NCBI GenBank assembly: GCA_003142015.1
Contig: PLOI01000049.1
Coordinates: forward strand, 68,876-120,281
From: Acidobacteriaceae bacterium
GTDB taxonomy: Bacteria > Acidobacteriota > Terriglobia > Terriglobales > Acidobacteriaceae
Length of the DNA stretch: 51,406 nucleotides
Direction: 5' to 3'
Of this stretch, positions 1-51,406 are shown one piece after another. A model generated the notes under the pieces. It saw only the letters and a program-made list of their open reading frames with translations. It ran no database searches and was not told the DNA's origin. Position numbers and translations under genes: made by a program. The stretch's first letter is position 1. The number at the start of each line of letters is the position of its first letter.

Positions 1-308
1 GCAACCACCAGCTCGGTCATGCGGTTGCCGTCGCGATCGTCCAGCGAATAACTCGGAAGGGAAGTTCCGTTCCCGGTCGCCGCGCCGTCCGGAAGCGCGT
101 CGCCGTACGCCAGCCCGGTGCCCGGAAAAGCCGCCCCGGCCATCTCCAGCTCGCGCACCACAATGCGCAGCACCTGCTCCAGAACCTCTTCCTCGCGGAT
201 GGTGGAGTGCACCTGCCGCGAGGCTTCGAGCAGCGCCTGAAGCCGCGAAACCTGCTGTTGCAAATCGATGGTCTCGCCGCTGCCGGGAAGATGAATTCCA
301 GCCGCCAT
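1..308 (-). CDS. GAF-domain signalling protein, N-terminal part (cut by window edge)
   Basis: Partial gene whose 3' end lies outside the window. I chose the ATG at 308 because it has a good Shine-Dalgarno sequence (GGAGGGG, about 8 bases upstream). The first 102 residues begin with a short linker, then an amphipathic helix (LQQQVSRLQALLEASRQVHS) and a stretch rich in E, V and L. This is typical of the entry into a GAF sensor domain of histidine kinases, diguanylate cyclases or SpoIIE-type phosphatases. No catalytic domain is visible, so the output function is unknown. The longer overlapping frame on the same strand is an out-of-frame shadow. The GAF assignment rests on helix pattern only and is moderate. 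Confidence 0.6.
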   Translation of the reverse strand, partial: MAAGIHLPGSGETIDLQQQVSRLQALLEASRQVHSTIREEEVLEQVLRIVVRELEMAGAAFPGTGLAYGDALPDGAATGNGTSLPSYSLDDRDGNRMTELVV

Positions 309-481
309 CGCGCACACCCCTCCGTGGAATCCCACTCTAGCACGAAGCTGCCTGAGCAGGCACAAGGATCAGGCCATCTCCCACCTAATGGAAGGCAGTC
401 GGGCCAACCTGCTCTCAAGATGAAAAAAGCCGCGGATAACTCTGCCCACCTGCGCCGGCAAGCGGGCAGAGCCTCGTGTTC

Positions 482-2344
482 CTACTTCCGCTTCTTTCTG
501 ACTACTTTCGCGGCCTTTTTTGCCGGTTTAGCTTTTTTGGCAGAAGAAGCTTTCTTCTTGGCGGCAGGTTTCTTGCTCGCACTCGCCGGCGCCAGCAGCG
601 GAATCAGTTTGCTGGCGATCGGCGAACCAAGCCCGGTGCAGGCGTCCCACCCCGGCCCGGCCGAGAAGGCGCCATTGTTGCCCTGGGTAATGTCGTTGAA
701 CGCCGAGGCAGCCTTCGCCGCGTAGATAGCCGGCTGGATGAACCCCACCTGTGTTCCGAGCTGCTGGTTGGCCACCGCCACCAGACCGGCCCAAAGCGGA
801 GCAACCGCGCTGGTGCCGCCGATCACGCTTGTATCGCCGTCCACGCGAATCGTGTAGCCGGTGGTTGGGTCGGCATCGCCTGCCACGTCCGGCACGCCAC
901 GCCCGCCTGTCGTAACGCTTGGTTTGGGAACGCCTGCGCTCGCCTGCCAACTGGGAAGGGCAAACACGTTGCTCACGCCGCCGCCTGTAGCGCCATCCTT
1001 GAGGGCCAGCTCGTTCCACACCACCTCGGAGACGATTGTCGCTCCATTGGCATCGAGCTTTGTCCCGCCGCATGCCAGAACGTGCGGGCTCGACGCAGGA
1101 AAATCGACATTGTTGCCGGTCAATCCGTCGGTTGACCCGTTGTCGCCGGCTGCAACGGTAATGGTGACACCCAGCGCTGCGGCAGACTGGCAAGCCGCAT
1201 CGAGAGCCGCCATTGACTGATGCGTCCAGGTCGATTCCGGGCCGCCCCAGCTGATCGATATCACGCTCGGCTTGTTGGTCGTGTCATGCACTGCGGTGGT
1301 GATGGCGTCCATAAACCCCTGGTCCGTGTTGGGCGTAAAGTAAACCGCGATCTTTGCCCCCGGCGCCACTGAAGCGGCTACTTCAATGTCCAGCATCACC
1401 TCTCCGTCGGCGCTGTTGGCATTTGATGGAGCGTTCTTGCCTCCATCGACCAAAACCGCGGTTATGGCCGGCGCGGGGAGACCGAGCGTTTTGAAGTAGG
1501 CCGTGAGATCGGCCTGCTTGTACCCGCCGCCGAGCTCGATGATCCCGATGGTCTGCCCGGCTCCGCTGGCGTTTGCGGGGAACTTGTACGCCGTGGCGAC
1601 CTGGGGCGGGGTATAGCTGCTGGGGGCGGCAGCGCCCCGCTTGTGAACGCGAAAGTGGGGCTGCGCCTGGGGACGGTTATCCAGCCCCAGCACAGCCTCC
1701 ACCACGCCCTTCAGCGATGCCGGCAGATGAATGCCGCCTTCGCGTACCCGGCGCTCTACTCCGTCCACTGTTTTCTGCTCCAGCACCACGCCAAAGGCCT
1801 TCTGGATATCCGCGGCCGTGCCGGTAAGCTGCACCGTTCGGCGCGCCGAAGCAGTGGGATCAGCCTCGACCTTCAGGTGAAATTCTTTCGCAAACGCCTT
1901 AATCTGCGTCATCGCCGAGGGGTCGGCGGAGTGGTGTTTCTTGAACCAGGCGCGGCTCACGCGAGCAGGTCCGTTCGCGCGGCCGCCCCGCTGGTTGATC
2001 TTCAGCGGCTCTTTGCGTTTCACGATGACCGAGACAGTCACCTTCGATTTTGGCGGCGTAGCCTTCAGCCGGACGGAATTGGGAGCCGCGGACTTCTCGC
2101 TCCCGGCAAGGACGACGCGCTTCTGCCCTGCAAATTGCGGAGGCTTGACCGAGTTTGCTTGCGGAGGTTTGACTGACCTTGCCTGCGGAGACCGGACGAA
2201 GTTTGCCTGTGGAGGCTTGACCGATAGCGGGCGCGGAGTAAGTGTCATCTGTGGAGGTTTGACCGGCATATCCATTGGAGCCCTGACCGCCATCGCCTGC
2301 GGAGGCTTGACGGACAGGGATTTGATGCGTGGGGAATTTTTCAT
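482..2344 (-). CDS. Sedolisin (S53) family serine-carboxyl protease with KPPQ-repeat N-terminus
   Basis: A 620-residue pro-kumamolisin/sedolisin-type peptidase; the family consists of secreted acid-active endopeptidases with a Glu-Asp-Ser catalytic site. The sequence shows E315-x3-D319 (EVMLD) and Ser512 in GGTSAVAP, matching the family triad, with a prodomain at roughly residues 110-270. The start at 2344 has an AGAGG ribosome site; the upstream extension of the frame has none. Two features are odd. Residues 10-75 repeat a V-K/R-x-P-Q unit (SVKPPQ and variants), and the last 30 residues are a Lys/Ala-rich, histone-H1-like tail. No classical signal peptide is visible, so the export route is unclear. 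The gene is divergent from aroC. Family assignment is firm; the role of the repeats is unknown. Confidence 0.9.
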   Translation of the reverse strand: MKNSPRIKSLSVKPPQAMAVRAPMDMPVKPPQMTLTPRPLSVKPPQANFVRSPQARSVKPPQANSVKPPQFAGQKRVVLAGSEKSAAPNSVRLKATPPKSKVTVSVIVKRKEPLKINQRGGRANGPARVSRAWFKKHHSADPSAMTQIKAFAKEFHLKVEADPTASARRTVQLTGTAADIQKAFGVVLEQKTVDGVERRVREGGIHLPASLKGVVEAVLGLDNRPQAQPHFRVHKRGAAAPSSYTPPQVATAYKFPANASGAGQTIGIIELGGGYKQADLTAYFKTLGLPAPAITAVLVDGGKNAPSNANSADGEVMLDIEVAASVAPGAKIAVYFTPNTDQGFMDAITTAVHDTTNKPSVISISWGGPESTWTHQSMAALDAACQSAAALGVTITVAAGDNGSTDGLTGNNVDFPASSPHVLACGGTKLDANGATIVSEVVWNELALKDGATGGGVSNVFALPSWQASAGVPKPSVTTGGRGVPDVAGDADPTTGYTIRVDGDTSVIGGTSAVAPLWAGLVAVANQQLGTQVGFIQPAIYAAKAASAFNDITQGNNGAFSAGPGWDACTGLGSPIASKLIPLLAPASASKKPAAKKKASSAKKAKPAKKAAKVVRKKRK

Positions 2345-2651
2345 GACTGACCTCTTTTTTCTCGTCCAAGCCTCGTTCTCCGAGTCTGGGACCGGATGAC
2401 TCCGAATGATAGCGTGTATTGTTGCAATGGGATACAGCAATTTACGTTAAACGAAGTTTTTTTGATAACCCCGCCCGCCGGGACGGCTTCTTTCCAAGCC
2501 GCTGAAACGCATTGCTCTGGGCTTCATCCAATCCCGAATGCTCATGCTTCAATGGCTGCGCAGCTTCCGCTGTCATTGCGAACGAAGATACTCCGGGTCA
2601 GAAGCAAGTGGCGTTTGCTTTCTGGTCCCTGCTTTTCCCCGTTACAATCAA
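2345..2651. other. Divergent intergenic region, sedolisin / aroC
   Basis: About 300 bases between two divergently transcribed genes, so it should hold both promoters. It has an AT-rich core around 2405-2470. I found no -35/-10 pair good enough to name and no structured RNA. Small overlapping frames here look non-coding. Confidence 0.3.
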
Positions 2652-3836
2652 ATGAAGATGATTCGTTTCTCAACAGCCGGGGAGTCGCACGGGGAGGCGC
2701 TGATTGCGCTGGTCTCAGGGCTGCCTGCCGGCATTCCTGTCGATCTCGAATTTGTGAACCGCGAGTTATGGCGGCGTCAGCAGGGCTACGGCCGGGGCGG
2801 GCGAATGAAGATCGAAACCGACAAGGCCCATGTGCTCTCTGGCGTGCGCCACGGCAAGACCATCGGCTCGCCGATCGCCATCGAGATCGTCAACCGCGAT
2901 TGGAAGAACTGGGAAGAGAAACTGCCCGTCGAGGTTGGCGACCCGGCGCTGCACCAGGCGGTAGCCTCGCCGCGGCCCGGCCATGCTGACTTGGCCGGCG
3001 CCCTCAAATTCAACTTTCCCGACGCCCGCTATGTTCTGGAACGCGCCTCAGCCCGCGAGTCCACGGCGCGCGTGGCCGCCGGAGCCTTTGCCCGGCTGAT
3101 GCTGCGGACACTGGGGATTGAAGTGGCCAGCCATGTCGTCCGCGTGGGCCGCGTAGCGCTTGACCGCGCCGCCACATGGGAAGAGATTGCCGCCATTGCA
3201 TCCAAAGATGAGATTGTCCTCGGCTGCGTCGATGAGCCGACCGAGGCCCGCATGAAAGAAGAGGTCGAGGAAGCTGCCCGCACCGGCGACACCGTGGGCG
3301 GCGTCTTCGAGGTTGTGGCCCACTGCGTTCCCGCCGGCCTGGGCTCTTACGCCAACTGGGATGAGCGCCTCGACGGCCAGCTCGCCGAGGCGGTGATGAG
3401 CGTGCAGGCGGTCAAGGCCGTGGAGATCGGCCGCGGCATGGAGGCTGCCGAATCCTTTGGTTCCCGCGTCCACGACCCCATCAACTACGCTGCGGAAGAC
3501 AACGGCAAGCCCACCCGCTTTACGCGTCCGCAAAACAACGCCGGTGGCGTCGAAGGCGGCGTTTCCAACGGCGAGGACATTATTGTCCGCGGCTACCTGA
3601 AGCCCATCTCGACCCTCCGCAAGCCGCTTGCGTCGGTGCGCTTTGACACCCGCGAAGCAACCAGCGCAAGCTACGAACGCTCGGATATTTGTGTTGTCCC
3701 GGCGGCTGGAGTAATCGGTGAGGCCATGGTTGCGCTTACCATCGCCCGCTTGGCCCAGGAAAAATTTGGCGGGGATTCGGCCTTGGAATTGCAGCGAAAT
3801 TTTCTCGGCTACATCCAACAAATGCGGAGCTATTAG
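2652..3836 (+). CDS. aroC: Chorismate synthase
   Basis: Catalyses loss of phosphate from 5-enolpyruvylshikimate-3-phosphate to give chorismate, the last step of the shikimate pathway; needs reduced FMN. The 394-residue length is normal for the monofunctional bacterial enzyme. Family motifs are visible: FSTAGESHGE at the N-terminus, GRGGRMKIETD, the HGKTIGSPI loop, RPGHAD, RASARESTARVAAG and GGVEGGVSNGEDI. I chose ATG 2652 because homologous sequence starts at MKMIRFS; the upstream in-frame extension has no family similarity. No strong ribosome site is seen. It heads a tight operon with def (7-base gap), fmt and rsmB. Confidence 0.96.
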   Translation: MKMIRFSTAGESHGEALIALVSGLPAGIPVDLEFVNRELWRRQQGYGRGGRMKIETDKAHVLSGVRHGKTIGSPIAIEIVNRDWKNWEEKLPVEVGDPALHQAVASPRPGHADLAGALKFNFPDARYVLERASARESTARVAAGAFARLMLRTLGIEVASHVVRVGRVALDRAATWEEIAAIASKDEIVLGCVDEPTEARMKEEVEEAARTGDTVGGVFEVVAHCVPAGLGSYANWDERLDGQLAEAVMSVQAVKAVEIGRGMEAAESFGSRVHDPINYAAEDNGKPTRFTRPQNNAGGVEGGVSNGEDIIVRGYLKPISTLRKPLASVRFDTREATSASYERSDICVVPAAGVIGEAMVALTIARLAQEKFGGDSALELQRNFLGYIQQMRSY

Positions 3837-3843
3837 CAGACTG

Positions 3844-4353
3844 ATGATTCTGAAGATTCTCAAATATCCCGATCCGGTGCTCTCGCGGCCCGGTGAACCA
3901 ATCACCGAGTTCGATGCCGAGCTGCGCAAGCTCATCGCCGATATGTTTGAAACCACCTACGCCGAGCAGGGCATTGGCCTTGCCGCGCCTCAGGTAGGCG
4001 TGTCTAAACGGCTGACTGTGATCGATCTGAGCATGGGCAAAAATCCCAAAGACAAGCTGATAATTGTCAATCCTGAGATCATCTCCAGCGAAGGCAAGCA
4101 GTACGAAGAGGAAGGTTGCCTGAGCTTCCCCGATATCCGCGAGAAGGTGGCGCGCGCGGCCAAAGTGCGCATCCGCGCCCAGGACGAGCGGGGCAAGTGG
4201 TTCGAGATGGACGGCGACGAATTGCTCTCGCGCTGTTTCCAGCATGAGATCGACCACGTGGACGGCATGTTATTCATCTTCCGCATGAGCGCCCTCAAGC
4301 GCGACCTGTCTCTGCGCAAGATTCGCAAGATGCAGCGCGCCGGCGAGTGGTAG
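3844..4353 (+). CDS. def: Peptide deformylase
   Basis: Removes the N-formyl group from nascent polypeptides at the ribosome exit. The 169-residue protein has all three hallmark motifs: GIGLAAPQVG (motif 1), EEGCLSFP (motif 2, with the metal-binding Cys) and QHEIDHVDG (motif 3, two metal-binding His and the catalytic Glu). Start at 3844 (MILKILKYPDPVL) matches the usual start of the family; the longer frame reads into the end of aroC. It sits four bases before fmt, which attaches the formyl group that this enzyme removes. Confidence 0.96.
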   Translation: MILKILKYPDPVLSRPGEPITEFDAELRKLIADMFETTYAEQGIGLAAPQVGVSKRLTVIDLSMGKNPKDKLIIVNPEIISSEGKQYEEEGCLSFPDIREKVARAAKVRIRAQDERGKWFEMDGDELLSRCFQHEIDHVDGMLFIFRMSALKRDLSLRKIRKMQRAGEW

Positions 4354-4357
4354 AGGA

Positions 4358-5353
4358 ATGAAACTCGTTTTCTGCGGAACTCCGCAGTTTGCCGTGCCCA
4401 CGCTGAAGGCATTGCTTGCAGCGGACCACAAAATCGAATTGGTTGTCTCCCAGCCCGACCGCCCCGTTGGCCGCGACCGGCAACTCACCGTTCCACCCGT
4501 CAAGCTGGCCGCGCTGTCCGCAGGCCTCGCGGTTGCGCAACCCGAGAAGATTCGCAACAACCCCGAGTTTCGCGCGCAGGTCGAGGCCATTGCGCCCGAC
4601 GCCATCGTCGTCGTCGCCTACGGGCGTCTCATCCCTCCCTGGATGCTCGCGCTGCCCCGGCTGGGCTGCATTAACCTGCACGCTTCTTTGCTTCCGAGGT
4701 ACCGCGGCGCAGCGCCCATCCAGTGGGCTGTGGCCATAGGCGATACGATCACCGGCAACACCACCATGCTTCTTGAAGAAGGCCTCGACACCGGCCCCAT
4801 TCTGCTTCAGCAGGCGCTGGTCATTGCGCCGCACCAGACTGCGGCGGATCTCTTCGATCTGTTGGCCGAAGGTGGCGCGCCGCTGGTGGTCAAGACCCTG
4901 GCCGGCCTGGCCAATGGAACTATCCAGCCCGAGCCGCAGAATCACGCAGGAGCCACTTTCGCCCCGCTCCTCGACCGCGAAGACGGCCGCATGGAGTTTG
5001 CCGCGCACACGGCCACGGAGCTCAAGAATCGCTGGCGCGGCTTTCAGCCATGGCCCGGCGCATTCACCGCGCTCGACGGCAAAAAGCTGATCGTTCATCG
5101 CATGGAAGTAGCGGATGCGCCCGGCGCTCAGGAATCAAGCCTGGCTGGATCTGCTCCCGCTAAAGCTGCCTCCGCCGAATCCGCCTCCATCCTCCCCGGC
5201 CAGATTCGTATCCAGGACCATCGTCTGCTGGTCGCCTGCGCCGGAAACACCTGGCTCGAACTCGTCGAAGTTCAGCTCGAAGGCAAAAAGCGCCTCGCGG
5301 CAGCCGAGTTTCTTCGCGGAATCACGCTCCCCGCAAACGCATGGCTCGGTTGA
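4358..5353 (+). CDS. fmt: Methionyl-tRNA formyltransferase
   Basis: Formylates initiator Met-tRNA with 10-formyltetrahydrofolate. The 331-residue protein starts MKLVFCGTPQFAVPTL, typical of the family, and carries the active-site block HASLLPRYRGAAPIQWA, which includes the catalytic His. A C-terminal OB-like domain follows from about residue 210, interrupted by an Ala/Ser-rich low-complexity linker near residues 255-280. Operon position between def and rsmB is the standard bacterial order. Confidence 0.95.
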   Translation: MKLVFCGTPQFAVPTLKALLAADHKIELVVSQPDRPVGRDRQLTVPPVKLAALSAGLAVAQPEKIRNNPEFRAQVEAIAPDAIVVVAYGRLIPPWMLALPRLGCINLHASLLPRYRGAAPIQWAVAIGDTITGNTTMLLEEGLDTGPILLQQALVIAPHQTAADLFDLLAEGGAPLVVKTLAGLANGTIQPEPQNHAGATFAPLLDREDGRMEFAAHTATELKNRWRGFQPWPGAFTALDGKKLIVHRMEVADAPGAQESSLAGSAPAKAASAESASILPGQIRIQDHRLLVACAGNTWLELVEVQLEGKKRLAAAEFLRGITLPANAWLG

Positions 5354-5358
5354 GGCTC

Positions 5359-6930
5359 ATGACCAAAATCTCTCCAGCGCGCAAGGCGGCCTTTCAGATA
5401 TTGATGGCCGTCGAGCGCGGCCAATCCCATTCAGACGATCTTCTCCGTGGCAAAGCCGTTAACGCGCTCTCTGCGCCCGACCGCAACCTGGCCACTGCGT
5501 TGGTTCTGGGCGTGCTGCGCTGGCAAATTCAGCTCGACCACGAGTGCCAGGCTTTGCTGACCAGACCCAACGCCAAACTCGACCCTGAAATTCGCATCGC
5601 CTTGCGGCTGGGCGCATTCCAGTTGCTCCACATGGACCGCATCCCCGCCCGCGCCGCAATCGACGAAAGCGTCGAGCTGGCCCAGCAGACCGGCCACCGT
5701 TTCGCCTCCGGCATGGTCAACGCTGTCCTGCGCAAAATGGCCAGGTATAAGCAGACTTTGGATGACCTCTCACCACCTGCTGAAGCGCTCGATCCGGTGA
5801 AGGGTACGGGCATTAACCAGCACGCTATGGAAACTCTCGACCCGGAGGGAGGACGGGGTCCCCAGCGATGGGCCCTTGTCGCTGGGGTGGGAGACGGGGG
5901 TTTCAACCCCCGCATAAAGGCAGCAGAAACAGCGGGGGCTTTAGCCCCGGAAGGAATGTTTCTGGAGAAATCCGCGGCAGACCTGGCCCTCGCCCAGGCT
6001 CACCCCATCTGGATGGTCGAGCGCTGGATCAACTTCTACGGTATCGATGCGGCCCGCGACCTCTGTCGCCACGGCCAGACCCAGCCTGTGCTCACCCTGC
6101 GCCTGGTCGGCCCGGCCGCCGAAGCCGAACTCTGCGCCGCCGGCATCGGCCTCGAACCCGGCGAACTGCTCACCGCCGCCCGCACCGTCGTCTCCGGCAA
6201 CCTGACCGCGGCACTTCTGGAAGGCCAGTTGCGGGACCAGGTGCGCTTGCAAGACGAAGGTTCGCAACTGGTGGCCGAGCTGGCCGGATGTATAAACGAG
6301 AATCCCAACAAAAAAGTAAAAACAATTCTCGATGCCTGCGCCGCTCCCGGCGGAAAGACGCTCATCCTTGCCGAACGCAACCCGCAAGCCCGAATTGTCG
6401 CCTGCGAATCCAGCGCGGCAAGACTTGAGCAGTTGCGGAAACGGCTGGCCTACCTCGGCGAACGGGTCGAGTGCCGCCAGGCCGACGCAACCGCGCTGAA
6501 AGAAGAATCGGTCTTTGACCTTGCCTTGGCCGATGTGCCGTGCAGTGGCACCGGAACGTTGGGCCGCAACCCGGAGATTCGCCATCGCCTGCGCCCGGAT
6601 GACCTTACGCGCCAAGCCGAGCGCCAGCGCGCGATTCTTACTGCCGCATTGCGCGCCGTCCGCCCCGGCGGGCGCGTGGTCTACTCCACTTGCTCGATGG
6701 AGCCGGAAGAAAACGAGCAGGTTGTCGCCGCTGTGCTTGCAGCAAACCCCAACGCCCGCCTGGTTTCGCTCGAAGAGCGCATCGGCCAGCTTCTCGACGG
6801 AAACATTCTCACGTCCACCGGTGCCGAGCGGCTGCGCGGTTCGCTCACCGGCGAAGGTTTCCTCCGCCTGCTCCCCGGCACATTTCACACGGACGGCTTC
6901 TTCATTTGCATGATCGAGCGAACGAGCTAA
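5359..6930 (+). CDS. rsmB: 16S rRNA m5C967 methyltransferase, with palindromic repeat insertion
   Basis: SAM-dependent methyltransferase for C967 of 16S rRNA. It has an N-terminal NusB-like RNA-binding domain (about residues 1-140) and a C-terminal RsmB/Nop2 catalytic domain. Motifs seen: DACAAPGGKT (SAM binding, near residue 325), DVPCSGTGTLGRNPE with Cys395, and STCSMEPEENE with the nucleophile Cys445. At 523 residues it is about 90 longer than E. coli RsmB. The excess lies mainly at residues 145-200, Gly/Pro-rich sequence encoded by three nested palindromes (5860-5948) that look like inserted repeat DNA kept in frame. I chose ATG 5359 because the 5341 ATG lies inside the fmt end. Confidence 0.93.
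   Translation: MTKISPARKAAFQILMAVERGQSHSDDLLRGKAVNALSAPDRNLATALVLGVLRWQIQLDHECQALLTRPNAKLDPEIRIALRLGAFQLLHMDRIPARAAIDESVELAQQTGHRFASGMVNAVLRKMARYKQTLDDLSPPAEALDPVKGTGINQHAMETLDPEGGRGPQRWALVAGVGDGGFNPRIKAAETAGALAPEGMFLEKSAADLALAQAHPIWMVERWINFYGIDAARDLCRHGQTQPVLTLRLVGPAAEAELCAAGIGLEPGELLTAARTVVSGNLTAALLEGQLRDQVRLQDEGSQLVAELAGCINENPNKKVKTILDACAAPGGKTLILAERNPQARIVACESSAARLEQLRKRLAYLGERVECRQADATALKEESVFDLALADVPCSGTGTLGRNPEIRHRLRPDDLTRQAERQRAILTAALRAVRPGGRVVYSTCSMEPEENEQVVAAVLAANPNARLVSLEERIGQLLDGNILTSTGAERLRGSLTGEGFLRLLPGTFHTDGFFICMIERTS
5855..5950. repeat. Composite palindromic repeat inside rsmB
   Basis: Three hairpins occur in a row: a 9-bp perfect stem (CCCCAGCGA, 5860-5868, pairing with 5879-5887) followed by TGGGAGACGG; GGGGGTT-tc-AACCCCC (5896-5911); and GGGGCT-tt-AGCCCC (5935-5948). 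The first has the same layout as other elements in this window (CCCC stem, loop, GGGGTGGGA). It is read through in frame and adds residues with no counterpart in RsmB that I know of. Confidence 0.75.
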
Positions 6931-6944
6931 CACCGCTGCTCAGC

Positions 6945-7442
6945 TCACTCGCTAGCCAGCCACAACTCCGCATAGTCGCGTTCCAGCTCGGCGCACAGCG
7001 CTTCCACCACCAGTTCGTGGTCGGCGCGCTGCGGCAGGCCAGAGACGGTCACGCTGCCAACTACGCCGGCGCCAGCCACAGCCAGCGGAAATGATCCACC
7101 ATGCGCGGCATAGTCGGCCACCGCCAGGCCAAATTTTTCAAGCAGTGTTTCGTTCTTCGCCTTCAGGCTCAATCCCACGCCATACGAGCTGCGATGAAAG
7201 CGGGCCACCACGTTACTCTTCTTTCGCACCCACTCCGCATTGTCCGGAGTGGTGCTATCCAGCGCCGCATAGAACAGAGGCTGCCCGAAGCGCCGCACAT
7301 CGATCACCACCGCCAAACCGCGCTCTTCGGCCAGCGTCCGCAGCTTCGTGCCCAGCTCCCACGCAACCTGAGCGTCGAGGCACGGCAACCGCAACTCGCG
7401 CTCCTGCAACGCCACCCGCTCCAGATCTTCGCTCAATCCCAT
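6945..7442 (-). CDS. UPF0303 / heme-degrading-domain family protein
   Basis: A 165-residue protein of the UPF0303 (Haem_degrading, DUF336-like) family. Recognisable stretches are [26 protein letters not shown] and the ending [17 protein letters not shown], which match the family's conserved core and C-terminus. The biochemical role in bacteria is not established. I prefer ATG 7442, which gives the usual family length and has GAGG upstream. The longer frame reads into simple-sequence repeats at 7490-7525. It converges on rsmB. Confidence 0.75.
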
Positions 7443-7489
7443 TTCGACCTCGCCTCCATCCGCTCCATCATTGCTGTAACGCATGGCCC

Positions 7490-7525
7490 TATTCCCTATT
7501 CCCTGTTCCCTATTCCCTGTCTCTC
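7490..7525. repeat. Short simple-sequence repeat (CCCTATTCC / CCCTGTTCC)
   Basis: Imperfect tandem copies of CCCTATT and CCCTGTT lie between the PASTA and UPF0303 genes. The repeat may be spacer DNA or slippage-prone sequence; no function is evident. Confidence 0.6.
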
Positions 7526-8293
7526 TCACTTCGCTACCGTCAGCTTCACCAGCACGCTCTGTTCCACGCGCGCGCCGGCTGCGGGCTGCTGCGCCATCAC
7601 CGCGCCAGGTTTCACCGGAAGCGCAGGCGCCGTGTCTCCGCTGCCCACGGGCGCTACCGGCACATTCACGAATTTTGTCGCGGACTGGATGCCCACCCGC
7701 GCCAACTCTGCTTGCGCGGTCACCACCGGAAGGCCAGTCAGATCGGGCATGACAAAGCCGTCAGGCGCATCGTCTCCGGGAGCGGCCACCAGCAGGTCGA
7801 TGCTGGGCCGCGCGATTCCCTGCGCGTGCGCCGGCGGGTCCTGCGCCAGCACCGTTCCTTCGGCCGCCTTGCCGTAGGGCAGCCGCGCCGTCATGCCCAC
7901 CTCCAGGCCCACGCGCCTCAGCCCCAGCGCCGCCACGCGCTCATCAAGGCCCACGGTCTCCGGCACTTCAACCTTTTGCGGCCCCAGGCTCTCGGAGACA
8001 CGCACCCGCCACTCTCGCCGCACCACCGTTCCCGGCGCGGGAGACTGCGTAAGAATATGCCCGGGAGCCACGTCACCCGAGTAGTAGCGGTTGTCCACCT
8101 CCAGGTCCAACCCCAGCCCCGAGGTCTGGCTGCGCGCCTCCGCCACGGTCATTCCCTTCAGCGACGGCACGCGCACCTCAGCCCCGTGAATGGCGAAGTG
8201 CATGGTGGCGATGGCTGCCAGCAGCGCCACAGCCACCAGCGCCATCACCAGCGACGCTACCTGGAAAAAGTTGATGAAGTGGCGTCTCCTCAT
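7526..8293 (-). CDS. Membrane-anchored PASTA-domain protein
   Basis: A 255-residue protein with one transmembrane helix (about residues 9-33) and three extracytoplasmic PASTA modules (about 40-105, 107-175 and 183-254). The modules are marked by repeats of VPxLxGMTVAEA, [22 protein letters not shown] and [18 protein letters not shown] domains bind peptidoglycan fragments, usually in Ser/Thr kinases or penicillin-binding proteins. No kinase or transpeptidase domain is attached, so this is a stand-alone sensor or cell-wall-binding protein. Its closeness to rsmB recalls the rsmB-prkC neighbourhood of Firmicutes. Confidence 0.85.
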
Positions 8294-8354
8294 GGCTTGG
8301 GTTCTCCGTAGCTCCGAAAATCCGCGATTATTGTTTGACGAATCATCCTCGCCC

Positions 8355-9782
8355 TCACCGCAAGTTATCCGTCACCGGCTCGGGGTGAATCGTCACCCGG
8401 TCCACCTCCGGACACTCCAGCTTGAAGCGGTCTTCGAGGGCGGTAATCGCCACATGAACCCGCTGCATGGTCAGATTGTCGGGCAGCGTGCAATGGCAGG
8501 AAACGTGGATGTGCTCTGCCGAGCGGGCAACCAGAATTTCATGCACATCCATAATCTCGGTGATCGGCTCCGCCGCCCGGTGCATAGCCTGCTCGATGCG
8601 GCGATCCTCCGCCACCTGCTCTTCCGGCGGATCGATCGTCGCAGGTTCGCTTTCGATGTGCGTCAGCACCCCGTCGATCTCCGGAACCTCGCGCAGGATC
8701 TCCGCCTCCAGCAAGCAGACAAAGTCGTGCGCCTTGAGCAGCGGCAGGGTTTCGTCCAGCTCCAGGTGCTGCTCCACGCGCAGCCGTCCCTGGCGCGACT
8801 GCACGCTCAGCTCATGCACGCTCACGTTGTTGCGCGCGGCCACCGCCCGCACCCGGTCGAAGATGCTCTCCGCCCTCGCCTGCCGCGGAACCGTGTGGAT
8901 CACCACGTCGGCCTCCGGCAGCGCGCGATGCACCGCCTCGGTGGCCGAACGCACCAGCTCGCCGGTGTGCTCGAAGGTGAACCGGCGGGGCAAGGCCAGC
9001 GTCAGATCCGCGAAATAGTTTGCTCCGGCCCGCCGCACGCGCGCCTGCTCCACGCCGAGCACGCCCGGCACCCGTTCCACTTCGCTCAGGATGCGCCGTC
9101 GCGTCTCGGCAGGAATCTCATCCGACAGCACGCTCACCGCCTCGCGGCCCAGCCGCAGCGTCAGGCGCAAAATCAGCAGCGAAACCACCACCGCCGCCAG
9201 CGGGTCGGCGTAGCGCAGCGCGGCGATCCCGAAATGCATGCCCACCCAACTGGCGCCCAGCCCGCACAGGACCGCCAGCGACGACCAGATGTCCGAGGCA
9301 AAGTGAAAAGCGTCGGTCGCCAGCGCCGGCGAGCCGGTCCGCACGGCCACTGCCCGCAGCCTCCGCGACCGCCAGAAGTCCACGCCGATCGAGCACAGCA
9401 CGACCGCGACCGGCCAGCCCAGGTCATGCAATTCCTTTGTGGGGTGGACGATCCGCTGAATTGCCTCCCAGATGATCCACGCGCTGGAGGCGGCCATCAG
9501 AATCACTTCGCCAAATGACGAGATGTTCTCGAACTTGCCGTGGCCGTAGGTGTGGTCCTCGTCGGCCGGCTTGTCGCTCACCTGTACGGAAAAGAAGGTG
9601 AGCGTCGAGCCCACCATGTCCAGCCCGGAGTGGGCCGCGTCCGACAGCACGCCCAGCGAGCCGGAGAACAGCCCAGCGGCCAGCTTGAGCAGCGTCATCG
9701 CCGCTGCCGCCAGCATCGAGTGCAGCGCCACCCGCCGCTTCTCAGCGGAAAACCCGGCTATTTTGGAGGCTTCGGAAATCAT
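8355..9782 (-). CDS. Cation diffusion facilitator with extended cytoplasmic tail
   Basis: Metal/proton antiporter of the CDF (ZitB/FieF) family, exporting Zn2+, Fe2+, Mn2+ or similar. The N-terminal 210 residues hold six membrane segments and both intramembrane metal sites: SDAAHSGLD near residue 47 and TDAFHFASD near residue 160. After the usual cytoplasmic dimerisation domain (about 215-300, ending VVIHTVP) the protein continues for 170 residues with what look like further copies of the same alpha-beta fold (VEQHLELDETLPLLKAHD, then HVSCHCTLPDNLTMQRVH, ending VTIHPEP). At 475 residues it is much longer than the typical 300. Metal specificity cannot be read. Confidence 0.88.
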   Translation of the reverse strand: MISEASKIAGFSAEKRRVALHSMLAAAAMTLLKLAAGLFSGSLGVLSDAAHSGLDMVGSTLTFFSVQVSDKPADEDHTYGHGKFENISSFGEVILMAASSAWIIWEAIQRIVHPTKELHDLGWPVAVVLCSIGVDFWRSRRLRAVAVRTGSPALATDAFHFASDIWSSLAVLCGLGASWVGMHFGIAALRYADPLAAVVVSLLILRLTLRLGREAVSVLSDEIPAETRRRILSEVERVPGVLGVEQARVRRAGANYFADLTLALPRRFTFEHTGELVRSATEAVHRALPEADVVIHTVPRQARAESIFDRVRAVAARNNVSVHELSVQSRQGRLRVEQHLELDETLPLLKAHDFVCLLEAEILREVPEIDGVLTHIESEPATIDPPEEQVAEDRRIEQAMHRAAEPITEIMDVHEILVARSAEHIHVSCHCTLPDNLTMQRVHVAITALEDRFKLECPEVDRVTIHPEPVTDNLR

Positions 9783-9801
9783 CGCGTTCTCAGGCTACAG
9801 C

Positions 9802-9881
9802 ATTTTCAGAAATTCGGCTGGCTGCCCCAAATGCTCCGTGTATTTTCAGAAATTCGGCTTGTCGCCACAAATGCTCCGTGC
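9802..9881. repeat. 40-base tandem duplication
   Basis: Two consecutive 40-base units (9802-9841 and 9842-9881) start with the identical 18-mer ATTTTCAGAAATTCGGCT and end with CAAATGCTCCGTG; they differ at only a few positions. The unit's end recurs at 9978-9990. It leads directly into the first palindromic element. Confidence 0.8.
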
Positions 9882-9921
9882 CCCATCCTTTCCGCGTTTT
9901 TTGCGGAAAGGGTGGGAAACC
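9879..9921. repeat. GTGCCCCA palindromic element, copy 1
   Basis: GTGCCCCAT, then a perfect 9-bp stem (CCTTTCCGC 9887-9895 with 9903-9911), then GTGGGAAACC. The hairpin lies in the gap between the cation-efflux and ubiE genes, upstream of the former and downstream of the latter. Confidence 0.75.
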
Positions 9922-9988
9922 ACAACACCCAACCGGAAAATATCGGAGAAATTAAATCCCCATTCATTCGCCGCGCCACAAATGCTCC

Positions 9989-10032
9989 GTGCCCCATCCA
10001 TTTCGCGTTCTGTGCGAAATGGGTGGGAAACC
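9989..10032. repeat. GTGCCCCA palindromic element, copy 2
   Basis: Same layout and flanks as copy 1, but the stem sequence differs: CCATTTCGC (9998-10006) pairs perfectly with 10014-10022, and GTGGGAAACC follows. Compensatory stem changes with fixed flanks suggest a structured, mobile or selected repeat. It is preceded by the same CAAATGCTCC sequence. Confidence 0.75.
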
Positions 10033-10077
10033 GCAAAACTCAATCGGATAATTTCAAAGAAAAATGAATTCCATCCA

Positions 10078-10830
10078 TCACCGCACTGCCGTGTACAACC
10101 CGGCGATGCCAAAGGTATAGGGTTGCCATGCGCACTGCTCATAGCCTGCGGCCGCCATCAACTCCAGCATCGCAGGCGGCGCGGGAAAGTTGCCCACTGA
10201 TGTGGGCAGATAGCTGTATGCTCCCGCTTTACCGCAGATCGCCCGCCCGATGGCCGGGAGCACGTGCCGGAAGTAGACAGCGTAGGCCCTGCCGATGAGC
10301 CCGCCCGGCTCGCTGAACTCCAGAATCCCCAACTGCCCGCCCGGCTTCAACACTCGGTGAAACTCCCTGAGGCCCGCCTCGTAGTTGGCCAGATTTCTGA
10401 ATCCGAAGGCCGAGACAATCAGGTCCAGCGACTGGGAGCGCAGCGGCAGATGCAATGCGTCCGCTTCGAGCGGCACTGCATAAGGCTCACCCGCCTCACG
10501 CGCGGCAAATTTCTGGGCTCCGCGGCTCAACATCTTCCGCGAAAAATCCGCCGCCAGAATTGGCCGCGCGCTCAGCGGACGGCGCTTCAGCAGGGCCATG
10601 GTCATGTCGCCCGTGCCGCAGCAGATGTCGAGCACGGCCGCATCGGGATTGGCGAGCACCGCACGAAACTGTCGCGCCGCACGCCACCACCACAACCGGT
10701 CTACATTGGCCGAGAGCACATGATTCAGCAGGTCGTATCGGGGGGCGATGGCATCGAACATCTCCCGCACAGCTTGGGCCGCGCTGGCTTCGTCCTCCGC
10801 ACCCGGCGGCTTGGCTCCGGTGGTTGTCAT
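10078..10830 (-). CDS. ubiE: Demethylmenaquinone (ubiquinone/menaquinone) C-methyltransferase
   Basis: SAM-dependent C-methyltransferase acting on demethylmenaquinol in the last step of menaquinone synthesis (menG; the family also serves ubiquinone). The 250-residue sequence shows motif I (LDICCGTGDM), the family block SAFGFRNLANYEAGLREFHRVL and KPGGQLGILEFSEP, and a C-terminal SVGNFP region. The start ATG overlaps the aroB stop by four bases (ATGA), so the two genes are translationally coupled. Acidobacteria generally use menaquinone, hence menG is the more likely role. Confidence 0.93.
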   Translation of the reverse strand: MTTTGAKPPGAEDEASAAQAVREMFDAIAPRYDLLNHVLSANVDRLWWWRAARQFRAVLANPDAAVLDICCGTGDMTMALLKRRPLSARPILAADFSRKMLSRGAQKFAAREAGEPYAVPLEADALHLPLRSQSLDLIVSAFGFRNLANYEAGLREFHRVLKPGGQLGILEFSEPGGLIGRAYAVYFRHVLPAIGRAICGKAGAYSYLPTSVGNFPAPPAMLELMAAAGYEQCAWQPYTFGIAGLYTAVR

Positions 10831-11930
10831 CGGGAATGCCGCTCCGCGGCCTGCGCCAGCATGTATCCCACCGCGGCCTCCAACTCCGCTGGCGTCACAT
10901 CTTCCACTACCCCCGCGTCGCCGATGCCCACCGGCAGCACGAAACGCGTGACTCCGCCGACGTTCTTCTTATCGCCCACAGTGGCTCCCACCACCTTAGG
11001 GACGCGCAGCTTCAACGCCGGCAGCGGCCCATAGAGATGAACCAAGTTCTCCAGCCGCTCGAACTGCGCGCGCGAGATCGTTCCCCGCTGCCGCGCCAGG
11101 TGAAGCGCGGCCACCATGCCCCAGCCCACAGCCTCGCCGTGCAGCAGCGTTTTGTAGCCGGTGGCCTGCTCCAGCGCGTGGCCCACCGTGTGGCCAAGAT
11201 TCAGAATCATCCTCAGACCTCGCTCGCGCTCGTCCTGATTCACCACCCCGGCCTTCATGCGGATTGACGCTGCAATCACCTTTTCCAGGGCTTTCGGGTC
11301 GCGCCCCAGCACATCCTCCGCGTGTTCTTCCATAAAGCGCACCAGCGCACGGTCGCGGATAATCCCCGCCTTCACGCTCTCCATCAGCCCTGCGCGCAGC
11401 TCGCGCTCCGGCAGCGTCGCCAGCACGCCTATATCGGCAAAGACCGCCAGCGGATGGTAGAAACTGCCCACCAGATTCTTGCCTTCCGGCAGATTCACGC
11501 CCGTTTTGCCGCCTACGGACGAATCCACCTGCGCCAGAAATGTGGTTGGAACCTGCACATAGGGAATTCCGCGCATGAAGATCGAGGCCAGAAACCCGCC
11601 CACATCGCCCACAATCCCGCCGCCAAAGGCAATCAGCAGGCTGCCGCGATCCCCGCCCGCACGAGCCATCTCCCGCAGCAGGCCTTCCACGTTTTTAATT
11701 GTCTTGTTTTCCTCGCCGGGCGGGAGAAACAGCACAATCGGCGGCTCGGCAAAAGAAGCCTGGAAGACCTCGCCCCACAGCCCCCAGATCGGCGCCGAGG
11801 TCAGCACAAAAACCCGCCGCGGCAGCTTGCCCGCAACCCGCTCGATGCGCCGGGCGAGCGTCTCCACCAGCCCGCTGCCCGCTACTACGTCGTATTTTGC
11901 CGAAGGTGTCTCTACTCGTATCGTTTGCAC
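10827..11930 (-). CDS. aroB: 3-dehydroquinate synthase
   Basis: Second step of the shikimate pathway, converting DAHP to 3-dehydroquinate with NAD+ and a divalent metal. The 367-residue protein has GGGIVGDVGGFLASIFMRG, PTTFLAQVDSSVGGKTGVN and the metal-binding NLGHTVGHALE region. The start is GTG at 11930, which gives the normal family N-terminus; the longer frame upstream is not conserved. It is the first gene of an aroB-ubiE pair. Confidence 0.95.
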   Translation of the reverse strand: MQTIRVETPSAKYDVVAGSGLVETLARRIERVAGKLPRRVFVLTSAPIWGLWGEVFQASFAEPPIVLFLPPGEENKTIKNVEGLLREMARAGGDRGSLLIAFGGGIVGDVGGFLASIFMRGIPYVQVPTTFLAQVDSSVGGKTGVNLPEGKNLVGSFYHPLAVFADIGVLATLPERELRAGLMESVKAGIIRDRALVRFMEEHAEDVLGRDPKALEKVIAASIRMKAGVVNQDERERGLRMILNLGHTVGHALEQATGYKTLLHGEAVGWGMVAALHLARQRGTISRAQFERLENLVHLYGPLPALKLRVPKVVGATVGDKKNVGGVTRFVLPVGIGDAGVVEDVTPAELEAAVGYMLAQAAERHSR

Positions 11931-12338
11931 AGTACTTTAATCCTAAAGCACTGCGTGTCTTGCAGATCATTTCCCGCCAGTGCGCACAATGGAAGAATGA
12001 GCAAAGAGATCACACCCCGCCCGGCCCAAGGAAATCGCGCGCAGTTGCCTCGCCCAGACCACTGACCCCACCCCCTCTATACTGTGGAGGCAATCTTTTG
12101 ACCCTTCCGTTGTTTGTAACTTGCATGAAATCAATCGCTTGACATTATTACCTATTAACCGATCAGTAACCTCAAACCCCTGATTTTGTTCATTTTTTAG
12201 CCCCAATGGAGCCGTTTTTGACCGGGAAAGGCCGCTTTTTCGCTGTCAGGACAACGGTTGCCTGGGTGCACCAGAGCCTGCACTGAGCAAAGCCGAAGTG
12301 CCTCGATTCTGAGACCTGAGAAACATAATCCTCGTTCT
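11931..12338. other. Intergenic region upstream of aroB
   Basis: Some 400 bases with no convincing gene. It is AT-rich at 12130-12210, where the aroB promoter probably lies on the minus strand, but no clear -35/-10 pair stands out. A small inverted repeat (CCTC..GAGG) lies near 12071-12088. Around 12279-12305 there is a fragment resembling a widespread spacer repeat (ACTGAGCAAAGCCGAAGTGC). Short frames in both directions look random. Confidence 0.35.
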
Positions 12339-13601
12339 TTACCCCAGCCAAAACAAGGGAATCAGTCCCATGGCGGCCAGAGCCAGCAGCATCGCCAGGC
12401 TTTGCACGCCGGTCTTGCGGTCGGCCAGGCTGAAGGCGTAAATCCCTTTGACGACATTGTTGCTGGCGGCGGCGATGGCGATGGCGGCGGCGGCGATTTT
12501 GAAAGCAGTGAGAGCGGGGGCGGCCTGGGTCATCCCCATGATGAACGGGTCTACATCGCTGACTCCCATGAGAACGGCCAGAGTATTCACTCCCGTTCTT
12601 CCCAGATAAGTGACGGCTAGCTGGGTGGCGACGAGCATGGCCAGGAACAGTCCGGCAAAAAGAAACGCGGTCATCAGTTCCAGCGGGTTTTTGGGGTCGG
12701 CTTCCCGCTGAATATCCTGAGCACTCTTATCCGCCCGGCGCGTCCAGAGCCAGCCGAAGCCAACCGCCAGGCCGGCCAGCACAAGAAAGGGCAGATAAAG
12801 CAGAAGCATCAATTGCCGGTTGAAGAGCGCCAGAAGAATGACCAGGCGCACGTACATAACTCCGGAGGCGATCAGGATGCCTCCGGCGAAGAGATGCGGA
12901 CGCTTCTCGCGCGCAGCCCGGCGCGCCATTACGACGGTAGTAACCGTGGAGGAATAAGCGCCGCCCAGCAACGCCGCCAGCACGATTCCGCCCTGCCCCT
13001 TGGTCACCTTCTGCAAAACATAACTGAGATAGGAGATGGTGCTGATCGCCACCACCACAAGCCATGTTTTGAAAGGATTGATGTGGAACTGGCTGTATTC
13101 CTGATTGGGTAAGATGGGCAGAATCACTCCGCTCAGGAAGAGAAACTTGGCAAAGGTAAGAATCTCGTTGGGTGCGATGCGCGCGGCCAGCTTTTCAAGC
13201 GCGGCCTTCAGATCGAGCAGCAACAGACTGGCGACGCCCAATGCGGTAGCAATCCATAAGTGCCCGTAACAGACCAGCGCACCCACCAGAAACGTCGCCA
13301 GACCGGACATCTCGGTGGTAACTCCGGCGGTCTCGGAGGTGGAAATCTTGTGCCAATAAGAGACCAGGAGAAACCCTGCGACGACCAGAAAGCCGATGGC
13401 CAGCGGCAGCATCTGCGGGCCTGAAATGAGGGCAGTGGCATAACCAATCAGGCCAATCAGCGGGAAGGTGCGCACCCCTCCGAAAGAATAAAATGTGCCT
13501 GCGGCCTTTCGCTCCTCGCGTTCCAGTCCTATCAGGAACGACAAGAAGAGAACCAGAACAATTTGCACAGCCTCTGGCGGTAGTTGCTTGTAGATCTCCA
13601 T
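12339..13601 (-). CDS. MgtC/DUF4010 family multi-pass membrane protein
   Basis: A 420-residue protein with about 11-12 membrane segments. The N-terminal 150 residues match the MgtC/SapB-type module (FLIGLEREER, then GGVRTFPLIGLIGY); the C-terminal part is the DUF4010 module. Members are proposed to affect Mg2+ or membrane energetics, but no transport activity has been shown for this architecture as far as I know. Transcribed alone, between the aroB region and the Gly/His-rich gene. Confidence 0.82.
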   Translation of the reverse strand: MEIYKQLPPEAVQIVLVLFLSFLIGLEREERKAAGTFYSFGGVRTFPLIGLIGYATALISGPQMLPLAIGFLVVAGFLLVSYWHKISTSETAGVTTEMSGLATFLVGALVCYGHLWIATALGVASLLLLDLKAALEKLAARIAPNEILTFAKFLFLSGVILPILPNQEYSQFHINPFKTWLVVVAISTISYLSYVLQKVTKGQGGIVLAALLGGAYSSTVTTVVMARRAAREKRPHLFAGGILIASGVMYVRLVILLALFNRQLMLLLYLPFLVLAGLAVGFGWLWTRRADKSAQDIQREADPKNPLELMTAFLFAGLFLAMLVATQLAVTYLGRTGVNTLAVLMGVSDVDPFIMGMTQAAPALTAFKIAAAAIAIAAASNNVVKGIYAFSLADRKTGVQSLAMLLALAAMGLIPLFWLG

Positions 13602-13798
13602 CCGAATCGACCTCTGAATGTAATCTGCTAGACAGCTTACACTGTGTCACCGCTGAGTGACCTGCGTTTTGCCTTCACGCCCCTGAGTTGTTTCGCCAGT
13701 CCCCGCTTTGCCAGCCCCGCTGCACCCATCTCGCGATACCACGCCGAATGGCGCGACCGGCTCCCAAATAACACGCAAAACAATCTGGCAAATGCAAA

Positions 13799-13825
13799 GC
13801 GGCGGAGCCGTTAAGCCCCGCCGCC
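13799..13825 (-). terminator. Possible terminator hairpin after the Gly/His-rich gene
   Basis: A GC-rich hairpin with perfect arms GCGGCGG (13799-13805) and CCGCCGC (13818-13824), about 35 bases after the gene's stop. On the minus strand it is followed only by the weak T-tract TTTGCATTTG, so intrinsic termination is plausible rather than certain. Confidence 0.4.
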
Positions 13826-13862
13826 TCTTGCGTTATTTGCCGCCTGATTTCGCGGCTACTGG

Positions 13863-14411
13863 TTACCGGTGCTCGCCACCAGGGTGTCCGCCACCACCGT
13901 GCGCTCCGCCACCGTGCGCTCCACCGCCGCCATGAGGTGCTCCGCCACCGTGCGCTCCGCCGCCACCATGGGGTGCTCCGCCACCGTGCGCTCCGCCGCC
14001 ATGCGGCCCACCGTGGGCTTCACCGCCGCGCGGTCCGCCATGCGCTTCGCCGCCGTGGGGTCCGCCGTGGCCACGATCATCGTAGCCGTGAGCATAATGG
14101 CCATGCTCGGCCTCAAAGCCGCCGCGGCCGTGGTAGCGGCCTCCGCCCTCACCATGGAAGCGATATTCGCCCCAGCCGTGAGCATAGCCCCAGCCGGCCC
14201 AGGGGCCCATGCCGAGGAAGATGCCATTGTGAAAGTACCCCGGCCCGTAAAACCCATAAGGTGCGCAAGCATAGGGCGGAGCTTCGTAATAGCCCCACTG
14301 ACAGACGGGTGGGACGCCGATTTCGACGGCAATCTGAGCTTTCGCGGCCGGCACAATGACCAGTCCTGAAAGCAATACTGCCGCTCCGAGTAGAGTTTTG
14401 AGTCCTCGCAT
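13863..14411 (-). CDS. Secreted Gly/His-rich repeat protein
   Basis: A 182-residue protein of unknown function. Residues 1-26 form a Sec signal peptide (MRGLKTLLGAAVLLSGL, ending AAKAQ). A middle part rich in Tyr, Trp and Gly (YFHNGIFLGMGPWAGWGYAHG) precedes a C-terminal 90 residues built from HGG, HGGG and HGGGA units. ATG 14411 is supported by an AGGAGGGG ribosome site eight bases upstream; the longer frame lacks one. Dense His suggests metal binding (Ni, Zn or Cu), but this is inference. The repeat makes all frames on both strands open, so other long frames here are artefacts. Confidence 0.75.
   Translation of the reverse strand: MRGLKTLLGAAVLLSGLVIVPAAKAQIAVEIGVPPVCQWGYYEAPPYACAPYGFYGPGYFHNGIFLGMGPWAGWGYAHGWGEYRFHGEGGGRYHGRGGFEAEHGHYAHGYDDRGHGGPHGGEAHGGPRGGEAHGGPHGGGAHGGGAPHGGGGAHGGGAPHGGGGAHGGGAHGGGGHPGGEHR
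13880..14060. repeat. Tandem GC-rich coding repeat (HGG/HGGG units)
   Basis: Degenerate tandem copies of CCACCGTGCGCTCCGCCGCC-like units encode the His/Gly repeats. Likely to vary in length between strains by recombination or slippage. Confidence 0.7.
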
Positions 14412-14733
14412 AAATGACCCCTCCTGAGGTATCTGCGGTTGCCTGTGTTGCGTGCTACGCTCTGCTGCCGACTCGGGAAACTCCGGCAACAGCATCTGCC
14501 GTAAAGACTTTGAATCCGCTCCTGAAATCCTTCACGACACCGGGGTTGCAGTCAACCCATCATGAAACGACTTGACTTTAGCAGCAAGGCTCAATCCGGG
14601 GCAATAGAAATCTCGCGTTCTGTGTACTGCCGGTCTGTCCCGCTCCTGAGTGGTAATACACGGAATTGGGGAAAAGGTTGCGGGAAGGCGGGAAATACCG
14701 GTTGCCTGGCGTTCAGTGTTAGCCTGAACCTTA
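14412..14733. other. Divergent intergenic region, Gly/His-rich gene / nadB
   Basis: About 320 bases that should carry two promoters. A possible nadB -10 (TGGTAATAC, near 14649-14657) is visible but lacks a good -35. The only clear structure is the inverted repeat at 14711-14729. No gene or RNA is recognised. Confidence 0.3.
14711..14729. promoter_or_regulatory. Inverted repeat directly before nadB
   Basis: GTTCAG-TGTTAGC-CTGAAC: a perfect 6-bp inverted repeat ending five bases before the nadB start codon, where the ribosome site should be. It could be an operator or a small translation-blocking hairpin. No known NAD-repressor site is claimed. Confidence 0.35.
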
Positions 14734-16392
14734 ATGAAAGTGTCGTCTCAAGTGGATTTTCTGGTGATGGGGGCGGGCGTGGCCGGGCTGCGCGCGGCCG
14801 TCGAGCTGGCGCGCCACGGCGATGTTCTGGTGGTCACCAAGGAGTCAGTGGCCGAGTCCAACACTCACTATGCTCAAGGCGGCATCGCCGTCGCTATGGA
14901 GGGCGACGCGGACATTGCGCTCCACCTGGAAGACACGGTCAACGCCGGCGATGGGCTGGTCTATCGCCCAGCGGCCCAGGCGCTGGTGGCCGAGGGGCCG
15001 GTGCGCGTGGCCGAGCTGATCGAGTGGGGCGCGAACTTTGACCGGGCAGGCGGAGCTGAGGGCGGCGAGCTGCTGCGCACCCGCGAGGGCGCACACTCCC
15101 TAGCCCGCATACTGCACGCCAATGGCGACGCCACTGGAGCCGAAATCAGCCGCTCACTGGCGGCTTTTGCATTTGCCCACAAGCGCATCCGCTTTGCCGA
15201 GTGGACGACGGTCACTGGACTCGTTGTAGGCGATGGCCGCGTGATCGGGGCCGATCTGCTCAACTGCGAACGCCGCCCGCAGCGCGTTCTGGAGCGGGTC
15301 AGCGCCCGCTCCGTGCTCATTGCCGCCGGCGGCGCGGGTCAGGTTTATTCCGAAACCACCAATCCCGCAGTGGCTACCGGCGACGGAATCGCCCTTGCCG
15401 CACAGGCCGGGGCCCCCACGGACAGGTCTTCGTCCGTGGGGTGGGAGGCCGGTGCCGCGCTGGCCGACATGGAGTTTTATCAGTTCCACCCCACCGCGTT
15501 TTCGCTTGCGGGCGCGCCGCGCTTCCTGCTCTCCGAGGCTTTGCGCGGCGAGGGCGCAATCCTGCTGAACGATCGCGGCGAGCGGTTCATGGAGCGCTAT
15601 CACCCGCTGTTGGAACTCGCTCCCCGCGATGTGGTGGCGCGCGCTATTACACGCGAAGGCATGGGTTCCGCGCCCGGTGAATTCCGCGTGGTGCATCTGG
15701 ACATGCGTTCCGTGAAAGGCATCGACCTGCACCATCGTTTTCCCGGCATCAGCGCGTTTCTGGCGAAGTACGGCCTCGACCTCGGACGCGACCTGATTCC
15801 CGTCCGTCCGGCGGCGCATTATCTGATGGGCGGCATCAAGACCGACCTCTTTGGCCGAACCACCCTGCCCGGTCTCTACGCTGCTGGAGAAGCTGCCTGC
15901 ACAGGCGTCCACGGCGCCAACCGCCTGGCCTCGAACTCGCTGCTCGAAGGCCTCGTCTTCGGAGCGCGCGCTGCACAGTCGATGCTCGACGATGGGCTGG
16001 TCTTGCAGACGGCGGATTCGCTACAGAGCACTCCGACGCCCTTGACCTCCGCCGAAGAAGTCAAACTGGAGGAGATCATCGCCAGGCTGCAAGCCTCCAT
16101 GTGGGCCTACGCCGGGCTACTGCGCGAGGAGTCCACGCTGCGGCAGGGTTTTGCAGCGCAAGAGGCTTGCGCTGCGGACCTGGAGCGGCTCGGGCAAGGT
16201 AAGCAAAGCCGGCGGTTGGCCGAAGCTCATGCCATGAGTCGCGTAGCTCGCGCCATCCTAGTTTCGGCGCTGGCCCGCACCGAGAGCCGCGGCGCCCACT
16301 TCCGCAACGATTTTCCCCGCCGCGACGACCAGAACTTCCGCAAGCACTCCGTCTTCAGCCGCGAAGGGCAGGTTGTGTTCGAGGAGTGGTAA
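14734..16392 (+). CDS. nadB: L-aspartate oxidase
   Basis: FAD enzyme oxidising L-aspartate to iminoaspartate, which NadA condenses with dihydroxyacetone phosphate to quinolinate for NAD synthesis. The 552-residue protein has the FAD-binding GAGVAGLRAAVELA, TTNPAVATGDGIALA, MEFYQFHPTAF, LSEALRGEGA, HYLMGGIKTD and GANRLASNSLLEGLVFG blocks of the family. About 14 extra residues (roughly 225-238) interrupt the normally continuous AG-AALADMEF segment; they are encoded by a palindromic repeat insertion. nadA lies 4.3 kb downstream, not adjacent. Confidence 0.95.
   Translation: MKVSSQVDFLVMGAGVAGLRAAVELARHGDVLVVTKESVAESNTHYAQGGIAVAMEGDADIALHLEDTVNAGDGLVYRPAAQALVAEGPVRVAELIEWGANFDRAGGAEGGELLRTREGAHSLARILHANGDATGAEISRSLAAFAFAHKRIRFAEWTTVTGLVVGDGRVIGADLLNCERRPQRVLERVSARSVLIAAGGAGQVYSETTNPAVATGDGIALAAQAGAPTDRSSSVGWEAGAALADMEFYQFHPTAFSLAGAPRFLLSEALRGEGAILLNDRGERFMERYHPLLELAPRDVVARAITREGMGSAPGEFRVVHLDMRSVKGIDLHHRFPGISAFLAKYGLDLGRDLIPVRPAAHYLMGGIKTDLFGRTTLPGLYAAGEAACTGVHGANRLASNSLLEGLVFGARAAQSMLDDGLVLQTADSLQSTPTPLTSAEEVKLEEIIARLQASMWAYAGLLREESTLRQGFAAQEACAADLERLGQGKQSRRLAEAHAMSRVARAILVSALARTESRGAHFRNDFPRRDDQNFRKHSVFSREGQVVFEEW
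15405..15452. repeat. In-frame 42-base palindromic insertion in nadB
   Basis: The hairpin CCCCACGGAC (15414-15423) pairs perfectly with 15432-15441 and is followed by TGGGA, the same layout as the other elements. It is flanked by identical GGCCGG copies (15405-15410 and 15447-15452) exactly 42 bases apart. Deleting one period would restore the usual NadB sequence AGAALADMEF. This looks like a target duplication around an inserted element. Confidence 0.75.
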
Positions 16393-16400
16393 GACAGCCG

Positions 16401-17294
16401 TCAGTTGTCAGTTGTCAGGTCTTTGTTTCCTGCCATCCACGACACCACTGCGCACACCGTCAGAATTGCACCCATCACAGCCAGCGACAGCGTGATCGGC
16501 ACATCGATCCAGTGGGCGGCGAGCATCTTCAACGCGACAAACGCCAGCATCGCCCCTAACCCGTAATGCAGGTAGCGGAAGCGGTCCAGAAGCGAGGCCA
16601 GCGCAAAGTAGAGCGAGCGCAGGCCCAGGATGGCCGCGATATTCGAGGTATAGACCACGAAGGGATTGTGGCTGACGGCCAGCACGGCGGGAATCGAATC
16701 GAATGCAAACAAAACATCCGTGACTTCGACGGCCAGAATTACCGGCAGCAGAGAGCCGTTGGCGGGTTGCAGTTTGCGAATCAAATTCCGAATAGCCGCA
16801 GGCGCTTCGGGTATCGCCGCGCGAGCCGAGCCGCCACGCACGAGCCGCCAGGCCGCATAGAGCAGAATCACGCCGAAAACCCAGGTAATCCAGCTAAAGC
16901 GCCGCAGCAGCGTGATGCCCGCTGCGATGAAGAGCGCCCGCAGCACCACCGCTCCAGCCATGCCCCACAGCAAGGCTGTGTGCTGGCGTTGCGGCGTAAT
17001 GCGAAAGCCCTGAAAAATGACCAGGAAGATGAAGAGGTTGTCCACGCTGAGCGAGGCTTCGATGGCGTAACCGGCCACGAATTCGAGAGCCGGCTGCCGG
17101 CCCTTGGCGATTGCAACCCACGCAGCAAAGCCGGTTGCGGCTGCGACCAGAAGCGCCGTCCAGAGCCATGCGATGGTTGGGGTGCGCCGCGATTCGCGCT
17201 GGTGACCAGCGAGCAGCGAATCCGCTAGAAGCAGCGCCGCAACTACCGCATGAAACCCCAGCCACCAAACCCAGGAAACGCCCGCAATCATCAA
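16401..17294 (-). CDS. TerC family integral membrane protein
   Basis: A 297-residue TerC/Alx-type protein with about nine membrane segments and the conserved acidic motif EASLSVDNLFIFLVIF (residues near 80-95) plus a second acidic segment VTDVLFAFDSIPAV. TerC/Alx proteins are linked to manganese export and to metallating exported proteins. Starts at a double ATG (17294/17291). Its last residues run into a TCAGTTGTCAGTTGTC simple repeat, and the stop is eight bases from the nadB stop (convergent). Confidence 0.87.
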   Translation of the reverse strand: MMIAGVSWVWWLGFHAVVAALLLADSLLAGHQRESRRTPTIAWLWTALLVAAATGFAAWVAIAKGRQPALEFVAGYAIEASLSVDNLFIFLVIFQGFRITPQRQHTALLWGMAGAVVLRALFIAAGITLLRRFSWITWVFGVILLYAAWRLVRGGSARAAIPEAPAAIRNLIRKLQPANGSLLPVILAVEVTDVLFAFDSIPAVLAVSHNPFVVYTSNIAAILGLRSLYFALASLLDRFRYLHYGLGAMLAFVALKMLAAHWIDVPITLSLAVMGAILTVCAVVSWMAGNKDLTTDN

Positions 17295-17304
17295 TAGCCA
17301 ACCT

Positions 17305-17826
17305 TCAGGGACGCCGGCCGGTCTTGTTCAGTTCACTGTAAAATCCCAAATCCGCGCCGCTGAGCGTCTTGACGATATAGAGAATCTGTCCGTAGTGCAT
17401 TCCGAAGTGCTCCACTACATGGTAAACAGCGCTCAGGCCGGTGCCTTTATAACCTTGGATTTCGTACTGCGCGACCAGATCATCGTGGGTAAGCCGGATG
17501 AGAACTTCCGACGCCTGTTGCAGGGTTGCGCCCAGACGATCAAGGAGCACTGAAGCCGGAATCAGCTCCCGCTCGGCAAATTCCACAGGCCGGTTTCGGT
17601 TGTCCTCCTGCCGGTTGAACGAGGCCACCAACCACTGGCCCACATTGCCGTTCAGATGCAGCAACAGATTGCCAATGCTATTGCAGGCCTCGTTTGGCCG
17701 CCACCAGACTTGCGCATCCGTGAGCGGTTCGACGCATCCCCGCAGCCGGGGCCAGTATTGCTCCAAGAGTTCGTGGCGGGAAGATTCAAGGAAAAGTGTA
17801 GTAACGTCTGCCTGATTGGCTGTCAT
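17305..17826 (-). CDS. DinB / DUF1572 family protein
   Basis: A 173-residue four-helix-bundle protein of the DinB superfamily (DUF1572 branch). It carries the expected metal-binding His positions: LLHLNGN near residue 58 and VVEHFGMHYGQ near residue 145. Many members are thiol-dependent S-transferases or of unknown function; no substrate can be inferred. Lies ten bases upstream of terC on the same strand, possibly co-transcribed. Confidence 0.78.
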   Translation of the reverse strand: MTANQADVTTLFLESSRHELLEQYWPRLRGCVEPLTDAQVWWRPNEACNSIGNLLLHLNGNVGQWLVASFNRQEDNRNRPVEFAERELIPASVLLDRLGATLQQASEVLIRLTHDDLVAQYEIQGYKGTGLSAVYHVVEHFGMHYGQILYIVKTLSGADLGFYSELNKTGRRP

Positions 17827-17863
17827 TGGGGAAAAGCCCTCCGTTGAATGCTATGGGAACAGC

Positions 17864-18841
17864 TTATCGCTGGTCGATCAGCCGTATCGTCTCCATAAAC
17901 ACATCGCCGTCGATCGTCAAGCTATGGGCGCTGATCTTGTCCATGGTGTCTTTGTCGGTGTGGTGGTAGCTGTCGTTGGGGCCGTAGTCGATGTCGATGA
18001 TGTCGATGGACGGCACGCCGCGCCGGAGGAAGGGCAGGTGATCGTCGCTCACCTGCTCGTCCTTTTTGAAGAAGTAGCGCTCGTAGCCGAACTTCTTCAC
18101 CGCCTGCCGGACCAGGGCGACCAGCCAGTCGGTGGATTGCGATTCGCGCTGAATGTCGAGGTCCTTGTCGCCGATCATGTCGGCCAGGATAAAGGCTTTG
18201 ATCTTTCCCAGGGTGCCATCCCGCGCCCATTTGGCAGCCAGGTGGCGGGTGCCGTAGGTTGAGTCGGAGTCAGACCAACACTGTAGGCACTGAATGGCCT
18301 CTTCGCCATCGTCGAAGAGCAGCCATACCGAGTAGCCGTCCAGCTTCTTGCCGCCGGCTGTCTCCGCGCGCAGCCGGTCGGCGATGGCCATCAGCAGCCC
18401 GGTAGTTGACCCTCCGTCGTTGGCGCCCACATAGTTGATGGTGCGCAGAGGATAGTTGGTCTCATAGTGTGTGGCCAGCACAATTACGCCTTCCTTTTTG
18501 CCGGGAAAGCGCACGATGAAGTTGCACATCGCCACCGGGCCAATGGGCGTCGAGGCGGTGAACGCATCTTCTTCGAGCTGGTCGTGGCGGAAATGGTTGC
18601 GCAGGAATTCCTCGGCCTTCACGTGCCCTGGGCTGGTGGGCCAGCGTCGCCCGATGGCCACAAATTGGCGCGTGTATTCGAGCGCCGCAGCTCCGTTGAA
18701 GTGCTGCTGCGCGGGGGCGGCGAGAGGAGTGAGCAGGAGCAGCGCAAGAACTAACCCCAACCAGTGCTGAGGTTTCCCAGGTCTCAAGTTCGAAACCTGG
18801 GGCACCCATAGTCTTGCTGTTTCTCTATTCCAAAAACTCAC
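17864..18841 (-). CDS. M28-family metallopeptidase, glutaminyl-peptide cyclotransferase-like
   Basis: A 325-residue secreted zinc enzyme. The best match is the glutaminyl cyclase branch of M28, which turns N-terminal Gln into pyroglutamate. The block FDDGEEAIQ followed by DSTYGTRHLA resembles the animal QC signature (DGEEA, DSLYGSRHLA). Metal ligands visible include THYET, GANDGGS, the DGEEA acid, DMIGDKD and the C-terminal YHHTDKD. I chose GTG 18841 because it overlaps the tatC stop (GTGA). The signal peptide (WLGLVLALLLLTPLAAPAQQ) is preceded by an unusual 25-residue extension encoded by a palindromic element. Confidence 0.82.
   Translation of the reverse strand: MSFWNRETARLWVPQVSNLRPGKPQHWLGLVLALLLLTPLAAPAQQHFNGAAALEYTRQFVAIGRRWPTSPGHVKAEEFLRNHFRHDQLEEDAFTASTPIGPVAMCNFIVRFPGKKEGVIVLATHYETNYPLRTINYVGANDGGSTTGLLMAIADRLRAETAGGKKLDGYSVWLLFDDGEEAIQCLQCWSDSDSTYGTRHLAAKWARDGTLGKIKAFILADMIGDKDLDIQRESQSTDWLVALVRQAVKKFGYERYFFKKDEQVSDDHLPFLRRGVPSIDIIDIDYGPNDSYHHTDKDTMDKISAHSLTIDGDVFMETIRLIDQR
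18771..18807. repeat. GTGCCCCA palindromic element inside the M28 gene (minus orientation)
   Basis: Read on the minus strand: GGTGCCCCAGGT, loop, ACCTGGGAAACC. CCCAGGT (18776-18782) pairs with ACCTGGG (18795-18801). It encodes WVPQVSNLRPGKP just before the signal-peptide core. Confidence 0.7.
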
Positions 18842-19629
18842 TTTGCCGTCTCCTTCTTCTTGCGCCGCGACGGGTGCACCCACCACGCCACCGCGATGCC
18901 GATCAAATAGAGCGCCAGCAGCGGCATTGCGTAGAGGCACATGCTCACAGGGTCGGGCATGGGGCAGATGATGGCCGCCACCAGGAAGACGGCCAGAAGA
19001 GCATAGCGGAAGTTCCTCCACAGAAAGCGCGGGCTGACGATGCCGAACAGAGCCAGAAAGAAGATGAGCACCGGCAACTCAAAACTTATGCCCAGGCCCA
19101 GAATCACTGACAGAAAGAAGCCGGTGTACTCTTCGATGCTGATTACGGACGTAAACTTGTTGCCAAAAACATCGAGCAGGATGTGCATCGCGCTGGGCAG
19201 CACCCAGTAGTAGCCGAAGTAGGCGCCGGCCAGAAACAATCCCACGGTGGCCGCCATGAAGGGAATCACAAATCGCTGCTCTTTCTTGTAGAGCCCCGGC
19301 GCAATGAACAGCCACACTTGGAAGAGGATGAAGGGCGAAGCCAGAATCGCTCCGCCGGCCAGCGATACATGGATCGCCAGATTCATCCCATCCATGGGGT
19401 GGATCATATTGAGCGACTTGCCATCGTCCTTCAGCGGCGCCTGGATAAAATCGACGAGCCGGTCGTGAAAGTACCAGGCCACGACAAAGCCCAGCGCGAG
19501 GTAAATGGCGGAGCGGACGATGCGCTTGCGCAGTTCGTCCAGGTGTTCCATCAGGCTCATGCCGGGCAGTTCCGCACGCTGGGTCACGGCCGCGCGCGCC
19601 TTGCCGATCACCTCCGCGGGATCAACCAT
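18838..19629 (-). CDS. tatC: Sec-independent protein translocase TatC
   Basis: Core receptor of the twin-arginine export pathway, which moves folded proteins across the inner membrane. The 263-residue protein has six membrane segments and the conserved N-terminal block MSLMEHLDELRKRIVRS, with the essential Glu and the signal-peptide-binding surface. Its start overlaps the tatA end by eight bases and its stop overlaps the M28 start, so the three genes form one tight operon. Molybdenum enzymes and many oxidoreductases in such genomes use this pathway, although the island enzymes here lack twin-arginine signals. Confidence 0.95.
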   Translation of the reverse strand: MVDPAEVIGKARAAVTQRAELPGMSLMEHLDELRKRIVRSAIYLALGFVVAWYFHDRLVDFIQAPLKDDGKSLNMIHPMDGMNLAIHVSLAGGAILASPFILFQVWLFIAPGLYKKEQRFVIPFMAATVGLFLAGAYFGYYWVLPSAMHILLDVFGNKFTSVISIEEYTGFFLSVILGLGISFELPVLIFFLALFGIVSPRFLWRNFRYALLAVFLVAAIICPMPDPVSMCLYAMPLLALYLIGIAVAWWVHPSRRKKKETAK

Positions 19630-20215
19630 TGGAAATCTCCGGCTCTTTGCGAGCCTTTTTCGCTCGGGCGCGCGGCTTACGCGTAGGCTTTTCGACGTTT
19701 ACCGTTGCGCCGGCCTCTTCTGCTGCCTCGGAACCGGCCGCAACCTGCGGCGCCGGGCTGCCTGGCCGCGCCGCCGCCACCGGCTCGCCTGTCGAGGGCG
19801 GCAGAATGCGCGGATATGCCTCTTCAACCGGAGCTTCGGGAGCGGCTGCGATTACGGGAGGGTAAACGACTTCATTTGGGTAAGGGCTCTCAATCGTCCC
19901 GGGCATCCCAGATCCCGCTTCCGGGAACTGGGAAACAGCCTCGATTGTCCCCGCAGTCTGCGCCGGAGCCGCCAGCGCACGCTGCCGCTCCTCGTCTTTC
20001 CTCCGCCGCTCGGCATCCTCGGAGCTCCGCAACTCCTCTTCCATCTGGAACTTGAAGTCGTTGGAGGCCTTGCGAACCTCATACATCAGCTTGCCGATCT
20101 GGCGGCCGATCTCCGGTAGCCGCCGCGGCCCGAAGACCACCAGCGCCATCACCATCAGGATCAGCGAATCCCACATCCCCAGGTTGGCAACTTCAATTGG
20201 CGGCGTCATTCCCAT
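19622..20215 (-). CDS. tatA: Sec-independent protein translocase TatA/TatB
   Basis: A 197-residue TatA/TatB-type subunit. It has an N-terminal membrane helix (MWDSLILMVMALVVF), the hinge FGPRRLPEIGRQIGK and an amphipathic helix. A long charged coiled region (about 60-105) and a Pro/Ala-rich tail follow. The tail is much longer than in E. coli TatA and closer in size to TatB, so the TatA or TatB label is uncertain. Starts at 20215, or at the Met two codons later. First gene of the tat operon, divergent from nadA. Confidence 0.88.
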   Translation of the reverse strand: MGMTPPIEVANLGMWDSLILMVMALVVFGPRRLPEIGRQIGKLMYEVRKASNDFKFQMEEELRSSEDAERRRKDEERQRALAAPAQTAGTIEAVSQFPEAGSGMPGTIESPYPNEVVYPPVIAAAPEAPVEEAYPRILPPSTGEPVAAARPGSPAPQVAAGSEAAEEAGATVNVEKPTRKPRARAKKARKEPEISNG

Positions 20216-20329
20216 GAAGGCTTATGATACCTTCCTCCATACAGCCATCACAAACGCCAGGCCGCTAATCCGCTATCTTCGCGAAGCTGGGCTGACCCGC
20301 TGCATTGATTGGCGAAAGAATGAGATAGG

Positions 20330-20373
20330 TGTGGCCCATCCTTTTCGCGTTCCGGCGAAAAGTGCGGGAGACC
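20330..20373. repeat. GTGCCCCA-type palindromic element upstream of nadA
   Basis: GTGTGGCCCATC, then an 8-bp stem CTTTTCGC (20341-20348) with GCGAAAAG (20355-20362), then GCGGGAGACC. A degenerate family member in the tatA/nadA divergent region. Confidence 0.6.
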
Positions 20374-20393
20374 AACTTTCCAACCCGCGCCAT

Positions 20394-20423
20394 TTGAGTT
20401 CTCTGTCAAGCTTTTGTTAAAAT
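20394..20423 (+). promoter_or_regulatory. Candidate sigma-70 promoter of nadA
   Basis: TTGAGT (20394-20399), an 18-base spacer and TAAAAT (20418-20423). It would start transcription near 20430, about 70 bases before the riboswitch. Sequence-based only. Confidence 0.5.
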
Positions 20424-20500
20424 AGTTGTCAGTGGAAGCGGTCTTTGCCGGATTGAATTCTCGAATCCAAAGGCTTCAGGCCGCGTCCAACTAGAAGAAA

Positions 20501-20652
20501 GGCTTGCAACAACCCCGTGGATGGGGGCTCTTCTGAAGCGGTTGGCCGCAAGCGCCGGCAGGTCTTCAGCAAAGCCAGTGCATCTACTGCAAGTCGTATT
20601 GCTTTCAACATCCCCGTCCGCTGCTCCAATAGGGGCGAGCTGGACTGAAGGC
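20501..20652 (+). ncRNA. Tandem NAD+-I riboswitch (nadA motif)
   Basis: Two similar domains lie directly before nadA. Domain 1 (20501-20595) begins GGCTTGCAACAACCCCGTGG and closes with CATCTACTGCAAGTC. The arms GCTTGCA/TGCAAGT pair, and so do GTGGATG/CATCTAC with G-U wobble. Domain 2 (20601-20652) begins GCTTTCAACATCCCCGTCC and closes with GGACTGAAGGC. Both share the CAACA-x-CCCCGT core that I recall for the NAD+-I class upstream of nadA in Acidobacteria. The 3' arm of domain 2 (20646-20652) overlaps the nadA ribosome site (AAGGCGG), so NAD+ binding probably blocks translation. Domain 1 has an enlarged internal region with an extra hairpin. Confidence 0.8.
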
Positions 20653-20660
20653 GGAAGACT

Positions 20661-21809
20661 GTGAACCTGGTTCTCGACGATCTGACGGCGGCCTCGCCGG
20701 AGGCTGGCAGTGCTTGCAGCCTCGAAAACTATCTCGCGCTCCCCGACCACACCATGGACGAGCGCATTGCAAAAGCGCGCGCCAAACTCGGCGCCACAAC
20801 CCTCCTGCTCGGCCACCACTACCAGCGCGACGAAGTGATCCGCTTTGCCGACGCGACAGGCGACAGCTACAAGCTGTGCAGAGTCGCTGCCGCAACCGAC
20901 GCTAAATACATTGTTTTCTGCGGAGTACACTTCATGGCCGAAAGCGCCGACGTGCTGGGCCGCGAGGGGCAACAGGTCATCCTGCCCGACCTGAACGCTG
21001 GCTGTTCCATGGCCGATATGGCGGAAATCTCCCAGGTCGAGGCTTGCTGGGAAGCACTCGAACGCCTTGGTCTGGCGGACGAGATCATTCCGCTCACCTA
21101 CATAAACTCGACCGCGGCCATCAAGGCCTTCTGCGGTGAACACGGCGGGCTGGTCTGCACCTCGTCCAACGCCCGCGCCGCCTTCGAGTGGGCCTTCACC
21201 CGGTCCAAACGTATCCTCTTTTTGCCCGATCAGCATCTGGGCCGCAACACCGGCTTCGCCATGGGAATTCCGCTCGAAGAGATGGTGGTGTGGGACCCAT
21301 GGGCCATTCAGGTTGGTCCAAGCCAGGGCGGCCTGACCAAACACAGCCTCGACGCCAGCCGCATTCTTTTGTGGAAAGGGCATTGCGCGGTCCATCAGCG
21401 CTTTCTGCCCAGCCACATCGATCAGGTGCGCGCAAAGTACCCCGGAATCCAGGTTATCGTCCATCCGGAATGCCGCTGGGAAGTCTGCCTGAAGGCCGAC
21501 GCCCTCGGCTCCACGGAGCGGCTCATCGCTCTGGTCGAGCAGGCTCCCGCAGGAGCGATGTTTGCCGTCGGCACTGAGATTCACCTGGTCAACCGCATGG
21601 CCCGCCGCTTCGCCGCTGAGGGCAAGAAAGTCATCACACTCGACGATACCGGCTGCCTCTGCACCACCATGTATCGCATCAGTCCGCAACACCTGGCATG
21701 GGTGCTGGAAAACCTGGTCGAGGGCCGCGTCGTCAACCGCATCCAGGTGAAGCCGAGCGTCAAGCGCTGGGCCAAAGTTGGGCTCGACCGCATGATGGAA
21801 GTGAGATAA
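20661..21809 (+). CDS. nadA: Quinolinate synthase
   Basis: [4Fe-4S] enzyme condensing iminoaspartate with dihydroxyacetone phosphate to quinolinate, the partner of NadB. The 382-residue protein has the family blocks LLLGHHYQRDEV, DLNAGCSMADM (Cys115), QHLGRNTG, HPECRWEV (Cys271) and DDTGCLCTTM (Cys332), supplying the cluster ligands. The start is GTG at 20661; the next in-frame ATG (20754) would remove conserved residues and separate the gene from the riboswitch. Regulation is probably by the tandem NAD+ riboswitch immediately upstream. Confidence 0.94.
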   Translation: MNLVLDDLTAASPEAGSACSLENYLALPDHTMDERIAKARAKLGATTLLLGHHYQRDEVIRFADATGDSYKLCRVAAATDAKYIVFCGVHFMAESADVLGREGQQVILPDLNAGCSMADMAEISQVEACWEALERLGLADEIIPLTYINSTAAIKAFCGEHGGLVCTSSNARAAFEWAFTRSKRILFLPDQHLGRNTGFAMGIPLEEMVVWDPWAIQVGPSQGGLTKHSLDASRILLWKGHCAVHQRFLPSHIDQVRAKYPGIQVIVHPECRWEVCLKADALGSTERLIALVEQAPAGAMFAVGTEIHLVNRMARRFAAEGKKVITLDDTGCLCTTMYRISPQHLAWVLENLVEGRVVNRIQVKPSVKRWAKVGLDRMMEVR

Positions 21810-21989
21810 GGGCAGCGAACAGTGAACGGTGGTCAGTTTCTTATCGAGATAGCAAGCAGATTTGGCATAGCGAGCAGATCTGGCTTGGTGAAGAAATTGC
21901 TTGACTTGACGGTAAAGGGACTCATCATTCACCTGGCCACTGACATCTGACTACTGTTCACTGATCACGGTTCGCTGTAAACTGTCCCT

Positions 21990-22430
21990 ATGAGGACATT
22001 CACTCTCGAAGAAGCGCAGTCTCTGCTCCCGGTGCTGGAATCGCTGCTGAAGCGCGCCATTGAAGGCAAGCGATCGGCAGAAGAGGTCGAGTCCGGCCTC
22101 TCCGAGATGGCGCGCCGCATCTACCTTTCCGGCGGCATGAGAGTGGACGCGGGCAAGGTAGCCGGCCTGCGCGCGGAGATGGAGTCCCACGTGCGCCGCG
22201 TCCGCGAGAGCATCGCGGAGATTGATTCCATCGGTGTGCAGGTGAAGGACCTCGAAGCCGGCCTGCTTGATTTTCCCTATCGTCTCGACGACCAGGTGGT
22301 CCTGCTCTGCTGGCGCATGGGCGAGCCGGTCATCGAACACTGGCACCCTACCGACTCCGGATTCAAAGACCGCCAGCCGGTCGATGAGCGCTTTCACCGC
22401 CGTTCCGCCTCCGGCAATCGGCCCAACTGA
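21990..22430 (+). CDS. DUF2203 family protein
   Basis: A 146-residue cytoplasmic protein of the DUF2203 family, common in Acidobacteria and other soil phyla. It has an N-terminal helical part (FTLEEAQSLLPVLESLLKRA), then the conserved block GVQVKDLEAGLLDFP and the C-terminal LCWRMGEPVIEHWHPTDSGFKDRQ. Function unknown. It follows a 180-base spacer rich in degenerate GTTCACTG/CAGTGAAC repeats. Confidence 0.8.
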   Translation: MRTFTLEEAQSLLPVLESLLKRAIEGKRSAEEVESGLSEMARRIYLSGGMRVDAGKVAGLRAEMESHVRRVRESIAEIDSIGVQVKDLEAGLLDFPYRLDDQVVLLCWRMGEPVIEHWHPTDSGFKDRQPVDERFHRRSASGNRPN

Positions 22431-22613
22431 CCGCCCCGCCCGACCACGCGGAGAATCGTTTCAGTGCGCTCGATCATCTCATTAAATACAGAGTCCTGTG
22501 CGTAAACTGAACGTGCTGCCCCCGGTCGATTCTCCTCGGCATCATTTTCACTGAACCGTTAACGCCGTCTCAGTCCGCACACACAGTAAATCCCTGCAAC
22601 CCAAGGAGTGTGA

Positions 22614-23150
22614 ATGCTGACCGTTGGTGAAAAATTTCCTGCCTTTGAACTGACCGCCGTGGTCGATCTCGATCTCAAAAAAGCCTTTCAAACCCTCACC
22701 GATCAGAGTTTTGCCGGCAAATGGAAGGTCTACTTCTTCTGGCCCAAGGACTTCACCTTTGTCTGTCCTACTGAGATTGCCGCCTTCGGCAAGCTGAACC
22801 CGGAGTTCGTCAGCCGCGACACGCAGCTTCTCGGCGCCAGTATCGATTCGGAGTTCGTTCACTGGGCCTGGCGCAATGACCAGCCCTCCCTGAAGAACCT
22901 GCCTTTTCCCATGCTCTCCGACATCAAGCGCGATCTTTCCGAGCAGTTGGGAATCCTTGACCTGAAGGCCGGCGTCAGCCAGCGCGCCACCTTCATCGTC
23001 GACCCTGAGAATGTCATCCGCTTTGTTTACGTCACCGATTTGTCAGTAGGCCGCGACCCGCAAGAGGTTCTGCGCGTCCTCGACGCGTTGCAGAACGGCG
23101 GACTCACTCCCTGCGGCTGGCACAAGGGTGAAGAAACCATCAAGGTCTAA
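22614..23150 (+). CDS. ahpC: Alkyl hydroperoxide reductase C-type peroxiredoxin
   Basis: Thiol peroxidase reducing H2O2 and organic hydroperoxides. The 178-residue protein has the peroxidatic Cys51 in FVCPTEI and a resolving Cys167 near the end (LTPCGWHKGEE), as in the AhpC branch often paired with AhpD. Strong AAGGAG ribosome site before ATG 22614. No reductase partner (ahpD or ahpF) is adjacent. Confidence 0.92.
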   Translation: MLTVGEKFPAFELTAVVDLDLKKAFQTLTDQSFAGKWKVYFFWPKDFTFVCPTEIAAFGKLNPEFVSRDTQLLGASIDSEFVHWAWRNDQPSLKNLPFPMLSDIKRDLSEQLGILDLKAGVSQRATFIVDPENVIRFVYVTDLSVGRDPQEVLRVLDALQNGGLTPCGWHKGEETIKV

Positions 23151-23176
23151 GCATTTTCATTGTTTCTGAAATGCGG

Positions 23177-23230
23177 GTGCCCCACCTTCGCCAATTCGCG
23201 CTGTTTGCGAATTGGTTAAGGTGGGATACC
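23177..23230. repeat. GTGCCCCA palindromic element, long-stem copy
   Basis: CCCACCTT (23181-23188) pairs with AAGGTGGG (23218-23225) and CCAATTCGC (23191-23199) with GCGAATTGG (23207-23215). Together they make a 17-bp stem with one 2x2 internal mismatch, ending GTGGGATACC. It sits just after ahpC and could also act as a transcript end. Confidence 0.75.
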
Positions 23231-23567
23231 TATAACTACGGCTCTTTATCTATAGTCCTTTTATCGTTCTTTACAATCTTGCCCGCCCGCATCAGCCGTA
23301 TTCCTGTCACTAATCTTAAGATTCAGAATTTTGCAAAGCGTGACCGAGCCAATTATCATCTTCTTCCACGGGATTTAGAGCAGATCCTCTCCTAGCACAT
23401 GAAACGGCCTCGTGTTTTGTACTCTGAGGTTGATCATGGTGCAAGGACGAAAGGCCAATGCCCGCACGCGGCAATCGAAAAAATCAAGGTTTGCATTTTA
23501 CCGCGCTCGCGATATGCTAATCCAACACTCCAAAGCCGTCCGAGCACGCAAGCGAGGCTCTTCCATC
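23231..23567. other. Intergenic region upstream of the molybdenum-hydroxylase operon
   Basis: AT-rich stretch at 23230-23300, then unremarkable sequence. The open frame continues upstream of the chosen gene start but has no family similarity. A TACAAT at 23272-23277 could be a -10, without a matching -35. No gene or RNA recognised. Confidence 0.3.
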
Positions 23568-25856
23568 ATGCGCGACGCTACACCGACCCGCATCGTAGGC
23601 ACGCCGGCCCTTCGCAAAGAAGGGTTCGGCAAAGTGACGGGTGGCGCGCGTTATATCGACGACATCGTATTGCTTGGCATGTGGCACGGCGCCACGGTGC
23701 GCAGCAGCATTGCACGCGGCGCAATCAAAGACATTCGCTTTGGCGCCGGCATCAATTGGGATGAATTCGTAATTGTCACCGCGAAGGATATTCCCGGCGC
23801 AAATTGCATCCCGCTGATTGTGGATAACGACCAGCCGGTACTCGCCGATGCGCGAGTGAATCATCCCGAGGAACCGGTGGTGCTGCTGGCGCATCCTGAC
23901 AAAGCGCGGCTGCATGAGGCCGTGGAAGCGGTCGAGATCGACTACGATCCTCTGCCCGCTGTCTTTACTATCGAAGAGAGCGAGCGGCAGCAGACCATTG
24001 TCTGGGGTGAGGACAATGTCATCAAGCGCTTTCTGGTCGAAAAGGGCGATGTGGATTCCGCGTGGCAGCATGCGGCGCACATCGTCTCCGGCGAATACCG
24101 CACCGGCGCGCAGGAACAGCTCTACATAGAGAACAACGGCGTCATTGCGGAGTGGTCCGATGCCGATGGCCTCATCATCCGGGGATCGATGCAGTGCCCG
24201 TACTATGTGCACAAGGCGCTGCTGCGCGTCTTTGATTTGCCTGCGGAAAAGGTCCGCGTGATCCAGGCGGAGACGGGCGGCGCATTTGGCGGCAAGGAGG
24301 ATTATCCCTCGCTGATTGCCGCGCATGCCGGCTTGCTGGCATTAAAAGCCGGACGCCCTGTCAAGATCATCTACGACCGCGAGGAAGATCTGGCGGCGAC
24401 CACCAAGCGTCATCCATCGCGCACCCGTTACCGCACGGCAGTGGATAAAGACGGACACCTTCTGGCCATGGATATTCAGGTGGACCTTGATGGCGGCGCG
24501 TACGCCACCGTATCGCCCACGGTGCTTTCGCGCGCGACCATTCATTCCGCCGGTCCGTACCTGTGCGAGAATATCCGCGTGCGCTCTCATGCGTGGGCCA
24601 CGAATGTGCCGCCGCATGGAGCTTTTCGCGGCTTTGGTTCACCGCAGACCATCTTCGGTATCGAACGACACATGGACCAGATCGCAAAGGCCGTCGGCAT
24701 CTCTCCGGAAGAAGTGCGTCGCAGAAATTTTCTCGCTCAGGGCAACGCGACGGCTACCGGCCAGTTGATCCGTGACCCGATTGATTTGCGCGGAATGATG
24801 GACCGAGCGTTGAAGGTCTCGGACTATCATGCGAAGCGTGCCCGTTTTGCCCGCGAGAATGCAACATCGAGCGCAATAAAGCACGGCATGGGCATTGCCA
24901 GCTTCATGCACGGCGCTGGATTCACCGGTTCCGGCGAGCGCTATTTGAATTCGCTGGTTGGACTGGAGGCGGATGCCTCCGGTCATCTCACGGTGCTCGT
25001 CTCCAGCACGGAGTTTGGCCAGGGCACCAACACCATGCTCAGCCAGGTTGTCGCCGAGGCGCTCGGTCTGTCCTGTGAAGATGTTTCCATCGCGCAGCCG
25101 GATACAAATCGCGTGCCTAATAGCGGACCGACCGTAGCCTCGCGCACGACGATGATCGTTGGCCGTCTGGTGCACGATGCTGCGCTTGCGCTTGCCGGCA
25201 TCCTGCGCGAAAAGAATCTTCTCAGTGAAGAATTTTCCGCAGATGAGTTTCGCGCCGCGTGCGCGGCCTACACTGCGCAATTTGGCGCACTGCGCTCCGA
25301 GGCTCGCTATCAGCCTCCCAAAGATATTTTCTGGGATGACGCGAAATACCAGGGCGATGCGTACCCGGCCTTTGCCTGGGCCGTCTATGTGGCGGAGGTT
25401 GCTGTGGACACGCGCACTTATGCCGCCGAGGTAGTCAACTTTTACACCGTGCAGGAGGTCGGCCGGGTGATGAATCCCGTGCTGGCCGCCGGGCAGATCG
25501 AGGGCGGCGTGGCTCAGGGCGTGGGCTATGCCCTCTACGAAAAAGTTGTCTGGAAAGACGGCCGCATGAGTAACAACCAGATGACCAACTACATTATCCC
25601 CACGGCCGCGGACGTGCCCAACATCGAAGTCTACTTCGAAGAGATGCCCTGCGAACACGGGCCATACGGAGCCAAGGGACTCGGCGAGTTGCCGCATGAT
25701 GGTCCCGCGCCTGCGATTCTTAATGCAATTCAAGATGCGGCCGGCATCAGCTTTACCTCCATTCCTCTTCTGCCGGAAGATATTTTTCTGCGAATGGCAG
25801 AGGCGCCGGAACCGGAATGTCTGGAAATTGTGGGAAGTGCGAAAGGGCCGCAATGA
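23568..25856 (+). CDS. xdhA: Xanthine-dehydrogenase-family molybdopterin-binding subunit
   Basis: The 762-residue catalytic subunit of a molybdenum hydroxylase. It hydroxylates an N-heterocycle, most likely a purine, with water as oxygen donor. Seen in order: an aldehyde-oxidase a/b hammerhead domain (about 12-130, GFGKVTGGARYIDD), the Mo-pterin loop GGAFGGKED, the DREED...KRHPSRTRY segment, HGAFRGFGSPQ, EFGQGTNTM and the C-terminal GAKGLGELPHDGP with the catalytic Glu. Length matches E. coli XdhA (752). ATG 23568 has a GAGG upstream. The stop overlaps the next gene by four bases. Substrate cannot be fixed from sequence, but the ssnA neighbour favours purines. Confidence 0.88.
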   Translation: MRDATPTRIVGTPALRKEGFGKVTGGARYIDDIVLLGMWHGATVRSSIARGAIKDIRFGAGINWDEFVIVTAKDIPGANCIPLIVDNDQPVLADARVNHPEEPVVLLAHPDKARLHEAVEAVEIDYDPLPAVFTIEESERQQTIVWGEDNVIKRFLVEKGDVDSAWQHAAHIVSGEYRTGAQEQLYIENNGVIAEWSDADGLIIRGSMQCPYYVHKALLRVFDLPAEKVRVIQAETGGAFGGKEDYPSLIAAHAGLLALKAGRPVKIIYDREEDLAATTKRHPSRTRYRTAVDKDGHLLAMDIQVDLDGGAYATVSPTVLSRATIHSAGPYLCENIRVRSHAWATNVPPHGAFRGFGSPQTIFGIERHMDQIAKAVGISPEEVRRRNFLAQGNATATGQLIRDPIDLRGMMDRALKVSDYHAKRARFARENATSSAIKHGMGIASFMHGAGFTGSGERYLNSLVGLEADASGHLTVLVSSTEFGQGTNTMLSQVVAEALGLSCEDVSIAQPDTNRVPNSGPTVASRTTMIVGRLVHDAALALAGILREKNLLSEEFSADEFRAACAAYTAQFGALRSEARYQPPKDIFWDDAKYQGDAYPAFAWAVYVAEVAVDTRTYAAEVVNFYTVQEVGRVMNPVLAAGQIEGGVAQGVGYALYEKVVWKDGRMSNNQMTNYIIPTAADVPNIEVYFEEMPCEHGPYGAKGLGELPHDGPAPAILNAIQDAAGISFTSIPLLPEDIFLRMAEAPEPECLEIVGSAKGPQ

Positions 25857-26377
25857 GCGCGGCGAAGATTCAGTTGAGTGAAATCCGGTTCAAAGTAAAC
25901 GGCGTAGAGCGCAGCGCAACTGTGCCGCCGATGAAGCGACTGCTGGACGTGCTGCGCGAAGACCTCGCGCTGACAGGCGTGAAAGAAGGCTGTGGCGAAG
26001 GCGAGTGTGGATCATGCTCCGTGCTGTTGGACGGCGTGCTGGTGAACAGTTGCCTCGTGCCGGCGCTGCAGGCCAGCGGCTGCGAAGTGCTCACGGTCGA
26101 GGGGCTCGCGACCAACGGCGCGCTGGCACATATTCAGCGGACTTTTCTCGAACTGGGAGGAACGCAGTGCGGCATTTGCACCCCCGGCATGATGTTGGCA
26201 GCGGAATCCCTGCTCAGGAAGAATCCTCATCCGGACCTCGATGCGATTCGTGAAGGCCTGGCCGGAAATCTCTGCCGCTGCACCGGCTATATGCGCATCA
26301 TCGATGCCGTAAAGCACGCGATCGAGGAGCCAATACTGACGGCGGACCTCGCGCCGGAAGAAACGGTGCATAAATGA
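25853..26377 (+). CDS. [2Fe-2S] subunit of the molybdenum hydroxylase
   Basis: A 174-residue electron-transfer subunit with two [2Fe-2S] centres. The N-terminal plant-type ferredoxin domain has CGEGECGSCSVLLDG plus a distal Cys; the C-terminal helical domain has CGICTPGM and CRCTGYMRI. The start ATG overlaps the previous stop (ATGA) and the stop overlaps the next start in the same way, so the three subunits are translationally coupled. It relays electrons from the Mo site to the FAD subunit. Confidence 0.93.
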   Translation: MSAAKIQLSEIRFKVNGVERSATVPPMKRLLDVLREDLALTGVKEGCGEGECGSCSVLLDGVLVNSCLVPALQASGCEVLTVEGLATNGALAHIQRTFLELGGTQCGICTPGMMLAAESLLRKNPHPDLDAIREGLAGNLCRCTGYMRIIDAVKHAIEEPILTADLAPEETVHK

Positions 26378-27246
26378 GATCGAACGTCTCCGAGTACGAG
26401 TTCATCGCGCCGGGTTCGCTCGACGCGGTGCTGGCGTTGCTGTCCGCGGAGCCAGGCGCGTGGACGCCCATGGCCGGCGGCACCGAACTGATGGTCGCTC
26501 TCGGCGCAGGGCGCCTGGAGCAGCGCAAGCTGGTCAGCCTGTGGGGCATTGGCGAACTGCGCGGCATCACGGCAAGCGCTGATTGGCTGACCATCGGCGC
26601 TGGAGCCACCTATACCGACATTCGCGAGAACGCCGCCATTGCGAAGGAATTTCCGCTGCTGGCGCGCTCGGCAAGCTGGACCGGCGCCATTGCCAATCAG
26701 AACCGCGGCACTCTGGGCGGCAACATTGTGAATGCATCGCCCGCGGCCGATTCTCCGCCCGTGCTGCTGGTCTATGAAGCGGAGATCGAGCTTGTCTCAG
26801 CGCAGGGCGCGCGCCGCATGAATTACAGTGAATTTCATCTGGGATACAAGCGCACCGTGCTGCGGCCGCAGGAGCTGGTGATGGCCGTGCATCTGCCGCG
26901 AGGCCACCGCTTGCCAGTCGAGTATCTGCGCAAAGTAGGAACGCGCAATGCCATGGCCATCTCCAAAGTGGCGCTTGCCGGGGTGGGAGCCATGCAATCG
27001 GGCAAAGTGCAAACAGTGCGCATCGCCGCAGCCAGCCTGCGTGAAACGCCGGCTCGCCTGTCGATGACCGAGGCCGTGTTGGTCGGCCATGCGCTGACCT
27101 CCGATCGAATTCAGGCCGCGCGCAAAGCTCTGCTCCAGGAAGTGAAACCTATCGACGACGTTCGTTCCACCGCAAAGTATCGCGCCCACGTAGCGGCGAA
27201 TTTGCTGGAAGAGTTTCTTAACCAGATGGCAGCTTCCGAGAGCTGA
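26374..27246 (+). CDS. FAD-binding subunit of the molybdenum hydroxylase
   Basis: A 290-residue protein of the CoxM/XdhB/YgfM type. The FAD-binding domain has MAGGTELMVALGAG and TIGAGATYTDI near residues 30-80, GTLGGNIVNASPAADSPPVLL near residue 115, and a C-terminal CO-dehydrogenase flavoprotein domain. It completes the trimeric enzyme. It may also serve the fused FeS-Mo enzyme at 32777, which has no FAD subunit beside it; E. coli pairs YgfM with XdhD in a comparable way. Confidence 0.9.
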   Translation: MRSNVSEYEFIAPGSLDAVLALLSAEPGAWTPMAGGTELMVALGAGRLEQRKLVSLWGIGELRGITASADWLTIGAGATYTDIRENAAIAKEFPLLARSASWTGAIANQNRGTLGGNIVNASPAADSPPVLLVYEAEIELVSAQGARRMNYSEFHLGYKRTVLRPQELVMAVHLPRGHRLPVEYLRKVGTRNAMAISKVALAGVGAMQSGKVQTVRIAAASLRETPARLSMTEAVLVGHALTSDRIQAARKALLQEVKPIDDVRSTAKYRAHVAANLLEEFLNQMAASES

Positions 27247-27294
27247 GAGTGCCGTCCCGTCGAACTAACCCGCCAACTTACTAACTCTATCGAT

Positions 27295-28623
27295 TCAAAA
27301 GCGCTTCCAAAGCTTCTCAGAGGAAACTCTGGCTTTGGCCATCACCTCTTGCTCGTCAATCTCAAGAAGTTTTCTATCTTCCATCACAATTCTCCCGCCG
27401 ATGATCGTGGTAACGACAGATCGTCCGGAGACGCCGAAGAGAATATGGCTGGCGATATTCGCGCTGTGCAGGGGAGTTGGCGGATCGTAGTCCACAACAA
27501 TCACATCAGCGTACGCGCCGGGAATCAGTTTGCCCACCGGGCGTCCGAAGCAGTCACTCGCAATAGCGGCGTTTTCGCTGAACAGCATCGCCGGAGCCTC
27601 TGTCCAGCCGGCACCCGGTTGACCTGTCTGGTGCTTCTGCAACATATTCGCGACCTTCAGAGACTCGAACATATCCGTGGTGTAACCGTCCGTGCCCAGT
27701 CCAACCCGCACACCGCGGTGCATCATTTCGAGCACCGGAGCGCAGCCCACCGCATTCGCCATGTTCGATTCAGGGTTGTGAATCACGTTCGTCTTGCTGC
27801 CTCGCAATACGTCAATCTCGGCGTCGTTCACATGGACGCAATGGGCTGCGATGGTCTTACTGCCCAGAATGCCTAGATCGTGCAAGCGTTGCACCACTCG
27901 CTTCCCATACTCGCGCTGACATTGGGCCACATCAGCCTCCGCCTCAGCTATGTGAATATGAAAGCCGGCGTCGAGTTCCGCGGCCAGGCGAGTGCAGCGG
28001 GCAACAGTTTTGTCGCTCAAAGTAAACGAAGCGTGCAGCCCGAAAAGTCCTCTCAAGAGGCTGTCTTCGGATTGCTTGCAGTTTTCGAGGAACGCGCGAT
28101 TTTCCTCGATGCTTTGATCCGTAATCTCCGCGCCTTCGCGATCCGTGACCTCGTAGCAAAGACAACTGCGCACACCGGTCCGTCGCGCGGCCTCCGCGAT
28201 GCGGAACAGGCTGCCGGTCACCGCGCCGGGGCTGGAATGATGGTCGAAAATGGTGGTCGTTCCATTTTTGATGCAGTCGATAAGCGCCACCATAGCGCTC
28301 AGATACACATCCTCCAGGGTGAGAACCTTATCCAGCCGCCACCAGACACGCTCCAGGATTTGCAGGAAGTTGCCCGGAGCTTCGTCTTTCAGCGCCATTC
28401 CGCGGGCAAACGTGCTGTACAGATGCATGTGAGTGTTGATCAGCCCTGGCATGATCAGCCGGCCCCGCGCATTCACGAACTGCGCGGCCGGATGCCGTCG
28501 CTGCAAATCAGCCGTCGCGCCAACCTCGGCAATCAGACCATCCTCGATGGCGACACAACCATCCTCAATCAGGGGCGACCCATCATCCTGAGTAATCAGG
28601 CACCCATTTCCGACCAACAACAT
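27295..28623 (-). CDS. ssnA: SsnA-like amidohydrolase
   Basis: A 442-residue metal-dependent hydrolase/deaminase of the amidohydrolase superfamily, the same length as E. coli SsnA. Metal ligands visible: NTHMHLYS, GFHIHIAEA, AAHCVHVND and LGTDGYTTDM. Stretches typical of SsnA rather than of guanine or triazine deaminases are WWRLDKVLTLEDVY, FDHHSSPGAV and DYDPPTPLHSANIASHILFG. ATG 28623 has GGAGG eight bases upstream; the longer frame has none. SsnA lies in purine/urate-degradation loci with xdhD and ygfK. Its exact reaction is not settled. Convergent to the Mo hydroxylase. Confidence 0.87.
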   Translation of the reverse strand: MLLVGNGCLITQDDGSPLIEDGCVAIEDGLIAEVGATADLQRRHPAAQFVNARGRLIMPGLINTHMHLYSTFARGMALKDEAPGNFLQILERVWWRLDKVLTLEDVYLSAMVALIDCIKNGTTTIFDHHSSPGAVTGSLFRIAEAARRTGVRSCLCYEVTDREGAEITDQSIEENRAFLENCKQSEDSLLRGLFGLHASFTLSDKTVARCTRLAAELDAGFHIHIAEAEADVAQCQREYGKRVVQRLHDLGILGSKTIAAHCVHVNDAEIDVLRGSKTNVIHNPESNMANAVGCAPVLEMMHRGVRVGLGTDGYTTDMFESLKVANMLQKHQTGQPGAGWTEAPAMLFSENAAIASDCFGRPVGKLIPGAYADVIVVDYDPPTPLHSANIASHILFGVSGRSVVTTIIGGRIVMEDRKLLEIDEQEVMAKARVSSEKLWKRF

Positions 28624-28960
28624 GAAAGATGCCTCCGTTGCGCGAAGATCACAGCTGATGAATGCTGCCCGCGATGTGACCTGTATCACAGTATGGCGAG
28701 CGCAAGCAGGACAACAATTGTTTCAGGCTGAACTGGATGTTGGCAACCTTCAACCAACAGATACGGCCATGGTGGAACCAATCCGGCATTGCGCCAGGTA
28801 GCGCCTTTTCGATGCTACGAAATGTCCGGTTCAATCGTCCGTGGCTGGCTTTTCTCTCTGAAATTTTTCTGTAATGAACCCGCGCGGCCTGGAGAGCGCT
28901 CGCAACACTGTCTGATGTCTGGTGTGTTATTCTTTACACCCTTATTGAGTGGAAGGTGGA
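28624..28960. other. Divergent regulatory region, ssnA / plus-strand catabolic operon
   Basis: About 340 bases between two divergent catabolic transcripts. It holds a perfect CRP/FNR-type palindrome at 28675-28690 and a partial half-site (ATCACAG, 28648-28654). No convincing -35/-10 was found for the plus-strand operon. No small gene recognised. Confidence 0.5.
28675..28690. promoter_or_regulatory. CRP/FNR-family operator
   Basis: TGTGA-CCTGTA-TCACA matches the CRP half-site pair exactly, with the canonical six-base spacer. It is centred 60 bases before the ssnA start codon, a usual position for activation. Any Crp/Fnr-family regulator with CRP-like recognition residues could bind; the actual protein is not in the window. 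Confidence 0.6.
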
Positions 28961-30046
28961 ATGGCAAAGTTGAGTGTACAAATCTGCGGGCTCGAATTTT
29001 TGAACCCGATTTTGCCCGCCGCTGGACCGCCGTCCAGGAATGGCGCCATGCTGCAGGCGGCTGCGGTTGGCGGCGCCGGGGGATTAGTTACAAAGACGAT
29101 CTCAGTGCATCCGGCGCATGTGCCGCACCCTTGCATGGCGGAAATCCGTGGCGGATTTCTGAATACAGAGCTATGGTCCGAGTTACCCAAAGAGCAATGG
29201 ATCGAAACGGAGTACAAGTTAGCCAAAGCTACCGGACTGCCGGTCATTATTGGCCTGGGATATACGGCCAATCAAATCCGTGAACTGGCTCCCTTGGTGA
29301 AGCCTTACGCCGATGCTCTTGAGCTTTCCACGCACTACGTCGGCAACGATATTTCTCCCATCATCAATGCGCTCAGGGCGGCCAAGGCAGCGGTCGATGT
29401 CCCGGTGTTCATGAAGCTCAGTCCGCATCCGAATATCCAGGAGATCGCAATAGCGCTGGAGCAGGCAGGCGCCGATGCACTGGTCATGATCAACTCTTTT
29501 GGCCCTTGCCTGAGCATCGATCTGGAGACGGGCCTGCCGCTCATGGGCAGCAAGGAGGGCTTTGGCTGGCTCTCCGGTCCGGCCATCAAGCCGCTGGCTC
29601 TGCGCTGCGTGTATGATGCCGCGCGCGCGGTGAAGATTCCCATCTTTGGCGTAGGCGGCGTTTCGAACGGCCGCGATGCGGCGGAGATGTTCATGGCCGG
29701 CGCTTCCGCCGTGCAGGTTTGCACGGAAGCCATCCTGCGCGGTCCGTCGGTCTATGGAAGAATTGCCAAAGAACTCGATGCTTTCCTTGACAAGCACGGT
29801 TACCAATCGATTGAGGAGATCAAGGGCCTTACCATTCGCAGGATGGCAGAGTACGACGCGCTCCCAGTAGTGAGGCCTCCTCATGTTGATGTGGAGCGGT
29901 GCAATCTTTGTGGGTTGTGTGAAATCAGTTGCCCGTACGGCGCCATCACGAAGGGTGAAGTCCTGAATATCGACAGGGAGAAATGCTTTATATGCGGGTT
30001 GTGCGTTAGCCGATGCAAGCTTCAAGCACTTGCGATGGAACGGTAG
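28961..30046 (+). CDS. PreA-like dihydroorotate-dehydrogenase-fold oxidoreductase with two [4Fe-4S] clusters
   Basis: A 361-residue protein: an FMN-binding TIM barrel of the dihydroorotate/dihydropyrimidine dehydrogenase family (residues 1-300; GVGGVSNGRDAAEMF and CTEAILRGP near the phosphate site), then a ferredoxin tail with CNLCGLCEISCP and CFICGLCVSRC. It probably reduces or oxidises a C=C bond in a cyclic ureide or pyrimidine-like ring. It differs from the PreA at 42420: it is 100 residues shorter and has LELSTHYVGND where PreA has NYGCPHGMSERGMG, so its substrate likely differs. ATG 28961 follows GGAAGGTGG. No PreT partner is adjacent; it may use the PreT at 43808. Confidence 0.8.
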   Translation: MAKLSVQICGLEFLNPILPAAGPPSRNGAMLQAAAVGGAGGLVTKTISVHPAHVPHPCMAEIRGGFLNTELWSELPKEQWIETEYKLAKATGLPVIIGLGYTANQIRELAPLVKPYADALELSTHYVGNDISPIINALRAAKAAVDVPVFMKLSPHPNIQEIAIALEQAGADALVMINSFGPCLSIDLETGLPLMGSKEGFGWLSGPAIKPLALRCVYDAARAVKIPIFGVGGVSNGRDAAEMFMAGASAVQVCTEAILRGPSVYGRIAKELDAFLDKHGYQSIEEIKGLTIRRMAEYDALPVVRPPHVDVERCNLCGLCEISCPYGAITKGEVLNIDREKCFICGLCVSRCKLQALAMER

Positions 30047-30090
30047 ATCCACGCGCCACAAGCGTTCTGAGATTTTGATGGGTTGGGAAG

Positions 30091-31353
30091 ATGATGACCT
30101 ATTTCACCGGGCTACGATGCGTTCATTGCGGACGCGAATACCACGCGGATGAAGTGGATTACTTCTGCCCGGCGTGCGGCTACCACGACGGCATTCTGGA
30201 CGCTCTGTACGACTATGACTCGATGCGGAAGGAAATTAATCCCGCGACGCTTGCAGGCAACGGCAATCGATCCATGTGGCGCTATCTGCCTTTGCTTCCG
30301 ATAGCGGATCAAACGCTGATTCCTCATCTGCAGGTGGGATGGACCCCATTGTATGACGCTCCCAAAGTGGCCGGCGAATTAGGCGTGGCGCGCTGCTGGG
30401 TGAAAGACGAGGGCCGCAATCCTACTGCTTCGTTCAAGGACCGCGCCAGCGCGATGGGCGTGGTAAAGGCATTGGAGAAGAAGGCGTCGCGGATTACTTG
30501 CGCTTCCACAGGCAATGCTGCCTCTTCTCTGGCCGGATTCTCCGCAGCTGCTGGAATACCGGCGACCATCTTTGTTCCAGCACGCGCGCCCGAAGCCAAG
30601 GTGGCCCAGTTACTCATCTACGGAGCGCAGGTGTTCTCCGTTCAGGGAACTTACGATGAAGCATGGGAATTGTGCATGGCGGCTGCCGCGGAGTTCGGCT
30701 GGTACAACCGCAACTGCGCCATCAATCCATATCTGATAGAAGGCAAGAAGACCGTATCTTTGGAGTTAGTCGAACAGTTTAGGACACTTACTCCTGGCAG
30801 TTTTCCCGATTGGATCGTAGTCTCGGTCGGCGACGGTTGCACGATAGGCGGAGTGTGGAAGGGACTGAAGGAGATGCACCTTCTCGGCTTCATTCCCCGC
30901 TTGCCGCGAATACTTGGTGTACAGGCCGATGGGTGCAAGCCGTTCCTTACCGCGTGGCGTGATAACTGCGGCCTGGCTCCATGTGATGCCAATACTCTGG
31001 CAGACTCCATCGCCGTCGGACATCCGCGAAACTTCAGCAAGGGAATGAGAGCAGTTACCGAGTCCGGCGGCGCATTCGTCTCCGTCTCCGACGAAGAGAT
31101 TCTTGGTGCGATCCCCATGCTGGCGCGCAAGGCAGGAGTCTTTGGCGAGCCGGCCGGTGTTGCTGGCGCTGCGGGAGTCAAGCGGGCGGTGGAGTCAGGC
31201 ATCATAGGTCGCTCGGAAACTGTGGCGATCATCATGACAGGTAATGGCCTGAAAGATATCCAAAGCGCAATTCGCGCCGCGGGAAACACCATTGCAGTTC
31301 AACCCGACATGGAAGAAGTTCGAAAAGCCGTAAATACCGCAGTGACAGTCTGA
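30091..31353 (+). CDS. Threonine-synthase-like PLP enzyme
   Basis: A 420-residue fold-type-II PLP enzyme that by family rules is a threonine synthase (ThrC). It has an N-terminal zinc ribbon (CVHCGREY, then CPACGYHD), the PLP lysine in NPTASFKDRAS, the STGNAASS phosphate loop and MTGNGLKD near the C-terminus. Biosynthetic thrC would be unexpected inside a catabolic operon without hom or thrB. A recruited beta-elimination or replacement role, for instance releasing ammonia from a diaminopropionate-like intermediate, is possible but is inference only. Starts at ATG 30091 or 30094. Confidence 0.78.
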   Translation: MMTYFTGLRCVHCGREYHADEVDYFCPACGYHDGILDALYDYDSMRKEINPATLAGNGNRSMWRYLPLLPIADQTLIPHLQVGWTPLYDAPKVAGELGVARCWVKDEGRNPTASFKDRASAMGVVKALEKKASRITCASTGNAASSLAGFSAAAGIPATIFVPARAPEAKVAQLLIYGAQVFSVQGTYDEAWELCMAAAAEFGWYNRNCAINPYLIEGKKTVSLELVEQFRTLTPGSFPDWIVVSVGDGCTIGGVWKGLKEMHLLGFIPRLPRILGVQADGCKPFLTAWRDNCGLAPCDANTLADSIAVGHPRNFSKGMRAVTESGGAFVSVSDEEILGAIPMLARKAGVFGEPAGVAGAAGVKRAVESGIIGRSETVAIIMTGNGLKDIQSAIRAAGNTIAVQPDMEEVRKAVNTAVTV

Positions 31354-31397
31354 TGCTGCTAATCGCCGCAAATAAATGAAAGTGAGAAAAGTTCAAA

Positions 31398-32753
31398 ATG
31401 GCAAAGATTCCGTTCGGTCCTAATTACGATGAAATGCTTGCCCCGAGCCTGATCGACAAGGATATTCGCACCAAAGCTCTGGCTGCATTGACGCAGAATG
31501 AGCTTGACCCCATCAATCTGTTCAACATTACCTGGAAAGACGCAACCAATCAGGTCCGTAAAGTCGTGCTGCCGTCGGCGCTTACCGGAATCGATGCAAA
31601 CATCGTGGTAATGCTGGGCTGCGGATTTCCCTCCGGCTCTCACAAGGTTGGTCCGGCCTACAGCACTCTGATCGAAGGGCTGGTAGATGGAGAGATTATC
31701 CCAGGCGAGCACACCATTCTAGGGCCTTCGACGGGTAACTTCGGCATTGGCACGGCCTATGTTTCGAAGCTGCTCGGCTTCCGCGCCATTGTCATCATGC
31801 CGGATAGCATGAGCAAGGAGCGCTATGAGCGCATCAAGAGATATGGCGGCGAATTGGAGTTGACGCCCGGCTCTGAATCGGATGTAATTCTGACCTTGGA
31901 AAAAACCAGGGAGTTAATGAAGAACCCGAAGAATAAGGCTTTGGCTCAGTTTGAGCTCTTTCCCAATTATCGTTTCCATCGCCATGTAACTGGAGGCAGT
32001 GCCATAGACGCGGTGAAGGGAGTGGGCAACGGCAGAATCGCTGGCTTTACTTCGGCGCCGGGTTCAGCGGGCACACTGGCGGCAGGCGATCAGATCAAGG
32101 CGACGTTCCCAGAGGCCAAGGTCGCCGCGCTGGAGCCTTATGAATGTTCAACCTTGGCCAATGGAGGCCGCGGCCAGCATCGCATCGAGGGAATCGGCGA
32201 CAAGATGTGCACGCTGATTCACAATGTCCTGAACACCGATTTCGTCATTCTCATAAAGGATGAAGAAACGGTGCAGGGAGTCAAAATCTTCCATGATGGC
32301 GTGGACGCGCTGGTTAGCATGGGCGTGGATCGGAATTTTGCCCTGAGTCTGCGGGATTTGTTTGGCCCATCCGGCATCTGCAATGTGCTGGGCGCAATAA
32401 AGCTGGCGAAGTTCCTGCGGCTGGGCCCGGGAGATAATGTTGTGACCATCGCAACCGACGGCTTTGATCGCTATAACTCGGTGCTGGAGGAGTTGAACAG
32501 CCGTTATCTCGAACTGGCTCCGCAGGTATTGAACCGCTGGACTCGCGACATATTCCTCGGCGCAACCGATGAACTTGTATTTGACTTCCGCAAGCCCTCG
32601 GCAAAGGAACAACTCTTCAAGCAAAAAGAGAACGACTGGTTGAAGTTCGGTTACTCAAAGCAGTTTCTCGACTCCATGCGCAACCAGTCTTTCTGGGATG
32701 CACAGTATGCAAAGGTGGGCGAGTATAACAGGAAAATTCTCGCCTCGCGGTAG
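31398..32753 (+). CDS. Fold-type-II PLP-dependent enzyme (cysteine-synthase/TrpB superfamily)
   Basis: A 451-residue PLP enzyme. It has the Schiff-base lysine in PSGSHKVGPAYS, the phosphate loop GPSTGNFGIGTA, an ILGATD-like central domain with YRFHRHVTGGSAIDAV, and a C-terminal TIATDGFDRY. It is usually annotated as a PLP-dependent protein, beta subunit; I cannot assign a reaction. It directly follows the threonine-synthase-like gene and precedes the fused Mo hydroxylase. This is roughly the role slot occupied in E. coli by YgeX (diaminopropionate ammonia-lyase), although the motifs are not those I associate with YgeX. Confidence 0.72.
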   Translation: MAKIPFGPNYDEMLAPSLIDKDIRTKALAALTQNELDPINLFNITWKDATNQVRKVVLPSALTGIDANIVVMLGCGFPSGSHKVGPAYSTLIEGLVDGEIIPGEHTILGPSTGNFGIGTAYVSKLLGFRAIVIMPDSMSKERYERIKRYGGELELTPGSESDVILTLEKTRELMKNPKNKALAQFELFPNYRFHRHVTGGSAIDAVKGVGNGRIAGFTSAPGSAGTLAAGDQIKATFPEAKVAALEPYECSTLANGGRGQHRIEGIGDKMCTLIHNVLNTDFVILIKDEETVQGVKIFHDGVDALVSMGVDRNFALSLRDLFGPSGICNVLGAIKLAKFLRLGPGDNVVTIATDGFDRYNSVLEELNSRYLELAPQVLNRWTRDIFLGATDELVFDFRKPSAKEQLFKQKENDWLKFGYSKQFLDSMRNQSFWDAQYAKVGEYNRKILASR

Positions 32754-32776
32754 TTTGAACCGAAGGAGTTTCGGCT

Positions 32777-35329
32777 ATGTTCAAATTCGCGCTGAACCAG
32801 AAGTCAGTTACTGTAGCAGCGGATAAGAACCTGCTGGAATACCTGCGCGAAGATGCGCGCTTGACTTCGGTGAAAGACGGTTGTGCGGAAGGGGTCTGCG
32901 GCTCCTGCTCCGTGCTGGTGGATGGGAAGGCGTGGCGTGCCTGCAAACTAACTATTGCCAAGGTGGAAGGGAAAGCAGTCACCACTATTGAAGGTCTCAC
33001 GGATCGCGAGAAGAAGGTCTATTCCTGGGCCTTCGGCGAAGTGGGGGCAGTGCAGTGCGGTTTCTGCATGCCGGGAATGGTGATTAGCGCGAAAGCGCTT
33101 CTGGACAATAATCCAAGTCCTACTTCCGCGGAGATCAAGAGCGCCATACGGTATAACTTGTGCCGTTGCACAGGCTACTTGAAGATTGAACAGGCGATTC
33201 ATCTGGCAGCGAAGGCATTGCGCAATGGCGAGACTCTCATCGCGGAAAGTTGCACGGCCAAAGTGGGTGCCCGCACAGTTCGTGTGGATTCAGAAGAAAA
33301 GCTACTTGGGACAGGCGAGTTTGTTGACGATATGAAGGTCCCAGGGATGCTCTATGGCGTCGCGCTCAGGGCCAAATATCCGCGGGCCTTAGTGAAGAAG
33401 ATCGACATCTCTGCCGCGCGGGCCTTCCCGGGCGTGGAGGTTGTGCTCACGGCCAAAGACGTTCCTGGCGAACGTATGCTGGGTCATATCGTTCACGACT
33501 GGCCAGTGATGATTGCCGAGGGCGAAGAAACTCGCTACGTGGGCGACGCGCTTGCTGTGCTGGCGGCGACTACGAAGGAGATAGCTCGCAAAGCTCTGGA
33601 ATTAATTCGCGTAGAGTATGAGGAGCTTACGCCGATGTTGTCGCCGGAGGCGGCAATGGCGGAAGGCGCGCCGCGGATTCACCCCAAAGGCAATCTACTT
33701 TCGGAAACCATCATGAAGCGCGGCAATGTCGATAAGGCCATCGCTGAGGCAAAGTACGTTGTGACAGAACGGTACTCAACGCCGCGCCAGGAACACGCGT
33801 TTCTGGAACCGGAGAGCGCGCTGGCAGTTCCGACAGAAGATGGCGCGCTTACGGTCTATACCGCCGGTCAAGGCGTTTACGACGACCGTCAGGGCATCAT
33901 GGAGATGCTCGGGTTGCCGGACGAAAAAGTTCGCGTGATCAGCAAACTGGTTGGCGGAGGATTCGGCGGCAAAGAGGATCTCTCTGTGCAGCATCACGCC
34001 GCGTTATTGGCGTGGCATAGCGGACGGCCTGTGAAAGTGACGTTCACACGCGCGGAGAGCTTTCTTGTTCACCCCAAGCGCCACCCCATGGAGATGTATT
34101 TCACCACCGCCTGTGATGAGCGCGGAAAGATTACAGCAGTGCGAGCGCGCATCGTGGCTGACACGGGCGCTTACGCATCACTGGGTGGTCCGGTTTTGCA
34201 GCGGGCTTGCACGCACGCAGCGGGTCCGTACCAGATTGATAATGTTGATATTGAAGGACGCGCTTTCTATACCAATAACATTCCCTCCGGTGCGTTCCGC
34301 GGCTTTGGAGTTACACAGACTTGCTTCGCCGGGGAGAGCAACCTGAATCTGCTGGCTGCCAAGCTCGGAATCTCCCCATGGGAGATTCGCTTCCGCAACG
34401 CCATTGAACCCGGCGGCGTGCTTTCCAACGGACAGATTGCTGACGCAGGAACGGCATTGAAGGAGACGCTGCTCGCAGTGAAGGATGTTATTGAAGCCCA
34501 TCCCGACGCGGGAATTGCCTGCTCATTCAAGAACGCTGGCAAAGGCGTCGGCGTGCCCGATGTCGGACGGGCGAAATTGAAGGTGCAGAACGGCGGCGTT
34601 CTCATCTGCACCAGCGCGGCCTGCATGGGGCAGGGATTGGCCACCGTTCTGTTGCAGATTGTGGCTGAAGCCACAGGACTCGCGGGCTCGGCAATCAGCG
34701 TGCATGAGCCGGACACGATGGTGACCCCCGACAGCGGAACCAGCACAGCATCGCGGCAGACGCTCGTCACCGGCGAGGCAGCGCGGCGGGCCGCGGTTGG
34801 TTTGAAGCAGGAGCTAGATAAACACTCACTGACCGAACTGGAAGGCCGCGAGTTCTATGCAGAGTACGATTGCGTTACTGATCCCATGACCTCCGAAAAA
34901 CCCAACCGGGTAAGTCACGTTGCGTACGGATACGCCACTCACGTTGTCATTCTGGATCGCGAAGGAAGAATACAGAAGGTGGTCGCTGCTCATGATGTAG
35001 GTAAGGCCATCAATCCGAATGGCGTCGAGGGACAGATCGAAGGCGGCGTCGTAATGGGATTGGGATATGCACTGACCGAAAAATTTTCAGTCCGTAATGG
35101 CGCGCCGGCTGTCACCCTGGGTACCCTTGGACTGCTGCGCGCGCCACAGGTCCCGGAGATTGAGTGTCATCTTATCGAGAAGAACTCCGCCACTTTGGCC
35201 TATGGGGCGAAGGGTGTGGGAGAAATTGTGATGGTCACGACCACGCCCGCGGTAGCTTGCGCATACTTTAATCGCGACGGCAAATTGCGCAACAGCCTTC
35301 CTCTCAAAGACACCCCTTACAGCCGTTGA
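32777..35329 (+). CDS. xdhD: Fused [2Fe-2S]-molybdopterin hydroxylase, XdhD / selenium-dependent XDH type
   Basis: An 850-residue molybdenum hydroxylase with the iron-sulfur and Mo subunits in one chain. Residues 1-160 hold two [2Fe-2S] motifs (CAEGVCGSCSVLVDG; CGFCMPGM...CRCTGYLK). Residues 165-850 hold the hammerhead and Mo domains, with GGGFGGKED, SGAFRGFGVTQ, MGQGLATV and GAKGVGEIVM (catalytic Glu). This fused layout and length match the selenium-dependent xanthine dehydrogenase family (E. coli XdhD is 956). Selenium would be a labile Mo ligand, not selenocysteine, so it cannot be seen in sequence. Good AAGGAG ribosome site. It lacks a FAD module, so electrons may go to the 26374 FAD protein or to a ferredoxin domain. 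Confidence 0.86.
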   Translation: MFKFALNQKSVTVAADKNLLEYLREDARLTSVKDGCAEGVCGSCSVLVDGKAWRACKLTIAKVEGKAVTTIEGLTDREKKVYSWAFGEVGAVQCGFCMPGMVISAKALLDNNPSPTSAEIKSAIRYNLCRCTGYLKIEQAIHLAAKALRNGETLIAESCTAKVGARTVRVDSEEKLLGTGEFVDDMKVPGMLYGVALRAKYPRALVKKIDISAARAFPGVEVVLTAKDVPGERMLGHIVHDWPVMIAEGEETRYVGDALAVLAATTKEIARKALELIRVEYEELTPMLSPEAAMAEGAPRIHPKGNLLSETIMKRGNVDKAIAEAKYVVTERYSTPRQEHAFLEPESALAVPTEDGALTVYTAGQGVYDDRQGIMEMLGLPDEKVRVISKLVGGGFGGKEDLSVQHHAALLAWHSGRPVKVTFTRAESFLVHPKRHPMEMYFTTACDERGKITAVRARIVADTGAYASLGGPVLQRACTHAAGPYQIDNVDIEGRAFYTNNIPSGAFRGFGVTQTCFAGESNLNLLAAKLGISPWEIRFRNAIEPGGVLSNGQIADAGTALKETLLAVKDVIEAHPDAGIACSFKNAGKGVGVPDVGRAKLKVQNGGVLICTSAACMGQGLATVLLQIVAEATGLAGSAISVHEPDTMVTPDSGTSTASRQTLVTGEAARRAAVGLKQELDKHSLTELEGREFYAEYDCVTDPMTSEKPNRVSHVAYGYATHVVILDREGRIQKVVAAHDVGKAINPNGVEGQIEGGVVMGLGYALTEKFSVRNGAPAVTLGTLGLLRAPQVPEIECHLIEKNSATLAYGAKGVGEIVMVTTTPAVACAYFNRDGKLRNSLPLKDTPYSR

Positions 35330-35377
35330 GATCGCAAGTGCGCAGAGGAAGTAACAACACGAAAGGGCAAGCTAGTG

Positions 35378-36568
35378 ATGATGACAGCAGAACGGAGCCA
35401 ACAGCTTATCGCTTTGTGCCAGGCGCTTATTCAGAGCCAGAGTTATTCGGGTCATGAAGATGGCGTAGTAAACCGGATGAAGCAGGCGTTCGATAAGTGG
35501 GGATTCGACGAGGTGATCGTCGACTCCTACGGCAGCGTTCTGGGACGCATCAAAGGCAATCGCCCCGGCAAGGTCATGCTGCTCGATGGGCACATTGACA
35601 CGGTACCGGTTCCGGATGGATCCAAGTGGACGCACAAGCCCTTCGGCGGCGAGTTAGTGGATGGAAGGATCTACGGACGCGGCACGTCGGACATGAAAGG
35701 CGCAGTCAGTGCCATGATGGCTGCTGCCGCATTTTTCGCAGCGGACACGCGAAGAGACTTCGCGGGAGAGATCTATGTTTCGGGAGTTGTATACGAAGAA
35801 TGTTTCGAAGGAGTCGCTGCCAGGAAGATCAGCGAACGTATCCGGCCCGACTACGTAGTGATTGGAGAATCTTCAGAACTGAACCTGAAACGGGGCCAGC
35901 GCGGCAGGGCGGAGGTGGTGGTGGAAACCTTTGGCAAGCCGGCCCACTCCGCCAATCCGCGAGCGGGCATCAATGCGGTTTATAAGATGGCTGAACTCAT
36001 TCGTAAGATCGCCAGACTTGAAGCGCCGGCGCACCCCATCATGGGTCAGGGCATTCTGGAACTCACAGATATCAAGTCTTCTCCTTATCCTGGCGTATCC
36101 GTCGTACCGGATTACTGCCGTGCGACTTATGATCGCCGTCTGCTCGTTGGCGAGACCCAGGAATCGGTCTTGAGGCCGTTGCTGGCACTGATTAGCGAGA
36201 TGAAAAGCACAGACCCACAGTTCGAGGCAAAGGTGCATTTCGCCGCCGACACACAAACCTGCTACACAGGGAACGAGATCAACGGCGAAAGATTCTTTCC
36301 AGGCTGGCTCCTGGAGCAAGAGGATGAATTTGTTCAAGCAGCTCTCTTAGGATTGCGAAGCGCCGGTCTGAACCCGCAGATTACCCAATACTCGTTTTGC
36401 ACGAACGGCAGTCACTACGCAGGCGAAGCTGGAATCAAGGCCGTCGGCTTTGGGCCATCCCGAGAAGATATCGCGCATACCATCGATGAATACATCGAGG
36501 TCGATCAATTATTGAAAGCCGCAGAGGGCTATTACGGAATCTTGCAGGCGGTGTTGCAGAAAGGTTGA
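35378..36568 (+). CDS. ygeY: YgeY-like M20 family hydrolase
   Basis: A zinc-dependent M20 peptidase/deacylase of about 396 residues, close to E. coli YgeY (403). Metal ligands are visible in DGHIDTVPVP, YGRGTSDMKGA, YEECFEG (catalytic and metal acids) and the C-terminal SHYAGEAG. Family-specific stretches include ATYDRRLLVGETQESVL and GFGPSREDIAHTIDEY. YgeY occurs with ssnA, hyuA and Mo hydroxylases in purine/urate-degradation loci and is thought to cut an amide or ureide intermediate. The start is one of GTG 35375, ATG 35378 or ATG 35381; an AAAGGG lies upstream. Five bases separate it from the next gene. Confidence 0.85.
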   Translation: MMTAERSQQLIALCQALIQSQSYSGHEDGVVNRMKQAFDKWGFDEVIVDSYGSVLGRIKGNRPGKVMLLDGHIDTVPVPDGSKWTHKPFGGELVDGRIYGRGTSDMKGAVSAMMAAAAFFAADTRRDFAGEIYVSGVVYEECFEGVAARKISERIRPDYVVIGESSELNLKRGQRGRAEVVVETFGKPAHSANPRAGINAVYKMAELIRKIARLEAPAHPIMGQGILELTDIKSSPYPGVSVVPDYCRATYDRRLLVGETQESVLRPLLALISEMKSTDPQFEAKVHFAADTQTCYTGNEINGERFFPGWLLEQEDEFVQAALLGLRSAGLNPQITQYSFCTNGSHYAGEAGIKAVGFGPSREDIAHTIDEYIEVDQLLKAAEGYYGILQAVLQKG

Positions 36569-36572
36569 AAGA

Positions 36573-38171
36573 ATGAAGATTCTGGTCAAGAATGGCTGCA
36601 TCATCGATGGCACCGGTCAGCCTCGGTTCGCAGCCAGCCTGGCAATCGAAGATGAGCGGATCGCAGCTATCGGCAACGTGCTGGACACAGGCGGTTTCGA
36701 TCTGGCCATTGATGCCACGGGCCTCATTGTAGCTCCAGGGTTCATCGATACTCACAGTCACTCCGACTTGGCGGTGCTGATCAATCCTTATGTAGAAGCC
36801 AAGATTCGCCAGGGGGTTACTACTGAATTGTTGGGACAGGACGGAATATCCATGGCGCCTTTGCCCAGGAGATACATTTCGTCGTGGCGAAAGAATCTTG
36901 CCGGACTCGATGGGGACAATGATGAGCTTAATTGGGATTACGAAACGACCGATGGCTATCTGCAGGCGATGCAGGCGAACGGTGTCGGCTTGAATGAAAG
37001 CTATCTGGTTCCGCATGGCAATATCCGCATGGAGGCGATGGGACTGGACAATCGCAAGCCCTCGCCGGAAGAACTCGCGCGGATGCGGGAGATAACCCGG
37101 CGAGAGATGGAAGCTGGCGCATTTGGCCTTTCCACAGGGCTGATCTATATGCCCTGCGCCTACGCGGATACCGCTGAGTTGATCGAGTTATGCAAGGTTG
37201 TCGCGGAGTTTGATGGCGTCTTCGTTGTGCATCAGCGTAGTGAAGCAGACGCCATCCTGGACTCGATGAAGGAAGTTATAGAAATCGGCCGCAAGTCAGG
37301 AGTGAAGATTCACTTCTCGCACTTCAAGCTCTGCGGCCGCAAGAATTGGGGTCTCATCGACCAAATGCTTGACCTGCTCGACAGCGCCGCCGCTGAAGGG
37401 ATTCGAACCTCATTTGATCAGTATCCTTATGTCGCCGGAAGCACCATGCTGGGCGCGATTCTTCCGCCCTGGGCGCACGATGGAGGCACCGACAAATTAT
37501 TGGAGCGCCTCGCCAGCCCTCAGCTTCGGCAACGCATGGTACTCGATATGGAGCAAGGAATACCGGGCTGGGATAATTTTGTGGACTTCGCCGGCCTTGA
37601 TCAGATTTTCGTCACCAGCGTAAGGACGAGCGCGAATAAGGATCTGATTGGCAAGAGCCTTCTGGGGATTGGTGATATCCGAGGCAAGAATCCTTTCGAT
37701 GCCGCGTTCGATCTGCTTCTCGCCGAAGAGAATGCGGTTGGCATGGTTGATTTCTATGGCACGGAAGAGCACGTCATCCGCTTCCTGACACGGCCGGAAC
37801 AGAATGTCTGCACCGACGGCCTTCTGGGCGGCAGGCCGCACCCGCGCGTCTTCGGATCATTTCCGCGTGTTCTGGGAAAGTATGTGCGCGAGGAAAAGGC
37901 GCTCACGCTTGAGAGCACAATTCGTAAGATGACGTCCAAGCCCGCCGAAGTTTTCGGCTTCAAACGACGTGGCTTGTTAGAGCCGGGCAACTTTGCGGAT
38001 GTTGTCGTTTTCAATCCCGACACGGTCATCGACAAGGGAACGTTTGTCGATCCGATTCAATTCCCGGTAGGTATCGAAGATGTCTTGATCAATGGACACG
38101 TTGTGCTGCACTCCGGCAGTTACGAGCGCACGCTTGCCGGAAAGGTGCTCCGCAGATCCTGTATCCAATGA
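36573..38171 (+). CDS. N-acyl-D-amino-acid deacylase family amidohydrolase
   Basis: A 532-residue amidohydrolase of the D-aminoacylase family. Metal-site features: DTHSHSDLAVL near residue 65, HFSHFKLCG near residue 250 and CTDGLLGG near residue 411. Where classical D-aminoacylase has GNCGIS (its Cys is a metal ligand), this protein has GQDGIS, which places it in a different subgroup and suggests another acylated or ureido substrate. It is the last gene of the plus-strand operon and is followed by a strong terminator. The AAGGTTGAAAGA ribosome site overlaps the ygeY end. Confidence 0.8.
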   Translation: MKILVKNGCIIDGTGQPRFAASLAIEDERIAAIGNVLDTGGFDLAIDATGLIVAPGFIDTHSHSDLAVLINPYVEAKIRQGVTTELLGQDGISMAPLPRRYISSWRKNLAGLDGDNDELNWDYETTDGYLQAMQANGVGLNESYLVPHGNIRMEAMGLDNRKPSPEELARMREITRREMEAGAFGLSTGLIYMPCAYADTAELIELCKVVAEFDGVFVVHQRSEADAILDSMKEVIEIGRKSGVKIHFSHFKLCGRKNWGLIDQMLDLLDSAAAEGIRTSFDQYPYVAGSTMLGAILPPWAHDGGTDKLLERLASPQLRQRMVLDMEQGIPGWDNFVDFAGLDQIFVTSVRTSANKDLIGKSLLGIGDIRGKNPFDAAFDLLLAEENAVGMVDFYGTEEHVIRFLTRPEQNVCTDGLLGGRPHPRVFGSFPRVLGKYVREEKALTLESTIRKMTSKPAEVFGFKRRGLLEPGNFADVVVFNPDTVIDKGTFVDPIQFPVGIEDVLINGHVVLHSGSYERTLAGKVLRRSCIQ

Positions 38172-38215
38172 ACCTGTGTCAAGAAAGTTTTATAAGGATA
38201 TGTAGTTGAAATAGC

Positions 38216-38249
38216 TTTTGCCCTGGCTCCGTGAAGCCAGGAGCAAAAA
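38216..38249. terminator. Bidirectional rho-independent terminator
   Basis: The stem TTTTGC...CTGGCT (38216-38228) pairs with AGCCAG...GCAAAA (38235-38248), with loop CCGTGA and a small bulge. A T-run on one side and an A-run on the other let it end both convergent operons (D-aminoacylase gene on plus, aminotransferase gene on minus). Confidence 0.72.
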
Positions 38250-38259
38250 CTCGTATGTC

Positions 38260-39621
38260 TCACCCTTCAACCAGCGCGTCCGCAATGCCGAGGTGTTCAT
38301 CAAGCGCGGCGATGCCAATATCCAGCTCTTCCTTGGTCACGATCAACGGCGGCGCAATGACGAAGTGGCTCACCCATGCCTGAATCGAAACTCCCTGAGC
38401 CATCATTTTTCCTGTGATCTGATCCACCAGCAGCGGCTTGCCTTCGACCTTGTCGCGCATAGTGTTGAAGGGCTGCTTGGTGGTGCGGTTCTTCACGATT
38501 TCGACAGCGAAGAAGAGGCCGAGGCCGCGCACGTCTGCCACCGATGGGTGCCGTGTCTTGAGTGCTTCCAGCTTTTCGCGCACATAGGGTTCGAGGGCTG
38601 CCGCGCGCGCCACCAGGTCCAGCCGCTGCATCTCCTCGATGGTGGCCACGGCAGGGCCGAGCATCAACGGATGAGCCTCATAAGTGTGCCCGTGAGAAAA
38701 GTAGTGATCCTCGAAGTAGTCGGCGATCTTAGTGGTGGTGGCGCACAAACCGAGCGGCACATAAGCCGAGGTGATGCCCTTGGCAGTCACCAGAATGTCT
38801 GGCGTCACGCCCCAATGCTGCTCTGCGAACCATTTGCCCGTGCGGCCCCAGCCGGTCATTACCTCGTCGCCGATCAGCAGGACGCCGTGCCGGTCGCAGA
38901 TTTCGCGAATGCGCGGAAAGTATTCTGGCGGCGGAACGAGGACGCCGTTGGTGCCGACGACCGGCTCGAGAATAATGGCCGCGACATCGCTCTCGTTGCG
39001 GATCATGTGCTCAATGTAGTCGGCGCACGCGATGTTACAGCCCGGATACGTGTGCTTGATAGGGCAATTGAAACAGTTCGTCTCCGGAGCAAACACAAAG
39101 CCCGAGCCCTTGCCGCCCGGCTCCATGGCCCAACGGCGCGGATCGCCAGTCGCCGCAATGGCAGCGTTCGTGGAACCGTGATAGGAGCGGTAACGCGAGA
39201 TGATCTTGGCCTTGCCTGTATACATGCGCGCAATTTTGAAGGCGGCCTCATTGGCCTCAGCTCCGCCGGTCGAGAAGAAGAATTTATTGAGGCCCTCGGG
39301 CAGCACTTCCAATAGCTTCAGGCTGAGACGGGCGCGGGCTTCGGTGGCGTAGCCTGGAGCAGCATAAGGCAGTTCGCGCGCCTGCTCGGCGATCGACTCG
39401 ATTACGCGCTTGTTCTTGTGGCCCAGATTTACGCACATCAACTGCGATGAAAAATCGAGGTAACGCTTGCCCGCGCCATCCGTAAACCAGCAGCCCTCGG
39501 CGTCGGCAATATGCAACGGCTTCCAGCCTTTCTGGAAGCGCCAGGTACCGTAGTTAGTTTGCCGAGTGATGTTGGTGATTTCTTCGGATGTAAGCGCCTT
39601 CGATTCGGTAATATTGCTCAT
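38260..39621 (-). CDS. Class III aminotransferase, probable beta-alanine transaminase
   Basis: A 453-residue class III PLP aminotransferase. Motifs: FFSTGGAEANEAAFKIA, YRSYHGSTNAA, ILEPVVGTNGV, IGDEVMTGWGRTG and the Schiff-base lysine in TAKGITSAYVPLG. As last gene of an operon with preT, preA, dihydropyrimidinase and ureidopropionase, it most likely converts beta-alanine (or 3-aminoisobutyrate) to malonate semialdehyde. The insertion NCPIKHTYPGCN with spaced Cys is unusual. ATG 39621 has GGAGAG upstream. The amino acceptor is unknown. Confidence 0.83.
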   Translation of the reverse strand: MSNITESKALTSEEITNITRQTNYGTWRFQKGWKPLHIADAEGCWFTDGAGKRYLDFSSQLMCVNLGHKNKRVIESIAEQARELPYAAPGYATEARARLSLKLLEVLPEGLNKFFFSTGGAEANEAAFKIARMYTGKAKIISRYRSYHGSTNAAIAATGDPRRWAMEPGGKGSGFVFAPETNCFNCPIKHTYPGCNIACADYIEHMIRNESDVAAIILEPVVGTNGVLVPPPEYFPRIREICDRHGVLLIGDEVMTGWGRTGKWFAEQHWGVTPDILVTAKGITSAYVPLGLCATTTKIADYFEDHYFSHGHTYEAHPLMLGPAVATIEEMQRLDLVARAAALEPYVREKLEALKTRHPSVADVRGLGLFFAVEIVKNRTTKQPFNTMRDKVEGKPLLVDQITGKMMAQGVSIQAWVSHFVIAPPLIVTKEELDIGIAALDEHLGIADALVEG

Positions 39622-39727
39622 AACTTTGCTCTCCGGTAAAAATTCGTATGGTATCGCCAAGTCCTAGGCGTGAAGCGGACATATTGCTCATGAATTAAGT
39701 GTCAAAGTCGCGCCAGAAAGTTTCCTT

Positions 39728-40969
39728 TCACTGAGCGCGGATCCAATCCATAGTCTTCGACGCCAGCTTATCGAGTGCGATTACAGCCAGTTTCAAATGT
39801 TCTTCGCTCGTGTCTTCAATCTTGTTGTGGCTGATTCCCTTGAGCGATTGCACAAAAAGCATGGCAGTCGGGATACCGGCCCTGGAGACCTCAGCCGCGT
39901 CGTGCAGCGGCCCCGACGGCAGGCGATGCGATCGTCCCGCCGTCTCGCGGATTGCCTCTTCGCAGAACTCGACCAGCTTGGGATGAAACGGCTCCGGCGC
40001 AATGTTCCAGATGCGCGACCACTCCACTGTGCATCCTTCTTCCTTCGCGAATTGCGCGCTCTTTTCCTGAGCCTCGCGATACATCGTGGCCAGTACGCCG
40101 GCATCCAGATCGCGCTGGTCAAGAGTGGCCTCGCAACGGCCAACGACCGCAGTCACAATTCCCGGAAAAGTCTTGACGCTGCCAATGGTGCATACCGCGT
40201 CGGGATGCCGCTTTGCGATGGGGCGAATTTCCAGCGCCAGTTTTGCGGCGGCAGCCAGGGCATCGCGGCGCGCCGTCATGGGCGTAGAGCCGGAGTGCGC
40301 CTCCTGGCCGTGGAACGTGATAGTGTGCCGCTCCACGCCTTTGGTGCCGAGCACTGCGCCCAGCGGAAGGCCCATTCCCTCCAGCACCGGACCCTGCTCA
40401 ATGTGCAACTCAAGATAGGCTGCCGCGTTCTTCCGCTCCCGTCCGGCGTCGCCGATGGAATCAATGGAGACGCCACATTCCGCCAGCGCATCTTCAAGTC
40501 GCTTGCCTCCCGCATCCGTGCGTCCACGATCCTGGTCGATGGTTTGCGTGCCGGCAAAGGCCGACGATCCGAAAAGGCTGCGCCCAAAGCGCGCACCCTC
40601 CTCATCCGCCCAATCGACCAGCCGCACGGTCACTGGCGGTTTGCCTTTGTACTCCTCGGCAATGCGGCGCAGGACGGTGTAGCCTCCGATCACGCCCAGA
40701 CAGCCGTCGAGCCATCCTCCATTGGGCACCGAATCGAGGTGACTGCCGAGAATCAGAGTCGCCTCGGCGCTTCCAGCGAGCGTACTCCAACTATTGCCGG
40801 CGGCATCATAGTGATGCTCCACCGGCAATTCACGGAGCTTGGATTCAAACCATTTGCGCGCTTGGAGCCACACCGGACTCCAGGCCAATCGTTGTGCGCC
40901 ATGCTCATCGGCTGTGAGTGTGCGCAACTCCTTGAGCAGATCAACCGCTGCCTGTGCGTCAACCGGCAT
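39728..40969 (-). CDS. M20-family N-carbamoyl amidohydrolase (beta-ureidopropionase type)
   Basis: A 413-residue zinc amidohydrolase of the allantoate amidohydrolase / beta-alanine synthase / hydantoinase-C group. Ligands and motifs: GSHLDSVPNGGWLDG, ADEEGARFG, ELHIEQGPVLE, GQEAHSGSTPM and SGPLHDAAE. It hydrolyses N-carbamoyl-beta-alanine (or allantoate-like ureides) to ammonia, CO2 and the amino acid. Its position after dihydropyrimidinase favours beta-ureidopropionase. It is also the only enzyme in the island able to remove a carbamoyl group, since no carbamoyltransferase is present. AAAGGAG ribosome site. Confidence 0.87.
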   Translation of the reverse strand: MPVDAQAAVDLLKELRTLTADEHGAQRLAWSPVWLQARKWFESKLRELPVEHHYDAAGNSWSTLAGSAEATLILGSHLDSVPNGGWLDGCLGVIGGYTVLRRIAEEYKGKPPVTVRLVDWADEEGARFGRSLFGSSAFAGTQTIDQDRGRTDAGGKRLEDALAECGVSIDSIGDAGRERKNAAAYLELHIEQGPVLEGMGLPLGAVLGTKGVERHTITFHGQEAHSGSTPMTARRDALAAAAKLALEIRPIAKRHPDAVCTIGSVKTFPGIVTAVVGRCEATLDQRDLDAGVLATMYREAQEKSAQFAKEEGCTVEWSRIWNIAPEPFHPKLVEFCEEAIRETAGRSHRLPSGPLHDAAEVSRAGIPTAMLFVQSLKGISHNKIEDTSEEHLKLAVIALDKLASKTMDWIRAQ

Positions 40970-40998
40970 AAGTCACTCCTTTCGTCTTTTATTGCGGC

Positions 40999-42375
40999 TC
41001 ATAGCTGCGGCTCGCGGCGAATCATGCGCCCGCGCCCCTGTTCTCCCACAAAAACTCCATCGCGCGCCTGCACCTTGCCGCGCACCGTGACCACGGCGGG
41101 CCGGCCTTCGATTGCAAAGCCCTCAAAGCCGTTGTAGTCGTTGATGCCGTGCTGTGTGGCCGCGGAGATAGTGCCTCGATACTTCGTGTCATAGACGACC
41201 AGATCAGCGTCCGACCCGACAGCAATGGTTCCCTTGCGAGGGTAGAGGCCAAAGAGTTTGGCGGCGCGTGTGCTGAGAGCGTCCACAAAGCGGTGAATAT
41301 CAAGCCCGCCTCGCTTTACGCCATAGGTGTACATCAGATTCACGCGATCCTCAATGCCCGGAATGCCGTTGGGAATCTGCGTGAAAGCCTTCGCGCCCAG
41401 GAGCTTTTGTTCTTTGTCGAATGGGCAATGGTCCGTGCCCACAGTCTCAATCAAGCCCGTCTTCAGCGCATTCCACAGCACGGGCAGATTGCGCTTGTCG
41501 CGCAAAGGCGGCGACATAATGTGCTTCATGCCTTCCACTCCGGCGCGCTCAGCGTAACTCTTGTCGAGCAGAAAATGAGGCAGCACCGATTCGATGTGCA
41601 GGTTGACGCCGCGCACTTTGGCTTCCACGGCAGCGCGCAGCGCCGGCGCGCAAGACAGATGTACCACGTAGCCGGTGGCGCCAGTCTGCTCCACAAACGT
41701 CGCAAAGCGCGTGGTGCCTTCAGCTTCAACAGCCTCCGGGCGGCTGGGTTCATGCCACTCCGCCCCGGTCTTGCCCTCTGCCAGCAATTGCTGCTGCAAT
41801 TGGCCCACTAGCTCGGCGTTCTCGCAGTGCGCCGTGGTGATGACGCCCAGTTTGGCGGCCAGCTTGAGTGTCTGGAACATCTCTTCGTCATCGACGCCAA
41901 AAAAATTCTTATAAGAGAGAAATATCTTGAACGATGTCGTCCCGTCCTTGACGATCTCCTTGAGTTGCGCTTCCGTCTGGGCATCGTAACGCGTCACCGC
42001 CATGTGAAAGGCATAGTCGCAGGCGCTGTTGCCTTCCGCTTTTTGCTTCCAGGCGTGGTATCCCTCCAGCGCGTCATCCTTGCGGGAAGGGCAGCACATC
42101 TCGATGAACGTGGTCGTCCCGCCGATGAGCGCGGCCTTGCTTGCCGCGGCGTGCGTGTCCTTCGCAAAGGTCGCCATGAAGGGCAAGTGGATGTGAACAT
42201 GAGGGTCGATGAAACCGGGAAAGATCAGCTTTCCAGCAGCATCGATTACCTCGGTTCCCTTCGGAACAGTAAGCCCAGACCCGATGGCGCTAACAGTTTC
42301 ATCCTCGATGAAGATGTCGCCGCGCATGCGGCTCTCCGCGGTAACAATCTCTCCGCCCTTGATCAGCATTCCCAT
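40999..42375 (-). CDS. hyuA: Dihydropyrimidinase / D-hydantoinase
   Basis: A 458-residue cyclic amidase with a binuclear zinc site, the same size as E. coli HyuA (461). Motifs: HVHIHLPFMAT (HxH; the family more often has HxH followed by D), the carboxylated lysine in GTTSFKIFLSYK, TAHCENAEL, VVHLSCAPAL and VGTDHCPFDKEQK. It opens dihydrouracil or dihydrothymine to N-carbamoyl-beta-amino acids; hydantoins and related ureides are alternative substrates. 29 bases separate it from the ureidopropionase and 44 from preA. Confidence 0.92.
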   Translation of the reverse strand: MGMLIKGGEIVTAESRMRGDIFIEDETVSAIGSGLTVPKGTEVIDAAGKLIFPGFIDPHVHIHLPFMATFAKDTHAAASKAALIGGTTTFIEMCCPSRKDDALEGYHAWKQKAEGNSACDYAFHMAVTRYDAQTEAQLKEIVKDGTTSFKIFLSYKNFFGVDDEEMFQTLKLAAKLGVITTAHCENAELVGQLQQQLLAEGKTGAEWHEPSRPEAVEAEGTTRFATFVEQTGATGYVVHLSCAPALRAAVEAKVRGVNLHIESVLPHFLLDKSYAERAGVEGMKHIMSPPLRDKRNLPVLWNALKTGLIETVGTDHCPFDKEQKLLGAKAFTQIPNGIPGIEDRVNLMYTYGVKRGGLDIHRFVDALSTRAAKLFGLYPRKGTIAVGSDADLVVYDTKYRGTISAATQHGINDYNGFEGFAIEGRPAVVTVRGKVQARDGVFVGEQGRGRMIRREPQL

Positions 42376-42419
42376 TTCTACGCTCTCCCTTCCTGTGCGG
42401 CAATGGCTCTAAAGATGCA

Positions 42420-43805
42420 TTAGTGAATGTGAATTCCAACCTTTTCGCGATAAGCCTCCATCGCTTCCCAGTCTTCAGTAACCTGAGTTTGCTGCTGCGA
42501 TAACTCGCCCCATGTAACTGCACTTCGCCCGGAGGGTAGCTCGACCATTTGAATGCAGTTATCCACCGGGCAAACATTGTAGCAAAGTCTGCAGCCCACG
42601 CAATCCTCTTCGCGCACCACGGGTCTGGGTCGCGTTTCCACCGCATCGTGCTTGCCATTCGAGCGCACATCGTAAGATTGCGGCTCCACTATCGCACCCT
42701 CATGCGATACCAGGTCGATGCACTGATGCGCGGTATCGTTGCAGGCAATATAGCAAAGATTGCATTTGATGCATTTGTCAGCATCAATGCGCGCCACGGC
42801 GCGGAAGGATAAGTCAAAGTTCTTGAACTCCGATACTCGATTCAGGCTGCGGCCAGTAACATCGGCGATAGTCTTGAAACCTTTCTCGTCCATCCAGTTA
42901 GAAAGTCCATCACATAGGTCTTCGATTACCCTGTAACCGTAGTGCATCACCGTGGTGCAGACCTGAAGGCTCGATGCACCCAGCAGCAGGAACTGCGCCG
43001 CGTCGGCCCAGGTGGCAATGCCGCCCATGCCGGAGATGGGGATACCGGACTTCGATACGATCTCGTCAGTTCCCAGGGAAGCCAGCATATTGAGCGCGAT
43101 GGGCTTGACAGCCGGCCCGGCATATCCGCCGTGGCCGCCCTTTCCGCCAATGCTCGGCGTCAGTTCCAGCGTATCCAGGTCCACGCCGCAGATGGAGTTG
43201 ATCGTATTGATGAGCGAAATTCCGCTGGCCCCTGCGGCAACCGCGGCGCGCGCCGGCAACACAATGTTGGTGACGTTGGGCGTCAGCTTCACGATCACCG
43301 GAACGGTTGCCACGTCCATCACCCAGCGGGTGATCTGCTCGCAATACTCGGGCACCTGCCCCACGGCAGCGCCCATGCCGCGCTCGCTCATACCATGCGG
43401 GCAACCGTAGTTCAATTCAATGCCGTCCGCGCCCGTATCCTCGATGCGCCGCACAATATCTTTCCACGCCTCAGGCTTGGACTCAACCATGGCGGAGACG
43501 ATCACCGCGCGATCTGGCCAGGCGCGCTTGATCTCGACAATCTCACGCAAATTGACTTCAAGCGGCCGGTCGGAAATCAACTCGACATTATTGATAGCCA
43601 GCATGCGCTGGCGGCCATGATGCCAGGCCCCGTAGCGGTTGGATACATTCAGCACCGGCGCGCCGATGGTCTTCCAAACAGCGCCGCCCCAGCCTGCTTC
43701 AAAAGCCCTGTGGATCTGCGCGCCGGAGTTAGTTGGTGGCGCCGAGGCCAGCCAGAATGGATTGGGCGACTTGATGCCAGCAAAGTTAATGCGTAGATCT
43801 GCCAT
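42420..43805 (-). CDS. preA: NAD-dependent dihydropyrimidine dehydrogenase, PreA subunit
   Basis: A 461-residue FMN TIM-barrel subunit that reduces uracil or thymine to the dihydro form. Seen: LRINFAGIKSPNPFWLASAP, NYGCPHGMSERGMG, KLTPNVTNIV, SGMGGIATWADAAQF, and a C-terminal ferredoxin domain with CIKCNLCYIAC and CVGCRLCYNVC for two [4Fe-4S] clusters. I use ATG 43805 (MADLRINF), two bases after the preT stop; the longer open frame only reads through preT. It forms a complex with PreT by analogy to E. coli. Confidence 0.93.
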   Translation of the reverse strand: MADLRINFAGIKSPNPFWLASAPPTNSGAQIHRAFEAGWGGAVWKTIGAPVLNVSNRYGAWHHGRQRMLAINNVELISDRPLEVNLREIVEIKRAWPDRAVIVSAMVESKPEAWKDIVRRIEDTGADGIELNYGCPHGMSERGMGAAVGQVPEYCEQITRWVMDVATVPVIVKLTPNVTNIVLPARAAVAAGASGISLINTINSICGVDLDTLELTPSIGGKGGHGGYAGPAVKPIALNMLASLGTDEIVSKSGIPISGMGGIATWADAAQFLLLGASSLQVCTTVMHYGYRVIEDLCDGLSNWMDEKGFKTIADVTGRSLNRVSEFKNFDLSFRAVARIDADKCIKCNLCYIACNDTAHQCIDLVSHEGAIVEPQSYDVRSNGKHDAVETRPRPVVREEDCVGCRLCYNVCPVDNCIQMVELPSGRSAVTWGELSQQQTQVTEDWEAMEAYREKVGIHIH

Positions 43806-43807
43806 GC

Positions 43808-45145
43808 TTAATTCACCTCGACCGGCGCGGCGCGTTGCACTATCTGTTGATGGATTGCCGCGGCGGCCAGCTTGCCATCCTCGACGGCCATGACGGTGGA
43901 AGCAACACCGGAAGAGCGGATGCAATCGCCGATTGCGTAGACACCGGCCACGTTCGTCCGGAAGTTCGCGTCTACAGTGATAAATCCCTTCCTCGTCTCC
44001 AGGCCCAGCAGCGCGGCCAGGGTCAGCTTGTTTTGACCGACAGCCTTGATGATCTGATCCGCTGCAAGCACAAACTCCGAGCCTTCGACAGGAGCCGGCG
44101 CAGGGCGGCCGGATGCATCGGGCGCACCCAGTTCCACGCGCAGGCACTCCAGGCCAACCGGGAGACCATCTTTCAGCACCACCCGCGAAGGTTGGCTGAG
44201 AAAGCGGAAGTCGATACCCTCCTTGCGCGCAAAGTCGTACTCGTGCTCATAGCAGCTCATCTCGCGGTCCGTGCGGCGATAGACCATCGTCACCAGCTCC
44301 GCGCCCAGCCGCTTGGCAATCGTTGCGCAATCCACTGCCGTATTGCCGGCGCCGATCACGATGACATTGCGGCCCACACTCAATTTTGCCGCGGCGACCT
44401 TGCTGGCTTCGATGAATTCCAGACCATCGACCACAGCCTCTTCGCCGGCAATCCCCAGGCCGGGAGTCCGGGCTAACCCTACGCTCAGCACCACAGCATC
44501 GAACTCATTCTGGAGCGTGGCCGGAGAGATATCCTTGCCGATCTCAACCCCGGTTTTGATCTTGACGCCCATCCCTTCGACCATGCGCGTCTCTTCCAGG
44601 GCAACCTCTATCGGTTCGCGCAGCGCGATGATGCCATAAGTGGAGAGCCCGCCGGGCATTTTGCTTTTTTCGAAGATCGTAACCGCGTGACCCATCATAG
44701 CCAACTCGCCGGAGCACGAAAGCCCCGCGGGCCCGGCGCCGATGACAGCAATCGATTTGCCCGAAGGCGTGGCCGTAACAGCCGGATAGCTGTTGTGCTC
44801 CCGCGCATAGTCCATGGCAAAGCGCTGCAAGCGTCCGATGGCAATGGGCTTGTGATCAGAGCCCAGCACGCACGCTCCCTCGCACAATTCCTGCACTGGA
44901 CATACCCGCGCGCAGGTGGCGCCAAGAAGATTCGAGGCAAAGATCGTTGCCGCCGAGCCGCGCAGATTGCCGGTGGCTATTTTCTTGATGAAGCGGGGAA
45001 TATTGATATGGGTTGGGCAGGCATGCGTGCAAGGCGCATCGTAACAAAACAAACAGCGGTCCGCCTCAACTGCCGCCGCATTCGGGGTCAGAGAAGGCAG
45101 TTGTTCCGCAAGCGCCTTTCCGGCATCTTTAACTTCTAATTCCAT
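43808..45145 (-). CDS. preT: NAD-dependent dihydropyrimidine dehydrogenase, PreT subunit
   Basis: A 445-residue FAD protein of the glutamate-synthase-small-subunit type. The N-terminal domain has Cys clusters for two [4Fe-4S] centres (CLFCYDAPCTHACP; CARVCPVQELCEGAC), followed by FAD binding (VIGAGPAGLSCSGELA) and NAD(P)H binding (VIGAGNTAVDCATIA), ending GVYAIGDCIRS. It passes electrons from NAD(P)H to PreA. First gene of the minus-strand operon; GGAG ribosome site seven bases upstream. It could also serve the second PreA-like protein at 28961. Confidence 0.92.
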   Translation of the reverse strand: MELEVKDAGKALAEQLPSLTPNAAAVEADRCLFCYDAPCTHACPTHINIPRFIKKIATGNLRGSAATIFASNLLGATCARVCPVQELCEGACVLGSDHKPIAIGRLQRFAMDYAREHNSYPAVTATPSGKSIAVIGAGPAGLSCSGELAMMGHAVTIFEKSKMPGGLSTYGIIALREPIEVALEETRMVEGMGVKIKTGVEIGKDISPATLQNEFDAVVLSVGLARTPGLGIAGEEAVVDGLEFIEASKVAAAKLSVGRNVIVIGAGNTAVDCATIAKRLGAELVTMVYRRTDREMSCYEHEYDFARKEGIDFRFLSQPSRVVLKDGLPVGLECLRVELGAPDASGRPAPAPVEGSEFVLAADQIIKAVGQNKLTLAALLGLETRKGFITVDANFRTNVAGVYAIGDCIRSSGVASTVMAVEDGKLAAAAIHQQIVQRAAPVEVN

Positions 45146-45258
45146 TCTTAGGCTCCTAACTAAAGCTCCTGGCCTGCTCGATCGGTCGTGTTTTAGGACA
45201 ACAATTCCAGCATATCGAGGTCATCCAAGAGTGCCATCCCTTCACGAGCGGGATACAT

Positions 45259-45289
45259 AGTTTAGCTCACACACCGCTCGGACCGTCAA
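45259..45289 (-). promoter_or_regulatory. Candidate promoter for the preT operon
   Basis: On the minus strand TTGACG (45289-45284) and TAAACT (45264-45259) are separated by 19 bases. This is longer than ideal, so the call is weak. It lies in the divergent gap with modA. Confidence 0.3.
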
Positions 45290-45391
45290 GTACGGCTATT
45301 TCTGTGATTTGGATGAACTCACGAGCGCTCACCGCAGGGCCGGATTATGCGCATTGCGGCGACGCCGCTGCCCTGTGTATCCTACGAGCCA

Positions 45392-45405
45392 ACCTTTATA
45401 TAGGT
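45392..45405. promoter_or_regulatory. AT-rich near-palindrome upstream of modA
   Basis: ACCT-TTATAT-AGGT lies 21 bases before the modA GTG. It may be the -10 region or an operator. It recalls TATATA-containing ModE sites but does not match the full ModE consensus. Confidence 0.25.
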
Positions 45406-45426
45406 GTCAATTCTCAGGGAGAAGCT

Positions 45427-46218
45427 GTGAAGGCGAGACGAGCAGAAGGAATTCGATTCGGACCTTGCTTTTGCGTGGCGCTGTTGGCGCTTGCGATTTC
45501 CATAAGTGCGTGCCATGCTCCGCAGCGCGTCATGCTGACGCTTTCTGTTGCGGCCAGCGTCAAAGACGCCATTTTAGAGGCGGAGGCCGCGTATCTGCGC
45601 GATCACGCCGGCATCGACTTCCGCAATAACTTCGGCTCTTCGGGAACTCTGGCGCGCGAGATTGAGGAGGGCGCGCCTGTGGACGCGTTTATCTCCGCTG
45701 CGTCCAAACCCGTGGACGATCTGGAAGCGAATGGCCTGATCGCGCCCGGTACGCGGCGCAACCTCCTGCGCAACTCGCTGGTGCTGATTGCGCCTCGCGA
45801 TTCCCGGCTTCGTGATTTTCACGGCCTCACGGATCCTTCCGTCCGGCTGATCGCACTGGGCGATCCCGCCAGCGTTCCAGCAGGCCAATATGGGCGCCAA
45901 ACGCTGGCAGCGCTGCATCTTCTTGACAGGCTCAACCAGAAACTTGTGCTGGGAGGGGATGTTCGCCAGGTCCTTACCTATGTCGAGACAGGCAACGCTG
46001 ACGCGGGCATCGTTTACGCAACCGATGCGCAGACCTCAAGCCGGGTGCGCATTGTCGCCGTCGCGCCGGATTCGTCACACGACGCAATCGTCTATCCCGC
46101 AGCCGTTGTCAAAGCGAGCCAAAATGGAGGAGTCGCGCGCGACTTCATCGATTACCTCAGCACTCCCGAAGCTCAAGCTATCTTTGTAAGGCATGGATTT
46201 ACAATAGCCTCACCGTGA
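45427..46218 (+). CDS. modA: Molybdate-binding lipoprotein ModA
   Basis: Periplasmic solute-binding component of the molybdate ABC transporter. The 263-residue protein has a lipoprotein signal (CVALLALAISISAC) and ModA features: LTLSVAASVKDAILE, FGSSGTLAREIEEGAPVDAFISA (oxyanion-binding Ser) and ALGDPASVPAGQYG. I chose GTG 45427, which has AGGGAG upstream and puts the signal peptide at the N-terminus; the 41-residue upstream extension looks non-coding. Its stop overlaps the modBC start (GTGA). Probably supplies Mo for the two hydroxylases. Confidence 0.92.
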   Translation: MKARRAEGIRFGPCFCVALLALAISISACHAPQRVMLTLSVAASVKDAILEAEAAYLRDHAGIDFRNNFGSSGTLAREIEEGAPVDAFISAASKPVDDLEANGLIAPGTRRNLLRNSLVLIAPRDSRLRDFHGLTDPSVRLIALGDPASVPAGQYGRQTLAALHLLDRLNQKLVLGGDVRQVLTYVETGNADAGIVYATDAQTSSRVRIVAVAPDSSHDAIVYPAAVVKASQNGGVARDFIDYLSTPEAQAIFVRHGFTIASP

Positions 46219-48035
46219 CGTTTCCCATCGATCCATCGCCGCTGTACATTTCGCTGGCCACGACATGCGCCGCCACGATTGCCACTTTCTTTCTGGGAAT
46301 GTTTGCAGCCAGAGTGATGGTGCAGATGCACGGCAACCTGCGCGCCTGGATTGACGGGATACTCACGCTTCCTCTGGTTCTTCCGCCAACGGTGGTCGGC
46401 TTCTTCCTGCTGCTGATCCTCGGACGGCAGAGCTTTGTTGGTCATGCGCTGGAGCGGCTCGGCATCACGATTGTGTTTTCGTGGCCCGCCACCGTGATCG
46501 CGGCAACCGTTGTGGCATTTCCGCTGATGTATCGCACCACGCTGGGCGCATTCGATCAGGTGAATCCCACTTACCTCGAAGCGGCGCGGACACTGGGCGC
46601 CTCGGAGTGGGCGGTCTTTCGTAAAGTCTTGCTGCCGCTGGCTGCGCCGGGCGTCATAGCTGGAACTGTTTTGGCTTTTGCGCGCGCCATGGGTGAATTC
46701 GGGGCCACCTTAATGCTCGCCGGCAATATACCCGGGCGCACGCAGACCATGCCTATCGCAATTTTTTCCGCTGCCGAAGACGGCGATATGCGCGGCGCGC
46801 TTCTTTGGGTGATTTTGATTATCTTGCTGTCGCTGGCCATCATTCGGCTGTTGAACAGGCAGAGCGCGCAGCGAAAGCCTGCGCACCGGCGGAATCCTAC
46901 GCGTCCGGCGCCGGTTCCTGTGGCGTACCCGGCTCCCCCACGCAGGATGAACGAGGCCGCGTCTTCCGCGGCGCTTGAGATGCAAGTCGAAAGGGCGCTC
47001 GAAAATTTCACTTTGCAAGTAAGCCTCTGCACCGGCACGGGCGCGGTTGGATTGCTGGGAGCATCCGGTGCGGGTAAATCCATGACGCTGCGCATGATCG
47101 CCGGCGTGGTTGCGCCGGATGGTGGTCGTATTGTTCTCAATGGCCGCGTCTTATACGACAGTGCGGTAGGGCGCAATGTCCCTTCCGCCAAGCGAAGAAT
47201 CGGCGTCGTCTTTCAGGACTACGCGCTTTTTCCGCACCAGACGGTAGCGGAGAATGTGGGCTTTGGGTTGAGCACATTGCCTGAGCAAGAGCGCCGCGCG
47301 CGCGTCGATCGGCAACTCAATCTGATGCACATCGCCGAACTGGCGAACCTCTATCCGAAAGAAATCTCAGGCGGGGAGCGACAACGCGTGGCCATCGCGC
47401 GATGCATGGCTATCGAGCCGGATGCGCTGCTGCTCGATGAACCTTTCGCTGCGCTGGACCCATATCTGCGGCGGCAGATGGAAGAGCAGCTTCGTGAGAC
47501 GCTCACCACTTACAACGGCGTGGTGATCTTTGTAACTCATGATATGGAAGAAGCATTCCGCTTCTGCACCGATCTGTTGGTGCTCGATAACGGCCGCGTA
47601 ATCGCAAGCGGAGCGAAGCACGAGCTTTTCGAGCGGCCTCGCACAGTGGTTGCCGCGCGGCTCACCGGCTGCAAGAATATCGTTTCCGCGCGCCGCGTGG
47701 ATGCCGATAGGATTGCTGTGGACGCGTGGAGTTGCCAGCTAAAGGCTCCGGCTCCGGTTTCCAGCGCGCTCACCCACGTTGGCTTCCGTTCGCACCAGAT
47801 CGTATTTCAGCAAGCCGCTGAGGTCGAAAACACATTTCTCTGCTGGCTGGTGAGCACCAACGAAGCGCCGCATGAGATGACGCTCTATCTGCGCTTGCAC
47901 GCCGCGCCTTGCGCCGGAGAAGCGCCGCATCTACAGGCCGACGTGCCGAAAGATCTTTGGCGCGCACTGAGCACGCAGCCTCAACCGTGGCGGGTCACGC
48001 TCGATCCGGAGCGGCTGCTACTGCTTGAGGGATGA
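46215..48035 (+). CDS. modBC: ModB-ModC fusion, molybdate ABC transporter permease and ATPase
   Basis: A 606-residue protein joining two usually separate subunits. Residues 1-220 are the ModB permease, with about five to six membrane segments and the EAA loop EAARTLGASEWAVFRKVLLPLAAPG. A Pro/Arg-rich linker (about 220-245) leads to the ModC ATPase, with Walker A (LLGASGAGKS near residue 280), Q-loop VFQDYALFPHQ, signature SGGERQRVAIARCMA, Walker B ALLLDEPFAALD and the H-loop THDME. The C-terminal 110 residues are a divergent TOBE/MOP-like extension. The GTG start overlaps modA. The 3' end overlaps the convergent xdhC by 18 bases. Confidence 0.93.
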   Translation: MTFPIDPSPLYISLATTCAATIATFFLGMFAARVMVQMHGNLRAWIDGILTLPLVLPPTVVGFFLLLILGRQSFVGHALERLGITIVFSWPATVIAATVVAFPLMYRTTLGAFDQVNPTYLEAARTLGASEWAVFRKVLLPLAAPGVIAGTVLAFARAMGEFGATLMLAGNIPGRTQTMPIAIFSAAEDGDMRGALLWVILIILLSLAIIRLLNRQSAQRKPAHRRNPTRPAPVPVAYPAPPRRMNEAASSAALEMQVERALENFTLQVSLCTGTGAVGLLGASGAGKSMTLRMIAGVVAPDGGRIVLNGRVLYDSAVGRNVPSAKRRIGVVFQDYALFPHQTVAENVGFGLSTLPEQERRARVDRQLNLMHIAELANLYPKEISGGERQRVAIARCMAIEPDALLLDEPFAALDPYLRRQMEEQLRETLTTYNGVVIFVTHDMEEAFRFCTDLLVLDNGRVIASGAKHELFERPRTVVAARLTGCKNIVSARRVDADRIAVDAWSCQLKAPAPVSSALTHVGFRSHQIVFQQAAEVENTFLCWLVSTNEAPHEMTLYLRLHAAPCAGEAPHLQADVPKDLWRALSTQPQPWRVTLDPERLLLLEG

Positions 48036-48857
48036 GGGATCCGTTTGTTCCTTGCGAATGCGATTGCGCAAGTGAGGCAGCGCAATGGTGCAATGTCGCC
48101 GGACGGCGATCAGCTCAGCCATGATGGAGATGGCGATCTCCTCCGGCGTGCCTGCGCTGATCTCCAGGCCAATCGGAGCGAAGACGCGATTGAAGCTCTC
48201 TCGTGCAACGCCTTCCGCTTCCAGCTTTTGATAGAGCGAAAGCACCTTGCGGCCCGAGCCGATCATCCCGATGTAATGAGCGGGCGTATTGAGAGCCCAG
48301 CGAAGAACACGAATATCGTGACGGTGGCCGCGAGTGACAATGGCGATGTATGAGTCGCCGCTGGGCGTCAGTTCAGAGAGAGTCGCATCCAGATCGCCGG
48401 TATGAACCTCGCGGGCATCGGGGAATCGCTCGCGGTTGGCGTAGAGTTCGCGATCGTCGGCCAAAACCACTTCAAAACCGGCCAGCATGGCTACCTTATA
48501 TAAGTTCAGACCTACGTGGCCTCCACCGAAGATATAGAGCACCGGCGCGGGGACCAGCGGCTCGATGAATACCTCGAGCGATCCGCCGCACACCAGGCCG
48601 GTTTCGTCATCGGGTGTCTGATCCATATTGAAGGTCATGGTTTTCGGCTTCTCGTCTTTCATCGATTCCATCGCACCCTCTCGAACTTCGGATTCCATGC
48701 GTCCGCCGCCGACCGTTCCTAGGATCGAGCCGTCTTCGCGCACCAGCATCTTCGCCGCCACTACCGAAGGAATAGAGCCGCTGACGTTGACGATGGTAGT
48801 CAGCGCCGCGCGTTTCCCCTCGCGTTTCAATTTACAAATTTCTTCATAGATTCCCAT
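48018..48857 (-). CDS. xdhC: XdhC/CoxI family molybdenum cofactor maturation protein
   Basis: A 279-residue XdhC-type chaperone that binds the molybdenum cofactor, supports its sulfuration and inserts it into xanthine-dehydrogenase-type enzymes. The N-terminal XdhC/CoxI domain shows SIPSVVAAKMLV, GTVGGGRMESEV and CGGSLEVFIEP. The C-terminal Rossmann domain shows YIFGGGHVGLNLYKVA, VTRGHRHD, YIGMIGSGRKV and GTPEEIAISIMAELIAVRR. I prefer ATG 48857, as the sequence N-terminal to it is not conserved. It lies 102 bases downstream of mocA on the same strand. Confidence 0.92.
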   Translation of the reverse strand: MGIYEEICKLKREGKRAALTTIVNVSGSIPSVVAAKMLVREDGSILGTVGGGRMESEVREGAMESMKDEKPKTMTFNMDQTPDDETGLVCGGSLEVFIEPLVPAPVLYIFGGGHVGLNLYKVAMLAGFEVVLADDRELYANRERFPDAREVHTGDLDATLSELTPSGDSYIAIVTRGHRHDIRVLRWALNTPAHYIGMIGSGRKVLSLYQKLEAEGVARESFNRVFAPIGLEISAGTPEEIAISIMAELIAVRRHCTIALPHLRNRIRKEQTDPSSLKQ

Positions 48858-48959
48858 GCCATCCCAACTTTCCATGGAGAAGCAGCCGCGACGTTCGACG
48901 CCACCGCGATGCGGAAGCGAGATGGACAGCGGCCGGGTCCATCCGTCTGCGTTCGCTCA

Positions 48960-50162
48960 TCATAGCTTCCCAGCCTCATCAGCAAGCGAAGCGCCAGGTT
49001 TGGCAAGCGCGCTGGAAGACTCATTTACGACGCTGGCGAGAGTTATTCCCAGTCGCATCTCTACGGCGAGAGCCACTGCCTTTGCCGTGGCCATGCGCCT
49101 TTGAGCGGCGTCGAGCGCAGGCGGGTTATCGCTGAACCGTCTGAGAGCGGCCTCGAACCTCTGGTCAATCGTAACCGGATGCTCGCCACTCATCAATTTG
49201 TCCGCGAGATAGACGATCGCGCTCTCGTCGAGGCGGTCGCCGAAGTCCAGATCGGTGTGCGAGCCGACAACTGTCGCAACCTGCGGGAAATCCATCGAGT
49301 TCAAAATGGCTGCGCCAACGCTGGCGTGCTCCGGCTGGCTCTTGGCGAGATCGTGCAGCAGAGCCCCGGCTCGCACCAGTTCCAGGTTCAGTGCGAGACC
49401 GCTGCGCGACAGGGCAAGAGCAATTCGTTGCGCTACCTCGGCCACCAGACGCGAGTGGCGAACAATAGCGGGCTCAACGGAGTGGCTGGCGAGAATTGCT
49501 TCGCATTCGGCGCGTGTGGGAATCTCGCGGCAAGCGGCCAGCGCGCACAGCGCGTCATACTCGGCGGGAGTATCCATGTCCATGTGGATGCCCTGGTCCG
49601 CGACGGGCAGGTCGATGGCCTCGCTCTCGTGCCGCGCCAGCAGATCGGAGAGCGGTCCCGATGCGCCCTCCTCAGCCGCTTGGGCCAGGATGCTGCGCGC
49701 AATCAGCGGAGGGTGTCCGCGATGCCCCTCGAAGACAGGGTACACAATACCTGCCCCGCGCAGTGCGAAGGCTGCCGCTAATTGACGAATCGTATTGGGC
49801 CGCACCAGCGGAATGTCCGCCGGCAACACGAAGGCCGCCTCGACCCAGCCGGGCAGCGCGCGGCAGCCTGCCGCAACTGAGGAAAACATCCCTCGCTCAA
49901 AATGCGGATTGCGCACGCATCGCGCGCCGGCGCGCTCGGCCAAAGGCTGTAACTCGTCCGTGCGATGGCCCAGAACGGCAATCACCTCGGCAATGCCCGC
50001 GGCTCGGAACACGCCGATGCATCGCTCCAATGCCGTGCTGCCGGTGAGCGGAAGCAAAGGCTTGAACTCCGCCATGCGCGAGGAGTAGCCTGCCGCCAGA
50101 ACGATGGCGGCCAAGCGGCTTTCGCTGCCCTCAGCCGCAACGGGTTGGTTCGCTGAACTCAT
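48960..50162 (-). CDS. mocA: MocA-type cofactor nucleotidyltransferase fused to an HD domain
   Basis: A 400-residue two-domain protein. Residues 14-205 form a MobA/MocA-like NTP transferase (LAAGYSSRMAEFKPLLPL, LPADIPLVRPNT, GHRGHPPLI, DMDTPAEYDAL), expected to attach CMP to molybdopterin for xanthine-dehydrogenase-family enzymes. Residues 220-390 form an HD phosphohydrolase domain (VRHSRLVAEVAQRIA, AGALLHDLAKS, VGSHTDLDF). E. coli MocA (YgfJ) lacks the HD part. ATG 50162 follows GGAG. It is co-directional with xdhC and completes the Mo-cofactor maturation set. Confidence 0.88.
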   Translation of the reverse strand: MSSANQPVAAEGSESRLAAIVLAAGYSSRMAEFKPLLPLTGSTALERCIGVFRAAGIAEVIAVLGHRTDELQPLAERAGARCVRNPHFERGMFSSVAAGCRALPGWVEAAFVLPADIPLVRPNTIRQLAAAFALRGAGIVYPVFEGHRGHPPLIARSILAQAAEEGASGPLSDLLARHESEAIDLPVADQGIHMDMDTPAEYDALCALAACREIPTRAECEAILASHSVEPAIVRHSRLVAEVAQRIALALSRSGLALNLELVRAGALLHDLAKSQPEHASVGAAILNSMDFPQVATVVGSHTDLDFGDRLDESAIVYLADKLMSGEHPVTIDQRFEAALRRFSDNPPALDAAQRRMATAKAVALAVEMRLGITLASVVNESSSALAKPGASLADEAGKL

Positions 50163-50489
50163 ACTTGTTCTCCGCCACCATCTCATTCAACTCGTCTACG
50201 CCCTTCATAACGATAGTAGGTCAGCACGCCGCAGTCTTCCCAGGGAAGCCTGTTCAGAAACCCGTAAATACGGCTGGCTCAAGAATTTGAAGCCTGATAA
50301 CGCGCTATGTTTAGGCGAAGTGGTTCTTTTTGTACAGCTTCCCAGCGGCCCAGCGGGACAATCTAAAAAGGGAGTAGTGTGCCGTTGCGAGAGCAGCCGT
50401 GCCGGTTTTTGGTGCGCTGAAATCAGTCGCCGAAATCGCGTTGTGAAGCTTCATCCTCGCCAGGGCCCTTCTTCCTCTGGAGGTCGCAG
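50163..50489. other. Divergent intergenic region, mocA / radical SAM gene
   Basis: About 330 bases. No gene, structured RNA or palindromic element recognised, and no convincing -35/-10 for either gene. It marks the right edge of the molybdenum/nitrogen-heterocycle island. Confidence 0.35.
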
Positions 50490-51406
50490 ATGAACGCTCT
50501 GATGATCTACCCGGAATTCCCCGATACTTTTTGGAGCTTCAAACATGCGCTCAAGTTTTTAGGCAAGCGGGCTGCACAGCCTCCGCTGGGGCTGATGACG
50601 GTGGCCGCGCTGTTGCCGAAGGCCTGGAAAAAGCGATTGGTGGACACCAACGTTGAGCGGCTGCGCGACCGCGACCTGGCCTGGGCGGACGTGGCGCTGA
50701 TAAGCGCGATGCACATCCAGCGCGACTCCCTGGCGGCCATCGTCGAGCGCTGCCGCGCGCGCGGATTGCGTACTGTCGTCGGTGGGCCCATCGCCAGCAG
50801 CCTTTCAGCGGCCGAACTGAAGGCGGACCACGTGGTCATCGGCGAAGCCGAGAGCTTGATTGCCGATCTCGCGCGGGACATTGAGCAGGGAACAGCCGCG
50901 CCCGTCTATCAGGCCGCCGAAAGGCCGAAGATGAGCGCCAGCCCATTGCCCGACCTGAGCCTCATCAAGATGCATCGCTACTCGACCATGGCCGTGCAAT
51001 ACTCACGTGGTTGCCCCTTCAACTGCGAGTTCTGTGACATCATCGAAATCTACGGCCGACGCCCGCGCACCAAAGCCGTGGCGCAGGTGCTGGCCGAGTT
51101 GGACCAGTTACGTGCGGCCGGCTGGCGCGAAGCGGTGTTTATCGTCGACGATAACTTCATCGGCAACAAGGCGCGCGCCAAGGAGTTATGCGTGGCGCTC
51201 GCCGAATGGCGCAGCCGGTACAAAACCAGCTTCGACTTCAATACCGAAGCTTCACTCAACATGGCCGACGATCCGGAGTTGATGCAGCTGATGAAAGATG
51301 CCGGCTTTGTCTCGGTCTTTCTGGGCATCGAGACCCCCGATGAATCGGGCCTCATCGCCTGCAACAAGCTGCAGAACACGCGGCGCAGCCTGCTGGATAG
51401 CGTGGC
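50490..51406 (+). CDS. B12-binding-domain radical SAM protein, partial
   Basis: The first 305 residues of a cobalamin-binding radical SAM enzyme; the 3' end lies outside the window. It has an N-terminal Rossmann B12-binding domain (PPLGLMTVAALLP, VVGGPIASS, GEAESLIADLA) and the radical SAM cluster motif CPFNCEFCD (about residues 175-182). VFIVDDNFIGN and FLGIETPDESGL follow. The overall pattern is that of the DUF4070-containing group, related to hopanoid and other lipid methyltransferases, but the substrate is unknown. The start has GGAGG eight bases upstream. It appears unrelated to the Mo island. Confidence 0.88.
   Translation, partial: MNALMIYPEFPDTFWSFKHALKFLGKRAAQPPLGLMTVAALLPKAWKKRLVDTNVERLRDRDLAWADVALISAMHIQRDSLAAIVERCRARGLRTVVGGPIASSLSAAELKADHVVIGEAESLIADLARDIEQGTAAPVYQAAERPKMSASPLPDLSLIKMHRYSTMAVQYSRGCPFNCEFCDIIEIYGRRPRTKAVAQVLAELDQLRAAGWREAVFIVDDNFIGNKARAKELCVALAEWRSRYKTSFDFNTEASLNMADDPELMQLMKDAGFVSVFLGIETPDESGLIACNKLQNTRRSLLDSV

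Follow-up and report, generated by a model that had tools for sequence, protein, structure and literature searches.

A reductive urate operon from an Acidobacteriaceae bacterium with two PLP enzymes, probably in place of YgeX, and L-serine as a tentative product

How might a bacterium finish reductive urate degradation without YgeX? The biochemistry of this pathway was not complete until 2025, and as published the route has YgeX as its exit enzyme and pyruvate as its product (Li et al. 2025, PMC12507026). The question is raised by a 51,406 nt stretch of DNA (the window) from Acidobacteriaceae bacterium (GCA_003142015.1, contig PLOI01000049.1), in which a tight plus-strand operon (28961-38171; intergenic gaps of 4-45 bp by the ORF coordinates of the window) encodes, in order, a UacX-like protein, two pyridoxal phosphate (PLP) enzymes designated PLP1 and PLP2, XdhAC, YgeY and UacY. 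The initial annotation had described a ThrC-like and a TrpB/CysK-like enzyme side by side before a Mo hydroxylase, YgeY and a D-aminoacylase-like protein, and all six genes lie in the order it gave.

The first gene product (open from 28949, with ATG at 28961, to 30046; plus strand) is a predicted yanthine reductase. It has a PydA/dihydroorotate-dehydrogenase fold with a C-terminal 4Fe-4S domain and without an FAD domain (DHO_dh, 135 bits, plus Fer4), scores under every NCBIfam cut-off, and fits the description of UacX given in PMC12507026. It matches UacX-like genes of YgeX-bearing Clostridia clusters (for example L188, L190, L193 and L201) at 54-63%. XdhAC (32777..35329, plus; TIGR03311, 1378 bits, cut-off 830), a fused 2Fe-2S/molybdopterin hydroxylase of the selenium-dependent type, is the predicted urate-to-yanthine reductase, and YgeY (35375..36568, plus; NF009555, 494 bits, cut-off 321) is an M20 ureido hydrolase. 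UacY (36573..38171, plus; Amidohydro_3), a D-aminoacylase-family hydrolase in the place of YgeW/YqeA, matches the UacY-like genes of L188, L193, L197 and L201 at 61-63%. Divergent from the operon, on its upstream side, lies SsnA (27295..28689, minus; NF005540, 644 bits, cut-off 444; TIGR03314, 616 bits, cut-off 455.5), the amidohydrolase that opens the dihydro-yanthine ring. Two further genes or gene sets in the window could contribute. A dihydropyrimidinase (40999..42375, minus; TIGR02033, 495 bits, cut-off 393), which sits inside the adjacent pyrimidine cluster and is the sole HyuA candidate in the genome at 1e-60, could act as HyuA of the urate route. A three-subunit xanthine-dehydrogenase-like Mo hydroxylase (23412..27246, plus; pucD/XdhA, XdhC and XdhB families, all under NCBIfam cut-offs) is a possible upstream supplier of urate.

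The operon is a C. difficile-type reductive (yanthine) urate cluster with probably different exit enzymes. By the cluster description in PMC12507026, SsnA, UacX-like protein, XdhAC, YgeY and UacY are common to both and the window offers a candidate hydantoinase, although here it belongs to the adjacent pyrimidine cluster on the opposite strand. Among the markers taken from that description, SsnA, an XdhA/XdhD-type Mo hydroxylase beside SsnA, UacX, and UacY with YgeY were all found; YgeX was not, and PLP1 and PLP2 occupy its slot. The overall route and the functions of YgeY and SsnA also resemble those of the E. coli yge/ygf cluster, but YgfK, YgeW, YqeA, YgeX and XdhD-YgfM are lacking, and the ureido N-C unit is predicted to be released hydrolytically by UacY rather than by phosphorolysis. 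The earlier proposal that carbamoyl groups are lost by hydrolysis and not conserved as ATP is supported by homology, the best PDB match of UacY being 3gip/3giq, of which 3GIQ is the structure used for UacY by Li et al. (2025, PMC12507026). The same account already shows UacY filling this role in C. difficile instead of YgeW/YqeA; what is new is the PLP1-PLP2 pair, of which we found no description in the literature searched. From homology, the operon would carry urate via yanthine to 2,3-diaminopropionate (DAP) by the published steps.

The initial annotation reported ygeW, yqeA and ygeX missing from the window, and a genome-wide search extended this to the assembly, whose completeness (87.9%, in 167 contigs) bounds every absence stated here for the genome. 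A PALP survey found no YgeX in the window or the assembly, and TIGR03528 gave no match at 1e-10. The 13 PALP places in the genome comprise the window pair, four TrpB-like pieces named by eye and seven places scanned with NCBIfam: one IlvA, one IlvA-like, three CysK/CysM-like and two ThrC-like. YgeW was likewise not found in the assembly, where the sole carbamoyltransferases are PyrB and ArgF (named by eye; the ArgF gene is divided between two contigs), and carbamate kinase (TIGR00746) had no match there.

PLP1 (30091..31353, plus; PALP) is a ThrC-like fold-type-II enzyme that shares with threonine synthase (PRK08197/TIGR00260) the fold, the PLP lysine (K116) and the STGN loop. It exceeds the NCBIfam thrC cut-off (208.4 vs 167.1 bits) and falls just under that of PRK08197 (302 vs 303), although it forms its own clade (SH-aLRT 98, in a quick-method tree with a long-branch warning). 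At T88, S155, R160 and N188 (Thermus numbering), which we take to be the substrate phosphate-site residues of threonine synthase, PLP1 sequences have A (37/37), A (36/37), L or M (37/37) and D (37/37), respectively. Both window enzymes are, like YgeX, fold-type-II PLP enzymes in the same pathway slot, but YgeX forms a clade separate from each of them. Scan scores with YgeX-related models are weak, at most about 53-57 bits: TIGR03528, with a curated cut-off of 532 bits that neither protein reaches, is not among the best 25 matches of PLP1, for which the related NF006058 gives 57 bits, and scores 22 bits with PLP2.

PLP2 (31398..32753, plus) is CysK/TrpB-like with a C-terminal extension. Its cysK score is 129 bits, well under the NCBIfam cut-off of 351, and it forms its own clade apart from CysK (SH-aLRT 100; same type of tree, same warning). 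Fn1055 of Fusobacterium nucleatum, a cysteine (hydroxyl) lyase with a CysK-type fold (5b53), converts cysteine and water to serine and H2S. According to a 2018 structure paper its Asp232 reportedly drives the addition of water to aminoacrylate, and the PDB title of 5b55 is that of D232N with aminoacrylate. Fn1055 Asp232 and Gln147 align with D268 and Q184 of PLP2; D268 is kept in all 96 distinct PLP2 sequences and Q184 in every sequence having that column (one gap). D268 alone is not diagnostic, since a CysM-like protein of the same genome (L012) also has Asp there. The two enzymes are only ~25% identical overall. Thr73-Ser74 of the Fn1055 TSGN loop is replaced by S111-T112, SHK stands where the usual residues precede the lysine, and PLP2 carries ~90 additional C-terminal residues. 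In whole-length searches Fn1055 ranked 12 with the single protein and 7 with a profile; it came first only with PLP2 residues 148-307, a segment picked once Fn1055 was already known from the fold matches. The neighbours of PLP2 differ from those of Fn1055, and a different substrate is therefore expected. PLP2 (K83, Q184, D268) is a candidate serine-forming hydroxyl lyase, an assignment we make with some hesitation. Naming its function by fold was abandoned as uninformative, because beta-cyanoalanine synthase, CysK, Fn1055, O-ureidoserine synthase and CBS all fall within Z 31-34.

PLP2 relatives were found in 347 encoding stretches across Acidobacteriota, Bacillota and Mycoplasmatota. Among 80 PLP2 loci, PLP1 occurs in 70, YgeY in 58, YgeW in 53, SsnA in 42 and UacX in 39, and the co-location of PLP1 with PLP2 is conserved across phyla. 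YgeX is absent from 43 of 50 PLP2 genomes, including the complete genome zrk2, and exceeds its cut-off in none of 17 Acidobacteriota PLP2 genomes. Of 28 Clostridia genomes with SsnA, 17 have YgeX, eight have PLP2 and one has both; in a set of 20 such genomes PLP1 occurs in eight, none with YgeX. From this gene context the pair probably stands in for YgeX, as the initial annotation had supposed, but the replacement is not absolute: five of the 50 PLP2 genomes have PLP1, PLP2 and YgeX together, and in L073 a single locus holds all three. PLP2 is also found in the absence of PLP1 (G040, G043 and G485; also L027, L030 and L066) and outside purine clusters (L066 and L124). Some loci are akin (L088 and L096 share one gene order; G006 and G057 are apparently a single genome), so p-values are rough.

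The C-N bond cleavage that had been proposed for the pair as a YgeX-like lyase reaction fits, yet the evidence favours L-serine over pyruvate as the product. In the mechanism we prefer, PLP2 together with PLP1 would replace the beta-amino group of DAP by a water-derived hydroxyl, giving L-serine and ammonia by chemistry modelled on Fn1055. The serine would then be split by serine hydroxymethyltransferase (SHMT) to glycine and methylene-THF, or deaminated by L-serine dehydratase. Genes for both enzymes recur beside the pair. SHMT is present in seven of the 80 PLP2 loci, where about 0.5 would be expected at one copy per 2.8 Mb, lying between PLP1 and PLP2 in L054 and directly before PLP1 in L045, L081, L088 and L096. 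L-serine dehydratase is present in three of 80, its beta and alpha genes directly following PLP2 (L045, L053 and L054). RidA adjoins nine of 15 YgeX genes vs none of 76 PLP2 genes in the absence of YgeX (tblastn on DNA recovered the same loci as ORF-based counting). These neighbours, the absence of RidA, D268/Q184 of PLP2 and the loss of the PLP1 phosphate site favour serine. The five genomes with all three enzymes, PLP2 without PLP1 or outside purine clusters, and the Asp of L012 weaken it, as does the occurrence of any serine gene in only eight of 80 PLP2 loci (vs none of 11 YgeX loci; not significant, Fisher 0.59); none lies beside the operon of the window. On balance serine may be the product, a view we hold tentatively, and the same caution applies to the reading as a whole, in which DAP as substrate, serine as product and the division of labour are all inferred.

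Several other explanations have to be weighed. A reading in which PLP1 is an ordinary threonine synthase and PLP2 an ordinary cysteine synthase, placed in the operon by chance, agrees with the thrC score of PLP1, but we regard it as ruled out for practical purposes: a separate ThrC (L010) and CysK (L007) are encoded in the genome, PLP1 has lost the phosphate-site residues, PLP2 is far under the cysK cut-off, the pairing persists across phyla, and in the gene trees that had been called for neither protein groups with housekeeping enzymes. A more serious competitor, although we consider it unlikely, is that the two enzymes act as a non-homologous diaminopropionate ammonia-lyase, one or both enzymes eliminating the beta-amino group to give pyruvate and ammonia as YgeX does. 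The shared slot and near-exclusion with YgeX would suit it, as would the absence of PLP1 from three genomes in which PLP2 and YgeX coexist (G040, G043 and G485), a pattern that would fit PLP1 and YgeX being alternatives; E. coli YgeX (4d9m) is also among the matches of the PLP1 model, if only at rank 47. Against it, two enzymes would be needed for the work of one, the RidA pairing of many YgeX clusters is missing, and serine-consuming genes recur beside the pair.

A variant of the serine mechanism makes PLP1 a racemase or D-specific enzyme and leaves the exit chemistry to PLP2. Because UacY belongs to the D-aminoacylase family, the pathway could yield D-DAP, which PLP1 would convert to L-DAP and PLP2 to L-serine. 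UacY relatives use D-substrates according to PMC12507026, serine racemases are among the structural matches of PLP1 (rank 35 and below), and L027 and L030 have PLP2 with YgeY alone, PLP1 being absent or merely a ThrC-range match. There is, however, no residue evidence for a racemase, the fold is common to the whole superfamily, and G040 and G043 have PLP2 but no PLP1; we rate this variant as rather improbable. Much less probable still is action one step earlier, with the ureido group of albizziin (3-ureidoalanine) removed by beta-elimination or replacement. CysK-fold enzymes do handle ureido groups (O-ureido-L-serine synthase is among the matches) and the pair adjoins UacY/YgeW, but YgeY, which removes the 3-ureido group and is present in 58 of the 80 loci, would be idle.

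If DAP is converted to serine, the activity would be one for which we found no report in the literature searched, and it could account for a dependence on formate in some uricolytic bacteria but perhaps not in others. A bolder and more doubtful extension is that the pair forms a widespread diaminopropionate-to-serine system of anaerobes, a "diaminopropionate hydroxyl lyase", making urate degradation a self-balanced fermentation. Here XdhAC and UacX would consume four electrons, and oxidation of the methylene-THF formed from serine by SHMT would return them, for a net urate + 5 H2O -> glycine + 3 CO2 + 3 NH3 that needs neither formate nor any other donor. The YgeX/pyruvate branch, if taken as far as acetate, would by contrast be two electrons short. 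In that case the choice between YgeX and PLP1-PLP2 would be one of redox strategy. Should this second exit be used in Bacillota, Mycoplasmatota and Acidobacteriota, YgeX-based surveys would miss urate degraders, and the labels "threonine synthase" for PLP1 and "cysteine synthase" for PLP2 would mislead.

Two minor observations concern other neighbouring genes. A gene in L034 was named CyuA (UPF0597) by eye, with no NCBIfam match at 1e-20. In L056, glycine-cleavage genes including GcvT lie downstream with other genes between them and the cluster, an arrangement to which we attach little weight.

The PLP1-PLP2 gene pair lies within a compact plus-strand operon with intergenic gaps of 4–45 bp, encoding a UacX-like protein (28961–30046), the ThrC-like enzyme PLP1 (30091–31353), the CysK/TrpB-like enzyme PLP2 (31398–32753), XdhAC (32777–35329), YgeY (35375–36568) and the D-aminoacylase-family hydrolase UacY (36573–38171). 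SsnA (27295–28689) is divergent from the operon, and a three-subunit xanthine-dehydrogenase-like enzyme is encoded upstream (23412–27246). Immediately downstream, the minus strand carries a reductive pyrimidine set that looks complete (PreT, PreA, dihydropyrimidinase, an N-carbamoyl-hydrolase-like protein and a class III aminotransferase; 38260–45145), followed by genes for molybdate transport and Mo-cofactor maturation. The dihydropyrimidinase of this set is the sole one in the genome at 1e-60 and may serve both the pyrimidine and urate pathways.

The reductive urate route was characterised by Li et al. in 2025 (PMC12507026), and a parallel study by Liu et al. is cited in PMC12990295. As described by Li et al. 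(PMC12507026), XdhD converts urate to yanthine, which is reduced by YgfK or UacX; SsnA and HyuA carry out ring opening; ureido groups are removed by YgeW or UacY, plus YgeY; and the diaminopropionate ammonia-lyase YgeX generates pyruvate. In C. difficile, UacX fills the role of YgfK, and the 2-ureido group is removed hydrolytically by UacY instead of by the carbamoyltransferase YgeW and carbamate kinase YqeA (PMC12507026). The window UacX shares 54–63% identity with that of YgeX-bearing Clostridia clusters (L188, L190, L192, L193 and L201), while YgeY (62–67%) and UacY (62–63%) are similarly close to their counterparts in L188, L193 and L201; the top PDB match of UacY is 3gip/3giq. We assign the window proteins to the C. 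difficile-type pathway on these matches. The initial annotation was thus essentially correct in proposing that carbamoyl groups are lost by hydrolysis without ATP recovery, a point already in print (PMC12507026). ATP-saving and hydrolytic modules are swapped between close relatives, within one genus: in the sister genome G057 (L028/L120) the same UacX-PLP1-PLP2-XdhAC block is followed by a different YgeY (in L028, 32% identical to that of the window) with YgeW and YqeA. The acidobacterial loci L024 and L036 have this second arrangement, and L021 carries YgeY and UacY behind the block, like the window (35375–38171).

Neither PLP protein groups with housekeeping ThrC or CysK. In a quick-method tree of 74 rows, PLP1 (28 rows) and PLP2 (18 rows) each formed one clade, with SH-aLRT values of 98 and 100, apart from the ThrC-like, CysK, IlvA-like and YgeX rows; L010 and L007, the ThrC-like protein and CysK of this genome, fell outside both. 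PLP1 passes the thrC cut-off (208 vs 167 bits), yet it differs from threonine synthase at the positions of Thermus ThrC T88, S155, R160 and N188, which contact the substrate phosphate, having Ala (37/37), Ala (36/37), Leu or Met (37/37) and Asp (37/37), respectively. A housekeeping function was rejected on the basis of the separate clades and these four altered positions, despite the thrC score. A third ThrC-like protein of this genome (G000:C44:5381-6595; L011, L242) lies outside the PLP1 clade and lacks the canonical NSVNPxR segment.

Searching genome contigs with PLP2 yielded 347 encoding stretches, spread over Acidobacteriota, Bacillota and Mycoplasmatota; the best 80 (68–90% identity) were kept. 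The two genes form a conserved unit: PLP1 is present in 70 of these 80 loci, its midpoint at most 2 kb from PLP2 in 55. Aligned PLP2 sequences (n = 39) have a mean column identity of 80%, and PLP1 sequences (n = 37) one of 60%. Moorella thermoacetica and Heliobacterium chlorum also carry both genes. The same best 80 of 347 contain YgeY (58), YgeW (53), SsnA (42), UacX (39), adenine deaminase (21), UacY (6) and YgeX (4), and nine have no visible YgeY, YgeW, UacY, SsnA, UacX or XdhAC. In G171, PLP1 is the first and PLP2 the last gene of a single cluster that also holds XdhB, XdhAC, YgeY, a YgfK-like gene, YgeW, YqeA and SsnA. At 1e-80, PLP2 occurs in 17 of 396 Acidobacteriota genomes, the window genome included; surroundings were read in 13 others and G057. 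Distant copies (38–60%) with readable surroundings are mostly beside SsnA, XdhAC, YgeY, YgeW or PLP1, none of which was found around PLP2 at L124; L123 is a short contig. At L066, PLP2 has no visible purine cluster and adjoins an IMP-dehydrogenase-like gene (named by eye). PLP2 may have another setting besides purine clusters (L066, L124).

The initial annotation had noted that ygeW, yqeA and ygeX are missing from the window, and none was found across the rest of the 3.42 Mb assembly, which is 87.9% complete (~12% of the genome lies outside it). None of its 13 PALP places is a YgeX, TIGR03528 had no match at 1e-10, PyrB and an ArgF split between contigs are its sole carbamoyltransferases, and the carbamate kinase model TIGR00746 had no match. 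YgeX was sought in 50 of the 80 PLP2 genomes, being absent from 43, including the complete genome of strain zrk2, and present in seven. In five of these, the locus encodes PLP1 as well (L025, L026, L031, L033 and L073); the other two, G040 and G043, have no PLP1 at 1e-75. No YgeX match above the cut-off was found in any of the 17 Acidobacteriota PLP2 genomes, the relative in G411 scoring 248 bits. For an independent sample, SsnA was detected at 1e-80 in 30 of 391 Clostridia genomes and 28 were followed, leaving out G012 and G028, already in the PLP2 set. YgeX was present in 17, PLP2 (at 1e-60) in 8, both in one and neither in four, and the sole genome with both, G485, lacks PLP1. Among the 20 searched for PLP1, YgeX occurs in none of the eight with PLP1 and in 9 of the 12 without (Fisher 0.0014). 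The exclusion is strong, not absolute, and the PLP1-PLP2 pair probably takes the place of YgeX. Parallel roles are possible, since YgeX and the pair coexist in five genomes; L073 holds PLP1, PLP2, three Mo-hydroxylase genes, RidA and YgeX in a single locus, so both exits can coexist.

Serine hydroxymethyltransferase (SHMT) is found in 7 of the best 80 of 347 PLP2 loci, against about 0.5 expected: between PLP1 and PLP2 in L054, immediately upstream of PLP1 in L045, L081, L088 and L096, and elsewhere within the cluster for L042 and L077. In L045, L053 and L054, PLP2 is immediately followed by the beta and alpha genes of L-serine dehydratase. Family assignments for both enzymes were confirmed on representatives. 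Neither was present in the 28 Clostridia SsnA loci, and no serine genes lie beside the window operon. Serine genes flank 8 of the best 80 of 347 PLP2 loci vs 0 of 11 YgeX loci, a non-significant difference (Fisher 0.59). RidA clears aminoacrylate; it lies beside 9 of 15 YgeX genes (6/11 in the Clostridia set, 3/4 in the PLP2 set); none of the 76 PLP2 genes without YgeX has it as a neighbour.

The top PDB sequence match of PLP2 residues 148–307 is Fn1055 (5b53), the Fusobacterium nucleatum cysteine hydroxyl lyase, which converts cysteine and water to serine and H2S (PMC9865163, PMC12940168). HRIEGIGDK of PLP2 aligns with HRIEGISDE, which contains Fn1055 Asp232, the residue replaced by Asn in 5b55, a structure with the aminoacrylate intermediate. 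The equivalent PLP2 residue, D268, is present in 96/96 distinct sequences, down to 37% identity, and the position is Ala (2), Val (1) or Asp (1) in four CysK-like controls. Elsewhere in the window genome, a CysM-like protein (L012; G000:C52:20251-21117) has HRIQGISDEF, with the Fn1055-type Asp. Taken jointly, the serine-gene neighbours, RidA absence and Fn1055-like residues tentatively suggest, as their simplest reading though with slightly less than even confidence, that the pair would replace the beta-amino group of 2,3-diaminopropionate (DAP) with water, yielding serine. The two proteins may also share the work differently, with racemisation, turnover of D-DAP or a second addition of water as candidate roles for PLP1.

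By our own arithmetic, the route to DAP would follow urate + 4[H] + 3 H2O -> DAP + 2 CO2 + 2 NH3. A pyruvate exit run to acetate would return 2[H]; a serine exit via SHMT with full methylene-THF oxidation would return 4[H], giving a net urate + 5 H2O = glycine + 3 CO2 + 3 NH3. Formate is used by E. coli and Enterococcus (PMC12507026). No title or abstract in the pathway literature searched, where subscription journals and bioRxiv were thinly covered, described the PLP1-PLP2 pair or a serine exit. Li et al. count YgeX near SsnA via PF00291 (PMC12507026), which also takes in PLP1 and PLP2, so such scoring would hide the PLP-pair variant.

The closest named relatives of PLP2 come from MAGs of Acidobacteriaceae, including two bog MAGs. 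Acidobacteriaceae copies adjoin those of Sporomusaceae and Heliobacterium in both the PLP1 and PLP2 clades, and operon GC is 55–57% (27001–39000) vs 58–65% elsewhere in the window; lateral acquisition from Bacillota is therefore likely. In five Sporomusaceae/Negativicutes loci (L032, L033, L034, L035 and L043), with no SsnA or UacX within the stretch, PLP1, UacY, YgeY and PLP2 follow an ABC transporter of the polar-amino-acid type, an arrangement that would suit the use of an imported diaminopropionate conjugate.
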